Source of the DNA: Mayamaea pseudoterrestris
Taxonomy: Eukaryota; Bacillariophyta; Bacillariophyceae; Sellaphorales; Sellaphoraceae
Length of the DNA: 64,000 nucleotides
NCBI GenBank assembly: GCA_027923505.1
Contig: BROI01000012.1
Location: 910,516 to 974,515, forward strand
Direction: 5' to 3'
Within the stretch, counting starts at the first letter, position 1. Each line of letters opens with the position of its first letter. Both the position numbers and the translations under genes were made by a program. Under the pieces are notes generated by a model. That model saw nothing but the letters and a program-made list of their open reading frames with translations. It was not told the origin of the DNA and did no database searches. Below are positions 1 to 64,000 of the stretch, piece by piece.

Positions 1-65
1 GTGTACAAGTGTCAATTGTAGAACGCTTAAGACCAATCGATTCTGACCATTCTTCTTTTTTGCAG

Positions 66-555
66 AGCGGAGGGAGGCATTGTCAAGTTTGACGTAATTT
101 TTGGTCCTGCCTACAAGGGTATTTCGCTCGGCGCCCTTGTGAGCAGCGCTTTGTACAGCGACTTTGGCGTTGATGTCGGTTTTGCATACAATCGCAAGGA
201 GGCCAAGGATCATGGCGAAGGAGGAACGCTTGTTGGAGCTCCCATGCAAGGCAAGCGCGTCCTGGTGGTTGATGATGTAATAACGGCAGGAACTGCAATT
301 CGTGAAGCGTATACGCTACTGAAAGGTGTCGACGCTGAACCAATCGGTGTTGTTATTGCCCTTGATCGAGCTGAGATCCGATCGTTGGACGATCGGATAT
401 CAGCAGTGCAAGCAGTCTCGAGAGACTTGGGCTTGCACGTCGTTTCTATTGTCAGTTTGCCACAACTACAGGAATATCTGCAGCTAAGCAGCGAATTTGG
501 TGACGCAACAAGGGAAGCTATATCCGCCTATCGACGAGATTTTGGTGTTGAGTAA
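66..555 (+). CDS. UMP synthase, 3' exon (orotate phosphoribosyltransferase domain), partial
   Basis: This is the terminal exon of an orotate phosphoribosyltransferase. The enzyme joins orotate to PRPP to make OMP in de novo pyrimidine synthesis. A polypyrimidine tract and a TGCAG acceptor end at 65, and the open frame runs from there through D-V-I-F-G-P-A-Y-K-G, the R-K-E-A-K-D-H-G-E-G-G loop and the PRPP-binding stretch V-L-V-V-D-D-V-I-T-A-G-T-A. These are the classic OPRT blocks in the right order, and the frame closes with TAA at 553-555. The N-terminal part lies before the window. In stramenopiles OPRT is usually fused behind OMP decarboxylase, so this is probably the C-terminus of that inverted fusion; this is an inference because the upstream part is not visible. 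The exon boundary is read by eye. Confidence 0.9.
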
Positions 556-714
556 TATTGTATAAAATAAATGTCGAATAAACTGTAGACTATATTGATC
601 TTTATGCACGTATTACTATAGACGCCGGCACTGGAATCCTTGATGACATCATCTTGGTAGCAAGTCATCCTCCGCGCACAAAAGGCGTTCCTTTACCACA
701 CATCACATTGAGAT

Positions 715-1312
715 TTACATCAAGAGCGTAATTAGTCCAAGAGCAGCCGTTGCAGACAAAGCAGCCTTCGTTGCCGAGCTTTCTCCGCTTTGGATACCAG
801 CGGCATCGCGGTCAGTCGGCTCGGACAGGGCCAGTGTAGGCAATTCTGTGGTCAAGGACAAAGGCATTGAGCTTGGAATATCAGAAGGCGAATCTAGAAT
901 TGCATCAAGGAAAGGAAGACGGCATGAGCGAGAGTTCATCCAGCAAAGGACTCGGCTCGCCAGCGATTCGAGGCTGCGACGAGACAACAACAGATACGAC
1001 GTCTCACGCAACCACTCGCACCTGCACTTGCACTCAATTTAACGTACCAGATGAATATGCCGATGGTGCCAAGCTGGGTACATCTGATGGGGCTAGAGAA
1101 GGAGAATCGCTTGGGACAAACGATGGCGCGTCGGAAGGAACCAAACTTGGGGCGTCGGAATTGGCGGCAGCAAACTTTTCGCCAGTTGCAATGTTGAGCT
1201 TGCTCCACATTTCTTCCGTCTGCCCCTGCCCAAATACAAAACTAGTAGCGCAGAGCTGCAGAGCGAGGAGTTGAACGATCATAATCATGTTTCTCATGGT
1301 TGAATTGTACAT
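715..1312 (-). CDS. secreted or cell-surface protein with S-D-x-P-S repeats (two exons)
   Basis: I read exons at 1312-1048 and 893-715, joined by a 154-nt intron with a GTACGT donor and a TTCTAG acceptor. The junction keeps the repeat in register (...AYSS|DSPSDIPSS...), which supports it. The protein of about 147 aa begins with a hydrophobic signal peptide (MRNMIMIVQLLALQLC, then FVFGQ). It carries tandem P-S-D-x-P-S-L/F-x units and ends in a short hydrophobic tail after a small-residue stretch (TKAALSATAALGLITLLM), as in GPI-anchored proteins. S-D-x-P-S repeats are a common low-complexity feature of diatom secreted and wall-associated proteins. No enzymatic domain is visible. The start could be the Met at 1312 or the one at 1297. 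Function is unknown; an extracellular or surface location is inferred from the two end signals. Confidence 0.6.
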
Positions 1313-1952
1313 CGCTGAATTATCGAATTGATTTTGTTGTGGTGTGAATGGAGAAGAAAAGTGTGACGGGAGCAAGTGCAAGAGGCGTTATATATGCCCT
1401 TTTGAGCGAGCCAATCGGCTGACTCCTCGTCCAGCGATGAAAGATACCATGCGATGACAGGCTCGCTCGATCAAGACACAAAGCCAATTGCATCACAATT
1501 TCGCCATGGGAAGATGACATTGAGAGTCAAGTGATGGTCGCCCCACCAATTCTATCGGCAGCCACAATGATACAGTAGTTCTAAGATCCTGCATGTCCAT
1601 CCATGTGACTTGATAAATATAGTCAACACATCTCAATATCCTAGGAAATTTCGTGGTTTAACAACGCTCAATGCATCATTTCCTCGCGACGCCATGTCAA
1701 GAAATTATGCACGCATACACCTGCGCGATGCTCGCCATACGTGGAGGAAAATGGAAGTGAAGCCGTTGAACCCTTTGGTAATTAGTAATTTCGTTGTTCG
1801 TATTAAATCTCACTGTTTTTCTCGGCACCACGTATGCCAATCTGTGAGCTACTTGCGATGCTGGAACCTAGAACTACTCCTACAAGTTTAGCAGTACGAT
1901 GATGCTGTAATACAGAATGGTTATCAATCCCCATCATGCACGACTCGTTGAC
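1313..1952. other. intergenic, no gene seen
   Basis: This 640-bp stretch holds the 5' flank of the SDxPS gene and the 3' flank of the downstream P450. The open frames in it are short, start without support and resemble nothing known. Confidence 0.5.
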
Positions 1953-3874
1953 CTATTTCTTCTCGCGACGTGTAATTCTCATGGGTAAACAGTCATCGGG
2001 ATGCTGTACCACCGCCACTTTGCCCGGCAAAAGTTTGTAGTTGGGCAAAGTATCAAAGCGCAAATGTTTCAGTAGCCCAGCTAAAACAATCGTAGCTTCT
2101 TGAAGCGCAAAGCGACCGCCTGGGCAGTTGCGCGCGCCACCGCTAAACGTGAAAAATGCATGCATGTTGGCTGCCGGAACATCTCCATCAGGACCTGTCG
2201 TTGTCGAATCGCGCTCCACCCACGTTCCCTGTTTATTCATGACAACCCATCGCTCCGGAATAAAGTCATTGCCGCGCTCAAAGTTGTGTTCCAAACGCTG
2301 AATCATCCAAATGGGAATGTAGACAGTCGTGCCCATTGGAACGACAAAGCCGTCGTGAAGCGTGACATCCTTTCGCAACTTGCGCAGCGTCGCTGGCGCC
2401 GGAGGAAACAGACGCAAGGCTTCCCGCACCACGGCATGGCAGTATTGTAGCTTGTCAGTGTCAATTAGATCCGTACAAGCGTCAATCTCCTTCAAGCAAC
2501 GTTCATACGCTTGATTGTCCTGGCTGACAAGGTACAAGGCATACGAGAGCGTAATTGACGTTGTATCATAACCAGCAAAGAGGAGCGTCATCATGATATC
2601 CGTCAAAACCTCATCAACGTTTGTTGATTCAGCAGCAACTGACTCGTCCTTATCCTTGCTTGATTCGTGGGCGTCGCACATGTAGGCCAGCAAATCCCGC
2701 TTGCCGTTGGCAAACGTGACAGTACCGGCATGTCGTTGACGAACTTGCTCCACCAAAAACTCTCGCAGCAGGGTCTGAGATTCCTTATGCTGGCGATTCA
2801 ACTCTGTCGGATACGAGTAAAAGTAGTTGCTTGGACGCAACGGATTAGTGTTGAACCGCGTTGTCATGCCGGCAGCGAGTGTGTCAAAGGCCGTGGCAAA
2901 GGGCGACGAGACAAGCGTCTTGGAGCTTCCAAAGTCACAGGAAAATGCGGCAAGGCCAAATACATCCATGGTAATCATCTTCATAAGGGGCTCTACCTTT
3001 GTTTCGTAGCATTTGTCGTCGAGCGAGTCAATCTTGTGCAGCAAGGACTTGCACATGGTGTCGACAACTTTGACCATGGCTTCCTTGTACGATGCCAGAC
3101 CAGTAGGGGTAAATGTTTTAGCGATCTGATCGAAGAGCATTGAAAGGTCAAAGTAAACAAGTATGAGTTAAGCGTCTCACGTCATGTTTCAAATTCACAA
3201 ATCCAATTATCACAATGTCGTCTGTATCAAGCACTCACCGCTGACCGATGATGCTTCCAAACCTTGCCATGTAGTATGAGTAAGTTATTATAACCCAAGA
3301 ATTGCTTCAAATGCTTGTCCAGAATCTTGATCGGCTCCCGATACTCCTCCACCATGAGTACTTGCCGCGCATCCTCCCAGTGGCTCACGCTCAAGCCGGG
3401 CGAAAAGACGTGCCAATATCCAGTCCGCCCATTCTTGTCGGCACTGTCAACAGATACCCATCGTTGGGCCTCCTGAAAGTCTGGATTCAAATAGGGTAAA
3501 TGACCGTATAGCAAGTGAAAGCCTGGGCCTTGTGGCGTTGGAAGTGAGTCAAATGGTTTGACGAATCTTCGACGGCAAAGAGAGTGGTAAACGTAGGTGA
3601 CGAGCGCCAAAGCGAGACCGAATCCAATCGACAGCCACAACGGCGAGAACAAGACTCCAACGAAACTCATGATGCGGCTCCTGCTGTTTATTAATGACTT
3701 GAAAGTGTCAGAAGCGAACGTGGAATTGGCAACCAGGATCATCAAACCCATCATTGATCTCGTTTTGATCGCTAGCGAACCTCCTGGATCAGAATTCCGA
3801 GTACCGTTCCGACGTTTTTCGATGATTGGATGACTCATCGGATCCTTCGTCACGCGCGTCACGCATTCGACCAT
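1953..3874 (-). CDS. cytochrome P450 (two exons, complete)
   Basis: A heme-thiolate monooxygenase, probably ER-anchored. Exons are 3874-3239 and 3125-1953, with a 113-nt intron (GTGAGT donor, GATCAG acceptor). The splice reads ...WKHHRSA|IAKTFTPTGL..., matching the C-helix W-x-x-x-R block followed by the usual F-T-x-x-x-L. The N-terminus has a membrane anchor (MSFVGVLFSPLWLSIGFGLA...). The body shows the I-helix A-G-Y-D-T-T-S, the K-helix E-A-L-R, the P-E-R-W block and the full heme motif F-S-G-G-A-R-N-C-P-G-G. About 602 aa if started at 3874. A later Met at 3670 begins directly at the anchor and may be the true start, giving about 534 aa, nearer the family norm. The spacing resembles the CYP4 clan, but substrate cannot be told. 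It is divergent from the AIF-like gene, with starts 147 bp apart. Confidence 0.9.
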
Positions 3875-4020
3875 GGCATGAACTGCTACAAACTGAATGT
3901 ATGTAGTAGCTGCTAAAATGCAACCCTTTCGTCATGGCAAACTCAGGAATAAATGAGAACGAGGCTAGATGTTATTAATCATATTATAGAGGACAAAAAA
4001 AATCATTTGGCTCAAGCAGC

Positions 4021-6456
4021 ATGAAACCTCCAAGATGTGTTTCCATCTCGGATCTTGTTCGCATCTTTGGAGCTGCTGGAATTATTCAAGGGATTGGAAA
4101 TGAACAGATTAAATCGACAAAATGCCAGCAATATACAAGGAGAAAGGAGTCAGGCTTGTCCGTGTCGAAATGCGCTACCAAGGACGCCGATGCTGATCGA
4201 ACTCTTTGCAAGCGTCCGACGACGGAACGAGTCTCGCCTTTGACCGCATCGGTCGTTCTCGCGCAGTCTCCATATGCTGCTCCAAGCCCAACGACCAAGC
4301 AAAAATGTGAGAGCAATTCATCAGATAAAGCTCATATAGAACGATACGATTTTGTCGTTGTTGGAAACGGACTGGCTGGTCAAGCAGCCGTGCAGGAATT
4401 GATTCGTCAATGTCCAAACGCAACGATTGCCGTTATTGATCCCTTGTACAATGTACAATCTGCCATGAGAAGCAAGAGTCAGCAAGAAGAAAGCAATAGA
4501 TCGAATGTTAAATATCATGCAAAGGCTGCAAACTTTTTAAACCCGCGTCAACGGACGATCCGACTGGCAGCAACTGCCGACGGTGAAGACGAATGTTTAA
4601 TTTCCTATCGACACGCTGTGTTGCTCGCTACTGGCGCGCGAGGAGCTCCCATTCCTCACTACATATACGACGAGACGGCAAAATCTCGCATACTGACGTT
4701 GCGAATGCGAACTTTGACACCCAACGACGAAAAGAGCACCTCCGCGCTCATGTTGCCGGAGCAAATTATGCATCATGCGCTTCAGTCGGCGAGTCGCGGA
4801 CAACGAATTGCCATACTTGGCAGTGGATGGGACGCAGTCGCCCTGGCGCTCCAAGTTGGAGCTGCGAGTCTGCGCAACAAGCGTCCCATGCTCATCATGG
4901 GCGCGTCGGGTCCGCTCAGTCATGTGCTGCCAAACTACTTGGTGACGGCTGTTTCCAAGCGTTTGAAGAGCAAGCATGTATACGTCAAGGATCGAACGCT
5001 GATTCGATATATTTCCGAAGCAGCTCAAGATGAAAGTAACGGCAAGCAGCAACCACAACTGCAAATTTACACTGCCAAATCGTTTGACTTTTTGGATTCG
5101 CGTGTGGATGCAGCTGACTGGGTCGTTGCCGCGCCTGATGCGACTGGTCCTCGTGGATCGGCGTCACTTGGAAGTGGTTTGATTCCGGACCATTTGAATG
5201 CTACAATTAATGGTCGAAGCTGGTACCAAAGTTGGTCCGACATGACAGTGTCGTCCGAAACGGATCCCATGTCCCTTGCCTGCTATCAGGAGGATGGCCG
5301 CATAGCAGTGAATGCCGAGCTCTGCGCCTGCACTGGTGTGTTCGCGGCTGGATCCGTGGCCAAGCTTCCCAACAGCTTCACTGGTCACGCTGACGTAGCT
5401 GGGGAAGGTGCAGACGATGCCATCAACGCTGGTCGAGTCGCTGCGCACAACATGGCGCTGCATCATCAAGCGTACGGCAACCAATCCACGAGCACCTTGT
5501 TTCGAACTAGCAATTCACTGGTAGCGCCGGCAACTAAAGATCCGACACCGGTGTTTCGAACAGACAATGTTTTGAATGGAACAGATAGTCGCTCCATCCT
5601 ATCTGAGAATGGAATTAATGCTTTGATGGTCGGTCATTGTGACGCGGAGCGGTTTACGACCATTGGAGTTTGGTGGACGAACCAAGCAACGCAGCGGCGG
5701 GTGCTGGCTGAGACGGACGACGCTCAGCAGCCCACGCTTCGTCACCGTAAATCGATCCCAGACTCGCTGAAATCAGTCTATGGGCTCGGCATTGTTTACT
5801 ATTTTGATCGCAATGGACATGTCCGCGGCATTACGACATGGGGTCTACCTGTTGCAACGAAAGATTCGTCAAGCTCAGATCTTGTAGAAGAAATGAAACA
5901 CATGATACGAACCAATGGCGGGTTTCAGTCGGTTGGATCCGATGTTGAGCAAATGAGAATGATCCACTACCTGACCGAGTCTAGTCGCAAGCTAGTCAGT
6001 AGCTGTTTGTCATCCAGTCGGCCAAGCAACGGAAGGATTGCAGACGACAATGAGCGACTACAACTTGCCGCCGATCTACCGAAACCGCTAATTCGCTTCA
6101 CGCAAAGTCGCCGCAATAGTATCCGTACTGGCTTGTTAAAGCGAAAGGAAGGTCACTCTTTTGGAGTCTTGGGTGAAGACTTATTCGCGCGCTACCAACA
6201 AGCTACCCATGAAGTAAGCTTGACCAAGCCAGACATGAATTTGAACGTTGGATACGCAGCGCAGCAGGCGCAGGACCGGTACGATTGGAGCGTTTGGGAG
6301 CAAAAGGAGATGCAGTGGGAGGAGAATGAAGCAATAGCTCGTCCTCCCCGAGAAGATCCACTATGGATCCGCAAGGGCGACGAAGTCCGACAAACTAGCG
6401 CCAAGGACAATTTGTTGGCTGCGTTCAACAAGGCGCTGTGGGGTCATTCCGGGTAG
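4021..6456 (+). CDS. apoptosis-inducing-factor-like FAD/NAD(P)H oxidoreductase
   Basis: Single-exon protein of 811 aa. A FAD-binding Rossmann motif lies near residues 109-135 (YDFVVVGNGLAGQAAV). A second dinucleotide fold lies near 260 (RIAILGSGWDAVALA). The signature R-I-A-V-N-A-E-L-x-A followed by G-V-F-A-A-G-S-V near 430-450 parallels the AIF segment that ends the FAD site. A later Y-G-L-G-I-V-Y-Y-F stretch followed by V-R-G-I-T-T-W resembles the AIF C-terminal domain. AIF proteins are mitochondrial NADH oxidoreductases with roles in complex I assembly and cell death. The first 105 residues are poorly conserved and may hold a targeting signal, though no clear presequence is evident. It is about 200 aa longer than animal AIFM1, mainly in inserts around 470-560 and 640-720. 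Family assignment is fairly secure; mitochondrial location is inference. Confidence 0.75.
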   Translation: MKPPRCVSISDLVRIFGAAGIIQGIGNEQIKSTKCQQYTRRKESGLSVSKCATKDADADRTLCKRPTTERVSPLTASVVLAQSPYAAPSPTTKQKCESNSSDKAHIERYDFVVVGNGLAGQAAVQELIRQCPNATIAVIDPLYNVQSAMRSKSQQEESNRSNVKYHAKAANFLNPRQRTIRLAATADGEDECLISYRHAVLLATGARGAPIPHYIYDETAKSRILTLRMRTLTPNDEKSTSALMLPEQIMHHALQSASRGQRIAILGSGWDAVALALQVGAASLRNKRPMLIMGASGPLSHVLPNYLVTAVSKRLKSKHVYVKDRTLIRYISEAAQDESNGKQQPQLQIYTAKSFDFLDSRVDAADWVVAAPDATGPRGSASLGSGLIPDHLNATINGRSWYQSWSDMTVSSETDPMSLACYQEDGRIAVNAELCACTGVFAAGSVAKLPNSFTGHADVAGEGADDAINAGRVAAHNMALHHQAYGNQSTSTLFRTSNSLVAPATKDPTPVFRTDNVLNGTDSRSILSENGINALMVGHCDAERFTTIGVWWTNQATQRRVLAETDDAQQPTLRHRKSIPDSLKSVYGLGIVYYFDRNGHVRGITTWGLPVATKDSSSSDLVEEMKHMIRTNGGFQSVGSDVEQMRMIHYLTESSRKLVSSCLSSSRPSNGRIADDNERLQLAADLPKPLIRFTQSRRNSIRTGLLKRKEGHSFGVLGEDLFARYQQATHEVSLTKPDMNLNVGYAAQQAQDRYDWSVWEQKEMQWEENEAIARPPREDPLWIRKGDEVRQTSAKDNLLAAFNKALWGHSG

Positions 6457-6661
6457 TGTAGCTCGCTCGTTGTAGTGGTCGCAAAATTGCAAGCTTTCGG
6501 ACAATGCCTTGAAAGCTTGTGTAAATACAGAACTAGTAGTAAACACCATATAGATGCAGCTTGCACAGTTACAGTAATTGCTCAAAGTTACAGTTTATAA
6601 TATAGTTTATGAGTGAGTGCTTGCGATTTTTTGCAAACGCGAAACAGCGCTTGTTTTTGTT

Positions 6662-7453
6662 TTACGCTTCCATTGCTAGCCCATGCCGCAGCATACGCTG
6701 CTTCCACTTATGCTCCTGTTGTCTATTGCGATATTGCTCACGCAACCAAGCATGCTTCTCCTTTGACATGAAATGAGCTGGATGAACAAATTGTCCCGTT
6801 GGCAGTTGCACAAACTGAGCTTCCTCCGCCGCCATGCGCCAGTCAAACTGCTCGTAGGCATATTCAATGGTATTGCGTGACGCTTGGCGCTTGATTTCGC
6901 GCTGCGAGTTCCAAATCATCGACTTTTGCTCGTAGGAATCGCGGTGAGGAATCTCATACACCTTGACCTGCGGGTCAAAGGAAACTTTGTAGGTTCGTCC
7001 CTGTTGCTGCTGCATGGACGCGTCATCGTCTTGTGAAACAACGCTCGCGTCGTCTTCGACAATGGAAACAACCGGAAGTAGACATGGGATCTCGTCACTT
7101 TCAGTTTCGTGTAGCAGTGTGATTGGACCATGCTCATTGTAGTAGTGTTCGTCTTGTTGCTGCATTGATGCATGCATTGGAAGATGCCGACGTGCCATTG
7201 ACTTGCTGCTGCTGCTTGTTGCTGTAGGTGGCGGAGCAAAGCTGCTTCCGGGCCGACGATGGAAATCCATCTTGCGGTTCAAACGTTGGCGCAGCACATT
7301 CTTACTGTTTGCTTCTGGTGAGTAGACGGCATACTGATGAGATTGGTAGCAGCAAGGAACGACAAAGCCGTGGTGGTACGCCATGGCTGGATGATATTGT
7401 TGATAATGTCCTGGTCTCGGGCGAATGGGATGAGGGTGCTGAAGGACTGTCAT
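6662..7453 (-). CDS. hypothetical protein, diatom-type
   Basis: Single-exon protein of 263 aa. The N-terminus is rich in H, P, Q and Y. An acidic middle follows (SIVEDDASVVSQDDDAS). The C-terminal 100 residues look folded: V-S-F-D-P-Q-V-K-V-Y-E-I-P-H-R-D-S-Y, then I-W-N-S-Q-R-E-I-K, then E-Q-F-D-W-R-M-A-A-E-E. From memory, this order ('V-x-F-x-x-x-V-x-V-x-x-I', an aromatic or charged spacer, then W/E-rich helices) recurs in many uncharacterised diatom proteins. No catalytic motif, signal peptide or membrane segment is seen. It is convergent with the AIF-like gene, 205 bp away. I assign no function. Confidence 0.7.
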   Translation of the reverse strand: MTVLQHPHPIRPRPGHYQQYHPAMAYHHGFVVPCCYQSHQYAVYSPEANSKNVLRQRLNRKMDFHRRPGSSFAPPPTATSSSSKSMARRHLPMHASMQQQDEHYYNEHGPITLLHETESDEIPCLLPVVSIVEDDASVVSQDDDASMQQQQGRTYKVSFDPQVKVYEIPHRDSYEQKSMIWNSQREIKRQASRNTIEYAYEQFDWRMAAEEAQFVQLPTGQFVHPAHFMSKEKHAWLREQYRNRQQEHKWKQRMLRHGLAMEA

Positions 7454-9182
7454 AATGTGGTTTGTCTTTTTTAAATCGTCTCGTTTCAGTCGTTGTCAAG
7501 ATTGTGATGAAGGAAAGTATTGGCTTGTTCCGACTGTGGGTCGTGTCTTTCGTGTGAGCCTCGGCGACGCGTAACGAAGAAGAAACGTGCCTCCGCGCAA
7601 GCATGGTTCGGATCGGCAAATAGCCGTTAAACGATCCGTTAAGAATCGTGTGGAAGCCTCGTGGTATGACGTGGTGCGACATGAGGACGTTCTAAGAGGC
7701 CGCATCGGCTGTTTTGGCGAGAACAAGCACCTCTTCGAAGCAATTTGACAATGGACACACAAAATGATGCTAAATGGCGAGGGATTTACGCTGGTCCGAT
7801 CCTTCATAGAAGATATGCATCGGAGGGAGATAAAAGACTCATCGACGAATGACGTTCTCGGCTTAACTCAAATACGCATCGGCTAAACTAAAAGAGTATG
7901 CACGACGCCTGATGGCCGAGGTACGCATGGCGAAGTCAAAACCAATAGGCACAGCAACTAAATGCTATATAGACAACAACCAACAAGTATACTACTGCGA
8001 CAATTTTATTGCACCGATACATACGGCAAACTGAGTCGTTTTTGACTGTTGGTTCAAGTTGAGGGAGCGGCAACTAGGAATTACTCAGTACGCATAAAGC
8101 GTCTGTTACTTGTTGCTTGTAGGCTGTCGCGCGGACACTGGCCGTTATCAGAACACCAGAGTTATGCACCGTGCAACGATTGCCGGGCATCAACGGCGTT
8201 TCAGCTCATCGTCATTACCAAAATGAGTCAAAGCTTTGGGTGCTCCCAGATATCAGTTCTGAAAGCGTGTGGTGCAAGTGAAATGGGACACGCTGTAGAT
8301 GGCAAAGCATCTACGTTGGATATCAAGTAGTTCCGGTTATTACAAAGCGACGCGTCCATGAAATATGACACTATGGAGTAGGACGCGTACGTTGACTTGA
8401 CGCGCTCGTGCTCTTCTTTTTGCTACCATCACCAAATGAACAATACGCAAAACCATAAAGCGCACCGACGATTATGTAAACTTAATCTACTCGAACATTG
8501 ACAAAGCGACATCCTCCCAGTCTAGCGACGCCTGATTCGAGCTGAGTACAAGTCAACATCGGTGACAATTAAGCGACGACGGTGGAGTCGACGCCTCCAA
8601 ATGATCCGGTTGACCTTACAGCACCGACCTTGGGTTCAGGCGTTTCGACTCCAACGTACAATCCATCTCGGCGTTCCCGACGTTGAGTTGCCAACAATTA
8701 AGTTGTGTAGCCGGGTTCTTCTTGAGCGCCCAGCAACTCCTTGATGCGACCCTTATGAGAATCGATTACATTTACAGTGCTCAACAACAATCCACACTCG
8801 AGGGCATCGCTGGCGCAACATCTCCGCGTAATCTGGCCTTCGTCATTCACGCTCCTTTTCACAACTTCTGCCACGTGTATGCCGTGCTGTATGAGATTTC
8901 TAATAAGCTGCAAACCAGCTTCATTTTAGTAGCAAGCCTAGCCGGTTGTTTTCGATTCCTTTGATGTTGTCGCTTTACTGTATCTTCAAGCACAGTCTAT
9001 TCATGTTATATCTTCGCGCCGCTTGGAGCATGCATCGCCGCAATGGACTGACGCGTTACGTCAACCAGTAGAGTTTCAACTCGACTACTTTTACCGGGTT
9101 GCATGTCAAATGAATTGGCCGACAGGGACTCGCGCTGTCTTCGTGCTGGCAATAAATGCTTTGGTAGGCTGGTATCGATTTG
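7454..9182. other. long intergenic region without an intact gene
   Basis: 1.7 kb lie between the hypothetical protein gene and the MscS gene. Open frames here are short and lack family resemblance, except for a decayed MscS-like piece near 8640-8790 that is listed separately. The rest holds the 5' flank of the gene ending at 7453 and the 3' flank of MscS; no RNA gene or mobile-element end is evident. Confidence 0.5.
8640..8790 (-). pseudogene. decayed fragment of an MscS-channel gene
   Basis: On the minus strand, 8755-8700 can be read as G-R-I-K-E-L-L-G-A-Q-E-E-P-G. It matches R-I-N-E-L-L-G-A-W-E-E-P in exon 3 of the intact MscS gene, and the DNA agrees over about 40 nt (around 10520-10560). 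Just downstream in minus-strand order, 8690-8650 reads S-G-T-P-R-W-I-V in another frame, resembling S-G-S-P-G-W-I-V in MscS exon 4. Stops and frame changes interrupt both. The two pieces lie about 0.8 kb apart in the intact gene but abut here, so a deletion is implied. Short similarities judged by eye can mislead, so this is tentative. Confidence 0.4.
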
Positions 9183-12100
9183 CTATTTCTTAAACTCAAA
9201 CATTTCCGAGACGGCTCTCCAGTCAACGGACTCAACAGTATTCGAGCGTTCGCGGCTAGGGAGTCGTTCGTCATCCTCGCCGGACGGTCTGGGAGACGGG
9301 CCCTGCGAGTTGTTCATTAATTGATCAATCTGACTATTCCAGCCAGCACCACCCATGAAATTAAGATCTATCGGCATGGGTGGTGAACGGAATCTCATGT
9401 TCATCTTTTTCGAAAGTTCCAGACAAAAGCTTGTGAGATCAGCCTTACTATTGTTAACCATAGTCAGATGCTGCCAACTCTCGCGGTGTTCAGCACAAAC
9501 CGAATACTCAACAAAGCCAAAATCGACTTCTACCCGATTGGCCCGAAAGGCCACAAGTGATCTCCATTCTCTTGGTCGTGCCTTGATGAACTCTTCCACG
9601 GCGCCTTTGAAAACTTGAGTCTTTTTGTAGGAAACATCCATTGGGAACTTTATGGTAAAATTGACAGAGGCTTTCGGTGACCGTGCACCGTTGATGATAC
9701 GACAAGATGCCAATGTGCTGTTGGAATACGTTGCCACTTCGTTCGTTGATCCGTATAAAACTGTTGTTGTAAAGAGATCCACGTCCTTTACGATCCACCC
9801 AGGCGACCCCGATGACGGTGTATCAACCATTGGATTACTAACGTTAATGCGATCACCAATATCGTAAGGTTTCCGCACGACGATGAACAGACAGCCTTCG
9901 AAAAATTGTGCAGCGGCACTACCGATCATAAAGGCGAATCTGAAAAGAGGTGGAAGACACGAAAGTGACTATGAGCAATGGTGTCGCGGGTGTTAATTGA
10001 ATAAGTCAACCCTTGCACTGACGTACCCGATCACAAATCCGCTAATGGAGGCGAAGAGGACAATCGGATCAATCCCAAGGATAGACAAGACAATGCATGC
10101 CAAGATGAAGTAGAACATGACGTTAAAAATCCTCTCGAAAGACGCGTCCATTTTTGTTGAATTTGCGACGGAAGCCCGAAGAAGACGGAGCTCTTTGTAA
10201 ACTGAGTCAACACTGCGAGCAAAGTCAACAAGAGTCAAGGTCCCGTTGCGCTCTGGACGGAAGAGCTTGATCAATGTCTTCAGCCTTTCTTCGTCCAGCA
10301 CCCCGTTACGACGCACCGCAAGCGACGCGACCACGTCAAAGTTAAGAATCAAATCAGAGCCGACAAGTCGGCGATATACTTCCTCGATGGATGACACACA
10401 TTCTTTCCGGGTAGATGCGGGGCCGAAGGCAACCGAAAATGGAAATGCCGTGTTCAGGTATGATAATGACTGCCGAAATTGTATAATAGCAGCGATGGGT
10501 GCTCTGGACTCCTTTCCGCGTGAAACGTCGGGCTCCTCCCATGCACCCAGTAACTCATTGATGCGTATCTTTTGAATGCTGGAAAGGTTTGCTTGCTGCA
10601 TAAGGGAGCCACCACCTGCAGACGCAATACTGGGCCCAGCTCCCTTACTTGGACTTCGGACATAATCTCGGGAAGCATTACTGCTCTTGCTACCGTTATC
10701 GCCGTTGGCATCGTCTTGCATGTCGTATCTCCCCACGTCGAACCCGAAATCATGCGTCTGCAAGCCAAGTTCCTCTTTGTCACGAGCCAAGCTCGCAACC
10801 TGCCCGATGATTAAAGATTTCTTCATAAGTGAGGTAAGGTCCTCGGCATACCTGTAGTATGTCTTTTGCCCGAACCAAATCCCGACTGCGAAACGCTTTA
10901 TTGACACAACAAGGGAGACCACTAAAGCAAGTATTAGTAATGTTCTGTACTCGGGCGTCGATGTGAATGATCCGCTTGGATTTTGGTCGTTGAAGACGTC
11001 CAGATATGGCTAAGAGGGGGAAACATGTGAGTGAGAGGTTGTCAAGAAGATTCGCTGGCCATTATGCTCGCAGCTCAACAAAACTTACCTGCCAAAAGAG
11101 CCAGTGACGAGCCCACCGACTCGGCCCATAAAGTAGCATAAAATCATAGGCGCCCCACCAGAAGAGTATAAATGGCCAACCCTTGCTTTGCACGATGAAG
11201 AGCGTCACAAAGGGGCCAACGGTTTTTACTACCCACTTGGTTCGAAGCGCCAAGAACTCAATGACGAAGGCCTGTGTCGCAAGGGCTAGCGACAAGGTGA
11301 TTGGTTGCCGACAAAAGACAAACAATACCCACCAAGAGGCACTAGCCTGTGTGAATAATTCTTTCGTGATGGACACGATATCTGTCTCGGCCGACGTCGA
11401 ATTGGACGTCATGCCGGTAACATTCGCTTGCTTTGGTTGCATCGCATCGTTACACTGCGCACTCGTCCCACAAGGAGGATTTCCCACCAAGTAGTATAGA
11501 ATTGAAGCCACACCAAGGGCTGGCATTATGAGGAAGAAGAACATGAACTTGACATAAGCATACATGCTAATCTTTTTGAACCGAAGCCAGTCCTCAAAAT
11601 CCTTGTAGCGCGACTTTAGCTTTTGCCGCGCTGTTGCACGCAACGGATGGGACCGACCTGGACCAACGCTGCTTGTTCGCATTGTTTCAGTGTCATTATG
11701 CGTCGAATGATTATCATCGTCGTCGTCCTTGTGCCGGTGGCTGGACTCAACGTCGTGGTCAATGGGCGAGCGGCCTTCCGTATCATGCTCGTCCGTCTTC
11801 TTCTTCATGGCGACTGCGCTAGTTGTTTGAACGGTGCTCTTGAGGGCCGCCCATCTATCGGTAGCAGACTTTGGCTTTGAGCTGTCGTCAGGATTATGTT
11901 CGGCATCCGTCGTGGAGCTTGTATCGCTAGAGTCCTTTTGAACTAATACATTGTTGCGCTTCAGCAAAGTTGCAGCATTCTTCATGAGCAAATCTTGGTC
12001 TGTCAATATTGATTCCCTGCTACTTTCCATGTTGATGGTGTCGCCCAAGTTGCGTATTGACGAAGACATTCCATGATGCTGGTTCAAATTACTCAAGTCG

Positions 12101-12893
12101 TTTGTGAGCTGGAAAAGGTCTTCTGCAGTGCTCTTCGTTCTACCATGCGTCCGACTCGCCGTCGTGGCCGATCGCTTGAGAATGGGCTTGGGTAAAAGCT
12201 TGGGCGCGTCTTCAAAGGCTTCCGGTCCCGCGTCCTCTGGGACATGGCCAAGAATGGTTTGCTGCGCGTCGCTTGGACCAGACTTTGTCGGGTCAAGCTC
12301 ATCCAATGACAACTGGATGAACTTCTCCGCCTCTGACTCCATTGGATTCGCCAGGTCGTTAATTGTAATGTTTCGCTTGGGTGGCGACGTTCCTAGCAGC
12401 CTAGAGTCGGTATTCGACATGTGGGAAATCTCTTCATCTTCGGCATCCTTGCGTACGACTGTCATCATTGGCGGCGGACCAGCAACGCCCCAAGATACGG
12501 TTCTGCGAGCAAAGTTTTTATAAGATGCATGAGAGAGCACATTCGATGCATGCATACTTGGCGCTAGAGACCCAATGATGCATCGGCTTACCTGTCTTGA
12601 CGACTTGACAATGGTGGAGGACGAGGAGGAAGACGCATAGGCATTGACTCGTTTGGTGTCAATCCTGGCGCAGCTGCTAGAGGATGTTCTAAGCCGGTGA
12701 TGTTTCTTACGTTTGCCGCATTTTCTAGTGGCTTGGAGGCATCCTTCGTTCCAGGCGACTGGCCCGGCGATAGTGGCGAGAGCGACATGGAATCATTGAG
12801 ATATGGCAGATTAAGGCCTTCAAGCGTATCGCTAAGGTTTCCAGCGCTGTCTTCCTTGTTCATTTTGTTTCTTTGATCGCCGTTTTGTGCCAT
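9183..12893 (-). CDS. MscS-family mechanosensitive channel (four exons)
   Basis: Exons at 12893-12592, 12502-11089, 11009-10027 and 9939-9183 join into 1,151 codons. The introns are 89, 79 and 87 nt, with GTAAG or GTACGT donors and CAG or TAG acceptors. All junctions keep frame; the last restores S-G-F-V-I-G|F-A-F-M-I-G-S-A-A-A-Q-F-F-E-G. That is the pore-lining TM3 and start of the beta domain typical of MscS (then V-R-K-P-Y-D-I-G-D-R-I). Several membrane segments precede it in exons 2 and 3. The long N-terminus is hydrophilic, acidic and phosphosite-like. Between TM segments, R-P-E-R-N-G-T-L-T-L-V-D-F lies where a loop-helix like an EF hand is expected, but with poor Ca2+ ligands. Such proteins release osmolytes or ions under membrane tension. 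The layout resembles eukaryotic MscS homologues with EF-hand-like linkers. Which membrane it occupies cannot be told. Confidence 0.9.
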
Positions 12894-13363
12894 GGTGGTG
12901 CGTGCGATTTACTCGATTGAAACTGTGAGGATGATGGCGCATCCAGTCCTTGGTTGATGTTCGAAAGCGATCATGACGAAAGCGGACGCGCGCCTCGTGG
13001 CTTGCATCCGTTGGTTCATTACGCGTCTCATCGGTACAAGGCAGTACCGGTACGTCTCATTTGTTATTAGCAACCGCATTGCGCAGATCGCATCCTTCGC
13101 CGGCGGTGTAACAAGAACAAGGTCCTCAGCCATAAACTGCGGACGACTAATAATTGATGGGGCTGCATTCGTTCATATGCCATGCGGCCATTTGTCACTT
13201 GCAGCTGCCAACTATCTGGGGTGCACAGTACCTTCTTTGTGGACTCGAGATGACTTAGCTAATCCAGTTAGAAAATTTGTTTAATGAGTGATGTCTAAGA
13301 AACTTAATGACAACAATACGTCTTTATAAACAATTATACCATTCAAAATTCTATACATAAGCT
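12894..13363. other. intergenic, no gene seen
   Basis: 470 bp between the MscS start and the RSH stop, both on the minus strand. It should hold the MscS promoter and the RSH 3' end. No repeat or RNA gene was recognised. Confidence 0.5.
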
Positions 13364-15355
13364 TCATGCTGCGACAGCATTGCCACAATGTGGAAGTGTC
13401 AAGACATCGCCGTTCGATAGTTGGCGCGTGATCGATGTTGCAGCACCGTTCAGTGCAAAGCCACTATTCGAACCAGTCAGTGAGCAGCCAATTGCCTTTT
13501 CGCCCTCGCGAAGTGCGTCCAGCACGCATGCTCCAGCCGGAAGTGTCAAGACTCTGCCAGATGCATCCCTCTTGTCTGAAGGCGTCAAAAAGACAAATAC
13601 ATAATCTCGCGCCAAGTTGGATTGAGCCTCAGTCAACGCTTGGATGTAAGGTTCAAGCTGTTGCGACCGATCCTTGATGCGCCTCTCGCGAATCGAGTTC
13701 TGCCATACATCGTTCAAACTGCTAGCCGGCTCTGTCGATGAGACTGATGCCTCCGAATGAGACGCGCCGCCATGCTGTTGCCAATGCCACTCTTGGAGCT
13801 TGCAAAGGTATGCATTGGAAGAAAGGTCAGAGTTGCCACTGCCAACCGATTCAAGCTTGTGCAGCGACACCTTGCCGGCCTGCTTGGCCTTGTAGTCCCA
13901 GTGGCTCGCGAGACCAAACTCGGCCACTCGATGCATTTCTCCGCTGCGGACTTGAATCTCAAGCATCCAAGTCTTGTCGGCAACATGGCTCTCGGCCGTA
14001 TAATGGAGTGACTGGTACCCATTCTGCTTTGGACGCTCAATGTAGTCTTTGAACCGCGGTTGCGACGCCATAGGATTCCATCGCGTCATGCAAACCTTTT
14101 GGGCGTAGTAGCACAAAGCACGCTCACGAGCTTGTAAGACAGCAGATGGCTCGTTCAACCCAAGTCGCTTGCCGTTTAATACGAGGCGGAGCGCAATGGC
14201 ATCGGGCACTTGAAGAATGCTCTTGTAACCATATCGAAGCATCTTCTTCCACAATGAATAAGGCTCCTTGACACGAGCCGTCACTTTAAAGTCTTGTACA
14301 AGGTCGCTAAATTCCTTGTCTTGCAAAAGCATGTCCTTCATGTCGACTTGTACTTGCTTGAGAACAGTTTGCATCGATGCGGCAATGTCCGTTTGCGCAC
14401 TCACCGCCTTGTACTGGCGCTTGTACAACAATTTGAAAGCAGCTCCTTCCAGCTCATTCTTTAGTCGATGCATACCCAACCGACTGGCCAATGGTGCATA
14501 AACGTGCAAGGCGTCGCGTCCGCAGGAAATGCTTTCGGGTGTCAACGAATCCGACTCGCATCCTCGCATGCGATACAAGCAGGCAGCCGAGCGAATCGCC
14601 AATGCTCTCCAATCCTTGGTTTCGCTCAGTAGTAGCTTGCGGACAGTCTCGGCGTGGATAGAGTCTGGTCGAGCGCCCATGTCGACGCGTGCCGCCAACA
14701 CTTCCAACTGCTTGAGTCGCGACGCATCACGCGCAATGCTTCGAATAGACTCCTCGACCGAATGCTTTCGCAGCAGTTCCTCCACCAAAACAGTATGATC
14801 AACTTGATGATTTTCCGATTTACGCGCATTGACGCATGCGTAATAGTGAAAGGCAGCCGCCATGATTGCCGAAAAGCCCATTTCCATCTGATCAACAAGA
14901 ATTCGGCAAAACTCCGCTGCTCCAGCTCGTCTCTGCAAGCTTCCTTCCGACAGTTCCTCGATCGTTTGCAGTAGTCGCCTCGTCTCTGAACCAGTAAAGA
15001 ACCGTGATTCGAACATGGCTCGCTCCAAAGTTTGCATATTTTCAAAAGCCAAGTGACTCTTGGGGGTTGACAGCCATGGCGGCAAGTCGCTCAAGTCGCT
15101 TGCAGTAGTTGATAAGTGTTGCGTCGATGACGGAAGGATGAAAGACGACGATTCGATCGAATGACCTTCCTCGTTATCGTCGCGAAAGAAAATTGTCGTC
15201 ATGGTCGGTCGAGAAAACGTTGCAGCCGTGGACGCGCTAGACGTTGGCTGGACTCCGGTGAATCCAGAACAACACAAAAATTGCTGCGCCACGACAAGCG
15301 CCACCATGGTCGTCCGAGGACGCTTGCGATGAGTCTTTGATGGTATAGAAGACAT
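13364..15355 (-). CDS. RelA/SpoT homologue, probable plastid (p)ppGpp synthetase
   Basis: Single exon, 663 aa. The N-terminus has a hydrophobic leader (VALVVAQQFLCCSGFTG) and then a Ser/Thr/Ala-rich stretch, fitting a bipartite plastid-targeting signal. Residues about 120-290 align with the HD hydrolase region, but where active hydrolases show an L-L-H-D type motif this protein has A-A-F-H-Y-Y-A-C, so hydrolase activity is probably absent. The synthetase domain is complete: R-V-K-E-P-Y-S-L-W-K-K-M (G-loop), D-A-I-A-L-R-L, F-K-D-Y-I-E-R-P-K-Q-N-G-Y-Q-S-L-H and E-I-Q-V-R-S. A TGS domain follows at about 575-650 (V-F-V-F-L-T-P ... L-P-A-G-A-C-V-L-D-A-L). The family makes the alarmone (p)ppGpp from GTP/GDP and ATP, tuning plastid gene expression in algae and plants. 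Synthetase-only activity is an inference from the motif loss. Confidence 0.88.
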   Translation of the reverse strand: MSSIPSKTHRKRPRTTMVALVVAQQFLCCSGFTGVQPTSSASTAATFSRPTMTTIFFRDDNEEGHSIESSSFILPSSTQHLSTTASDLSDLPPWLSTPKSHLAFENMQTLERAMFESRFFTGSETRRLLQTIEELSEGSLQRRAGAAEFCRILVDQMEMGFSAIMAAAFHYYACVNARKSENHQVDHTVLVEELLRKHSVEESIRSIARDASRLKQLEVLAARVDMGARPDSIHAETVRKLLLSETKDWRALAIRSAACLYRMRGCESDSLTPESISCGRDALHVYAPLASRLGMHRLKNELEGAAFKLLYKRQYKAVSAQTDIAASMQTVLKQVQVDMKDMLLQDKEFSDLVQDFKVTARVKEPYSLWKKMLRYGYKSILQVPDAIALRLVLNGKRLGLNEPSAVLQARERALCYYAQKVCMTRWNPMASQPRFKDYIERPKQNGYQSLHYTAESHVADKTWMLEIQVRSGEMHRVAEFGLASHWDYKAKQAGKVSLHKLESVGSGNSDLSSNAYLCKLQEWHWQQHGGASHSEASVSSTEPASSLNDVWQNSIRERRIKDRSQQLEPYIQALTEAQSNLARDYVFVFLTPSDKRDASGRVLTLPAGACVLDALREGEKAIGCSLTGSNSGFALNGAATSITRQLSNGDVLTLPHCGNAVAA

Positions 15356-16326
15356 CTGACACGATAAAAGTACAAGAGAGCGTTAGAAATGCAGTTCTCC
15401 GATGGAAAATGACAGGTTCCGGTTTTTTCGGCTGCAGGATCGATAATCGGAATTTGAACGACAACTCGCTATATATATCCGTTTCTGGTCCAGCCTCTCT
15501 CAACACAAGTTCCTACGTTAACAAGACACACCTCCGAATGCTTTATATGGCTAGTAGCAATGCTTCCAATGCAGTCCGAGCGTGAAGTGCGAGTGTCAAG
15601 GCCGGCTGTTGATGCATTGCGCCGCGATGATGCGAAAGGAAGCGGAACTTTCCAAGTCGCGTCATGTCGCAGTTGCGCGCCAGCCGGTCAAGAACCACGA
15701 ACGAATCGCGATTTCGCACCTCTCTCTCGCCATGGTGGCAATGTTGCTCGATTGATTGATGCTTACCTTATACGTTTATAATTTTAATGTTGTAATTGAA
15801 GCGACTGTCGCTTTTGAAAATTACAAAAGGAAGCAATCAATCAGGAGGGTGATCGAAGCCTTGGATGTGTCGAGATTTTGTGCGAAGCGGTCTTTCCTAG
15901 AATTCTCATCCGGGTTATTCTCCCAAACGTGTCCTCGAATTCGAGGCGCCGTGCGTTTCTGAATGCTTCCAGGTGCTACTCGGCGTTCGATAATCACGGA
16001 AATGTGTTGGAATTATTCCGGGATGATGAAACACCCGAGAGCAAGAAATGTCATTGCGGAACAGGCCCATCTGTGACACGCATTCGTCGCACGCCGCAAG
16101 GAGGTGCGCGCTGGATTTCTTCCGTCGGCCACAAGCCGGAAGCTACCGCCCCGAGGAACAATGCATGCATTGTTACCTTACATACAGTACTGAATGGTGT
16201 CAATTATATACAAATACCGGGGTAATAGGATTGGAGCTACAACAACTACGCTCGGCTGTATATATTATGTTATTTTTCGCCAATGCTACCCGTTCTGCTA
16301 ACTTGAGGATCGTCAGTCAGGCAATG
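15356..16326. other. intergenic, no gene seen
   Basis: 971 bp between the RSH start and the SDR stop. It contains frames of up to 130 codons on the plus strand, but their translations look random and overlap one another. No repeat is evident. Confidence 0.45.
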
Positions 16327-17474
16327 TCACCTTTTGCCCTTGGCGGCAGCCAGATAGTCGGCAAAGACAGTCTTATAGTCGGGATGCCAGCGCGAAAGTG
16401 GCTGCCGATTCTCTGTAACATCCTGCATGGCCCAAGTCATGCGTAGACAGTCCGTCTCGCGGTCCACTTCATTGTCGGGACACAAAATGTAGAATGATTT
16501 ACAATCCAGTTCCTGGATCATGAAATCAACCACTTGCACAGGCATCCACGCTCCAGAATGAGGCTTCTCTTCATGAAACATTGCATCGTCTGTATTGTAA
16601 ATTGTTCCGCTGGCGACAGCCTTGGCGCGCTCGGCTTTTAGATGAATGCTCGTATTGACCCAACCAGGAATCAGCAACGCGGCTCGCAGCTTTCCCGTTC
16701 CAGCAAACCGCTCAAGCATGAGCTCGTGCTCGAGCCCTTCCGTGTAAACCTTCAAAGCTGCTTTGGAAATGTTGTACGATAGGTTGCCTGGTGGGCATGT
16801 GATTCCTTGCTTGGAACCAGTATTGATAATCAAGCCTGGCTCGTTGGAATCTTTCATCCTGGGGACAAACGCTAGACATCCATTGATCGGTCCAAATGTA
16901 TTGACATTGACGACTTGCTGGAGCGTCGTCAGGTCTGCCAGAGCGCCGCCGCCAAGGCCAATGCCCGCGTTATTAAAAAGAATGTGAACCGCCCCAATCG
17001 CTTTAAAAACTTGGTCGGCAATCTTTGTCATCATGACAGTGTCTGCAACATCGGCAACTTCTGCTAGAATCAGTTGATCACTCAATTTTGACTTGCTTTT
17101 CACCCACTTCTGTGCCGAGAGCAGCTCCTCGCCGTCAATGTCAAGCATCCAAACGTTCATGCCGGCCTCGGCAAACTTGAGACACGCGGCGCGACCGATC
17201 CCACTGCTGGCTGCGAGACGAGACGATGCTTCAAGCTTGAGTTGAAATTGAAAACAAACGGAGGAAGTATCTGTTATCGTACAGTAAACAGAAAAAGCGT
17301 GCGTCTCTCGAGTGTGGCTCAGGTCGCTAATGCTGTTGGTCGGATCCTCAAAAGTCGCCGGCGTCGAAACCGAACGTCGAATCGCCATCAACAAGTGCTC
17401 TTACCGCCGGTCACGACCGCCGTATTCCCGGCTTTCATCAGACTGGATATACTGATTGGATCAGTTTCTGGCAT
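16327..17474 (-). CDS. short-chain dehydrogenase/reductase (two exons)
   Basis: A small first exon at 17474-17405 encodes M-P-E-T-D-P-I-S-I-S-S-L-M-K-A-G-N-T-A-V-V-T-G. It is spliced across a 194-nt intron (GTAAGA donor, CGCAG acceptor) to 17210-16327. The junction rebuilds the NAD(P)-binding motif T-G-A-S-S-G-I-G, which the larger frame alone lacks; this is strong support. The protein has 317 aa. Further SDR marks are D-I-D at the end of beta 2, N-N-A-G, N-T-G-S with the catalytic Ser, and Y-N-I-S-K with the catalytic Tyr and Lys. The acidic D-I-D favours NAD(H) over NADP(H). The final 70 residues extend beyond the core and include a Trp-rich stretch, perhaps substrate-binding. No targeting signal is obvious, and the substrate is unknown. 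Confidence 0.88.
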
Positions 17475-18422
17475 GTTCGTTAGCTTGAGTGGGATATAGC
17501 GATGCAGGTAGTATCATACACAAATGATATGGCAACGACAGCAAGGCGTCGCCGTCGTCGAAAATGATGTGTGTGTCACGTGTCGTAGTGGTTTTCTGTC
17601 ATGCAAGTTAGCGTTTGCAAGCGACCGGTAGTATACTGGTTCTTTAGTGCTTGTATCGTAGCTATTGATGTTTATTGTTACTTATTACTTCTCCGGTACG
17701 CAATTATGATCCAGGGTGTAGGTGCAGATGTCGATAGTCGACCCTAGCCTGTCCTTTTAGCTTGCAAAAATCTGGGAAGCCATGAGCTACAATTTAACTC
17801 GTTAGCGACCCAAGCCGACCTGATACGAATACAGCAGCGGCGTCTGCCTCGTTTGTCCGGGAATGTGTGCACAGTGCAGCAGTAGGTTTGAATTCGGCAC
17901 AACGCTCAATTTTCGCGACGGCGTTGCACAGACATTTCCTCACCGTTGGGGGTCCAACATATGCCACGATTAAAAGACCTCTGAATCGCCAATTACCGGT
18001 GTGTTGGAACCAGCGTTTTTCGGTTAAACAGGAGGGAGGCATCCGATATAAGAGCGTTTGGTCGTGAGTTTATAACATTGGATGTCCCATGGTTCGATCA
18101 ATGTCTCAAAATGACTTAGATGACGTCGACAATGACCAACGATGCAACGTGGCGCTCATGTTGGGCATAAACTGAATATTGTCCAGCACGAGGGCATCTC
18201 AATTTATAGCCAACGAAAGATGATCAAAGTTTGCTGGGCCTTTACTATGGATTGTTGTGTGGATTCGACTTCATCTCCAATTCGGCCCAACATGACTTTC
18301 TCGACCAGTGAAGCTTCGAAGAAAGCCGGTGCAACCCCGCCACAGATTATCGACCACGCAGCACAAAACGGAATCCGACTTAGCCACACATCAATTATTG
18401 ATTTCATAATAAAGCAACAACC
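17475..18422. other. divergent intergenic region
   Basis: 948 bp separate the SDR start (minus) and the small hypothetical gene (plus). It should hold both promoters. Open frames here show no family resemblance, and no repeat was recognised. Confidence 0.45.
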
Positions 18423-18893
18423 ATGTCGCCCTCATCATTGCACCAGAATGAGCCTGCAATTGGTTCGCTTGAGGCCCGCAGAGACTCGCCACTCAAGTCG
18501 TCGCTGTACGCAAGCACATGCCCGGACACTCTGTCGCTCAACCGCATGATGATCAACCCATCCACCTTTTCGGCTGCACACTCTGCGCTAGTCAGAGATT
18601 ACACGCGTCAATCAGACAAGCCAAAGAAGATATGTTTTGAGGTGGTTGATTATGGCTATGGTGACACAGCAGAAGCTGCACCGGCTCCCTCCAAGAAGAG
18701 GAGGTACGAGCGACGCAACAGCAAAACGCCTGCCATGCTACTGGCTATGAATGCCGCATTAAATCTCGACTTTATGGAAGATCCTGAGGAGACAGAAAGG
18801 GATTTCAGCACTAGCAGCGAGGATGATGCGTGGGATGGAGGTCTTGAGATTGCCGAGGAGCTGGTCAAGCAGTTGCAAAATCGGCGGCGATAA
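18423..18893 (+). CDS. small hypothetical protein, probably nuclear
   Basis: 156 aa, single exon, from ATG at 18423 preceded by a suitable AACC context. The N-terminal half is Ser-rich. The centre reads K-K-I-C-F-E-V-V-D-Y-G-Y-G-D-T, followed by a basic cluster (P-S-K-K-R-R-Y-E-R-R-N-S-K) that looks like a nuclear localisation signal. The C-terminal part is acidic and helical (N-L-D-F-M-E-D-P-E-E-T-E-R-D, then E-I-A-E-E-L-V-K-Q-L-Q-N-R-R-R). Codon use and composition look coding. I do not recognise the family; nuclear location is inferred only from the basic cluster. Confidence 0.55.
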   Translation: MSPSSLHQNEPAIGSLEARRDSPLKSSLYASTCPDTLSLNRMMINPSTFSAAHSALVRDYTRQSDKPKKICFEVVDYGYGDTAEAAPAPSKKRRYERRNSKTPAMLLAMNAALNLDFMEDPEETERDFSTSSEDDAWDGGLEIAEELVKQLQNRRR

Positions 18894-19394
18894 ACTCGAC
18901 CTTTCCGGCATATTCAAAGTCTCTTCCATCTCTCGAACGGCTACATAATAATTTATACAAAACTATAGATCACCGTTTTACATTCTATTATCATTAGTAC
19001 TATATTTTGGGTCCGTTGTTGATCATGGATGGGTCATGGTTGCTTCCGGCTTGGTCAGGAGCAAAACTCTCGTAGAGATGCGTAGAACGTAGTACTGGGC
19101 GATGGTGGAGGCCAAGAAAGCACGAGAGAAGTTCCTGTGAACGCCAAGGGCCTTTGTATGTACACTAGTCACGATAGTGATAAGGAAAGGGGTTCACCTA
19201 TCTGTCCCCATCCTGCACGTGTGAGTCTTGTCATCCTTCGCAAGCGGTCGCGACGTTTTCGTTATCGACAACAGCACTTCAACTTTAACTACTGTAGTGG
19301 TACCTATGATCTCAGTACTGTCATACAAGTACTGTTGTTGTATTTATTGCTTGCTTGCGTGCTGTAATTCGATTCAACACACCTTGGGGCCCGG

Positions 19395-19720
19395 CTATCG
19401 GGTTTTTCGGTGGGAGGCCCTGCCTATGCTACACTCAAGTCACTCTGGAGCTGGGCTAGCCACGTCCAATTCATTTTCAACTATTGCATTACTGTAGCTG
19501 CTAACTCTACATCCAAGACACTCTGGTGCTCCAAGGATGAGCTGAGCTGGCCAGCAAAGCCTTGTCCTTTTCATTCTATCTGGGCCAGCCGCCAATGCTC
19601 TTCACTCTGGTATTTCAAGAATGAATTGGGCGAGCCACCAAAGCTTCGTCCTGGCCACTCTATTAGTCCCAGAATGAGTAGGGCTAGCGACCGAAGCTTC
19701 TTCATGTCACTTGGTAAACA
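19395..19720. repeat. degenerate short tandem repeat, about 78-84 bp period
   Basis: CACTCTGG recurs at 19441, 19519 and 19603, each followed by a diverged copy of a segment ending in G-A-G-C-C-A/G-C-C-A-A-A-G-C-like sequence. A fourth, poorer copy follows near 19660. It lies in the 850-bp convergent space between the small hypothetical gene and the Tudor gene; nothing else was seen in 18894-19746. Confidence 0.4.
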
Positions 19721-19746
19721 TAACAAAACACAACACGCAGCTACTA

Positions 19747-22239
19747 TTATTTTATAAATGCTCCAGACACAGTTCCCTTTAACCCCTGCGCTTCCACGTC
19801 CATGAGTATATGATCGTAGCCTTTCTTCTTTAAATATGGCTGAAGTCTTTTGGCGTTAATTGGATTGTACCAGCAGTGTGTGCATTGGACAATCGTGTCG
19901 AGATTGTCAGGATTGTTGTGCATATCGTGCTTCTTGCGGTTCTCGCGAATAGCCGTGCGCATTTGATCCTTGATTGCGGGTGTTATAGTATGCTCCGACG
20001 CATACATATGCGTGATTTTAGTGTCCCTCAAACCCTTAGTAAACTTTTCCCACGTCTTCATTTTGACTTGGTAGTTCTCGCCGATATTTAGGCACCAAAT
20101 CTTGCATGACGGCAGCTGTAAAATTTTGATGAGTCTCATAACTTGCTCATCGCGCATGCCTTGATTAAAATTCTAGATTGGCATTGACAAAGTTAGATAT
20201 GACAAAATTAAAATGTGACTCAATTAGCTTACGGTCGCAGCGCTTACCTGAATGTAGAGTGCCTCACAATTCGTGTTGACCTCCAGGGCATCGAGTGCTG
20301 CATCAATCACCATGGGAGGAGTATCGGGATCGTTGCAGTATTTCTTCATTTTCAAAACAATCATATCTGTGTCGTTGCTTTGCAGTTTCTCGATCAACGA
20401 TCGAACACCATGCGTGCTGAGAGCGGCACGGTTGGGCTGGCGCACCGAGCGCCGAACATAGTTCGAGCCATCAACAGCATCGTTATCTTCTATTCGCAGT
20501 ATTTCCTGAATCTCTGTACGTGTCAAGGGACGATTTGCTTCGCGTCTTCGCCGCTCCGCTGCGTCTGCCTCCTGCGCAGCAATCGCCTTCTTTTGTTTCT
20601 TGCTTATCTTTTTCGAAACACAAACCATTTCAGAGCCCTCCACGTAAGTCTGTCGCCGTCGCTTCACCTTTTCAGATATTGGAACCTGGAAGCTTGAAAA
20701 ATGGTAAAAATCTTCAATGCCACATGGTGGGACTCTAGGAAGGCTAGTGGCGGTTGACGCGGTAGGTGTAGCGATTGGTGGCGGTCGGATTCCAAACATT
20801 TTCGCCGCCCAATCGCGGACTTCCTCTTCGTCCGTTTCTGAGTCCGAGTCTGATCGCTTCACCGATTCCTCCACCCAGTTTGATGTCTGATTAACGGTTG
20901 TCTCCGAGCTTGCCGTGCTGTGAGGCATTGCTACGGCGGAGTGTGGATGCGAAGACGGTGTGGTAGTTGGCAACACCGTATCATGCGAAAACACACTCTT
21001 GGTTGAAGCACTTAATTCCGGTGAGGTTATCTCTTGCTCCGTCAATACACGCCGAAAGGATGAAGCCGCTAAATCGTGTCGATCCCGTTTCGTTTTCCGA
21101 ACTTTCGGAATACCGCCGTTTCGGCTTGCATCTTTGCTTTTAAAAGTCTCACTTTTCGATGCTGTTGGTGATTGCTGGTTCTTGACCTTCTTTCTTAAGA
21201 ATCGAAAGTTTTCTTTGGCAAGGCTAACCCACTCCTTGTCCCCATCATCATACGCAACAAAGTATGGTCGCTTGCGCTCAAGACGAATCTTCTTGACAGT
21301 GCCAGCAAAGTACGTCTCCTCGCCGTCCCAATAAATGGCAATTCGCGATCCTTCTTGGACGCGTTCCAAACGCGATGCTGCTTTCGACGTTTGCGAAACA
21401 GCAGCGCTGCCGCTACCGGTAGAGGTACTCTCGGGTGACAATGAGCTTTTCGACGTGGCATGTGGATGCTCCTGCTCCCTCTTTGCCTCTACTTGACGCG
21501 CCCGACGTTGTTTCAACTTGTCGTATAAAGTAAGTGGTGCAGAATACGTCGCTGCTGCTGCAGCTGCTGCTGCTGTCTGGTTGTTCAATGATGCTATACT
21601 GGCAGCTGCACTGTCGTGCGTCGGTTGCTTGTTCGCCGTACTGTTCATTTCGGCATGTAGTGCACCTTGCTTCACAGCATCTTGCTTCATAATGTTTAAA
21701 CCCGAAACCTCATCGCTTTTATCTACGCGCGATGTTAGCGGAGCAGAATCAGTCGCTGTTACTGACCTTTCTTGCGACGAACTGCAACTCGCTCGCATCG
21801 AGGAGGAGGACGCGCACGACGTCACAGATGGCGTTTCTACCGAGTGAACGCTGCAGCAATCGTTTTCATCTGCAGGCTGGGTCGCCTTTTGCTGCACTGG
21901 TGGCGAAGAAATGGTGCAGTTCAAGTCATCGTCGGGGAACGAATGAACTTTGCGATGTAGTTGCTTCTTAAGATTACACTCCCTTCCAAAATCATTATCA
22001 TTGCCACCGAGTATTGGCAAGGAAGATGAGTCAATGTCTTGTGACAAAACTAAATGACACTTTGGAGTCTGTGGAGCGTATAGTTGCTTGCTGCGTTCAC
22101 GAACATTCGACTCGTGGAAGTCTGTCGGCAAAATCTCTGCGGCATGGCAAGTGCTGCTGCTACTACTTGGACCATGGATGTAGCTGCGGTCTTTGTAATT
22201 ATTCGCCTCGTCTCGACGCCTCTTTCTGTGCGGTAGCAT
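19747..22239 (-). CDS. Tudor-domain protein with LRR-like C-terminus (two exons)
   Basis: Exons 22239-20248 and 20172-19747 are joined over a 75-nt intron (GTAAGC donor, ATCTAG acceptor), reading ...C-E-A-L-Y-I-Q|N-F-N-Q-G-M-R-D-E-Q.... The product is 805 aa. The first 290 residues are low-complexity, Ser/Ala-rich, with a polyalanine tract. A Tudor-like barrel follows near 300-350: G-S-R-I-A-I-Y-W-D-G-E-E, F-A-G-T-V, then Y-D-D-G-D-K-E-W-V-S-L. Tudor folds bind methylated Lys or Arg, often on histones. A basic region with K-K-I-S-K-K-Q-K-K follows. The last 200 residues contain alternating L-x-I/V blocks (M-R-L-I-K-I-L-Q-L-P and I-W-C-L-N-I-G-E-N), like leucine-rich-repeat ends seen in many diatom proteins. 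A chromatin-related role is a guess from the Tudor domain. Confidence 0.72.
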
Positions 22240-22746
22240 CTTATGCCTTGTAATGAGAAATGGTCAATATGAAGCATACACGTGCGACGCGCGTCTCGTG
22301 ATGCTGGTTGTCGATACGGACGATGCAAATGCGTTTCCTTTTCGAAAGCGACGACGCCTGTATGCTGTATGTATCGCCGAATGATTTTTAGCAATTCCTC
22401 AACGTTGATTGCTGTTTGACTCAACAATGGCTGATTAGTTACTGTCGATATCGTTTGGGTTGCTGGTGCTGCTCCTGGAGGAGGCTCAACGATCCATCGA
22501 TATCAAACCATCGAACCACTCTCGTGTTCGAATGGGCGGCTGGCTTTGGAACTGCAAGACGCAGCGGTAACTAACTTCTTGTCTGGCCAGGCTGGCGCGC
22601 TTGAAGTTTCTCGTCAAAATGCACATCGCACCGGTACTAGTTGGCGATCCATCCTCGCGGCGAGGCACCTCGGATGCGGATGTCACATACACCAGTCAAC
22701 ATCCTCCAATCTTTCTACCTGTCCAACAAAAATTTGCACCTCGACC
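22240..22746. other. divergent promoter region
   Basis: 507 bp between the Tudor gene start (minus) and the transaldolase start (plus). The transaldolase frame stays open upstream to 22546, but that extension would bury the signal peptide, so I treat it as untranslated. No repeat or recognised motif. Confidence 0.45.
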
Positions 22747-23517
22747 ATGAACTTGGCTCACCGTGCAACCATTTCCTCCATACTCGTATTCACTCTTTCC
22801 CTATCCTTTGCATCCGCATTCGTCCCGCCCAATCGAGGTTCCTCGAGATTCTTTCTTGACACGGCTTCCTTGGAAGACTGGGCCTTGCTGCTGCCGACGG
22901 GCGTCTTTCACGGCGTTACCACCAATCCTCAACTACTGGAGCGATCCAGTGAGCCAAACACTGTAGAAAATATACATAGACTTGCTCATATTGCCTTGGA
23001 TGAATTCCAAGTCAACGAGTTCATGTGTCAAGCGTGGGGATCAACCGTATCTGATCTTGTCGCTTGTGGAAACGCACTTGCCGAACCCTTTGACAAGCAA
23101 CGCTTGATTGTCAAGCTACCATGCACCGACATTGGTTTGCGAGCAGCCTCCATCATGATTCGTGATTCGGAAATGCGCATTTGCTTGACGGCAGCCTACC
23201 ATCGCAAGCAGGCGCTATCGGCGATTGGTGTTGGAGCAGACTATATTGCGCCATATTTGGGTCGCATGACGGAAGCAGCTGGCAAGGATGGGGAATTGGA
23301 GTGTCGGGAAATGCAGGATATAGTCAGTGGCCTTGGTGGCGATACGAGAATATTGGTGGCGAGTCTGCGCGATCCAGATACCTTAGCCGACTTGGCGGCG
23401 TATGGACTGGATACGTTCACGTTCGGTCCAGACCTTGCTCGCAGGCTATTCTTTGACTCGTGGACGGAGCAAGCGGCGGCAGAGTTTGAGGAAAGTGCCG
23501 AACGGAATCGGTGGTAA
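22747..23517 (+). CDS. plastid-targeted transaldolase (small TalC/FSA-like type)
   Basis: 256 aa starting at the ATG at 22747. That start gives a signal peptide (ISSILVFTLSLSFA) followed at once by A-S-A-F-V-P-P. This is the diatom plastid bipartite signal, with Phe at +1 of the cleavage site. Mature-part motifs are F-L-D-T-A (residues 36-40), G-V-T-T-N-P (56-61) and I-V-K-L-P-C-T, with Lys123 as the expected Schiff-base residue. The later G-A-D-Y-I-A-P-Y-L-G-R and F-G-P-D fit the phosphate-binding strands. Transaldolase moves a dihydroxyacetone unit between sugar phosphates in the pentose phosphate pathway. The short length is that of the bacterial MipB/TalC type rather than the 330-aa classical enzyme. 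A role in plastid carbon metabolism is inferred from the targeting motif. Confidence 0.88.
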   Translation: MNLAHRATISSILVFTLSLSFASAFVPPNRGSSRFFLDTASLEDWALLLPTGVFHGVTTNPQLLERSSEPNTVENIHRLAHIALDEFQVNEFMCQAWGSTVSDLVACGNALAEPFDKQRLIVKLPCTDIGLRAASIMIRDSEMRICLTAAYHRKQALSAIGVGADYIAPYLGRMTEAAGKDGELECREMQDIVSGLGGDTRILVASLRDPDTLADLAAYGLDTFTFGPDLARRLFFDSWTEQAAAEFEESAERNRW

Positions 23518-23726
23518 ATGCTTGTAGACGTCGTTCAATAGTTTCGACTGGCATCACTTGCATGGATGGTATACACCGGTTTTACTGTTATATCAATAGG
23601 ATTCTTAACATCTTGCATACATATATTTCGCATGGAACGTCAACACAATGTAGATATTTAGCGTTTTCTATAACCTATCAGCCTAAAATTACATTAATTA
23701 CAATCTTCACCCAGGCGAAATTATGC

Positions 23727-26435
23727 CTATGAATGAATTTGGTTATACTCGGCTGCGAAGTTTTCAAGCGACCGAAGCAGCAAATCAGCAAGATTTGCGC
23801 ATTGCTCTGGAAAATGCTCGGCGGCGGCGGCAACGAGTGTGCCAACGTTGGATGCTTGCATGGATTTGCAGTTCTCGAGAATCGCAAGCTGGAGTAATAC
23901 CTGGCATGCTCGCTCCTGCACCTTAGCGTCGTCGCTGTGAATTACCATGCCCAATACGATTGCATCGAGAGCCTCCTCATCGACAATTCTCATCTTGTTG
24001 GCATCGTCCGTCGCAAGGTTGCAAAGTACGGCGCAGCCCATTTCTTGAATGACGGAACGGTCAACATGAGCTTGCATGGCGTTCACAACGGCTGAAACGC
24101 CGCCAACTTCGCGAATGAGTGCACCGTTTTGAACATCAAGTGAAAGGGAGAAAAGCGCTCTACAGCACCATTCCTGAACCTTGACGTCATCGGAATGCAC
24201 CCACATGGCCCGAATAGTGACATCTACTCCGCCGTACTCTCCGATCAAGATCTTGTTTTCGATGTTTCCAGCCAAGTTAGATAAGGTCCATGCACCAGCC
24301 TCTTGAACTCCCGCAGCGTCACGATGCACCTGCATGGCGCTTATGACAGCGTCTATACCTCCCATGGTGGCAAGTTCAATTTTGTTGTGCTCGCAGTTGG
24401 CTGATAAATTTCTTAGCGCCCTCAGTGCCTTCTCCTGCATCACAAAATCGTCCGGATGCATTACCATGGCAATCACAACTGCACCGCCCCCGCCAGCGTC
24501 CATGATAACCTGTTTCAATGGAGTCATGTGGGACGCCATGTTGGTGATTGCGCCGCAGCCTTTCATTTGTACATGAATATTGTCGGCATGTTTGTTCATT
24601 GCTTCAACAATTGCTCCAACGGCTCCACGCTCCATCATTGTTTCAACATTTAGCTCGGCCGCCCCAAGATTCGCCAATGCGGCCATTGCTTGCTCCTGCA
24701 AGACAACATCCGCCAGAAACTGTCCCATGGCGAGCAGTATCACATCCAGCGCGCCCGCTTCCACGAACGTCATTTGGTTCGCCGTCGTACCACTGGCGTT
24801 CCAAGTTGCCCGACATCCTCCAATCTGAATATCAACATCCATAGGAAACTGCCGCATGGCTTCCACAACGGCGTCAATCCCACCTGCTAGAGCAAAACGA
24901 TTGCTGTCGCCCTCGGACATGTCCATATTCGAGAGTTGCTGCAACGCCGTCGATTGCACTACAGCAGAGTCGTGAAACTCGCGCATGACATGGACAATCT
25001 CCACGTAATCGGCACCAACCACATGAAGGCGGTCCAAACCCGAGCTATCCCGCGAGGCGACCGTCACACTCAGCAAGGACGAGTTTTGTGTCATGAGAGA
25101 CGAAGAATTTTGACTGCTGTCATGGCCAGCCAACTGACGGTTCGAAAATTGCCGATAGGTCTGTTTCCGGCTAGCGTCCGAGTGATGCGACAAGCTAAGG
25201 TCTTCGCCAGGACGTTGACGCATGCCAATAATTGGCTTGTCGCCACTTCCCCTTCGATCCACGCCTCGTCGAGTGTCATGCGAGGTTATTCGATGGTGCG
25301 ACCCTTGATCGTCTTCGCCAAATGAATTCATGCTTTCCAAAGAGCGAGTGCTTTGAAGTCGCGACGTATTCATTGGTACATGGCTACTGTTCCTGTTGCT
25401 CCGCGCACTATGATGACTGCGGAGACTGCGATTGCTTCCACTATTGCTCATGTTCATGCTGGCTGGGTTGAACGAAATTTGTCCGCCCCGATTCAGCGTT
25501 CCGGACCGCTGGTAGGGATTGACGGATGATGCATCCGTATGGTGTGAATGCAGAGATCGTTGCGAGTTGTTCGACTCATGATAGAGTTGTTGGGGATGTA
25601 CATCGGACAGGTACTGGCCAAGCGCACCAGGAGATTGACCGTGATTATGATATGAGTAGGAATCTTCCTCAAGTCGTCGTTGCCTCAAATCTTCCATTCC
25701 AGACCGCATGGACGAGAGAGACTCTCCACTGAGTCCTCGATTGAGAGGAGCTGGAACAAAGCCGTCGTAACCTGCGCCGCCAGCAGAAGGAACGTAGCGT
25801 TCATCGTTGTAACTCGCTCCATGTTGACTACCCGTACCAAAGTCACTCCGTCGGCCATGCGGCGAGTGCTGGGAAAAATTTAAACTGCTCGACGTATTCC
25901 CAAGACTTGGGGGCGCCGTGGCGAGCGTATCGCAGGAATTATGCGCCGTAATGCTTCGCTTAAAATCTCGTTGCGACCCATTACTGTCGTCGCTCGATAC
26001 GCTTTGGGCACCCGACTGGCTGCTCCATTGTCGATTCGGAGCCGTCCGGTAGCCAACGTCTCTGGAATCAGACGAATTTCGGCCAGTGCGTCGCGTTGAC
26101 GACTGGGTTCGGTCGCTACGTGAAGCAACACCAGGACCAGAAAGGTGCAGATTGGACTGACTCTTGGCGAAGCGCGCCATGTCTTCCCTCGTCGTTGGCT
26201 TGACGGCAGCCATTGGTTTATTTTGCTGGTCTTTATTATCGATTGGTTTACATTTCAAGCAGCGACCTTCCAATACTCGGTCTTCCTCGGTAATGGGGAT
26301 GAGTTTGAAAAGTTTCTTCTGGAAACATTTTCGGCCGCACGTGACGCACTCTCCTCGTTTCCGACGCTGGTTTTCAAGCTCTTGTCGACTCAGCACTGAT
26401 CCGGAAGCTGCGAAATCTGTTCCCACTTGGTCCAT
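23727..26435 (-). CDS. armadillo-repeat protein with N-terminal Cys-rich zinc motif
   Basis: 902 aa from the ATG at 26435, whose context (GCCACCATGG) is ideal; an earlier in-frame Met at 26498 is less likely. Residues about 28-65 hold C-V-T-C-G-R-K-C-F and later G-R-C-L-K-C-K, a four- or five-Cys arrangement that could bind zinc. Residues 70-470 are low-complexity, very rich in Ser, His, Asn, Gln and Arg. From about 490 to 880 there are nine or so tandem armadillo-type repeats, each about 41-42 residues, with the recurring phrase 'G-x-I-D-A-V-V-x-A-M-x-x-H-x-x-D-x-x-V-Q' and then 'A-L-x-N-L-A'. ARM solenoids are protein-binding scaffolds. The repeats' regular M-x-x-H-x-D-D-x-x-V-Q form is typical of stramenopile proteins. 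Partner and pathway are unknown. Confidence 0.8.
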   Translation of the reverse strand: MDQVGTDFAASGSVLSRQELENQRRKRGECVTCGRKCFQKKLFKLIPITEEDRVLEGRCLKCKPIDNKDQQNKPMAAVKPTTREDMARFAKSQSNLHLSGPGVASRSDRTQSSTRRTGRNSSDSRDVGYRTAPNRQWSSQSGAQSVSSDDSNGSQRDFKRSITAHNSCDTLATAPPSLGNTSSSLNFSQHSPHGRRSDFGTGSQHGASYNDERYVPSAGGAGYDGFVPAPLNRGLSGESLSSMRSGMEDLRQRRLEEDSYSYHNHGQSPGALGQYLSDVHPQQLYHESNNSQRSLHSHHTDASSVNPYQRSGTLNRGGQISFNPASMNMSNSGSNRSLRSHHSARSNRNSSHVPMNTSRLQSTRSLESMNSFGEDDQGSHHRITSHDTRRGVDRRGSGDKPIIGMRQRPGEDLSLSHHSDASRKQTYRQFSNRQLAGHDSSQNSSSLMTQNSSLLSVTVASRDSSGLDRLHVVGADYVEIVHVMREFHDSAVVQSTALQQLSNMDMSEGDSNRFALAGGIDAVVEAMRQFPMDVDIQIGGCRATWNASGTTANQMTFVEAGALDVILLAMGQFLADVVLQEQAMAALANLGAAELNVETMMERGAVGAIVEAMNKHADNIHVQMKGCGAITNMASHMTPLKQVIMDAGGGGAVVIAMVMHPDDFVMQEKALRALRNLSANCEHNKIELATMGGIDAVISAMQVHRDAAGVQEAGAWTLSNLAGNIENKILIGEYGGVDVTIRAMWVHSDDVKVQEWCCRALFSLSLDVQNGALIREVGGVSAVVNAMQAHVDRSVIQEMGCAVLCNLATDDANKMRIVDEEALDAIVLGMVIHSDDAKVQERACQVLLQLAILENCKSMQASNVGTLVAAAAEHFPEQCANLADLLLRSLENFAAEYNQIHS

Positions 26436-27168
26436 GGTGGCTAGAAGACGAATTTGTAATGCAGATGATAAGGTTTCAGGCGTCGGCAGGCGGAACAATC
26501 ACGCTCAGCGATGATGACCCACGCAGTCGAGCTCTAGTGAAAATCAAAGTGGACGGCCTGATGCTGCAGATTGATCAAATAACTTTTCTTCTAACAATAC
26601 TCTGTTGAAAATGCTTTTGAGGTGATAGTAAGGAAGTTACACTCGATTCTCTCGTGGCCTGGTGCCTCTTGGGCTGCTCGTCCTTCCAAGCGCGTTGACG
26701 GCCTGCGTGAGGACATTGCAAGGTCATACGACAGTTAAGCCCCAACCCATTGAGTGACTTCAAAGACTTTTCATCAAACTTAGGCTTAATTAAAGAAGGG
26801 AGAAAAGGGAGAAGTGACTTCGCGCTTAATTGGAAAGAGTCTTGTGTGACATTTCACGGATCTCACGCTTTTGGCCATTAACTATGATACCGGTACATAT
26901 CGGCAGGACTACTACATGCACACGGAGCTGAAGCTCTAAACGTCTCAACAACGCATAGATCATTTACCATCAAAACCATTAGTTAATCAAGGTACATTTG
27001 ACACCACTCCAGTGTTGTGAGAGAGCGGAGATAAAGAAAATAGTCAGAGATGCATGGTGACGGGATGTGGATTGAAGACTTAATAGTTTGACGAAGAGTG
27101 ATTCGAAATTAATCACCTTTACAAAGGCGATTACTAGTGCAGGTCATTCTGGTTTTAGCTGCATGGAG
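26436..27168. other. intergenic, no gene seen
   Basis: 733 bp hold the ARM gene promoter and the 3' flank of ARP4. Short frames only; no repeat structure was noticed. Confidence 0.45.
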
Positions 27169-28907
27169 TTACGGACACTTGCGGTTGACGATCGCAGTGC
27201 CCCATTCTTCATACTCGGCCTTTGTGATCCACATTTCATGAAAGCTTCCCAAACTTCCCAAAATACTGCCGCCAAGCCAGCTTAAAACAGACCGCTCCTG
27301 CAGTCCAGGTGTCAGTACCTTGACGCGCCAGCCTGGAGTATGCTGATGAATAATGCCTTCCACTTGCTCGCGAATCAAATCAGGCACCGCTTGCTCCGTC
27401 GGACCAAGGCAGGCTCCTCCGCCACCAACAATGACAGTTCCAAGCAATGCCACCTGCTGATCGCGGTCGCATCGATAAGCGGCGTCGCAAATCATGGATG
27501 CAATGGGTGACGCTGTCAAGTGTTCCAAATGATTCTGCAGATGCATTGAACATGCTCTTTGCAGCAAACGATTAGAAAATCCCTTTTTCGTCGCATTAGC
27601 CGGGGTAGAAGCGGCTGCCGCAATCGTTCGCTTCGTCTTGCGCTTTGATATGCCAACAGCCGCTGCTTCGCTAAACTTGTCGTCGTGTTCGTTCTTATCG
27701 TCACCAGTGTCCATGCTACTGGTTGCAATGGCGTCAATATACGACGACAGTCGCTGCTTGGTAGTCGCTACGATACCTTCACGTCGCTTGACACTCTCAG
27801 CGTCACCACCAAACAACAAGTCAGCAACGGCGAACCGCGTCGCTGACGGAATGTCCAGCATGGTTCCATCCGGCAAGCAGTACGACTTGTGTGGTGCGGC
27901 GAAACCAGCAGCTTGCTGCGCGTTGATTGCCGCTCCCACTCCAGTTTCGCGACAGTCTTGCGCCAAAAATAGTCGAGCCGAGTGATGAATGTCGGCTCGC
28001 CGCGGCTCATGGTTTGGTCGACGGACCTGGTAGAGCGGCATGACGCTTGGCTCGTGCTGCTTAAGGCCACCAACTCGTTGCGTTTGCTTACTGTATAGCA
28101 CATCCATGCGCTCCAGTAGCAACTCATCCATGGCCTTGACTCCAGCTCCCGGATTACGCTGAATTCCCTTTTGCTCCACGTAGCCTTCGTGAACAGGACT
28201 GACCGTTGTGCCCGAGTAACCAATGTCAACCACGGTCGCCGTGACACGGCCGCAGCCATAGCAGCTCATCGCGGCATCCTTGCCCAGAAAGGTGGCTGGA
28301 GCTCCAATCTCCTCAAAGATGCATTCCAGCATTTGCTGGCGAATGGCAGGTGGATTGTAGGAGCGTTCAATCATGAGTAAGGGATGATCCGCTGGAGAGG
28401 CTTGAATGGCGGAGGAATATCCATGTCGTATAAATGTTTGGAGCAAGTCGTACCAGTCCGTGCTGCTGTTACTATTAATTTCTGTTGCTGGTCCGCCTCC
28501 GTCATTGAAAGATTTTGGTTCATACAATAGGCCAGTGACAGGATCAATGGGGTTGGCAACCTGCCAGGTTCCATCCGTTCCGTCGCTCTGAATGGGGCGC
28601 GTGTAGTAGTCATAGTTGACTTGACTGATCGGGCTTCGTCGCTGATTGGATTCATCGACTGATTCGTCTCGAAGTACGGCAACGTTCTGCAAATCAAATA
28701 GTATGAAGAGAGATGAGATGAAGTGTGAGACGAAAAAAGGTTCGAAAATCATAGCCAATTTCACGCAACAACAGGTGACGTGACGTGACGCACCGAACGA
28801 AAGTACGACTCTGGAAAGTCATTTCCCGCCCAACCAATCTTAGTCGAGTATGCTCCAATATCAGCCACGACGGCTCCTATGTAGTCTCCCTGGTGAAAAG
28901 CTCCCAT
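27169..28907 (-). CDS. ARP4: actin-related protein 4 (BAF53/ACTL6-like), two exons
   Basis: Exon 1 (28907-28794) encodes M-G-A-F-H-Q-G-D-Y-I-G-A-V-V-A-D-I-G-A-Y. It is spliced over 107 nt (GTGCGT donor, TTGCAG acceptor) to 28686-27169, giving 543 aa. The start parallels ARP4 (G-G-D-E-V-x-A-L-V-F-D-I-G), the phosphate-1 loop of the actin fold. Next come A-T-V-V-D-I-G-Y-S-G-T-T-V-S-P-V (phosphate 2) and V-I-V-G-G-G-G (adenosine loop). The C-terminus, S-L-G-S-F-H-E-M-W-I-T-K-A-E-Y-E-E-W-G, closely follows ARP4. ARP4 is a nuclear subunit of chromatin remodellers and histone acetyltransferases (INO80, SWR1, NuA4, BAF). A Ser/Thr/Lys-rich insert near residues 355-400 makes it longer than the usual 430-490 aa. 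The first exon is needed for a functional ATP fold. Confidence 0.88.
28776..28791 (+). promoter_or_regulatory. triple TGACG cluster in ARP4 intron 1
   Basis: Three directly abutting TGACG units give two TGACGT and one TGACGC site in 16 bp, just inside the ARP4 intron donor and about 120 bp from its start codon. The ornithine cyclodeaminase-like gene starts about 400 bp away in the other direction. TGACGT/C is a bZIP-type site known from diatom CO2/cAMP-responsive promoters; regulatory use here is inference. Confidence 0.3.
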
Positions 28908-29182
28908 GGTGGTTGCCTTGCGGGATTTTAGAGCAGAAAAACGGATTGTGAAATGCAGCGGATGGATGTCGTCGAGAATCTGCTAGCCTTAACTATCGAC
29001 CTCATAACCGGTAAGACGTTTGACGTTGCTTTATCCGCCGTCACGCAATTGATGCGAGGCCAAATCCATCTCTCGCTTGATCCCGCAATACAGCATTACT
29101 CCAAAGCATACCGGTATTAAACTCGAAGTCCGCTACTAGCATGCACTATCACTCTCGCATATACACTCATTACCTTCAGAAA

Positions 29183-30256
29183 ATGCTGTTTCTATCCGAA
29201 TCGAACGTTCGTCAGTGTTTGAACATGTCCGACTGCTTGGCCATTAACAGGGTCGCCCTTCAATCCATCTTTACCAAGCAATCTACGGTTCCCACTCGAC
29301 TCGCTCTAGCGTATGAGCCAGCCGACAAGCATGATGATGACGTACCAGACTGGACCCTTGTCAAGGCGGCGTCCTTTACGCAGCAAGCAGATGAAGTAAA
29401 TGATGCCGATCATCATCATCCTTCATCATCATCGACGACTCAAATGGGTGTCAAGGTCGTCTCCGTAAGAAGTCATAATCCTGATCATGGACTGCCGCTA
29501 GTACCAGCCAGTCTACTGAACATTGATCCAGCCACTGGAATCGTGGATGCCGTCTTGGCGGCGACCTACTTGACGGCAGCGCGGACCGCAGCCGGCAGTG
29601 CACTGGCGACAAGCATCATGCAACCCAATTTGCAGCACTTGGTAGTCTTTGGCGCGGGCCTTCAAGCAGAACTCCATGTCCATGCCATTGCCACTGCACT
29701 TGGCTATAGTATTCCGAAACTAACCATTGTCAATCGCAGCGAAAGACGGGCCCAGGAACTGGCGCAAAAGTTGCCGGCCGACTGGGTGCAGCACACGCAC
29801 GTTGTGCTACTGAACGACAGTCTCTCCGTCGCGGACGCGCTCAGCACGGCCGACTGCGTCGTCACCAGCACCAACGCGGCAACGCCAGTCTTGGATGGCA
29901 CCACTTTGCTGAAACCTGGTTGTCACGTGAATGGGATTGGCTCGTACACGCCGCACATGCAGGAGGTGGCGGCGCGCACCGTCGATCGCTGCCGCGTGCT
30001 CATTGACACGCATGAAGCGAGAACCGTGGGTGACTTGAAACACTTGACGGAGCATCATCCAGTCATGCTGCTTGGAGAATTGCTGCTGAATCCAGATTTG
30101 AAGAACAAGTGGAAAAGTGACGAGCAAACGTCTCCCATGATTGATTGCACCTTTTACAAGAGTGTTGGAACCTGTATACAGGATATCATGACGGCTAGTG
30201 TCGTGGTCAAGCGAGCGCGAGAGTTGGGTATTGGAATGGAGGTTGACATGTCCTAG
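29183..30256 (+). CDS. ornithine cyclodeaminase / mu-crystallin family protein
   Basis: 357 aa from the Met at 29183, which gives the family-typical N-terminus M-L-F-L-S-E-S-N-V-R-Q-C-L. An upstream Met at 29141 would add 14 residues without likeness. The family is a dimeric NAD(P)-binding group that includes ornithine cyclodeaminase, alanine dehydrogenase (archaeal), ketimine reductase and mu-crystallin. Visible marks are the substrate-side G-V-K-V-V-S-V-R, D-P-A-T-G-I-V-D-A, T-A-A-R-T-A-A-G-S-A-L-A and the Rossmann motif V-V-F-G-A-G-L-Q-A. Later come V-N-R-S at the end of beta 2 and H-V-N-G-I-G-S-Y-T-P. A His/Asp/Ser-rich insert sits near residues 60-90. Whether it deaminates ornithine or reduces ketimines cannot be settled by eye. 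No targeting signal is visible. It is divergent from ARP4, with 275 bp between start codons. Confidence 0.85.
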   Translation: MLFLSESNVRQCLNMSDCLAINRVALQSIFTKQSTVPTRLALAYEPADKHDDDVPDWTLVKAASFTQQADEVNDADHHHPSSSSTTQMGVKVVSVRSHNPDHGLPLVPASLLNIDPATGIVDAVLAATYLTAARTAAGSALATSIMQPNLQHLVVFGAGLQAELHVHAIATALGYSIPKLTIVNRSERRAQELAQKLPADWVQHTHVVLLNDSLSVADALSTADCVVTSTNAATPVLDGTTLLKPGCHVNGIGSYTPHMQEVAARTVDRCRVLIDTHEARTVGDLKHLTEHHPVMLLGELLLNPDLKNKWKSDEQTSPMIDCTFYKSVGTCIQDIMTASVVVKRARELGIGMEVDMS

Positions 30257-30339
30257 TAGATGAGAGATATAATTGCAGCAGTACATATATCTAATACGAG
30301 TTTAGGCGCAAATTTCGTTTGCATTCGCCGAGGCATTTG

Positions 30340-31434
30340 CTACTGCGCTCGCTGCTTCTTGCCGCGCGGTCCCTTTTTCGTATCGTCTTCCTCCTTGAAA
30401 CCAAACGTTTGCTCGAACGACGCATCCAAGTCACTCTTTTCGCGGTTCAATTCGTTTTCAAGCGCTGCTTGTTCCTCTTGCTTCTCCAGCTTTTCCGCCC
30501 GGCGCAAAGCCTTGGCCTTTTTACCCTGCATCTTGTCCACATGCTGCTTGGCAATGTGCAATCGACCTACTGTTTCTCCAAACAAGTTGGTCGAATGGTT
30601 CTTGACCTTTTTACTCTTGGCTGCCAACGGTTGCCGCCGAGACGCCTTGTAGATATCCGGCTCGGCCCACTGCGTGCGCTGCAGCGTAAAGTCCAAGTCG
30701 GGTCCACAAGGTATCAAATAGGGAAGGGGCGAGGAATGTTCGCCACCACCCGATGGATTCTTCTTGAGCTTGCAAAAATAGGTTCGCTGGTGAATCATTG
30801 GCGCTTCAATGCCAGGGCAATTGGCAATCGTAAACACCATCAAATGGTCAAGTCCCGACAAGATGAGTTTGTCGACAATCTCGCCGCGGTAAAAGTCCAC
30901 TAACAAGTTTTGTAGATTCACAAAGGTTTCACCTTGCGCCCACAAGTCGCCGACAAAGAGTAGCATAGGTTTGCTTCCAATTTTCTTCTTGGGAACGCCG
31001 CCACCATAATCCTGCATGCTCTTAAACCTTCGAATTGATAGTTCGGCCAAGTCTAAAATTTGATGGTCAAAGGTGCGTCCAATGGTCAAGTGATTCGGCC
31101 GCTTCTTGTTGTGATGCGCCAAGGCAAACAAGCTGCAGTCATTCTTGGTCGTCAAAAACTGCAAAGAGGTCTGACCGTCCATATCCCAAGCGACAATTTG
31201 ATTACGCTTCGAAAGCAGCTTGACATGAGGAGCCGAAATGGCTCTAAGCTCCTGCAAGACTTTGCCCATGCCTTCGCTGCATTTGATGCCTTTCAGAAGC
31301 AAAGTGTTTTTAGTCGGTTGTTTCAGCTGAGGTTCCGTCGTTTTTAAATAGCGCTGAACACGTGCCTTGGTAGTCTTTCTACCAGACACTTGTTGTGCCT
31401 TATGGCTTTGCTTTTGCTGCGGCGTTGGCGCCAT
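30340..31434 (-). CDS. RPF2: ribosome production factor 2 (Brix domain)
   Basis: 364 aa from the Met at 31434 (context CACCATGGCG). An upstream Met at 31545 is possible but adds only low-complexity residues. The Brix domain spans about residues 45-260. It opens with L-L-L-K-G-I-K-C-S-E and includes F-A-L-A-H-H-N-K-K-R-P-N-H-L-T-I-G-R-T-F-D-H, the hallmark of RPF2. Then comes G-S-K-P-M-L-L-F-V-G-D. The tail is basic and helical with K-A-L-R-R-A-E-K. RPF2 with RRS1 brings the 5S RNP (5S rRNA, uL5, uL18) into pre-60S particles in the nucleolus. Its stop lies 83 bp from the stop of the convergent ornithine cyclodeaminase-like gene. Identification is firm. Confidence 0.93.
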   Translation of the reverse strand: MAPTPQQKQSHKAQQVSGRKTTKARVQRYLKTTEPQLKQPTKNTLLLKGIKCSEGMGKVLQELRAISAPHVKLLSKRNQIVAWDMDGQTSLQFLTTKNDCSLFALAHHNKKRPNHLTIGRTFDHQILDLAELSIRRFKSMQDYGGGVPKKKIGSKPMLLFVGDLWAQGETFVNLQNLLVDFYRGEIVDKLILSGLDHLMVFTIANCPGIEAPMIHQRTYFCKLKKNPSGGGEHSSPLPYLIPCGPDLDFTLQRTQWAEPDIYKASRRQPLAAKSKKVKNHSTNLFGETVGRLHIAKQHVDKMQGKKAKALRRAEKLEKQEEQAALENELNREKSDLDASFEQTFGFKEEDDTKKGPRGKKQRAQ

Positions 31435-31739
31435 GGTGACTAGTTGGTTGGTTTGTTCTTTTGCGAGAAATGAGATTGATGGACGATTGGTTGGTGGAGG
31501 CGCGCGTCGTGGCGATGTCGCACCACGAACTGCTTGTCCGTCCACCTGTTGCGATGAAGGCGCTTAGCTACATCGGTTAGCTAATATGAGTAGCTGTATA
31601 GAAGCGTTCGAAATGTGATCTTATAGTTAATAAATATTATATTTCCTGCTTAGTTCTCATTTGGTCTGTTGATACTTCTTTAATGTATTATATTGAATTC
31701 TACTTCCACCTTACCATTCACCCAGCCCTTTCTGCCGCC

Positions 31740-33393
31740 CTAAAGATCCGGAAACGCCTCAATCGGAGCAACAATGTCATCCTCCAAGTCGTCATCAAAG
31801 AGAGCCTGGTTGTAGCACACGATGGAATCCTGGCGGAAAAGGTCGCAAAAGACTGTTGTAGGCGACTGACTGGTTTGAGCCTGGAGATCAGTCTGGAGTG
31901 GTGCCACCTTGCAGTCATTGCCGCTAAAGTACTTGCTCGTCGAGTTGACTGGAAAGTACTTCTTGTCGAAAAAATCGCTCAAGTACGAGGCCAAGAATGT
32001 CTTGGGTGGTTCATCGCTGGAGCTGTTGCTTCCCTGCGTAATGTACGTTTTGAGCGTCGTCTGGTCCAGAGTGGGCGCTGCATCGTCATCATCGTCCAAA
32101 AGACTTTGCGGAGGCGACAGCGGCAACATGCTGTGCGTCTTGCGCGGCGTCTTCGAAGGGTAACGGCGGCGCGGAGGGGGCGGCACATCGAGCGCCACGT
32201 TGGACGACATCATCTCGTTAAAAATGCCACTGCAGAAGGCCGTCATTGTCGGAGGAAACAGGGCCATTTCCTTGTCGATTTGCGATGCCGCAATGGGCTT
32301 CGTCTGGAAGTCCAAGGCGTTAGTTACTATAGACTTGGTGGATGGCTGCTGCGGCTGTGGTGTCGCCATCGGTGTAGGATCGCTGCGGCGTTCGATGGGC
32401 TTGAACGACTCAAAGAGGTTGATCGGAGCGGCGGATCCAAGCTTGGGCATGTAGACGCTGCTCAGTGGAGCTGTCAGCAATTCTTCCGTGGGCGGCCCGC
32501 GAAGCTGGAACTTGGGCTTCTTAGTCGTTTGGGGAGTCATCTTCGAAAACAGTTCCGCCTCGGGTTCCTTCCTTTTCGTTGGCGCTTGCTTGGACTCCAG
32601 GATCGACTCGATGACTGCCTGGCGAGCAGTCAAGCGTCTGGATCGATTGGCAGTTTCCTCAATCTTGCGTGTGCTGGAAGCAATGATCTCCGGCTTTGCT
32701 ACTTCCTGCTCGTCCTCGCTCGCATCAACCGAGTCCTCATCCAAATTCTTAGTGCGCTTGCCTCGAGACGTTGTGATAAACTTTTGCTCGAGCGACTTGC
32801 GTAAGTTCGTAATGTGCGCTTTTGAAAACTTGGGAGCCTCAAAATTGATGTCGCCATCCCTTGACTTCTTGGCGCTTTCAAACGGCCGGAAGAGACGAGG
32901 GCACCCATTCTTCTTTTCGCGAAGAGCTTGGCAGGTCTTCTCAATGGCTTGCTCCTGCGGAACGAGAAGGCATCGCTTGTCGTCAATCTCGGTTCCTTCG
33001 ATAAGTTCGACGAACCGACCTGGTGGATTTAATGTGGCCATCTCGTTGATGAGGTCAAGGGCAATGGCCGTCTTGGCGGTGCGATCGGCCATGACGTAGA
33101 GCGGCTTGACCTTGTAGCAAAGGTACCTTTGAAACAAGGTAGCAAACAGTTTAGTCCATGGTGATCAATGACAAATGACACGTCGTTTGTCGTATAGATT
33201 GTTAAACGTACCTAAACTCAATGTTGCCCTTCCAACAAGTTACTCCAGAGCCTCGACCGCAGATCACATCCGTCTCTTGGAGCTTCAGTTCCTCCTGACT
33301 CGGAAGAATCTTGGGGACCTTGCGCACCTTGATGCGTTTGACTCGGCGCACCTTTCTCGCTGTCATGTTGGATGTTTGGTTTGTGATGCGCAT
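31740..33393 (-). CDS. DUF6824-domain protein (two exons)
   Basis: Exons 33393-33212 and 33126-31740 join over an 85-nt intron (GTACGT donor, TCAAAG acceptor), giving 522 aa. The junction falls inside the conserved domain and repairs it: T-D-V-I-C-G-R-G-S-G-V-T-C-W-K-G-N, then I-E-F-R|Y-L-C-Y-K-V. The 'D-V-x-C-G-R-G ... G-N ... F-R' pattern followed by a Lys-rich helix and P-P-G-R-F-V-E-L is the DUF6824 domain, very abundant in diatoms and of unknown molecular function. The N-terminus is strongly basic (R-K-V-R-R-V-K-R-I-K-V-R-K-V). The C-terminal two thirds are disordered, with Ser/Thr/Pro-rich and acidic parts, and end in an acidic D-D-D-L-E-D-D. A nuclear or regulatory role is often guessed for this family, and I cannot add to that. 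Confidence 0.8.
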
Positions 33394-34292
33394 TTTTGGA
33401 AATTATGATCAATCGTTTCGAGTCAATGGCGAGTGAGCATCGCGGAGCGGGGTTCGGCTTCAATATTCGCGCCACCAATCCACATTGCAAAACACATAAG
33501 CCCTGGTGCTTGGAAGGTGGTTTTCATAGCGTGGCATGTTCTGAGCGTTCCACTTTTCTTGTTTTTTCATGTTCCCCGCATTTCGCACGTCTACTATATT
33601 GTGCACATCGATCCGCCCGATGCGTCGCTGCTGCCGGAAGCGTCTTGTTCCTTGAGCTGAAGCGGCACCTTGTCATTCACTTGGAGAAGCATCGTCACGG
33701 CTGAAACAACTGCCACTCGCAATGGGCCCAAGCAAATCTCGTCTTACTTCCAAACATTGCACAGCACATGGACATTTTGGCATGCGTGGCGTTCTGGTTT
33801 CTACCAGCGTGTCGATGGCGGACGGAATGGCTCACTATCCGCAGACCAGGTGCTCACGTGCTGTGCTTGTTCTGGGATTCCGTTAAACTGCGCGGAGTGC
33901 ACGCGGAACGTCGCCACTCCGATTCTTGTATGCGATTCTTGGATGCTGCGCAAGACGAGGTGCCGGTTCGTAGCTAAATATTATAGAAGCCAGCGATAAC
34001 TGATTTGTGTTGTTCAATGTCGGCAACGTTATCGTCTGCAATTAGTCACGCAGTTGTTACTCTTATTCTATTGCTCATGGCGACGAGCGGCTCCTGAAGC
34101 GAGTGTGCCATGCTAAGAGCGCAGCCTACGCACCAACCTTTTTTTATATGGTTTGATAGAGGCTGTTATATCTTACTGTTAAAATAGCTAGCGATTTCGT
34201 CTACCGACATGTAGGTTGTAAACTCGGTGAGTTTAGCTGGGCTCATCGCTCGGCGTGCAAAAACTCGTCATGCCCGCTACGACAGTCTTTTC
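33394..34292. other. divergent intergenic region
   Basis: About 900 bp lie between the DUF6824 gene start (minus) and the TRAPPC9 start (plus). No convincing gene is present. A GTGAGT at 34227, directly upstream of the TRAPPC9 frame, could be a 5' leader intron donor, but no partner exon was found. Confidence 0.4.
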
Positions 34293-37200
34293 ATGTCCGA
34301 GAACACCCATCACGCTTCACCATGGCGATGGAGGGCAGGATCAGTATCTAACCCGTCCCTTGCTGGTAGCTTTGACATCATGGCGGACATTCCATTCTCC
34401 TTCTCCCAGGTGCCAGGGGATCCATCATTTCGCAGTTTGGCTGTAAACTGCGTCGCGTTAGTACCATTGCTCAGTTCCGACAAGCTCGGGGAGGAAACGA
34501 AAACCTCGTCCGTTCAATCCTATCAACGACTCTGCGCTGCACTCCAAGGACAGGGGGATTTATCGACCGATGCGTCATCATCAAATGAAAGCAAAACCAA
34601 AGAAGTGGATATTTTGCTCGTCGTGCCCAACTCTAGTCTGACTCGACCGGGCGATTGGAAGTATCCAGACACTCCACTCAAGTCCTTTCACTGGCAGCAC
34701 GGTAGTCAGCGGCTTCGAATCTTTGATGGCCGTCCACAAAATTCGCGACTCGCCCATGATCGCGTCATGAACCATTCCGTGACGCGAGACTGGATTGATT
34801 TGTGTCCGAGTCGACGTACAGCCGCCGTTATTGGAGTGCTCAACATGCGCGACTGTTCAACGCAAGCCGACTTGGATCGCGCGCAGGAGGAGCTCAGTCA
34901 GTGGGCGAACCGATATGCGACTCCTCCGTTTGAAGTCACAGCTCATGGTAGAAGTACGGAGCGAGATAAGCCAGTGGAGCGGCTCTTTGTTTTTGACTCG
35001 TTTGATGAGGACGTGACGCAAAACCTGGACATTTCCAAACTAAAAACGTCTGTTCTCGCGTTTCCGCCATTGGAGAATGCGCAAATGATGTACATGCACT
35101 TGAATGTTGTTGTCAACGACTTGGCTGTGTCAGTCTTTCGAAGCCTTGAATCAAAGATTGTGGCGTCGGATGCCATTTGCGAAAAGTTTGCCGCCAAAAC
35201 ACCGAACCAAGCAGGCTTCAAGGGCTCGCTGACCAAGATACTGCAAGGCGACAAAAAGGAACCAGATGCTCCCACTCAACCAACGAAGGTCAGTCTCACT
35301 GACATGGCAGCCTTTGTTAACCCCAAGTGCAAGCTTGCCAAGGAGTCGTCCAAGAGTCGAGGAGTGAGTCGAAACTCGAGCTTCACGTCAGACCTTCGCA
35401 ACAGCCTTTCGCAGCAATCAGCACCAGATGCCACTCCAAAGCTACTGACGCCTCTGGATCAGTTTCATGACATTAGTGACCTGTCGCCTCGTGATATGGA
35501 GGATGTGACGCGCCGCGATTTGTCTCGGCGCGAAAAGTGGGCGGCAGATATATCACTCATGGCAGGGTCGCCGCTGGATGCGTATGAACGGTACTTGAGA
35601 GCGGCGGACATGTGTCGGACCGGAACGCCGGACCCTTTGTGGTATGCTTCAGCCTTGGAAGGTTGTGCTGCGGCGCACATTGCCATGGCGGAAGCGGGGG
35701 GATTTGGAGTTGATGAATATCTTGAGCAAAACTTTCAAATGCCCGATGATATCATGGCGTTGGCGACGGAGCCAAGGCAGCAAAGTCACTCCAGCCGACA
35801 GGTGTTACCGGAAGTGGTATTTGCCCTTTGTGAAGAAGCTCTAAACATTACGAACAGACACGAGAAACTAGCGTCGCTGCATTCCGAGCTGTTGCTAAAA
35901 CTTGCTGACTATGTAGCAGATCCTGCGGAAGCTCATTTGCGCTGCAGGTGGGGAGAAGGCCCTGGTTGTTATGCTGGTGAACTAGGTGATGTTCCTCGTT
36001 GGGAAAAGACGTCAATTCACAAAATGGATTTCTCTGAACCAAAAACGAAAGGCGGAAGTGGTGACATGATTCACATTAACACCTTTAATAGGACCAAGCA
36101 GGTATGCGAATTACTTCAAGAGGCTGTCTCGGTCGGAGGCTTGAACCCAACGACCCGGGTCGATGTTGCCGCCAGATGTGCTCGCCTTTGTCTAAATGGT
36201 GTAAAGGCTACCCAATGGAAAGGTAGATTGGCCGAACCAGTTTGCTTGCCTCGAAAAGCGGCTTTCTTTGCCGTTGTTGCTGCTGAGAGCATGACTGTCA
36301 ACAACAGCGCCAAGAATGCGACGGCAGCTAGAGACCTTTGGTTACTCGCGATTCGATTATATGCGAAGGAAGGAAACACTTTACTCAAAGGAGGCAATTA
36401 CGGCTGGGCTGCTCTCCGAGCAGCAGCCTTGGACGCTTTGTCCACGCAAGGGAACACATTGCAATCGAACTTTGCTGCCCAAGATTTGTTGGTACTTCTT
36501 AGTGAAATTGAGCCTGCAGCGGCGAAGGCTTCTCCGACGACAGCAAAATCTCCTGGCCCGCCTCGACGGGAAAGTTTAGTCGCTCCGAAGCGACAGAGTA
36601 AGGTCTCGATCGCAGAGACTGGCGACCCAAGAAATCAAAGTCAAAGTTTTGATGAGAGCGACGGTGAAACAGACCGAAATGTAAAGTCTGTTAACACCTT
36701 TGCGCGGCAGCTCAAGGCGAGTTTCGCCTCGATTACACCTCAATCGACAATCATCACGTTGGAATCCAAGTGGGCGGACGGGCCAATAATTTCACCTGTT
36801 GACGTACCTTTTTCCGCTACCTCCAAAACGGCGCGGGCAGTAAGGGACCTTGGCTGCGTGTGGTTAAAGGCAGACCAAAGCCGGTGCTCAGTTGCACAAG
36901 AAGAGTGCATGCAGAGAATCGCCATGCTTCGTCGTTCACTTCCAACATCCTCCACCGTGAGTTATAGAGTTAAAAATGCGGATGAACGTCTACCTGTATA
37001 CACGGTATCTGGAATGACGGTCTTAAACGAAGCAGACTTGGCTTTGGAGCGTGTTAATACTAAGATTATAGTACAAGAGGACAAGGGCGCTATGGCGACG
37101 TTTTACAATCCTTTTGACAAGACAAAGGTGGAAGTCAAGCCGGTGATTGTCGCCGAGGAGGAAGAACGCTTTATGGTAATTCAGTTTGGAAACCGTCTTT

Positions 37201-39056
37201 CTGTCCCTCTGGAAGTGCAGCGCTGCAAATTGGTCTTTAGGGGAGATATAGATGGTCGAGTAAAGGCGTCGGCGTTGTCCTTCGTCATGCCACCCAAGGT
37301 GAAAGGCTTCGCCATTCAATTCCCTTTCTCGGTTCTTGCAGACGATTCACGAAGCGCCGAAGTTGTTGTCTTTGAAGTAAGTGGTATTGAAATGACCTTT
37401 TTGGGAAGGGTCTACTTCATACCTGTCTTTTCGTCGCTGTCCAACTTGAGAAGTAAACTACAAAGTGCTTGTGAAACACCTCGTCCAGCGTCAGTATATC
37501 CATTTGAACTACCGGCGAAGCCTATGGCGAGCGATGACGAGCTGGCGAAGCCATGCTTCGAGACTTGTGCGACTCAGCCGCGCCTTCAGATTATGTTTCA
37601 GAACTCAGGCGCTCCGGTCGAGTCCATAGCCACCTTTTCAATTAGCCTCGCGGAAGGGGAGACGTTTACGCTTCCACCTTTGGAACTCCGTAATTTTTCC
37701 GGGCCAACCTTACGTGGACAAATTAAGCGGTTGCAGATTCTCGCTATCGACCTTCCTGGTGTGCCTGAGACGTTACTATTTGACACAGAAGGAAATTGCC
37801 ATCAACCTGAAGACGCCTTTTTCAAGCAACAAGCTGAAGAGGAAAGTTCTGTACCTCTCCGCCTCAAATTGTTACCAACTGCAATCTCCATCGAGAGCAT
37901 CAATTTAAGCGGAAATGTTATTACGTTTCAAATCGCTGCAGCCAACAATTTAAAAAGATTATTGCCCGATGGCACCACATTTCGGCTTCGGTTTCGCTAT
38001 CGGGGCATGGCTACAGAGGGGTCTGAAGTTTGGCGTCGTCTTGACATCACATATCATGTTGCTTGTATTTGCGGGCCGAGGCTTTCGTCAATGGATTTTC
38101 GACCCGATATATTAACCACTAGTGCATACGAGGAAATGTGCCAATCGTTTAAGGCACGCCGACGGACACAAGTGGGACAAAATCCGGATGTGCGATTAAA
38201 ATCAGCAACGGACGGTATGTCTCAAGTTGAGACCATATTCCGTTTTGGGCTGGACCGTGGCATGCATGTCGCAAGTGGCTATGTCATTTTCTTGCTGACG
38301 GTGGCGAATGAAACTAAATCGGAAGTCTTGCTCTCGCGCAGCGATGGTCCAGTCGGTGGCTTTCACAATCATCCGATTGAGACGCTACTCGTTCACTCTG
38401 GGGTGAGTGCCAAGCTTCCAGTTGTTTTTCCTCGCCTCGCTCGCATGAAGGACGACGGCACTCCTTTTGATATATCCAACGAGATTATCTCAAGGTCTAA
38501 CATAACTTGGTCGACTGGCCATCCTGATGATTCTGTTGAGGATGCTACTGGTCGACTTCTTATTCCACGAGAAGCGCTTCAAGAAATAATTCACGAAAAT
38601 CCGTCGTTCGTTCAGCGCATATGCCAGGCACCTTGCGATATAACTTTGAACGTTGGTGGTTGCAACGCATCAAGCTCTCCCACGTTGATCACGCTTGGGA
38701 GCCCTCTTGACCTTCATTCACAAGTCACCATTGCCAATTGGGTACCATCCGAGGTGGCCAAAAGTTGTCACCTCGTGTTGGAATTTTTCTGTATCCGTCA
38801 CAGTGAAACACACAATTCACAGGCCTCGAAGCGTTTCGACGGAGTAGTCTGGGTTGGTAAATTGCAACAGAGCTTTCGAATGAACGAAGTGGCTATGAAA
38901 CATGCTGCTCGCGCAATCTTTACCGAGACGGGTCGCTTTTCGTTGTCGGTTTGCGCTCGCATCGCCCATGACGACGCAGAAGAGGGCGTGGAAGAAATAT
39001 GGTGGGCAACAACAGCGGCGACTTTGTTGGTCGAGCATACTAATGTTTCACAGTAG
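34293..39056 (+). CDS. TRAPPC9: TRAPP II complex subunit TRAPPC9/Trs120
   Basis: Single exon, 1,587 aa from the Met at 34293; a Met at 34380 (M-A-D-I-P-F-S-F) is also plausible. The N-terminal region holds the beta-strand S-L-A-V-N-C-V-A-L-V-P-L. Further in come a V-E-R-L-F-V-F-D-S-F-D strand and the phrase V-L-A-F-P-P-L-E, both characteristic of TRAPPC9. A TPR-like helical hairpin lies near residues 420-470 (K-W-A-A-D-I-S-L-M-A-G-S-P-L-D-A-Y-E-R-Y, then W-Y-A-S-A-L-E-G). The C-terminal half alternates Ig-like beta domains, as in Trs120. Trs120 makes TRAPP II an activator of Rab11/Ypt31-type GTPases at the trans-Golgi. Length exceeds yeast Trs120 (about 1,290) and human TRAPPC9 (about 1,150). 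Its stop is 78 bp from that of the convergent GCIP gene. Confidence 0.82.
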   Translation: MSENTHHASPWRWRAGSVSNPSLAGSFDIMADIPFSFSQVPGDPSFRSLAVNCVALVPLLSSDKLGEETKTSSVQSYQRLCAALQGQGDLSTDASSSNESKTKEVDILLVVPNSSLTRPGDWKYPDTPLKSFHWQHGSQRLRIFDGRPQNSRLAHDRVMNHSVTRDWIDLCPSRRTAAVIGVLNMRDCSTQADLDRAQEELSQWANRYATPPFEVTAHGRSTERDKPVERLFVFDSFDEDVTQNLDISKLKTSVLAFPPLENAQMMYMHLNVVVNDLAVSVFRSLESKIVASDAICEKFAAKTPNQAGFKGSLTKILQGDKKEPDAPTQPTKVSLTDMAAFVNPKCKLAKESSKSRGVSRNSSFTSDLRNSLSQQSAPDATPKLLTPLDQFHDISDLSPRDMEDVTRRDLSRREKWAADISLMAGSPLDAYERYLRAADMCRTGTPDPLWYASALEGCAAAHIAMAEAGGFGVDEYLEQNFQMPDDIMALATEPRQQSHSSRQVLPEVVFALCEEALNITNRHEKLASLHSELLLKLADYVADPAEAHLRCRWGEGPGCYAGELGDVPRWEKTSIHKMDFSEPKTKGGSGDMIHINTFNRTKQVCELLQEAVSVGGLNPTTRVDVAARCARLCLNGVKATQWKGRLAEPVCLPRKAAFFAVVAAESMTVNNSAKNATAARDLWLLAIRLYAKEGNTLLKGGNYGWAALRAAALDALSTQGNTLQSNFAAQDLLVLLSEIEPAAAKASPTTAKSPGPPRRESLVAPKRQSKVSIAETGDPRNQSQSFDESDGETDRNVKSVNTFARQLKASFASITPQSTIITLESKWADGPIISPVDVPFSATSKTARAVRDLGCVWLKADQSRCSVAQEECMQRIAMLRRSLPTSSTVSYRVKNADERLPVYTVSGMTVLNEADLALERVNTKIIVQEDKGAMATFYNPFDKTKVEVKPVIVAEEEERFMVIQFGNRLSVPLEVQRCKLVFRGDIDGRVKASALSFVMPPKVKGFAIQFPFSVLADDSRSAEVVVFEVSGIEMTFLGRVYFIPVFSSLSNLRSKLQSACETPRPASVYPFELPAKPMASDDELAKPCFETCATQPRLQIMFQNSGAPVESIATFSISLAEGETFTLPPLELRNFSGPTLRGQIKRLQILAIDLPGVPETLLFDTEGNCHQPEDAFFKQQAEEESSVPLRLKLLPTAISIESINLSGNVITFQIAAANNLKRLLPDGTTFRLRFRYRGMATEGSEVWRRLDITYHVACICGPRLSSMDFRPDILTTSAYEEMCQSFKARRRTQVGQNPDVRLKSATDGMSQVETIFRFGLDRGMHVASGYVIFLLTVANETKSEVLLSRSDGPVGGFHNHPIETLLVHSGVSAKLPVVFPRLARMKDDGTPFDISNEIISRSNITWSTGHPDDSVEDATGRLLIPREALQEIIHENPSFVQRICQAPCDITLNVGGCNASSSPTLITLGSPLDLHSQVTIANWVPSEVAKSCHLVLEFFCIRHSETHNSQASKRFDGVVWVGKLQQSFRMNEVAMKHAARAIFTETGRFSLSVCARIAHDDAEEGVEEIWWATTAATLLVEHTNVSQ

Positions 39057-39134
39057 TAAACTCTTAAGTAATTATTGTTGCATATCCTTGTAAGTTTATA
39101 AAAGTACTTTTGTTTCCGCGGTCTTGATCAGATT

Positions 39135-40328
39135 TTAATCAATGTTACCCAGTGCAACAGCCTCCAGAGCTTCATCTTTCCGTCTGCCCACCGCCAGCTG
39201 AAGCTTCGTCGCTAAATTACTCACATTCCGTCCCAGATCAAAAGATTCGTACTCTGGCAAAGTTCTATCAAAAAGGCAAACCAGCAATTCCTCCATCGCA
39301 GTGCACTGTCTCAGAATTTGACATTCCAGCTCTTGCCGCTTGATTGGCGGATACATGGCTGCTCCCAAATCCGTCATGCCCTCACCGACAGCTTGAGCGC
39401 AGTTGAACAACCGCAATATCCATTGCAATCGAGCCTCGTCTACATTCGAGAGTTCGTTGCCGTTACCTGTGGCATCCTCTGTCAAACTCTTACCAACGTC
39501 GTCGCACGCTTGCATTGCTACATTGATGCAGCCGCGGGAGCATTTAACTAGAGCCAAAGCAGAAGTTGCGATAGGGGTTTCCTGCAGAGTGTATTGGTCA
39601 GTTCCACCTCCAAGAAACTGTTCCCATGATGGTTCCTCGCCTTCGTCAATCTCATCTGCTTCGCCATCACCATTCTCGTGCTCGTTACCCTCGTCCAAGC
39701 TCGGTCCAGCATCGATCATTTCCTGGAACTCTTGCATTGTTTCATTGCATTCTTTGATGTATATGGAGAATTCGCGCCGCATGGCTAATTGATTCGAGAT
39801 TGGCAAGGACGAAGCTTGGCCATTTTGCATGTTCAAAATTGTTTGACAAGCTTCCCATACCGCTCCTGTTCGTTGGGCCGCCAATTGTTCATTCTCCGTG
39901 AATGCCGCTGCATCTCCAGTAAAGCATTGAACGAGTTGAATCGTTGATTGCAGTACCGCTCGCGTGGCTCGCTTGATGGCATGCCGCAACGACTTGGTGC
40001 AGCCCGTCGAATCCTGGTGTACCACCAGTGCTCCAGTACATATCCATTGACATCCTGGCAGCAACGTATCGCGGGCCATTTCAGTAGCTTGAGAAACATC
40101 AATTTTACCCATTAAGGCAAACTTGGTGCTGCCAGCGTGAATGCTTGATGCTGCCTGTTGGAGCAGGTCGTATGCATTTTGAAGCGACGACGGAACGACT
40201 CGATAGTGGGAAAGCTTGGGAGCAGATTCCTTGTCGGGAAGAGACTTGAGTGTCTCTTCGAGACGTTGCAGTGTCTGAACAACCTCGTCTAGAGAGAGCG
40301 CTGCTGTTGGAGCGCCAGTCGACGCCAT
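39135..40328 (-). CDS. cyclin-D1-binding protein 1 / GCIP-like protein
   Basis: 397 aa from the Met at 40328, in good context (GCAACCATGGCG). The protein is almost all alpha-helical. Features matching the GCIP (CCNDBP1, Grap2 and cyclin-D interacting protein) family are A-L-M-G-K-I-D-V-S-Q, Q-W-I-C-T-G-A-L-V-V-H-Q, T-G-A-V-W-E-A-C-Q and the acidic segment E-H-E-N-G-D-G-E-A-D-E-I-D-E-G before W-E-Q-F. In animals GCIP binds cyclin D and helix-loop-helix proteins; its role in algae is not known. The gene shares a promoter with the divergent nuclease gene. That promoter carries five 42-bp repeats with TGACGT/C sites, so joint bZIP control is possible. Confidence 0.72.
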   Translation of the reverse strand: MASTGAPTAALSLDEVVQTLQRLEETLKSLPDKESAPKLSHYRVVPSSLQNAYDLLQQAASSIHAGSTKFALMGKIDVSQATEMARDTLLPGCQWICTGALVVHQDSTGCTKSLRHAIKRATRAVLQSTIQLVQCFTGDAAAFTENEQLAAQRTGAVWEACQTILNMQNGQASSLPISNQLAMRREFSIYIKECNETMQEFQEMIDAGPSLDEGNEHENGDGEADEIDEGEEPSWEQFLGGGTDQYTLQETPIATSALALVKCSRGCINVAMQACDDVGKSLTEDATGNGNELSNVDEARLQWILRLFNCAQAVGEGMTDLGAAMYPPIKRQELECQILRQCTAMEELLVCLFDRTLPEYESFDLGRNVSNLATKLQLAVGRRKDEALEAVALGNID

Positions 40329-40411
40329 GGTTGCGACGGAACGAGATGAATGAAAGCACGACGCGATCTTTCGTGGTTCTCGCGGAGTCACGAATCACGA
40401 GTCCGTGACAG

Positions 40412-40616
40412 TGACGTAGTTTTCACTGGCACTCGTTTCGTATTATTGCCTTATGACGTAGTTTTCACTGGCACTCGTTTCATATTACAGCCTTGTGACG
40501 TAGTTTTCACTGGCACTCGTTTCGTATTATAGCCTTGTGACGTAGTTTTCACTGGCACTCGTTTCGTATAATAGCCTCGTGACGCAGTTTTCACTGGCAC
40601 TCGTTTCGTAGTAGTG
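40412..40616 (+). promoter_or_regulatory. five 42-bp tandem repeats with TGACGT/TGACGC sites in a bidirectional promoter
   Basis: Copies start at 40413, 40455, 40497, 40539 and 40581, the last slightly short. Each opens with a bZIP-type site: TGACGT at 40412, 40454, 40496 and 40538, and TGACGC at 40580. The rest of the unit (GTTTTCACTGGCACTCGTTT) is nearly invariant. The array fills most of the 325 bp between the GCIP start (minus) and the proposed nuclease start (plus). TGACGT and TGACGC are the forms described as CO2/cAMP-responsive elements in diatom carbonic anhydrase promoters. The 42-bp spacing is four helical turns, which would put every site on one DNA face. Control of either gene is inference. 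Confidence 0.6.
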
Positions 40617-40653
40617 CCCCGTTGCAGATCGTCGCCAACGGCACCATGGCACC

Positions 40654-42081
40654 ATGGCGAAAGACGCTCAACTATCAGGCATTATCTTGGCGCTTGCACT
40701 AGCTTTATTTTCACGCTCGGTCTTGGACATGTGCTGGAACAAGGTGAGTTTAAAATGATTTTGATTAAGGTGAAGCCGGCTTTGATGTGTGTCGCCGGTG
40801 AAATGATGTCGAATGGAACTTCTCCGATCTTCGGTGTAAGCTACCAAGCATCATGTCTCAAGAGATTCTTTTCATTCAAGGTCATATGCATGCTGCTATC
40901 GGTAGCAGTAGTGACTGCGCTGTCAGCAAGTCGCCGAGAATTTAGCAGGTTCTTTCGAGCGACGAGAAAGGAGCAACTGCAACCACAGCAATCTGCACCC
41001 ACGACGACAGATCCAAAGGATAGCGCCAGCACCAGTGATCGCCATCGGACTACTTTGACATCGAGACATTCTCGCCGCTCCTTTCTAATTCGAGCGTCGA
41101 CTGCAACAATACTCATTGCAACATCATCCATCATTTCGCAACCTTCCGTCTACGCTGCTGCTTCATCAACGAGCATTCCCTTGCCTCGTCGCCGCGAACA
41201 AACACTCAACTTTCCCTTTTACAAATTCCAGTTTGAAACAGTCGCAGACGTTCCAAAGTCCTACTTTGTCGAGCAGCGGTCCGTGTACGCGCTCGTGGAG
41301 CGCGTCATTGACGGCGACACCATTCGCGTACGACATGTTCCATTCTTTGGCTTGACTGGTCGCAAGCCGTCACCACTCACGACGCGAGGGATTGCTGATC
41401 AAACCATGTCGATTCGTATATATGGAGTGGATTGTCCAGAGATTGCCAAGAGTGGCAAGGCGGGACAGCCGTTTGCGGAAGAAGCCAAGGAATTTACGAG
41501 CAATTTGCTGCTGCATCAAATGGTCAAGATTACGTTCTTGCGACGAGACCAGTATGGCAGAGCTGTAAGCGCAGTGGAGACTGTTTCGCCATTTTGGAAG
41601 TTTGGTCTGGGCAAGAAGGATTTGAGCATGGAGCTGGCTCGAGAAGGGTTGGCGGAACTGTACACTGGTGGCGGAGCCGAGTATTTTGTAAGTGGTACAC
41701 CGATGTATAGTTACGATGATCAGGGTTGCGAAACTTAGCCAAAGATAACGCAGTCTTGACCTCACATGAATACTGCAATATTTTCGTCTGCAGGACAAGC
41801 GAATTGTTTTGGAAAAGAAGATTGCCAAAGCGCAAGCGAAGAAGACAGGCATTTGGTCGCAAGGCAAGAAACGAACAAGCGCCGCCGACTTTAAAAGGAA
41901 TCAGGATGCTGAGCCAGTGCCCTTGGCTTCTGCCAAGAATAAAAAGACAATCAACGACAAGCGCAACAACGTGTTGCACGTCTCCAATGCTCACAACCAA
42001 CGGGCGACACCGGCTGTCGCCGATAAGCGTTCGTCGAAACTAATGGACGCTGCCGTTACTGGCTTGGAGTTTGTCAGCTAA
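40654..42081 (+). CDS. thermonuclease (SNase)-family protein with Tat-like signal
   Basis: I propose exons 40654-40743, 40881-41687 and 41794-42081 (394 aa). The last intron is clear: ...G-G-A-E-Y-F|D-K-R-I-V-L-E-K-K, GTAAGT donor, CTGCAG acceptor, 106 nt. The first exon (M-A-K-D-A-Q-L-S-G-I-I-L-A-L-A-L-A, GTGAGT donor) is tentative; translation could instead begin at the Met at 40890. The SNase fold is complete: V-E-R-V-I-D-G-D-T-I-R-V, R-I-Y-G-V-D-C-P-E-I, G-Q-P-F-A-E-E-A, D-Q-Y-G-R-A-V and L-A-R-E-G-L-A-E-L-Y. It has the catalytic Asp, Arg and Glu positions expected for Ca2+-dependent nucleases. Before the domain lies S-R-R-S-F-L-I-R, a hydrophobic stretch and V-Y-A-A, as in twin-arginine signals, with another hydrophobic segment further upstream. 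Plastid thylakoid targeting is therefore possible but unproven. Confidence 0.75.
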
Positions 42082-42179
42082 CATTGCTTTCGCGTTCTTT
42101 AATGCTAGTTTTGCACGCATACGTGCAACTCTCATTCTACGCTACGATAACAATTTCGGACCGTGTCGCATAATCTGCT

Positions 42180-43187
42180 TTATCTTAACTTGTCGTCATG
42201 TACTTTGTAGAATCTAGGATCAGTCGCATCCAAATTATTGTCTGCGGCCTTTGTTTGCGTAACAGAGTCGTACATCTGGTTTGGCACTTGACTCAGAGTC
42301 GCTGCCATGGCGCTCATATTGGGTAAGCTTGACGAAAATGCACTACTCGCTGTCATTGCCGTGGGTAGCAACAAACTCGCCAACCCAGACGCAAACGCTG
42401 ACGCGACCGCCGATGTCACATACAGAGTGTCCGTCGATGCCAGAGGACCGAGTGTATTCTGCAGTGTTGCGCCAGCTTGGTTCCATTCTTGGATGCGTTG
42501 CTTTAAAAACGTCCACGTATCAGTGTAGTCGATGGATGTGTCTGTCAGCATGTGCAGCTCGGTTGCCATGTAGATACCTCCCAGAGCGAGCTTGGCAAAT
42601 TCATTGCCGCTTATAACTTGTTGCGTCGTGGCATCTTTGCTGTAAGCATATTGGTAAATCAATTCAACGAGTCGTTTCAGTTGCTGCTGCGTGTGCATGA
42701 CATTCTCGGGCGACGCGCCCAGCGCCATGGCCTGATGCCAGGTTTGCGACTCCATAAACTCGCGCTGGTAGCCAAGTCGCAGCTGAATGGCACGTGTCAT
42801 TCGATCCGATGATGTTTCTGACGGATCAGTGACTTGTCCTTGCAAGTCATGTTCGAGCCGGCGATGGAACGTATCCATGGCATGACAAACCAAGTCTCTT
42901 GGCGTCGCAAGGCCAGCCATGGAAAAAGAAAGGTTTGCTCGTTGTTGTCGTTGCTCCATGATAGCCTGTATGATCGCCTCCTGTGTCCATCCATGCTGAT
43001 GCACGTGATGAAGCGAGCGTTCCAATAGCTGCTGTTTCATTGCGGCCACAGATGGCGGTTTTGGCGTCGGCGATGGTCCCTCGGCGCTAGTTGACGATGA
43101 AGCCAGCCGGTTAGTGACATTTTTCGCCCTGCAATCATTAAATCTTCGCACGATGACAGCCCTGTGAATAGTATTTCTAATGGACAT
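42180..43187 (-). CDS. COQ9: ubiquinone biosynthesis protein COQ9
   Basis: 335 aa from the Met at 43187. This start gives a basic, Ser/Arg-rich mitochondrial presequence (M-S-I-R-N-T-I-H-R-A-V-I-V-R-R-F); the frame continues upstream without likeness. Family marks are H-G-W-T-Q-E-A-I, L-V-C-H-A-M-D, I-Q-L-R-L-G-Y with W-H-Q-A-M-A-L-G-A-S-P-E-N, L-V-E-L-I-Y-Q-Y-A, and near the C-terminal part L-G-G-I-Y-M-A-T-E-L-H-M-L-T-D-T-S followed by T-W-T-F-L-K-Q-R-I. COQ9 is a TetR-like lipid-binding protein that delivers substrate to the COQ7 hydroxylase in the mitochondrial CoQ synthome. The last 80 residues form an Ala/Ser-rich extension with a hydrophobic run not usual for the family. Its stop is 98 bp from that of the convergent nuclease gene. 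Confidence 0.85.
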   Translation of the reverse strand: MSIRNTIHRAVIVRRFNDCRAKNVTNRLASSSTSAEGPSPTPKPPSVAAMKQQLLERSLHHVHQHGWTQEAIIQAIMEQRQQRANLSFSMAGLATPRDLVCHAMDTFHRRLEHDLQGQVTDPSETSSDRMTRAIQLRLGYQREFMESQTWHQAMALGASPENVMHTQQQLKRLVELIYQYAYSKDATTQQVISGNEFAKLALGGIYMATELHMLTDTSIDYTDTWTFLKQRIQEWNQAGATLQNTLGPLASTDTLYVTSAVASAFASGLASLLLPTAMTASSAFSSSLPNMSAMAATLSQVPNQMYDSVTQTKAADNNLDATDPRFYKVHDDKLR

Positions 43188-44239
43188 GCTGGGAGATGGC
43201 GAAGGGCGAAGGAACTGTGAGGCGGTCATCAGTTGTTGTATCCCTAGTATCAGGTGCATGAAAGAGCGAAAACACCAATAGAGCAAACGTTTGTAAACAT
43301 GCATTGCAATCATCGCTGGCGATGCTGGCGACAAACAATCGGACTATCATTGTTTGGTAGTCGCTCTCTCGCTTCACCAGATTCTCAGCTCGGCGCAGAA
43401 CGTGCATTTGCCAACGTACTTGTAATTCGCGCCAACAAAAAGAAAAAATATGCAAACAAAAGACTTTGCTCTGTCACTGTCTTTGCTAGAGATCGATTCT
43501 TTTATTTGCAGCCAGAAAAGCGGATCCGAAGGATAATACAGTCGTTGTATTGCACGCAACAAACAATGGTGAGAAAAGAAAAGCATCCGTCGCGAAACGA
43601 AAGAGACGCACCGGTATTAGTAGTCAAATCACATTTCAGTCGCGCTTGCGAAAACCTTTTCTTCGCAGAGAAGCTTGTAGTGAAATACTATATCCCATTA
43701 TTGTGGTAGGATCTATCCGAACATGCTTCACGACATTAATTGAGGCTCTGCCATTGCGACATGGATGACTTGCTTTTCGCGTGCGTCTGCGCAATGACCG
43801 TTGACCTCTGCGACATCTGCTACTTTGCACGAAGCATTAAGTCGTTTGCAAGTGTGATGAAGTCAGTTACTGTACCTTGAATCCGTAAAGCTACAATTGT
43901 ACAATGGTACATAGTGTTTGCGCGCGCGAAGCGCGCGAATTCCACTGCTTTCTTTCAAAATCATTGATCCTACCACCTCCCCGCTCCGCGAATGTGTTTC
44001 CCATCCAAAGAGTTAAGTACAATCAATAAAGAATCAGTTTACAAGCCCCAACTTTGCAAGCCCTGCATTTGGATTAGCAGGGATTCAGATGAAATGGCAA
44101 GTCTCCAGTCTGCAGGCTGAGAATTGCAAATCCACAATCTTTACAGTCACTGACAGCCAAGAGCCATTGTTTAATAGACAGTGCTAAACGTGATTTCTAT
44201 TAGAAACTAACACAGTATCCATTGTACCAAGATAATACC
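43188..44239. other. non-genic stretch between COQ9 and the satellite block
   Basis: About 1 kb with no convincing gene. A plus-strand frame around 43550-43768 is basic (K-R-K-A-S-V-A-K-R-K-R-R) but has no family likeness. A GC-rich hairpin sits at 43921-43937. From about 44040 the sequence begins to look like decayed satellite C. Confidence 0.4.
43921..43937. other. GC-rich perfect hairpin
   Basis: Arms CGCGCGC and GCGCGCG with a GAA loop, in an otherwise AT-leaning spacer. No adjacent T-run or gene end explains it. Confidence 0.4.
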
Positions 44240-44364
44240 ATTTGCATGTCACAGCATCTGCAGACTTAGACTGGTGACAAGTTATCACCAATCACATTGC
44301 AGTCTACTGAGACACCAACCAGGCATACCATCTTGTAAGGCAGACTGGATAATGATTTTGAATT
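44240..44364 (+). repeat. satellite C, single flanking copy (left edge)
   Basis: This segment matches the right-edge array, sharing GACTGGTGACAAG, ATCACCAATCACATTGCAG and CTACTGAGACACCAACCAGG. The dyad GGTGACAA-G-TTATCACC is centred on 44281, with one mismatch. It marks the left border of the compound satellite. Confidence 0.75.
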
Positions 44365-47300
44365 ATTGACAAAGTTAAAGGTTAAGATGTTCCAAATTGG
44401 AAGCCAGTCAACCAGTGGTTATGCAAAAATATAGCAAGCAGGGTCCTCCAAGTGGTTCGACCAGGTCAAAGTTTCAGATGGGATTATTATAGTGATGCAA
44501 CCTGGCCAGCAAGAATCTGAACCTGCTACTGCAATCCGCAGAAGGTGCTTGACAAGGTCCAACGCTTAAAATATTGAAAACAGCAGCTTTTCTGGCAGTG
44601 GCTGTGGTGTGACTGAGACTGAAACAAGTTGGGTATTCCATTTGCCTAACACAGCAAAGTTTCAGTTGGTAATTATGTAATGATCCAACCTTGCTAGCAT
44701 GATTCTGAGCATGCCATGGCAATCAGGATAAGATGTGTGACAAAGTAAAAGGTTGCAATGTTCCAAATTGGAAGCCAGTCAGCCAGTGGTTATGCACAAA
44801 TATAGCAAGCAGGGTCATCCAAGTGGTTCCACCAGGTCAAAGTTTCAGATGGGATTTGTATAGTGATGCAACCTGGCCAGCAAGAATCTGAACCTGCTAC
44901 TGCAATCCGCAGAAGGTGCTTGACAAGGTCCAAGGCTTGGTATATTGAAAACAGCAGCTATTCTGGCAGTGGCTGGGGTGTGACTGAGACTGAAACAAGT
45001 TGGGTGTTCCATGTGCCAAACACAGCAAAGTTTCAGTTGGTAATTATGTAATGATCCAACCTTGCTAGCATGATTCTGAGCATGCCATGGCAATCAGGAT
45101 AAGATGTTTGACAAAGTCAAAGGTTGCAATGTTCCAAATTGGAAGCCAGTCAGCCAGTGGTTATGCACAAATATAGCAAGCAGGGTCATCCAAGTGGTTC
45201 CACCAGGTCAAAGTTTCAGATGGGATTTGTATAGTGATGCAACCTGGCCAGCAAGAATCTGAACCTGCTACTGCAATCCGCAGAAGGTGCTTGACAAGGT
45301 CCAAGGCTTGGAATATTGAAAACAGCAGCTATTCTGGCAGTGGCTGTGGTGTGACTGAGACTGAAACAAGTAGGGTGTTCCATGTGCCAAACACAGCAAA
45401 GTTGCAGTTGGCATTTACGTGATGATCCAACCTTGCTAGCATGATCCTGAGCATGCCATGGCAATCAGGATAAGATGTTTGACAAGTCAAAGGTTGAGAT
45501 GTTCCAATTTGGAAGCTAGTCAGCCAGTGGTTATGCGTGAATATAGCAAGTAGGTTCCTCCAAGTGGTTCCACCAGGTCAAAATTTCAGATGGGATTTGT
45601 ATAGTGATGCAACCGGGCCAGCAAGAATCTGAACCTGCTACTGCAATTTTCAGAAGGTGCTTGACAAGGTCCAAGGCTTGGAACGTTGAAAACAGCAGCA
45701 ATTCTGGCAGTGGCTGTGGTGTGACTGAGACTGAAGCAAGTTGGGTGTTCCATGTGCCAAACACAGCAAAGTTTCAGTTGGGATTTATGTGATGATCCAA
45801 CCTTGCTAAAATCATTCTGAGCATGCCATGGCAATCAGGAAAATAAGATGTTTGAAAAAGTAAAAGGTTGCAATGTTCCAATTTGGAAGCCAGTCAGCCA
45901 GTGGTTATGCGTGAATAAAGCAAGTAGGTTCCTCCAAGTGGTTCCACCAGGTCAAAGTTTCAGATGGGATTTGTATAGTGATGCAACCTGGCCAGCAAGA
46001 ATCTGAACCTGCTACTGCAATCCGCAAAAGGTGCTTGACAAGGTCCAAGGCTTGGAATATTGAAAATGGCAGCTGTTCTGGCAGTGGCTGTTGTGTGACT
46101 GAGACTGAAACAAGTTGGGTGTTCCATGTGCCAAACGCAGCAAAGTTTCAGTTGGGATTTATGTGATGATCCGACCTTGCTAACAAGATTCTGAGCATGC
46201 CATGGCAATCAGGATAAGATGTTTGACAAAGTCAAAGGTTGAGATGTTCCAATATGGAAGCCAGTCAGCCAGTGGTTATGCACGAATATAGCAAGCAGGG
46301 TCCTCCAAGTGGTTCCACCAGGTCAAAGTTTCAGATGGGATTTGTATAGTGATGCAACCTGGCCACCAAGAGTCTGAACCTGCTACTGCAATCCGCAGAA
46401 GGTGCTTGACAAGGTCAAAGGCTTGGAACATTGAAAACAGCAGCTTTTCTGGCAGTGGCTGTGATGTGACTGAGACTCAAACAAGTAGGGTGTTCCATGT
46501 GCCAAACACAGCAAAGTTTCAGTTGGGATTTATGTAATGATCCAACCTTGCTAGCATGATTCTGAGCATGCCATGGCAATCAGGATAAGATGTTTGACAA
46601 AGTCAAAGGTTGAGATGTTCCAATTTGGAAGCTAGTCAGCCAGTGGTTATGCGTGAATATAGCAAATAGGTTCCTCCAAGTAGTTTCACCACATCAATGT
46701 TTCAGATGGTATTTGTATAGTGATGCAACCTGGCCACCAAGAGTCTGAACCTGCTACTGCAATCCGCAGAAGGTGCTTGACAAGGTCAAAGGCTTGGAAC
46801 ATTGAAAACAGCAGCTTTTCTGGCAGTGGCTGTGGTGTGACTGAGACTGAAACAAGTTAGGTGTTCCATTTGCCTAACACAGCAAAGTTTCAGTTGGGAT
46901 TTATGGAATGATCCAACCTTGCTAGCATGATTCTGAGCATGCCATGGCAATCAGGATAAGATGTTTGAAAAAGTCAAAGGTTGCAATGTTCCAAATTGGA
47001 AGCCAGTCAGCCAGTGGTTATGCAAGAATATAGCAAGCAGGGTCCTCCAAGTAATTCCACCAGATCAAAGTTTCAGATGGGATTTGTATAGTGATGCAGC
47101 CTGGCCAGCAAGAATCTGAACCTGCTACTGCAATCCGCAGAAGGTGCTTGACAAGGTCCAAGGCTTGGAACTTTGAAAACATCAGCTATTCAGGCAGTGG
47201 CTGGGGTGTGACTGAGACTGAAACAAGTTGGGTGTTCCATGTGCCAAACAGCAAAGTTGCAGTTGGGATTTATGTGATGATCCAACCTTGCTAGCATGAT

Positions 47301-48462
47301 TCTGAGCATGCCATGGCAATCAGGATAGGATGTTTGACAAAGTCAAAGGTTGAGATGTTCCAATATGGAAGCCCGTCAGCCAGTGGTTTTGCGTGAAAAT
47401 AGCAAGTAGGGTCCTCCAAGTTATTTCACCACCTCAAAGATTCAGATGGGATTTGTATAGTGATGCCACCTGGCCAGCAAGAATCTGAACCTGCTACTGC
47501 AATTGGCAGAAGATGCTTGACAAGATCAAAGGCTTGGAACTTCGAAAACAGCAGCTATTCTGGCAGTGGCTGTGGTGTGACTGAGACTGAAACAAGTTGG
47601 GTGTTCCATGTGCCAAACACAGCAAAGTTGCAGTTGGGATTTATGTAATGATCCGACCTTGCTAGCATGATTCTGAGCATGCCATGGCAATCAGGAGAAG
47701 ATATGGAAGCCAGTCAGCCAGTGGTTATGTGTGAATAAAGCAAGTAGGTTCCTCCAAGTGGTTCCACCAGGTCAAAGTTTCAGATGGGATTTGTATAGTG
47801 ATGCAACCTGGCCAGCAAGAATCTGAACCTGCTACTGCAATCCGCAGAAGGTGCTTGACAAGGGCAAAGGCTTGGAACCTTAAAAACAGCAGCTTTTCTG
47901 TTAGTGGCTGTGGTGTGACTGAGACTGAAACAAGGTGGGTGTTCCATGTGCCAAACACAACAAAGTTTCAGTTGGTAATAATGTAATGATGCAACCTTGC
48001 TAGCATGATTCTGAGCATGCCATGGCAATCAGAATAAGATGTTTGACAAAGTCAAAGGTTGAGATGTTCCAATATGAAAGCCAGTCAGCCAGTGGTTATG
48101 CGTGAATAAAGCAAGTAGGTTCCTCCAAGTGGTTTTACCAGGTCAAAGTTTCAGATTTGTATAGTGATGCAACCTGGCCAGCAAGAATCTGAACCTGCTA
48201 CTGCAATCCACAGAAGGTGCTTGACAAGGTCCAAGGCTTGGAACTTTGAAAACAGAAGCAATTCTGGCAGTGGCTGTGGTGTGACTGAGACTGAAACAAG
48301 TAGGGTGTTCCATGAGCCAAACACCGCAAAGTTTTTGTTGGGATTTATGTGATGATCCAACCATGCTAGCATGATTCTGAGCATGCCATGGCAATCAGGA
48401 TAAGATGTTTGACAAAGTCAAAGGTTGCAATGTTCCAATTTGGGGCCATGGCAATCAGGATA
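44365..48462 (+). repeat. satellite A, block 1: about 11 tandem units of 371 bp
   Basis: Units repeat head to tail with GTGATGCAACCTGGCC-type anchors at about 44493, 44863, 45234, 45604, 45978, 46349, 46720, 47091, 47460, 47798 and 48164. One unit is shortened to 338 bp by a deletion at 47695-47700. Each unit consists of two related halves of about 185 bp, for example AAGTTTCAGATGGGATTTG against AAGTTTCAGTTGGGATTTA, and GCTTGACAAGGTCCAAGG against GTTTGACAAAGTCAAAGG. Short frames open on both strands in every unit, but they are repeated copies of satellite sequence and not credible genes. Confidence 0.92.
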
Positions 48463-51400
48463 GGTGCGACTGACCAACTTATGGTCCATCATTGACAACA
48501 AACATGATTTGAAAGAAATTGGAGGGCTCAGTGGGCAATGCTGTGCGCAGTCTCAGGGCGTGGTGATGGCTTCCACACCCAAATAGACAAGTCTATGAGT
48601 CCCTTTCATCATTCAAGTCCATATTGATTGTATTATGGGGTCTGCAGACCATTTTGGAAGTCTCACTTGCCACTTGACGTGCACCGCTAGCAGATCCGAC
48701 AAGTTGTTGGATCTGCCCAGTCTCACCATGGCATACGTGGTGATGGATGCTGAGGTGCAACTGACCAACTTATGGCCCATCATTGACAACAAACATGATT
48801 TGAAAGAAATTGGAGGGCTCAGCAGGCAATGCTGATGATCCCTGCAGCCAAAATGGGAGCAGGGCTGGCACATTCAACCATTGGTTGAACATGCGGAGTC
48901 TCAGGGCATGGCGATGGCTTCCACACCCAAATGGACAAGTCTATGAGTCCCTTGTATTGTTCAAGTTCATAATGGTTGTATTATGGGGTCTGCAGGCCAT
49001 TTTGGGAGTCTCACTTGCCACATGAGGTGCACCGCTAGCAGATCCAACAAGTTGTTGGATCTGCTCTGTCTCACCGTGGCATACATGGTGATGGATGCTG
49101 AGGTGCAACCAACCAACTTATGGCCCATCATTGACAACAAACATGATTTGAAATAAATTGGAGGGCTTAACTGGCAATGCTGATGATCCCTGCAGCCAAA
49201 ATGGGAGCAGGGCTGGCACATTCAACCATTGGTTGAACATGCGGAGTCTCAGGGCATGGCGATGGCTTCCACACCCAAATGGACAAGTCTATGAGTCCCT
49301 TGTATTGTTCAAGTTCATATTGGTTGTATTATGGGGTCTGCAGGCCATTTTGGGAGTCTCACTTGCCACATGAGGTGCACCGCTAGCAGATCCAACAAGT
49401 TGTTGGATCTGCTCTGTCTCACCGTGGCATACATGGTGATGGATGCTGAGGTGCAACTGACCAACTTATGGCCCATCATTGACAACAAACATGATTTGAA
49501 ATAAATTGGAGGGCTTAACGGGCAATGCTGATGATCCCTGCAGACAAAATGGGAGCAGGGCTGTGTTGATATGGTGATTCAGTCGACGGTCAACTGAAGG
49601 GCTCGGTGGTTACTACTTGCAAGTAACTAGAAAACAAAGAAGGAATGCTTTGTTTGGTAACTGTGAGTGTTTATTGTTACTGCTAAAATGTACTGCCTTT
49701 GCAGGCCGAGCATCGCCGAGGTGCAGGCTTGCTTGGGCCCTGTTAAGTGTGATAGACAGTGAACTTGCCATCTTTTGGGTAATTAGGGTGCTTTGACCTT
49801 TGTAGCCATTATTAACTGGTGATAGAACAAATAGTTAGAGAGTAGGTCAGTTGGATGCTTCGCCATCCCCTTGCCAATGGCGAGGCCTGCCTCGCCATTG
49901 TCATCCTGTGGCGAGGCTGGTTTGAGGTGACCGAACCGAATCCCGCCTGATCCGTCGATGTTGCATGGACATCCGCCTATGTCGCATAGACATCCAACAG
50001 GCTGGCACATTCAACCATTGGTTGAATGTGCAGAGTCTCAGGGCATAGTGATGGCTTCCACGCCCAAATGGACAAGTCTATGAGTCCCATTCATTCTTCA
50101 ACTCCATATTGATTGTATTATGGGGCCTGCAGACCATTTTGGAAGTCTCACTTGCCACTTGAGGTGCACCGCTAGCAGATCCAACATGTTGTTGGATCTG
50201 CTCAGTCTCACTGGGGAGTACATGGTGATGGATGCTGAGGTGCAACTGACCAACTTATGGCCCATCATTGAAAACAAACATGATTTGAAATAAATTGGAG
50301 GGCTCAGCGGGCAATGCTGATGATCCCTGCAGCCAAAAAGGGAGCAGGGCTGGCACGTTCAACCATTGGTTGAATGTGCGCAGCCTCAGGGCAAAGTGAT
50401 GGCTTCAACTCCCAAATGGACAAGTCTATGAGTCCCAATTATTGCTCAAGTCCTAATTGGTTGTATTATGGGGGCCTGCAGGCCATTTTGGAAGTCTCAT
50501 TTGCCACTTGAGGTGCACCGCTAGCAGATCCAACAAGTTGTTGGATCTGATCAGTTTCACCGTGGCATCTATGGTGATGAATGCTGAAATGCAGCTGACC
50601 AACTTATGGCCCATCATTGACAACACACATGATTTGAAAGAAATTGGAGGGCTCAGCTGGCAATGCTGATGATCCCTGCAGCCAAAAAGGGAGCATTGGT
50701 TGAATGTGCGCAGTCTCAGGGCATGGTGATGGCTTCCACACCCAAATGGAAAGGTATATGAGTCCCATTCATTGTTCAAGTCCATATTGATTGTATTATG
50801 GGGTCTGTAGGCCATTTTGGAAGTCTCAGTTGCCATTTGAGGTTCACCGCTAGCAGATCCAACAAGTTCTTGGATCTGCTCTGTCTCACCGTGGCATACA
50901 TGGTGATGGATGCTGAGGTGCAACTGACCAAATTTTGGCCCAGCATTGACAACAAACGTGATTTGAAAGAAATGGGAGGGCTCAGCGGGCAATGGTGATG
51001 ATCCCTGCAGCCAAAATGGTAGCATGGCTGGCACATTCAACAAATGGTTGAATGTGCGGAGTCTCAGGGCATAGTGATGGCTTCCATGCCCAAATGGACA
51101 AGTCTATGAGTCCCAATTATTGCTCAAGTCCATATCGATTGTATTATGAGGTCTGCAGGCCATTTTGGAAGTCTCACTTGCCACTTGAGGTGCACCACTA
51201 GCAGATCCAACAAGTTGTTGGATCTGCTCAATCTCACTGGGGAGTACTTGGTGATGGATGCTGAGGTGCAACTGACCAACTTATGGCCCATCATTGACAA
51301 CAAACATGATTTGAAAAGAATAGGAGGGCTCAGTGGGCAATGCTGATGATTCCTGCAGCCAAAAAGGAAGCAGGGCTGGCACATTCAACCATTGGTTGAA

Positions 51401-52200
51401 TGTGCGGAGTCTCAAGGCATGGTGATGGCTTCCACACCCAAATGAACAAGTCTATGAGTCCCATTCATTGTTCAAGTCCATATTGATTGTATTATGGGGT
51501 CTGTAGGCCATTTTGGAAGTCTCAGTTGCCATTTGAGGTTCACCGCTAGCAGATCCAACAAGTTCTTGGATCTGCTCTGTTTCACCGTGGCATACATGGT
51601 GATGGATGCTGAGGTGCAACTGACCAAATTTTGGCCCAGCATTGACAACAAATATGATTTGAAAGAAATGGGAGGGCTCAGCGGGCAATGGTGATGATCC
51701 CTGCAGCCAAAAAGGGTAGCAGGGCTGGCACATTCAACCAATGGTTGAATGTGCGGAGTCGCAGTGCATAGTGATGGCTTCCACGCCCAAATGAACAAGT
51801 CTATGAGTCCCATTCATTGATCAAGTCCATATTGGTTGTATTATGGGGTCTGCAGGCTATTTTGGAAGTCTCACTTGCCACTTGAGGTGCACCACTAGAA
51901 GATCCAACAAGTTGTTGGATCTGCTCTGTCTCACCGTGGCGTACATGGCAATGAATGCTGAGGTGCAACTGACCAACTTATGGCCCATCATGGTCAACAC
52001 ACATAAATTGAAAAGGATCAGAGGGCTCATCGGGCATTGCTGATGATCCCTGCAGCCAAAATGGGAGCAGTGCTGGCACATTCAACCATTTGTTGAATGT
52101 GCACAGTCTCAGGGCATGGTGATGGCTTCCACACCTAAATGGAGAAGTCTATGAGTCCCATTCATTGTTCAAGTCCATATTGATTGTATCATGGGGTCTG
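48463..52200 (+). repeat. satellite B: about 9.5 tandem units of 348 bp, interrupted by a solo LTR
   Basis: TTATGGGGTCTGCAG-type anchors lie at about 48632, 48980, 49328, 50118, 50465, 50795, 51143, 51491, 51840 and 52188. Spacing is 348 bp apart from one 330-bp unit and the LTR insertion. Each unit has two odd-centred dyads: arms AGCAGATCCAACAA/TTGTTGGATCTGCT around a G (51200-51228) and GCACATTCAACCA/TGGTTGAATGTGC around a T (51379-51405). They alternate every 178 and 170 bp. The two half-units are themselves distantly alike. The entry junction (48445-48465) contains a stray piece of satellite A. Confidence 0.92.
49559..50004. mobile_element. solo LTR (49564-49999) with 5-bp target-site duplication
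   Basis: A 436-bp insertion begins TGTTGATATGG and ends CATCCAACA, so it has the TG...CA termini of a long terminal repeat with a short inverted TGTTG/CAACA. It is flanked by the direct repeat GGCTG at 49559-49563 and 50000-50004; removing the insert restores an uninterrupted satellite B unit. There is no internal coding region, so this is a solo LTR left by recombination. Ty1/copia-like elements are the common LTR type in diatoms and typically make 5-bp duplications. The superfamily is inferred. Confidence 0.85.
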
Positions 52201-55200
52201 CTTGATATAAAGCAAGTAGGTTCCTCCAAGTGGTTCCACCACATCAATGTTCCAGATGGGATTTGTATAGTGATACAACCTGGCCACCAAGATTCTGAAC
52301 CTCCTACTGCAATCCGCAGAAGGTGCTTGCCAAGGTCAAAGGCTTGGAACATTGAAAACAGCAGCTATTCTGGCAGTGGCTGTGGTGTGACTGAGACTGA
52401 AACAAGTTGGGTGTTCCATGTGCCAAACACAGCAAAGTTTCAGTTGGGATTTATGTGATGATCCAACCTTGCTAGCATGATTCTGAGCATGCCATGGCAA
52501 TCAGGATAAGATGTTTGACAAAGTCAAAGGTTGCGATGTTCCAATTTGGAAGCCAGTCAGTCAGTGGTTATGCGTGAATATAGCAAGTAGATTCCTCCAA
52601 GTGGTTCCACCAGGTCAAAATTTCAGATGGGATTTGTATAGTGATGCAACCGGGCCAGCAAGAATCTGAACCTGCTACTGCAATCCGCAGAAGGTGCTTG
52701 ACAAGGGCAAAGGCTTGGAACCTTAAAAACAGCAGCTATTCTGGCAGTGGCTGTGGTGTGACTGAGACTGAAACAAGTAGGGTGTTCCATGTGCCAAACA
52801 CAGCAAAGTTGCAGTTGGGATTTATGTAATGATCCAACCTTGCTAGCATGATTCTGAGCATGCCATGGCAATCAGGATAAGATGTTTGACAAAGTCAAAG
52901 GTTGAGATGTTCTAATATGGAAGCCAGTCAGCCAATGGTTATGCACGAATATAGCAAGCAGGGTTCTCCAAGTGGTTCCACCTCGTCAATGTTTCAGATG
53001 GGATCTGCATAGTGATGCAACCTGGCCACCAAGAGTCTGAACCTGCTACTGCAATCCGCAGAAGGTGCTTGACAAGGTCCAAGGCTTGGTATATTGAAAA
53101 CAGCAGCAATTCTGGCAGTGGCTGTGGTGTGACTGAGACTGAAACAAGTTGGGTGTTCCATGTGCCAAACACAGCAAAGTTGCAGTTGGGATTTATGTAA
53201 TGATCCGACCTTGCTAGCATGATTCTGAGCATGCCATGGCAATCAGGAGAAGATATGGAAGCCAGTCAGCCAGTGGTTATGCGTGAATATAGCAAGTAGG
53301 TTCCTCCAAGTGGTTCCACCAGGTCAAAATTTCAGATGGGATTTGTATAGTGATGCAACCGGGCCAGCAAGAATCTGAACCTGCTACTGCAATTTTCAGA
53401 AGGTGCTTGACAAGGTCCAAGGCTTGGAACGTTGAAAACAGCAGCTATTCTGGCAGTGGCTGTGGTGTGACTGAGACTGAAACAAGTAGCGTGTTCCATG
53501 TGCCAAACAGCAAGTTGCAGTTGGGATTTATGTGATGATCCAACCTTGCTAGCATGATTCTGAGCATGCCATGGCAATCAGGATAAGATGTTTGACAAAG
53601 TCAAAGGTTGAGATGTTCTAATATGGAAGCCAGTCAGCCAATGGTTATGCACGAATATAGCAAGCAGGGTCCTCCAAGTGGTTCCACCTCGTCAATGTTT
53701 CAGATGGGATCTGCATAGTGATGCAACCTGGCCACCAAGAGTCTGAACCTGCTACTGCAATCCGCAGAAGGTGCTTGACAAGGTCCAAGGCTTGGTATAT
53801 TGAAAACAGCAGCAATTCTGGCAGTGGCTGTGGTGTGACTGAGACTGAAACAAGTTGGGTGTTCCATGTGCCAAACACAGCAAAGTTGCAGTTGGGATTT
53901 ATGTAATGATCCAACCATGCTAGCTTGATTCTGAGCATGCCATGGCAATCAGGAGAAGATATGGAAGCCAGTCAGCCAGTGGTTATGCATGAATATAGCA
54001 AGTAGGTTCCTCCAAGTGGTTCCACCACATCAATGTTTCAGATGGGATTTGTATAGTGATGCAACCTGGCCACCAAGATTCTGAACCTGCTACTGCAGAA
54101 GGTGCTTGACAAGGTCCAAGGCTTGGAATATTGAAAACAGCAGCTATTCTGGCAGTGGCTGTGGTGTGACTGAGACTGAAACAAGTAGGGTGTTCCATGT
54201 GCCAAACACAGCAAAGTTGCAGTTGGCATTTACGTGATGATCCAACCTTGCTAGCATGATCCTGAGCATGCCATGGCAATCAGGATAAGATGTTTGACAA
54301 GTCAAAGGTTGAGATGTTCCAATTTGGAAGCTAGTCAGCCAGTGGTTATGCGTGAATATAGCAAGTAGGTTCCTCCAAGTGGTTCCACCTAGACAATGTT
54401 ACAGATGGGATTTGTATAGTGATGCAACCTGGCCAACAAGAATCTGAACCTGCTACTGCAATCCACAGAAGGTGCTTCACAAGGTCCAAGGCTTGGAACT
54501 TTGAAAACAGCAGCAATTCTGGCAGTGGCTGTGGTGTGACTGAGACTGAAGCAAGTTGGGTGTTCCATGTGCCAAACACAGCAAAGTTTCAGTTGGGATT
54601 TATGGAATGATCCAACCTTGCTAGCATGATTCTGAGCATGCCATGGCAATCAGGATAAGATGTTTGACAAAGTAAAAGGTTGCAATGTTCCAATTTGGAA
54701 GCCAGTCAGCCAGTGGTTATGCGTGAATAAAGCAAGTAGGTTCCTCCAAGTGGTTCCACCAGGTCAAAGTTTCAGATGGGATTTGTATAGTGATGCAACC
54801 TGGCCAGCAAGAATCTGAACCTGCTACTGCAATCCGCAGAAGGTGCTTGACAAGGGCAAAGGCTTGGAACCTTAAAAACAGCAGCTATTCTGGCAGTGGC
54901 TGTGGTGGGACTGAGACTGAAACAAGTAGGGTGTTCCATGTGCCAAACACAGCAAAGTTGCAGTTGGGATTTATGTGATGATCCAACCTTGCTAGCATGA
55001 TTCTGAGCATGCCATGGCAATCAGGATAAGATGTTTGACAAGTCAAAGATTGAGATGTTCCAATTTGGAAGCCAGTCAGCCAGTGGTTATGCACAAATAT
55101 AGCAAGCAGGTTCCTCCAAGTGGTTCCACCAGGTCAATGTTTCAGATTGGATCTTGTATAGTGATGCAACCTGGCCACCAAGAGTCTGAACCTGCTAATG

Positions 55201-57090
55201 TAATCCGCAGAAGGTGCTTCACAAGGTCCAAGGCTTGAAACTTTGAAAACAGCAGCTATTCTGGCAGTGACTGTGATGTGACTGAGACTCAAACAAGTAG
55301 GGTGTTCCATGTGCCAAACACAGAAAAGTTTCAGTTGGGATTTATGTGATGATCCAACCTTGCTAGCAAGATTTTGAGCATGCCATGGCAATCAGGATAA
55401 GATGTTTAACAAAGTCAAAGGTTGAGATGTTCCAATTTGGAAGCCAGCCAGCCAGTGGTTATGCATGAATATAGCAAGCAGGGTCCTCCAAGTGGTTCCA
55501 CCACATCAATGTTTCAGATGGGATTTGTTTAGTGATGCAACCTGGCCAGCAAGAATCTGAACCTGCTACTGCAATTTGCAGAAGGTGCTTGACAAGGTCC
55601 AAGGCTTGGAACTTTGAAAACAGCAGCTATTCTGGCAGTGGCTGGGGTGTGACTGAGACTGAAACAAGTAGGGTGTTCCATGTGCCAAACACAGCAAAGT
55701 TTCAGTTGGGATTTATGTGATGATCCAACCTTGCTAAAATCATTCTGAGCATGCCATGGCAATCAGGATAAGTTGTTTGACAAAGTCAAAGGTTGCAATG
55801 TTCCAATTTGGAAGCTAGTCAGCCAGTGGTTATGCGTGAATATAGCAAGTAGGGTCCTCCAAGTGGTTCCACCTCGTCAATGTTTCAGATTGGATCTTGT
55901 ATAGTGATGCAACCTGGCCACCAAGAGTCTGAACCTGCTACCGTAATCCGCAGAAGGTGCTTGACAAGGTCCAAGGCTTGGATCTTTGAAAACAGCAGCT
56001 ATTTTGGCAGTGACTGTGATGTGACTGAGACTCAAACAAGTAGGGTGTTCCATGTGCCAAACAGCAAGTTGCAGTTGGGATTTATGTGATGATCCAACCT
56101 TGCTAGCATAATTCTGAGCATGCCATGGCAATCAGGATAAGATGTTTTACAAAGTCAAAGGTTGAGATGTTCCAATTTGGAAGCTAGTCAGCCAGTGGTT
56201 ATGCGTGAATATGGCAATTAGGGTCCTCCAAGTGGTTCCACCTCGTCAAAGATTCAGATGGGATTTGCATACTGATGCAACCTGGCCACCAAGAATCTGA
56301 ACCTGCTACTGCAATCCACAAATAGTGCTTGATAAGGTCCAAGACCTAGAACTTTGAAAACAGCAGCTATTCTGGCAGTGGCTGTGGTGTGACTGAGACT
56401 GAAACAAGTTGGGTGTTCCATGTGCCAAACACCGCAAAGTTTCAGTTGGGATTTATGTGATGATCCAACCTTGCTAGCATGATTCTGAGCATGCCATGGC
56501 AATCAGGATAAGATGTTTGACAAAGTCAAAGGTTGCGATGTTCCAATTTGGAAGCTAGTCAGCCAGTGATTATGTGTGAATATAGCAAGTAGATTCCTCC
56601 AAGTGGTTCCACCACATCAAAAATTCAGATGGGATTTGCATACTGATGCAACCAGGCCAGTAATATTCTGAACCTGCTACTGCAATCCACAAAAGGTGCT
56701 TGACAAGGTCCAAGACCTAGAACTTTGAAAACAGCAGCTATTCTGGCAGTGGCTGTGGTGTGACTGAGACTGAAACAAGTTGGGTGTTCCATGTGCCAAA
56801 CACAGCAAAGTTTCAGTTGGGATTTATGTGATGATCCAACCTTGCTAGCATGATTCTGAGCATGCCATGGCAATCAGGATAAGATGTTTGACAAAGTCAA
56901 AGGTTGAGATGTTCCAATTTGGAAGCCAGTCAGTCAGTGGTTATGCGTGAATATAGCAAGTAGATTCCTCCAAGTGGTTCTACCGCATCAAAGTTTCAGA
57001 TGGGATTTGTATAGTGATGCAACCTGGCCAGCAATATTCTGAACCTGCTACTGAAATCCGCAGAAGGTGCTTGACAAGGTCCAAGGCTTG
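52201..57090 (+). repeat. satellite A, block 2: about 13 tandem units of 371 bp
   Basis: Same family and orientation as block 1, with anchors at about 52272, 52641, 53012, 53350, 53718, 54057, 54419, 54790, 55163, 55532, 55902, 56273, 56643 and 57014 (last unit cut). Two shortened units (about 338 bp) share the deletion seen in block 1. A two-unit higher-order repeat of 706 bp is visible: TCTAATATGG variants at 52911 and 53617 head nearly identical stretches. The last unit breaks off at CCAAGGCTTGG before satellite C. Confidence 0.92.
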
Positions 57091-57690
57091 GGTGTATACA
57101 TGGCATGATATATGGGCATGTGAATGTCAAGGCACCTGCAGGTTGAGACTGGTGACAACTTGTCACTAATCACATTGCAGTCTACTGAAACACCAGTTAG
57201 TCATAACATCTTGTAGCGCAACCTCAATAATGATGTTGGCATTATTCTTCTGGAATTTGGGTGTCTATATGGCTTGATGTATGAGCATTGCATGTCACAA
57301 CATCTGCTGGCTGAGACTGGTGACAAGTTGTCACCAATCACATTGCAGTCTACTGAGACACCAACCAGGCATAACATATTGTAGTGCACTTTGAATAAGG
57401 ATGTTGGCACCGTTCTGGTGTTTATTGGTCATGGGGATGGCTTTGAGAATGGGCTGCTGAAAGTTGCCGTTGTCATTTGCTGGGACTGGTGTGAAGTTTC
57501 ACCCATGGCATTGCTGCATTGAATGCACCGGACAATCATGACATCTTGTAGAGAAGCCTAAATTAGAATGTTGGCACGTTCTTGTTTAAGTCAGGCATAC
57601 TGTATGCTGACTCCTAGAAATCATGGCATCAGCTGTCTGAGACTGCTGGCGAGAAGCTCACACCAATACTATTCTGCTTGCATAACTACA
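57091..57690 (+). repeat. satellite C array, about 165-170 bp period (right edge)
   Basis: Four copies of decreasing quality have their dyads at 57159, 57327, about 57496 and about 57656. The best copy has GGTGACAA-G-TTGTCACC, a perfect inverted repeat around one base. CACATTGCAGTCTACTGA and GACACCA follow. Copies decay toward the MYND gene, as expected at an array edge. Confidence 0.75.
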
Positions 57691-57715
57691 ACATAATAGT
57701 TACTTCCCTTTAATT

Positions 57716-58354
57716 TTATGTATGCAGGTGCTGCATCTTTTGCAGATGTTTGCAATGAGTTTTGTGTTCCGCCCAATCTTTTGCTTGGCAGGCTACAGAG
57801 CAGTATGACGCTACGCGGCACTTGGTGCATTCCAGCATGCTTGTGACAGTCAAAGTTACTTTGCAGCCTTCTGTAACGCACATCTCCACTTCTTGTACAG
57901 AACGCGTCAAATCCATTAATAGATAGAAACAATCACAAGGGGAATGTTCCAAGTAGTACAAGAAAATGTTTCGGTGACTCGTCAGTCTTGACATTTTGAT
58001 TTGCCCTGGCTGTTGTTTCTCGTACCCATATTTTGATTCAATGAGAGAGATGAGGAAGGTCATGGCATACAGACGATCACAAACTAAATCAAGTTCGTCC
58101 GCTTTCCCGTACGACGCCTTGATCCATTTCAGTCCAGTGGCAATAATCTTGCGGCGCATAGTGTCACCAAAAATTGACCCGTACTTTGTTACGACGTCCC
58201 CAAAAGTAGCATCACTTCCATGAAGGTATACATAGCGAACAACTTCGTTCATCGCCTCTTTGTAGGGATCAGTTCCATCCGAGAGCGCTGACTCGTAGCC
58301 ATGGTGGCAGAAGGAGCTCCACGCCGGGAATGGCAACTTTGTTGCTGACTCCAT
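57716..58354 (-). CDS. MYND-type zinc finger protein
   Basis: 212 aa, single exon, Met at 58354. The first 150 residues are helical without a recognised domain. The C-terminus is a MYND finger: C-V-T-E-G-C, a 10-residue spacer, E-C-T-K-C, then R-V-A-S-Y-C-S-V-A-C-Q-A-K-D-W-A-E-H-K-T-H-C. All Cys and His ligands of the second zinc site are present; the first pair is spaced C-x4-C rather than the common C-x2-C. MYND fingers bind short proline-rich peptides and are found on many diatom proteins of unknown role. The gene begins inside the 3' end of the upstream P450 frame (86 bp overlap, different frame) and ends next to decayed satellite C. It may have arrived with the rearrangement that cut the P450. 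Confidence 0.75.
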   Translation of the reverse strand: MESATKLPFPAWSSFCHHGYESALSDGTDPYKEAMNEVVRYVYLHGSDATFGDVVTKYGSIFGDTMRRKIIATGLKWIKASYGKADELDLVCDRLYAMTFLISLIESKYGYEKQQPGQIKMSRLTSHRNIFLYYLEHSPCDCFYLLMDLTRSVQEVEMCVTEGCKVTLTVTSMLECTKCRVASYCSVACQAKDWAEHKTHCKHLQKMQHLHT

Positions 58355-59996
58355 GCTTGTGACGGGATTGGCAGAATAAGGGAAAGGTCAAAAAGCTACT
58401 ATTAGTGGATTTGCGCACTGCGGTCGTTTCGTCGGCACCCATAGGAATAAATTCGGCAGGCGTAGTTTCAGGGCTTAACCAGCGGTCCGGAACAAAGCCC
58501 TTGCGAATATCCATATTGGAACCATCCTCCTTATACGTCTTCGCGTCTAGCTGATGCGTAAGCGCCACATTGAAATCGACAAGCCAGTCCTTTGGAATCT
58601 GCTTGCCGTCCATGACAATCGTAGAAGTGGCTCGTCGCGGAATACCACCACTTATGGGCCGTATTCGCATCGTCTCCTTGACGACCGCTTCCAAGTATGG
58701 ACACTCCTTGTCAAGCGCTTCCTTGGTGAGCACTTCACCATGAACAGCTTGAACACGTCGTTGTTCCTCCACTAACCTGTTCCATGTTTCTCGATGAAGT
58801 CCAAGAAACAGCATGGCGTTGGTCAGAGTCGTCGCGGAGGTTTCACTGCCCGCCAGAATCAAAATCAAGGCATTGTCAATAATCTCTCCTTGCGACAGGG
58901 TACGCGTCGGATTTTCCTCATCCTTGGCAAACACCATGCCACTCAAGGTCGACGCGTCGGGTCCATTCGCTTTCAATTTGTCAATCTGCTGCTCCACAAG
59001 ACTCTCCAAATACTTTTTGGCCTTGAACGACGGCGTTTTTTCAACGTTCAAGCCGAGTAGCGCCCTTAGCGAAACAACGCCTCCTATCCAATCAGCCACC
59101 GCCTTGTGAAAGACTGGAACTTGTTCCGGAGTCAAGTCAAGTCCAAGGATTTGTCGCCACGCCACATCCAACGTAAAGTCCGTGCAAATGTCTTCCATGA
59201 CAATCCTATTGCTCAATGTCGAATCTTGGGCCGCTGCAAGCATCTTGGCAACACTTTCCTCCGCCGCCTGCTGCAAGGTACCGATACTTTTAGCGACTGC
59301 CGCTGGCGTAATGGCTTGTCCAATGAGTCGCCGCAAAAATTGATGCCGTCCCTTGTCTTGCTCGGATATAATGCTGGCAGCCGCTCCCAACGAAGTCGAC
59401 GACGACTGCTGGCGCGTAGCTGTGCGAATGCCATTGGGCTCGAATTCCTTGTTCAGAATCGTCTTGACATTGTCGGCGCCGGCAACCACCACGAACGGAT
59501 TGCCCAGAAAGTAAAACTTCCATAGTTTGCGAGCAGCAGCCGGCAGTTTGGAGGCTTGCTTCAAGTAAAAGGCACCCGCGCCATACTCGCGGGATCCCCA
59601 AAAGAATGGCATTCCAAAGAATGGACAACCCAAAGATCCGGGTGGAAGTGGTTGCGCATAACTTGCATCGCCCGCACTGTTTGGCCACAGCAATTGACTC
59701 CGTTGACGAAATAAGACGAACAATGTTGCGGTAACGAGCAAAAGAAGTTTGGTGGTGAGTCGAGTCGCCGCAACGTTTGCAATAGCGGTTCTGGCTAAGG
59801 CAGGTAGCATGTCGAGTCGAGTTGGAGAATATTCTTCGCGTCTACAGAGGCCTGGCGTATGCATTGGCTTGCTAGCAGTTGGAGACAATTCGCTGGCGAT
59901 ACGCGAAAGGCCTGTTGCTCGAGAAGGAGCCGACGCGAGAAACGCTTCACAGCAAAGAACTGCCGATAGCAAAAAAGCCAAGGAGAGAATCTTCAT
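58269..59996 (-). CDS. cytochrome P450 truncated before the heme-cysteine motif
   Basis: 575 aa from the Met at 59996, which places a signal peptide first (M-K-I-L-S-L-A-F-L-L-S-A-V-L-C-C-E-A-F); an earlier Met at 60026 is possible. A transmembrane helix follows near residues 80-95. The body begins P-L-P-P-G-S-L-G-C-P-F-F-G, as in CYP26/CYP120-type enzymes. It has the I-helix A-G-S-E-T-S-A-T-T, the K-helix K-E-T-M-R and F-V-P-D-R-W. The frame then reaches E-F-I-P-M-G-A, the start of the heme loop, where F-G-x-G-x-R-x-C-x-G is expected. It loses all likeness there (D-E-T-T-A-V-R-K-S-T) and runs 56 residues into the MYND gene. No exon with the Cys ligand was found downstream. Without it the product cannot be a normal P450, so this is probably a recent pseudogene or a chimera. 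Confidence 0.75.
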   Translation of the reverse strand: MKILSLAFLLSAVLCCEAFLASAPSRATGLSRIASELSPTASKPMHTPGLCRREEYSPTRLDMLPALARTAIANVAATRLTTKLLLLVTATLFVLFRQRSQLLWPNSAGDASYAQPLPPGSLGCPFFGMPFFWGSREYGAGAFYLKQASKLPAAARKLWKFYFLGNPFVVVAGADNVKTILNKEFEPNGIRTATRQQSSSTSLGAAASIISEQDKGRHQFLRRLIGQAITPAAVAKSIGTLQQAAEESVAKMLAAAQDSTLSNRIVMEDICTDFTLDVAWRQILGLDLTPEQVPVFHKAVADWIGGVVSLRALLGLNVEKTPSFKAKKYLESLVEQQIDKLKANGPDASTLSGMVFAKDEENPTRTLSQGEIIDNALILILAGSETSATTLTNAMLFLGLHRETWNRLVEEQRRVQAVHGEVLTKEALDKECPYLEAVVKETMRIRPISGGIPRRATSTIVMDGKQIPKDWLVDFNVALTHQLDAKTYKEDGSNMDIRKGFVPDRWLSPETTPAEFIPMGADETTAVRKSTNSSFLTFPLFCQSRHKHGVSNKVAIPGVELLLPPWLRVSALGWN

Positions 59997-60026
59997 CGCG
60001 TTATCTAAACTCAATGAGTTTGACAA

Positions 60027-60941
60027 TCAGCCGCTATCCGACAAAAGTGGCTATAAAACAAGCAGTCCGACGCCAGGATGAGCAAACTGGTCGGAGCCTC
60101 TGGCGTTTGTGCGAACGGTTGTCGCGCTGGCCGATGACAAGGGCAGAGTGGCTTGATTCTGGCGTCAACGTTCGCCACTTTCTGAGTCATAGTGAATGTC
60201 ACAAAATAGCCTCAGTGACAGAAGAGGGTCGCGCGGGCGTCATGCGGTCGTGTTAAAAAACAATTGTTCGGATCACTGTCATGAATAAGGCGTAGCCATT
60301 GCCTGTCACGCTTGGTCGCCGATCGGCGATATTCTCAGTCTATCAGTAGAATCGAATCCGATTCCTCGTATCGTCGCATGTTGCTACAAACTCTTGCGCC
60401 GTTAATCATGTACTTTAACAAACTTCGGCGCCATCAATCATAGCCTGCTGGCAATTTAACTGAATGAAGGCTGGCCATTGGCCAAGGGACCTGAGCCAGC
60501 AAGTTTGATGGACACCAGCAAGAGGTACTTTGGAGTTTTTCCTGATAGACACTTATTAAAGCTTTAGTTTATTGTCGCATGATTAGCTCATTGTAAAGCA
60601 AGCACTGCATTTCCTGTTTGTAGTAACATGATGTCACATGGCTTGCCGCTCGACTTCCCAGCCTCGACGGAAGTACTGTCATGCTGAGGATGGCTTGCTT
60701 CGTCGTCGTCACTCTGCCACAATGAATATGACGCTGAACGCAGCGGAAAGAGTTTTGCCAAGTTACACTACCGGTAGTGTATCGGTAGAAAAATGTGGCT
60801 GCTAACTTGGCGATGATGAAGGACCGACATGAATGATGTCGCATCACTACTCAATGTACCACGCGCAACCATTCGATCATTCGATCCATCATTACTGTTT
60901 CTTCGACAAAACGACCCTCATTCTCCTGTCAACTGTCCACC
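60027..60941. other. divergent intergenic region
   Basis: 915 bp between the truncated P450 (minus) and RRP36 (plus). Short frames only. ACTACCGGTAGT with CGGTAG just beyond, near 60767-60786, is a local palindrome of unknown meaning. Confidence 0.4.
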
Positions 60942-61970
60942 ATGTCCAGCGACGACGACTCGAGCAGCAGCAGTGACAGCAGTAGCGACAATGACATACA
61001 AGAGGCTGGAAATAGTCGAGTAGGAACGAAACGAAGTCGCGACGCTATTCGCAAAAGGCACGACGAGGAAGAGTCGGATTCAGATTCTGATTCCGATGAC
61101 GACCATGACGGCTACGATGATGATATAAATGGAAGTCAAGACGATTCTAGCAATGATGAATATGATCAACAAGATGACAATCTTCCTATCGCTGAGCGAC
61201 TCGAGCGCATGGAGCAGCAAGGCATAGACCTTCGTCAAGTTCGCGCCCGTCGCGAATCCGCCAAGCAACGAACGAAACAGAAACTTGGCAAAACGAGAGA
61301 CTCCAAGGCCACTACCAAATCGACAAAATCGTTAGAAAAGTCTGCATCTACACCAAAGACGAAACGATCCAAACACGCACCAACGGAAGCTTCATCCAAA
61401 CGCTCCGACTTTTACAACCAAAAACCAAACTTCCTCAATGGCCTTGGCATTGACTTGCTTGCCCATCGCTACAAGGCAAGAGATCCACGAAGATCCAATC
61501 TTTCAGCGGGAGCTGCCGTGGATGTGCAACAGTTTGACAAGAATTACGACTTTTTGCTCGAGATGCGTCGCAACGAAATTTCCAAATGTAAGCAACAGGT
61601 TGCGGCGCGACAAGTGGCCGGCCGCAAGGGACAGCAGCTGCGCAAAAAGCTTGGTTTATCAGGCGATGGTTCATTGGAGGAGGATCGCGCCACGCTGAAA
61701 CATTTGCAGCAGGAACTGGCCGACCATGAGCGACAGCAAGTCAAGCAGGCGGTTCAAGTCCGCGTCAAGCAAAAGTTGGTGGACGAACGAGGCAGCAACT
61801 ATCGACCCAAGCGAGCGGAGTTGAAGAAACTGGAATTGGAAGCCAGGTTTGATGAATTGAAGAAACGAGGTGGGAATCGGGCCGTCAATCAAGCTTTGGA
61901 GAAAAAGCGTAAAAAGAACAAGTCGAGAGATGCGGCGCGCATGGGGCCAAAAGAGCAGCAGCAATATTAA
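60942..61970 (+). CDS. RRP36: rRNA-processing protein RRP36
   Basis: 342 aa, single exon. The first 90 residues are an acidic Ser/Asp run with a basic K-R-S-R-D patch, typical of nucleolar proteins. The RRP36 domain starts near 130. It includes K-A-R-D-P-R-R, F-D-K-N-Y-D-F-L-L-E-M-R-R-N-E-I, a long helix of Q/K/E, then Y-R-P-K-R-A-E-L-K-K-L-E-L, F-D-E-L-K-K-R-G and A-L-E-K-K-R-K-K-N-K-S-R-D. These are the conserved blocks of the family in order. RRP36 is a component of the small-subunit processome needed for early cleavages of pre-rRNA in the nucleolus. The first Met (context CCACCATGTCC) is well placed. With RPF2 it is the second ribosome-assembly gene in the window, but the two are 30 kb apart. 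Confidence 0.9.
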   Translation: MSSDDDSSSSSDSSSDNDIQEAGNSRVGTKRSRDAIRKRHDEEESDSDSDSDDDHDGYDDDINGSQDDSSNDEYDQQDDNLPIAERLERMEQQGIDLRQVRARRESAKQRTKQKLGKTRDSKATTKSTKSLEKSASTPKTKRSKHAPTEASSKRSDFYNQKPNFLNGLGIDLLAHRYKARDPRRSNLSAGAAVDVQQFDKNYDFLLEMRRNEISKCKQQVAARQVAGRKGQQLRKKLGLSGDGSLEEDRATLKHLQQELADHERQQVKQAVQVRVKQKLVDERGSNYRPKRAELKKLELEARFDELKKRGGNRAVNQALEKKRKKNKSRDAARMGPKEQQQY

Positions 61971-62269
61971 TGTATTAAAAGATGGCGTCCACTTAAATCA
62001 ATATCATTTACAATAGCGCTACACGTTGTATTATTCGAAGGAATTGACTGCCTGCGTCTCTCGCTGCTGGTATTATTACAGCAGCCTGTGTCAAAAGCGG
62101 CACATTGCTTATCGCTGCTGCTACTCCGATCATGCATCGGATCGGTCGAAAGGTAGTCATTGCTTTATTGCTTCGTCGCCTCATTATAATACTCGCCGTA
62201 TTTTTCTAATCGCAAGCTGGAACACACGTAGCTCGCTATAGCAAAAATCACAGATATGTCGAGCAATCG

Positions 62270-63487
62270 TTACTTGAGCCTTTGCTGCATCCACGCAATG
62301 GCCCCGACGAACAATGCAGTCCACGTCAAAAATGTCGGATCAGTCGGTTCCATTCCAGGAAACAAGACGGCGGGTTTATGCAGTATTTCGTCGTCGTCCG
62401 CAGCAACGCCATTGTCAGACAGACCGTCCTGCATCAAACATTCTTCCGCAGCATATTGAGTTTGGTCCGAGTTCGTCGTTCGACTCGTTCGCACTGGCGC
62501 AACGAACCGATGTGGCGACCGGTGGACGGCAATCCAATCGTCACGAATATCTTCTACCTTGCCGTTCCTCGTTTCAACGTTTGCAAAAAAGTCACTCACC
62601 ATTGCTTCATCCAGTTTTCGTACCGCGCTCGCATCTGTCGCACCAATGTGCGCGCGCTGCACGGAAAACGGATATTGATCCACCAAGCCTTGTTGCAGCG
62701 ACACTTGCAAATGCTCCGGCATCGCCTTTAAGTATTCGACCATGGCCGCCGTGTATCGCTCCGTCACGGACAGTCCCAAGTCACCGTCAACGTGATGCGC
62801 GTACGACGACTCGCCCCGGAGCGAGCTGGCAATGATTGTGACATTTGGGACATGCGCCATGTGATCGGCGATTGTGTAGGCCTGGCAGGTGTCGGCAACG
62901 ATCAAGACTTCCTGGTACTTGGAGCGTTCGTGCATGCCCGCCACGGCGCGCGCCAGTTGCTGCGACGTGATTTCCTCAACGTCTTGAAACTTGAAGAATT
63001 GGTTTCCGCCGTGGCCCGTCAGGTAAATCAGCACGTGACTGCGTTCATTGCTGCGCAGCACTGGCAAGCTCGACTCGTGCGGCTGCCCCAGCAGGACGCG
63101 CAAAAAATTGTCGACGGAAACGTCGTCGCCGCGATAGTCAATCTGAGTGTCAAAGTCGTATAGTGAAACACCAGTCCGCCCCTTGGTGAGGAGTCTGTTT
63201 TGAAACACGTTGCGATCGTTGATGGCGTACTCGTCGGCCAGCATCAATATAATGTTGTCATCCGGAATACCGTTTCGTTTGAGTAACTGGTAGATGGATA
63301 ATGCGTTGGTCGTGTGACGGTAGTTGAACCAGTAGCGAGATGACGAGACAATGACGGCGTGGTTGCTCGTGTGAGTGGCGGTGGACGATGCCGAAGAAGT
63401 TTCGGCGGCGAAGCGAGGAAGATTCGAAACGTTGTCCCAACAAACCAGGAGTACAAGGAGCCATAGCGAAACAAAGGGCAATTTCAT
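62270..63487 (-). CDS. GPI8: GPI-anchor transamidase catalytic subunit GPI8/PIG-K
   Basis: 405 aa from the Met at 63487, giving a clean signal peptide (M-K-L-P-F-V-S-L-W-L-L-V-L-L-V-C); a Met at 63511 adds eight residues. The C13-type protease domain starts at N-H-A-V-I-V-S-S-S-R-Y-W-F-N-Y-R-H and shows the catalytic His in Y-L-T-G-H-G-G and the catalytic Cys in V-A-D-T-C-Q-A. The phrases I-A-S-S-L-R-G-E-S-S-Y and V-D-G-D-L-G-L-S-V follow in the usual order. A single C-terminal membrane helix (F-L-T-W-T-A-L-F-V-G-A-I-A-W) completes the topology. The enzyme cleaves the C-terminal signal of precursors in the ER and attaches the GPI anchor. The SDxPS protein at the other end of the window looks like a possible client. 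It is convergent with RRP36. Confidence 0.93.
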   Translation of the reverse strand: MKLPFVSLWLLVLLVCWDNVSNLPRFAAETSSASSTATHTSNHAVIVSSSRYWFNYRHTTNALSIYQLLKRNGIPDDNIILMLADEYAINDRNVFQNRLLTKGRTGVSLYDFDTQIDYRGDDVSVDNFLRVLLGQPHESSLPVLRSNERSHVLIYLTGHGGNQFFKFQDVEEITSQQLARAVAGMHERSKYQEVLIVADTCQAYTIADHMAHVPNVTIIASSLRGESSYAHHVDGDLGLSVTERYTAAMVEYLKAMPEHLQVSLQQGLVDQYPFSVQRAHIGATDASAVRKLDEAMVSDFFANVETRNGKVEDIRDDWIAVHRSPHRFVAPVRTSRTTNSDQTQYAAEECLMQDGLSDNGVAADDDEILHKPAVLFPGMEPTDPTFLTWTALFVGAIAWMQQRLK

Positions 63488-63511
63488 TTTCAAGTCCTTA
63501 CAAGCGGTCAA

Positions 63512-64000
63512 GGCCAGAAAATCTTTGCAAACTCCAAGGTTGGGCTATAAAATGGGGCTCTAGTGACGGCGAAGTCTCCATGGTGGCGCGAGGGTCGTCG
63601 CGGCGCGACGAAAAGGCGCGCCACGAATCGTTTCCAGTCACGAAATCCAGCAGCTTTGTATACCGCTACGACATATAAATTTTATCAATCGGCGATTTGC
63701 GACGAATCGTTGATGCAAGTTGATTTGCTTTTGCAACCTTTCGCCTACCGTCTTAAACAGTTACCAACCAACATGGTGTCGCTCGCGCTACAGTATGCTC
63801 ATGGAGCAGTCAATGGTGTCGCGAGGTAAATTCAATAAATTCGACGTTGCAGCCGCAAGTAGAGCTGCCAGCGATGGATTTGACATTTTGGCAGCTTAAT
63901 TGCTTGTGACATTTTCCTCACGTTGCCTTTTTTCTTGCACTAAAATAGATACATTTGCGCCTGTCCATTTTTTCTTCTCGTTCTAGTAGTGACGTTTGCT
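63512..64000. other. terminal intergenic stretch
   Basis: About 490 bp upstream of GPI8 with only short frames. No start of a further gene can be supported before the window ends. Confidence 0.4.

Follow-up and report, generated by a model that had tools for sequence, protein, structure and literature searches.

Why should three tandem repeat families stand in the symmetric order C-A-B-A-C within a few kilobases, and does such an order mark a centromere? The window, a stretch of 64,000 nucleotides from the diatom Mayamaea pseudoterrestris lying on contig C12, holds a repeated block of ~13 kb (44239-57577) made of three nested families, A (371 bp), B (348 bp) and C (169 bp), whose features are given in Table 1. 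We put a probability of about 0.7 on its being one of the genome's many interstitial mosaics of satellites with nucleosome-length units.

Organisation of the block

Tandem Repeats Finder (TRF) gave 371-bp arrays at 44366-47702 and onward, 52199-53254 and 53962-57091 (variants between), 348-bp arrays at 48544-49563 and 50000-52201 and a 168-bp array at 57100-57443. Chance is excluded for the A and B arrays, since the units in their TRF rows match at 86-95% across as many as 9 copies. BLAST searches with the consensus of each unit placed all A, B and C matches of the block on the + strand, in line with the single orientation that the first-pass annotation had given the A and B arrays. The C-A-B-A-C order described there was also recovered, and C matches are found at both borders, but the left C is a single 122-bp fragment and no array, while the right one consists of two full units and a decayed piece. 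The A unit is a dimer of ~186-bp halves (z 17.4) and the B unit a dimer of 174-bp halves (z 6.9), in each case with 0 of 300 shuffles as good. The arrays are thus satellite DNA in the usual sense, being long, head-to-tail and of high identity with a non-coding unit (checked for B).

Table 1. Positions in the window of the repeat block, its palindromic cores, the duplicated segment and the adjoining genes
Feature	Position	Strand	Evidence or remark
Left border C fragment, unit positions 36-157	44239..44360	+	BLAST with C consensus, 84%
Left A array, 371-bp dimeric unit, 12 BLAST pieces	44366..48443	+	TRF, BLAST
A scrap after left A array, reaching the A/B junction	junction near 48456-48466		junction letters
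B array part 1, 348-bp dimeric unit	48462..49558	+	TRF, BLAST
Solo copia LTR, 436 bp, splits B	49564..49999	-	TG...CA ends, 5-bp target duplication GGCTG
B array part 2	50000..52201	+	TRF, BLAST
Right A array, 14 BLAST pieces	52199..57091	+	TRF, BLAST
Right C remnant, two full units (84%)	57088-57418	+	TRF, BLAST
Right C remnant, decayed piece (71% identity)	57479-57577	+	BLAST
Six ACAANTTGT dyad cores of B	48689..51925	.	48699, 49047, 49395, 50533, 51210, 51907
Two ACAANTTGT dyad cores of C	57150..57336	.	57155, 57323
Segment with second copy	29023..58435	+	C19 699.8 kb to contig end at 720.86 kb, opposite strand
COQ9 family gene (stop-to-stop frame)	42180..43343	-	Pfam
MYND zinc finger gene (stop-to-stop frame)	57716..58387	-	Pfam

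The insert that splits B has the terminal dinucleotides and target duplication of a copia LTR retrotransposon, and on both C9 and C28 the same LTR occurs as a pair, spaced 6.5 kb and enclosing RVT_2 (its strand is stated relative to the reverse transcriptase of these two elements). By BLAST, the B array of C19 has no LTR gap, and the solo LTR is confined to the window copy.

The second copy on C19

The C19 copy was sampled at both ends, outside C19:707801-717800. The block flanks match it at 96.5%, 94.2% and 95.8%, and the last 3 kb of C19 at 93.6%. It carries the C-A-B-A-C block with all four junctions alike, and the counterpart of the left C fragment there (locus L038) covers unit positions 36-158. 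The BLAST pieces for A, B and A number 1, 7 and 7 on C19 against 12, 11 and 14 in the window. For the 7 A units of C19 the nearest neighbours were in C12:806-814 kb (6) and in the left A array of the window (1), with none in C19 itself or in the right A array of the window, which means that neither block is simply a copy of the other, unit by unit. The A/B junction is alike in the window, in C19 and at C12:806 kb, where it sits in an inverted B-A-B block; the B/A junction of the window is alike in C19.

That the C12 and C19 copies are uncollapsed haplotypes of one locus has a real claim, to which we give slightly less than even odds, and if they are allelic the second copy says less about the dispersal of the block. 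The homology does extend to the end of C19, and elsewhere C7:278 kb and C9:441 kb are 93% alike over 3.5 kb, beyond the matched gene domain. Yet on C12 it stops at window position 58435, 5.5 kb before the contig end, window positions 24600-25400 have no second copy, and those at 60900-61700 have an 86% copy on C1 and none on C19.

Divergence of the units and order of nesting

Units were compared in a set of 89 A, 112 B and 215 C (A below 290 bp, B below 300 bp and C below 150 bp excluded). The A arrays on the two sides of B form almost a single population, with p-distances of 0.078 within the left array, 0.073 within the right and 0.078 between them. The nearest neighbours of the 11 left A units were 5 left, 3 right and 3 in C12:806-814 kb, and those of the 13 right units 9 right, 2 left and 2 in C12:806-814 kb. 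The side effect is slight (between minus within 0.0029, permutation p 0.037) and goes along with a general rise of distance with separation. B units are more distant from one another than A units (0.101 for the six to the right of the LTR, about 0.097 for all nine), and B is therefore probably an already-diverged tract, which speaks against the first-pass suggestion that B expanded inside A. The idea of B inside A and A inside C is supported in part, by the near-uniformity of A on the two sides; the greater divergence of B would also allow A to have grown on both sides of it. The phase of the host repeat is weakly continuous across the insert, C resuming ~18 bp on of 169 and A ~61 of 371, and chance could give both.

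Identity to the consensus in the block is 71-84% for the C pieces and 94-95% for A and B, a contrast that is inflated because the A and B consensuses come from the window and the C consensus from another contig; other C arrays score 76-96% with this same consensus. Several loci show the local homogenisation known of satellites: at C12:806-814 kb 19 of 19 A units had their nearest neighbour within their own array, and at C13:275-284 kb 16 of 17 did. It is weaker for A in the window (5/11 and 9/13) and is 0/7 on C19. For B at C7:305-310 kb, 4 of 14 units were nearest to one of their own array and 10 to C3.

We also considered A, B and C as one superfamily with B reversed and rejected it, as whole-unit alignments were no better than those of 300 shuffles (same and opposite strand: C/A z -0.2 and -0.5; C/B z -0.8 and -0.2; A/B z 1.8, with 16 of 300 shuffles as good, and 0.0). 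The description of A and B as unrelated-looking accordingly stands for whole units, but does not extend to the families generally, B and C having a palindrome core in common.

In the mosaic that we favour, a C array, now a remnant, would have received an A array; a B tract would then have entered A, or A and B may have joined elsewhere and arrived together, and unequal exchange would afterwards have altered the copy numbers. The region exists also as the second copy or haplotype on C19, and a copia element probably inserted into B of the window copy, at a time that can only be placed by inference, and recombined to the solo LTR. The block may behave as repeat chromatin that is packed locally, in which B and C would offer a dyad every ~170 bp.

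Palindromic cores in B and C

Long perfect palindromes occur in both B and C and have the core ACAANTTGT in common, namely AGCAGATCCAACAAGTTGTTGGATCTGCT in the B consensus and TGGTGACAAGTTGTCACCA in that of C. The perfect consensus palindromes span 19-29 bp (B has arms of 14 and 13, C of 9), and the longest arm of B, and likewise of C, was reached by 0 of 500 single-base shuffles. The six B cores lie among the nine near-full B units of the window. The most conserved 20 bases of the B unit and of the C unit fall in or almost in the palindrome core. Conservation is taken from a two-rotation scan, a first scan having been biased at the unit ends by BLAST trimming; matches below 85% of the unit were dropped, which kept 81-82 A, 97-98 B and 216-221 C, and the B scans covered the set without the diverged units of L041 and L042 (11 of 112). 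The second B palindrome is beyond chance and not specially conserved, 34% of the scanned windows being more so. A carries ACAAGTTG, and its palindrome was rejected as special since 77 of 500 shuffles have an arm at least as long. C and one of the two B palindromes thus have the character of dyad-bearing satellites, and A does not. Among five further repeats, D to H, E has the ACAANTTGT core and D, F, G and H are without it. No exact match to the C and B dyad patterns was found in viral contigs. A two-part motif (GAGACTG, then ACAANTTG) common to the three families was tried and is a lead only: its exact-word score is 0, B having another centre base on that strand, and scores of 12 or 13 turned up in 6 of 300 shuffles.

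The dyads of B and C are putative protein-binding or cruciform sites, and a dyad-binding chromatin protein or a cruciform at these candidate positions is a testable lead. A bolder reading has a library of nucleosome-length satellites in which B, C, E and perhaps A keep the dyad ACAANTTGT, the rest not being alignable; a satellite-binding chromatin protein, analogous to CENP-B with its box, would bind at the dyad, and nested blocks would mark sites at which one satellite supplants another while keeping to that constraint. This we hold to be improbable, at about one chance in seven.

Dispersal and other readings

The block is one of many such blocks among ordinary genes, and all three families are dispersed. 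B is present on at least 18 of 41 contigs, with sites more than 50 kb apart on six of them (C1, C2, C3, C6, C11 and C12); its loci on C3 (0.48 and 1.49 Mb) are 1 Mb apart, and C1 has five sites and C6 three. Other mosaics are B-A-B at C12:803-816 kb, C-(E)-B-C at C1:1241-1245 kb and C-A-C-A at C13:274-284 kb. Two repeats fall outside the 169-186 bp pattern of unit lengths, one of 202 bp (2 copies, L043:3461-3857) and one of 37/111 bp (L032:2595-2954).

The proposal that such ordered satellites form a centromere or heterochromatin knob is not supported, given this distribution and the COQ9 and MYND-finger genes that adjoin the block within 1 kb, one on each side. In a modified form, the A and B arrays would belong to centromeres (or pericentromeres) of a regional or multi-part kind, with dyads that attract a CENP-B-like protein or favour CENH3 by forming cruciforms. 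This would agree with units of 169-186 bp, the dyads of B and C, copia-type LTRs at array borders and one large B array on several contigs (C2:617-637 kb, C1:2360-2377 kb, C26:226-238 kb); the multiple sites on C1, C3 and C6 and the flanking genes speak against it, and we think it unlikely, slightly more so than the dyad library. B does not have one main site per chromosome, although a contig may fall short of a whole chromosome, and the largest array could be read as the main one. Nor is the block a short low-GC stretch: its GC is 43-49% per kb against about 50% around, i.e. only slightly AT-richer. The centromeres described for Phaeodactylum tricornutum are short, AT-rich and non-repetitive (PMC7082073, PMC9266582), from which this repeat array differs, though the two algae are possibly of one group. 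One light-harvesting protein of the assembly has its best match among chains named as fucoxanthin chlorophyll proteins, which are known of diatoms, and another matches an LHCI chain.

An assembly artefact of collapsed repeats, which the first-pass annotation had named as a danger to the symmetric order, is very unlikely. Repeats did limit the assembly, as C20, C22 and C27 end inside C arrays, and C12 ends 6 kb from the block without telomere repeats; the objection is largely answered by C19, where the same order recurs with four like junctions, differing copy numbers and matching, though diverged, flanks. Least probable of all is that the arrays belong to genes, as coding or structured-RNA repeats. 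B has a length divisible by three and a 216-aa stop-free run in the window, but its consensus has stops in all six frames (2 to 8 per unit) and stop-free runs are at most 133 aa in eight other B arrays checked, which led us to reject coding repeats for B; there is no Rfam match at gathering score and no tRNA.

Comparison with known systems

The conserved palindrome core common to B and C is a new observation, and the block itself is unusually well ordered. No diatom satellite study appeared among the papers listed in the literature searched, and two diatom genome papers do not use the word 'satellite' in their main text. The account of Tribolium madens that we cite offers a likeness, TmSat2 'cassettes' sitting inside TmSat1, their transition zones conserved and their copy number variable, so that a minor satellite is embedded in a major one with dyads inside the units; there, however, the cassettes contain subarrays that are inverted and lie in putative (peri)centromeres of megabase size, whereas here the arrays run one way over ~13 kb among genes (PMC13081366). 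Among stramenopiles, the oomycete Phytophthora parasitica is reported to have PpSat2 arrays in gene-rich regions, four of them interrupted by intervening sequence, and a 182-bp tandem repeat flanking two PpSat1 arrays; the sections cited describe neither an order of three nested families nor a long palindromic core (PMC7290008). Dyad-rich centromere DNA in the survey of Kasinathan and Henikoff, as told in PMC9070824, likewise has inverted repeats with cruciform potential in repeated DNA, but those dyads are centromeric and short (<10 bp), and ours are 19-29 bp palindromes that are dispersed and not proven centromeric. With several nucleosome-length families, two of them with the same palindrome core, this small genome lends itself to testing how satellites turn over and nest and whether they share a binding site, and if the dyad binds a protein it would constitute a satellite-box system in a stramenopile-type alga.

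Organization of the block and its second copy

The window occupies G000:C12:910516-974515 in a genome of 30.6 Mb and 41 contigs; contig C12 stops where the window does, at 974515, and no telomere repeats were found there. Between the COQ9 and MYND-finger genes, Tandem Repeats Finder and BLAST gave a 122-bp C fragment followed by the A, B and A arrays, then two C units and, last, a decayed C piece, with every C, A and B piece on the + strand. The halves of the A unit (about 186 bp, z 17.4) and of the B unit (174 bp, z 6.9) resemble each other, and the basic unit of A, B and C is therefore 169-186 bp. By the usual definition all three are satellite DNA.

BLAST also located a C fragment, A, B, A and C in this arrangement on the opposite strand of contig C19 (698.5-707.8 kb). 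The junction letters are the same in both copies at A/B, B/A, C/A and A/C, and both flanks are homologous (94-96.5%). The C-A-B-A-C order described in the first-pass annotation is thus real and unlikely to be an assembly artefact. A 93.6% match joins the final 3 kb of C19 to window 29023-32068; homology was sampled at the block, the flanks and the contig end, on either side of C19:707801-717800. Copy numbers, counted as BLAST pieces, are unlike (A 12, B 11, A 14 in the window versus A 1, B 7, A 7 on C19). The C12/C19 pair may have arisen by segmental duplication or may represent two haplotypes; window 24600-25400 is present once in the genome, and 60900-61700 is matched at 86% on C1. It may be noted that two light-harvesting loci (C7:278 kb and C9:441 kb), 93% identical across the full 3.5 kb fetched, are a second duplicated or haplotype pair.

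Near the block, a 42-bp tandem repeat (4.8 copies, window 40411-40610, unit beginning GTGACGTAG) is placed between the starts of divergent GCIP-like and nuclease-like genes, and it accounts for 74 of the 75 matches listed for a 20-kb DNA query, on many contigs at 76-91%. About 295 bp at window 43698-43998 are absent from the equivalent C19 position, with a similar copy (85%) at C1:1044586; because of its end sequences, GTGGTAGGATC and GATCCTACCAC, this insert may be a small terminal-inverted-repeat transposon.

Coordinates of features in the window, on other contigs and in fetched loci (L numbers)
Feature	Position	Size or copies	Remark
COQ9 gene	42180-43343		left flank of block
Solo LTR	49564-49999	436 bp	TG start, CA end, 5-bp target duplication GGCTG
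MYND-finger gene	57716-58387		right flank of block
Mosaic C-(E)-B-C	C1:1241-1245 kb		BLAST
Mosaic C-A-C-A	C13:274-284 kb		BLAST
Mixed A, B, C	C27		BLAST
D array	L035:600-1307	354 bp unit, 2 copies	beside A, B or C array
E array	L045:944-1460 and 3374-3976	181 bp unit, about 3 copies	beside A, B or C array
F array	L040:1966-2900	178 bp unit, 4.4 copies	beside A, B or C array
G array	L046:5416-6500	176 bp unit, 6.2 copies	beside A, B or C array
H array	L031:793-1414	173 bp unit, 3.6 copies	beside A, B or C array
LTR-like copies	L031:1603-1917; L039:1393-1734; L043:6084-6412; L044:535-864 and 3836-4162; L046:1377-1705; L051:105-433	about 329 bp	TGACAC...GTGTCA

Formation of the block

Distances among A units are 0.078 left of B, 0.073 right of B and 0.078 between the sides; the slight left/right difference (permutation p 0.037) accompanies an overall increase of distance with separation (Spearman 0.19). 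The A units on the two sides are nearly one population. Identity to consensus by BLAST is 71-84% for the C pieces and 94-95% for A and B, but the A and B consensuses derive from the window itself and that of C from another contig, which inflates the contrast; C arrays elsewhere score 76-96%. On these two grounds B is located within a single A array, and the A array probably within an old C remnant. This much of the proposed nesting is supported, but a fresh expansion of B in place is improbable, since B units are more diverged from each other (0.101 for six units, about 0.097 for nine) than A units are. The A/B junction is common to the window, C19 and C12:806 kb, the last a B-A-B block in reverse orientation. 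Six of the seven C19 A units are closest to units at C12:806-814 kb and none to the window's right A. The phase continuity of the host arrays across the inserts is too loose for a proof of insertion.

Elsewhere the genome carries one short match to the solo LTR in B and five near-full copies of it (91%), and two LTR pairs (C9, C28) spaced 6.5 kb each enclose a copia reverse transcriptase. BLAST revealed no corresponding gap in the C19 B array. The simplest reading is insertion after the two copies separated; alternatively, the LTR-bearing unit may have been lost from C19 through array contraction. Copia reverse transcriptases are numerous in the genome, often in long open frames (150 scored RVT_2 matches among 305 candidates), which makes it rich in copia elements. 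A second LTR-like sequence lies at or beside A, B and C array edges in seven places at six loci; satellites may be its preferred target or just a place where it is tolerated.

Dispersal of the satellites

A, B and C are each present at many genomic sites. Patterns from B gave 146 (50-mer, up to 3 mismatches) and 128 (30-mer, exact) matches, as opposed to 0 for control patterns. Among the places listed and the BLAST loci, B occurs on at least 18 of the 41 contigs (diverged on C27, 74-78%), with sites more than 50 kb apart on each of C1, C2, C3, C6, C11 and C12. The block is therefore no single-site structure, and the centromere or knob reading of the first-pass annotation is not borne out, as these satellites do not follow the one-site rule for centromeric satellites. 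Contigs C20, C22 and C27 terminate in C arrays. Five further repeats (D-H) have unit lengths near 173-181 bp or double; as F and G resemble each other (about 77% identity across 150 bp), the satellite families number seven or eight. Exceptions to this length pattern at the fetched loci are tandem repeats of 202 bp and 37/111 bp.

Palindromes in B and C

Perfect palindromes number two in the B consensus (29 and 27 bp, with centres separated by 170 and 178 bp) and one in the C consensus (19 bp). Single-base shuffles reached the longest palindrome arm in 0 of 500 trials for B, 0 of 500 for C and 77 of 500 for A. The core ACAANTTGT lies within both of the most conserved palindromes (B 29-bp, C 19-bp); 8 of its 10 window sites are inside the block, and nine near-full B units account for 6 of these 8. 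Among the five held-out repeats only E has the core (5 sites, two short C1 arrays); D, F, G and H lack it, as do the E pieces from L032 and L048, each of which has CAANTTGT once.

A conservation scan across satellite units, without end bias, places the lowest divergence of the C unit at its palindrome (0.022 versus a unit mean of 0.089; none of 169 windows lower). The 29-bp B palindrome, which includes the most conserved B 20-mer, comes close to this in its own unit (0.038 versus 0.070; 0.6% of windows lower), and the 27-bp one has no special conservation (34% lower). As single strands, the B and C palindromes fold far better than shuffles do (z -8.2, -6.9 and -3.4; A -1.7), as their palindromic make-up implies. 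Changes on both sides number 8 in C palindrome cells against 0.47 expected under independence, and 2 and 1 in the B palindromes against 0.7 and 0.6, all counts being inflated by related units. Conservation of the palindrome letters themselves points at least as strongly to a putative bound protein as it does to a cruciform.
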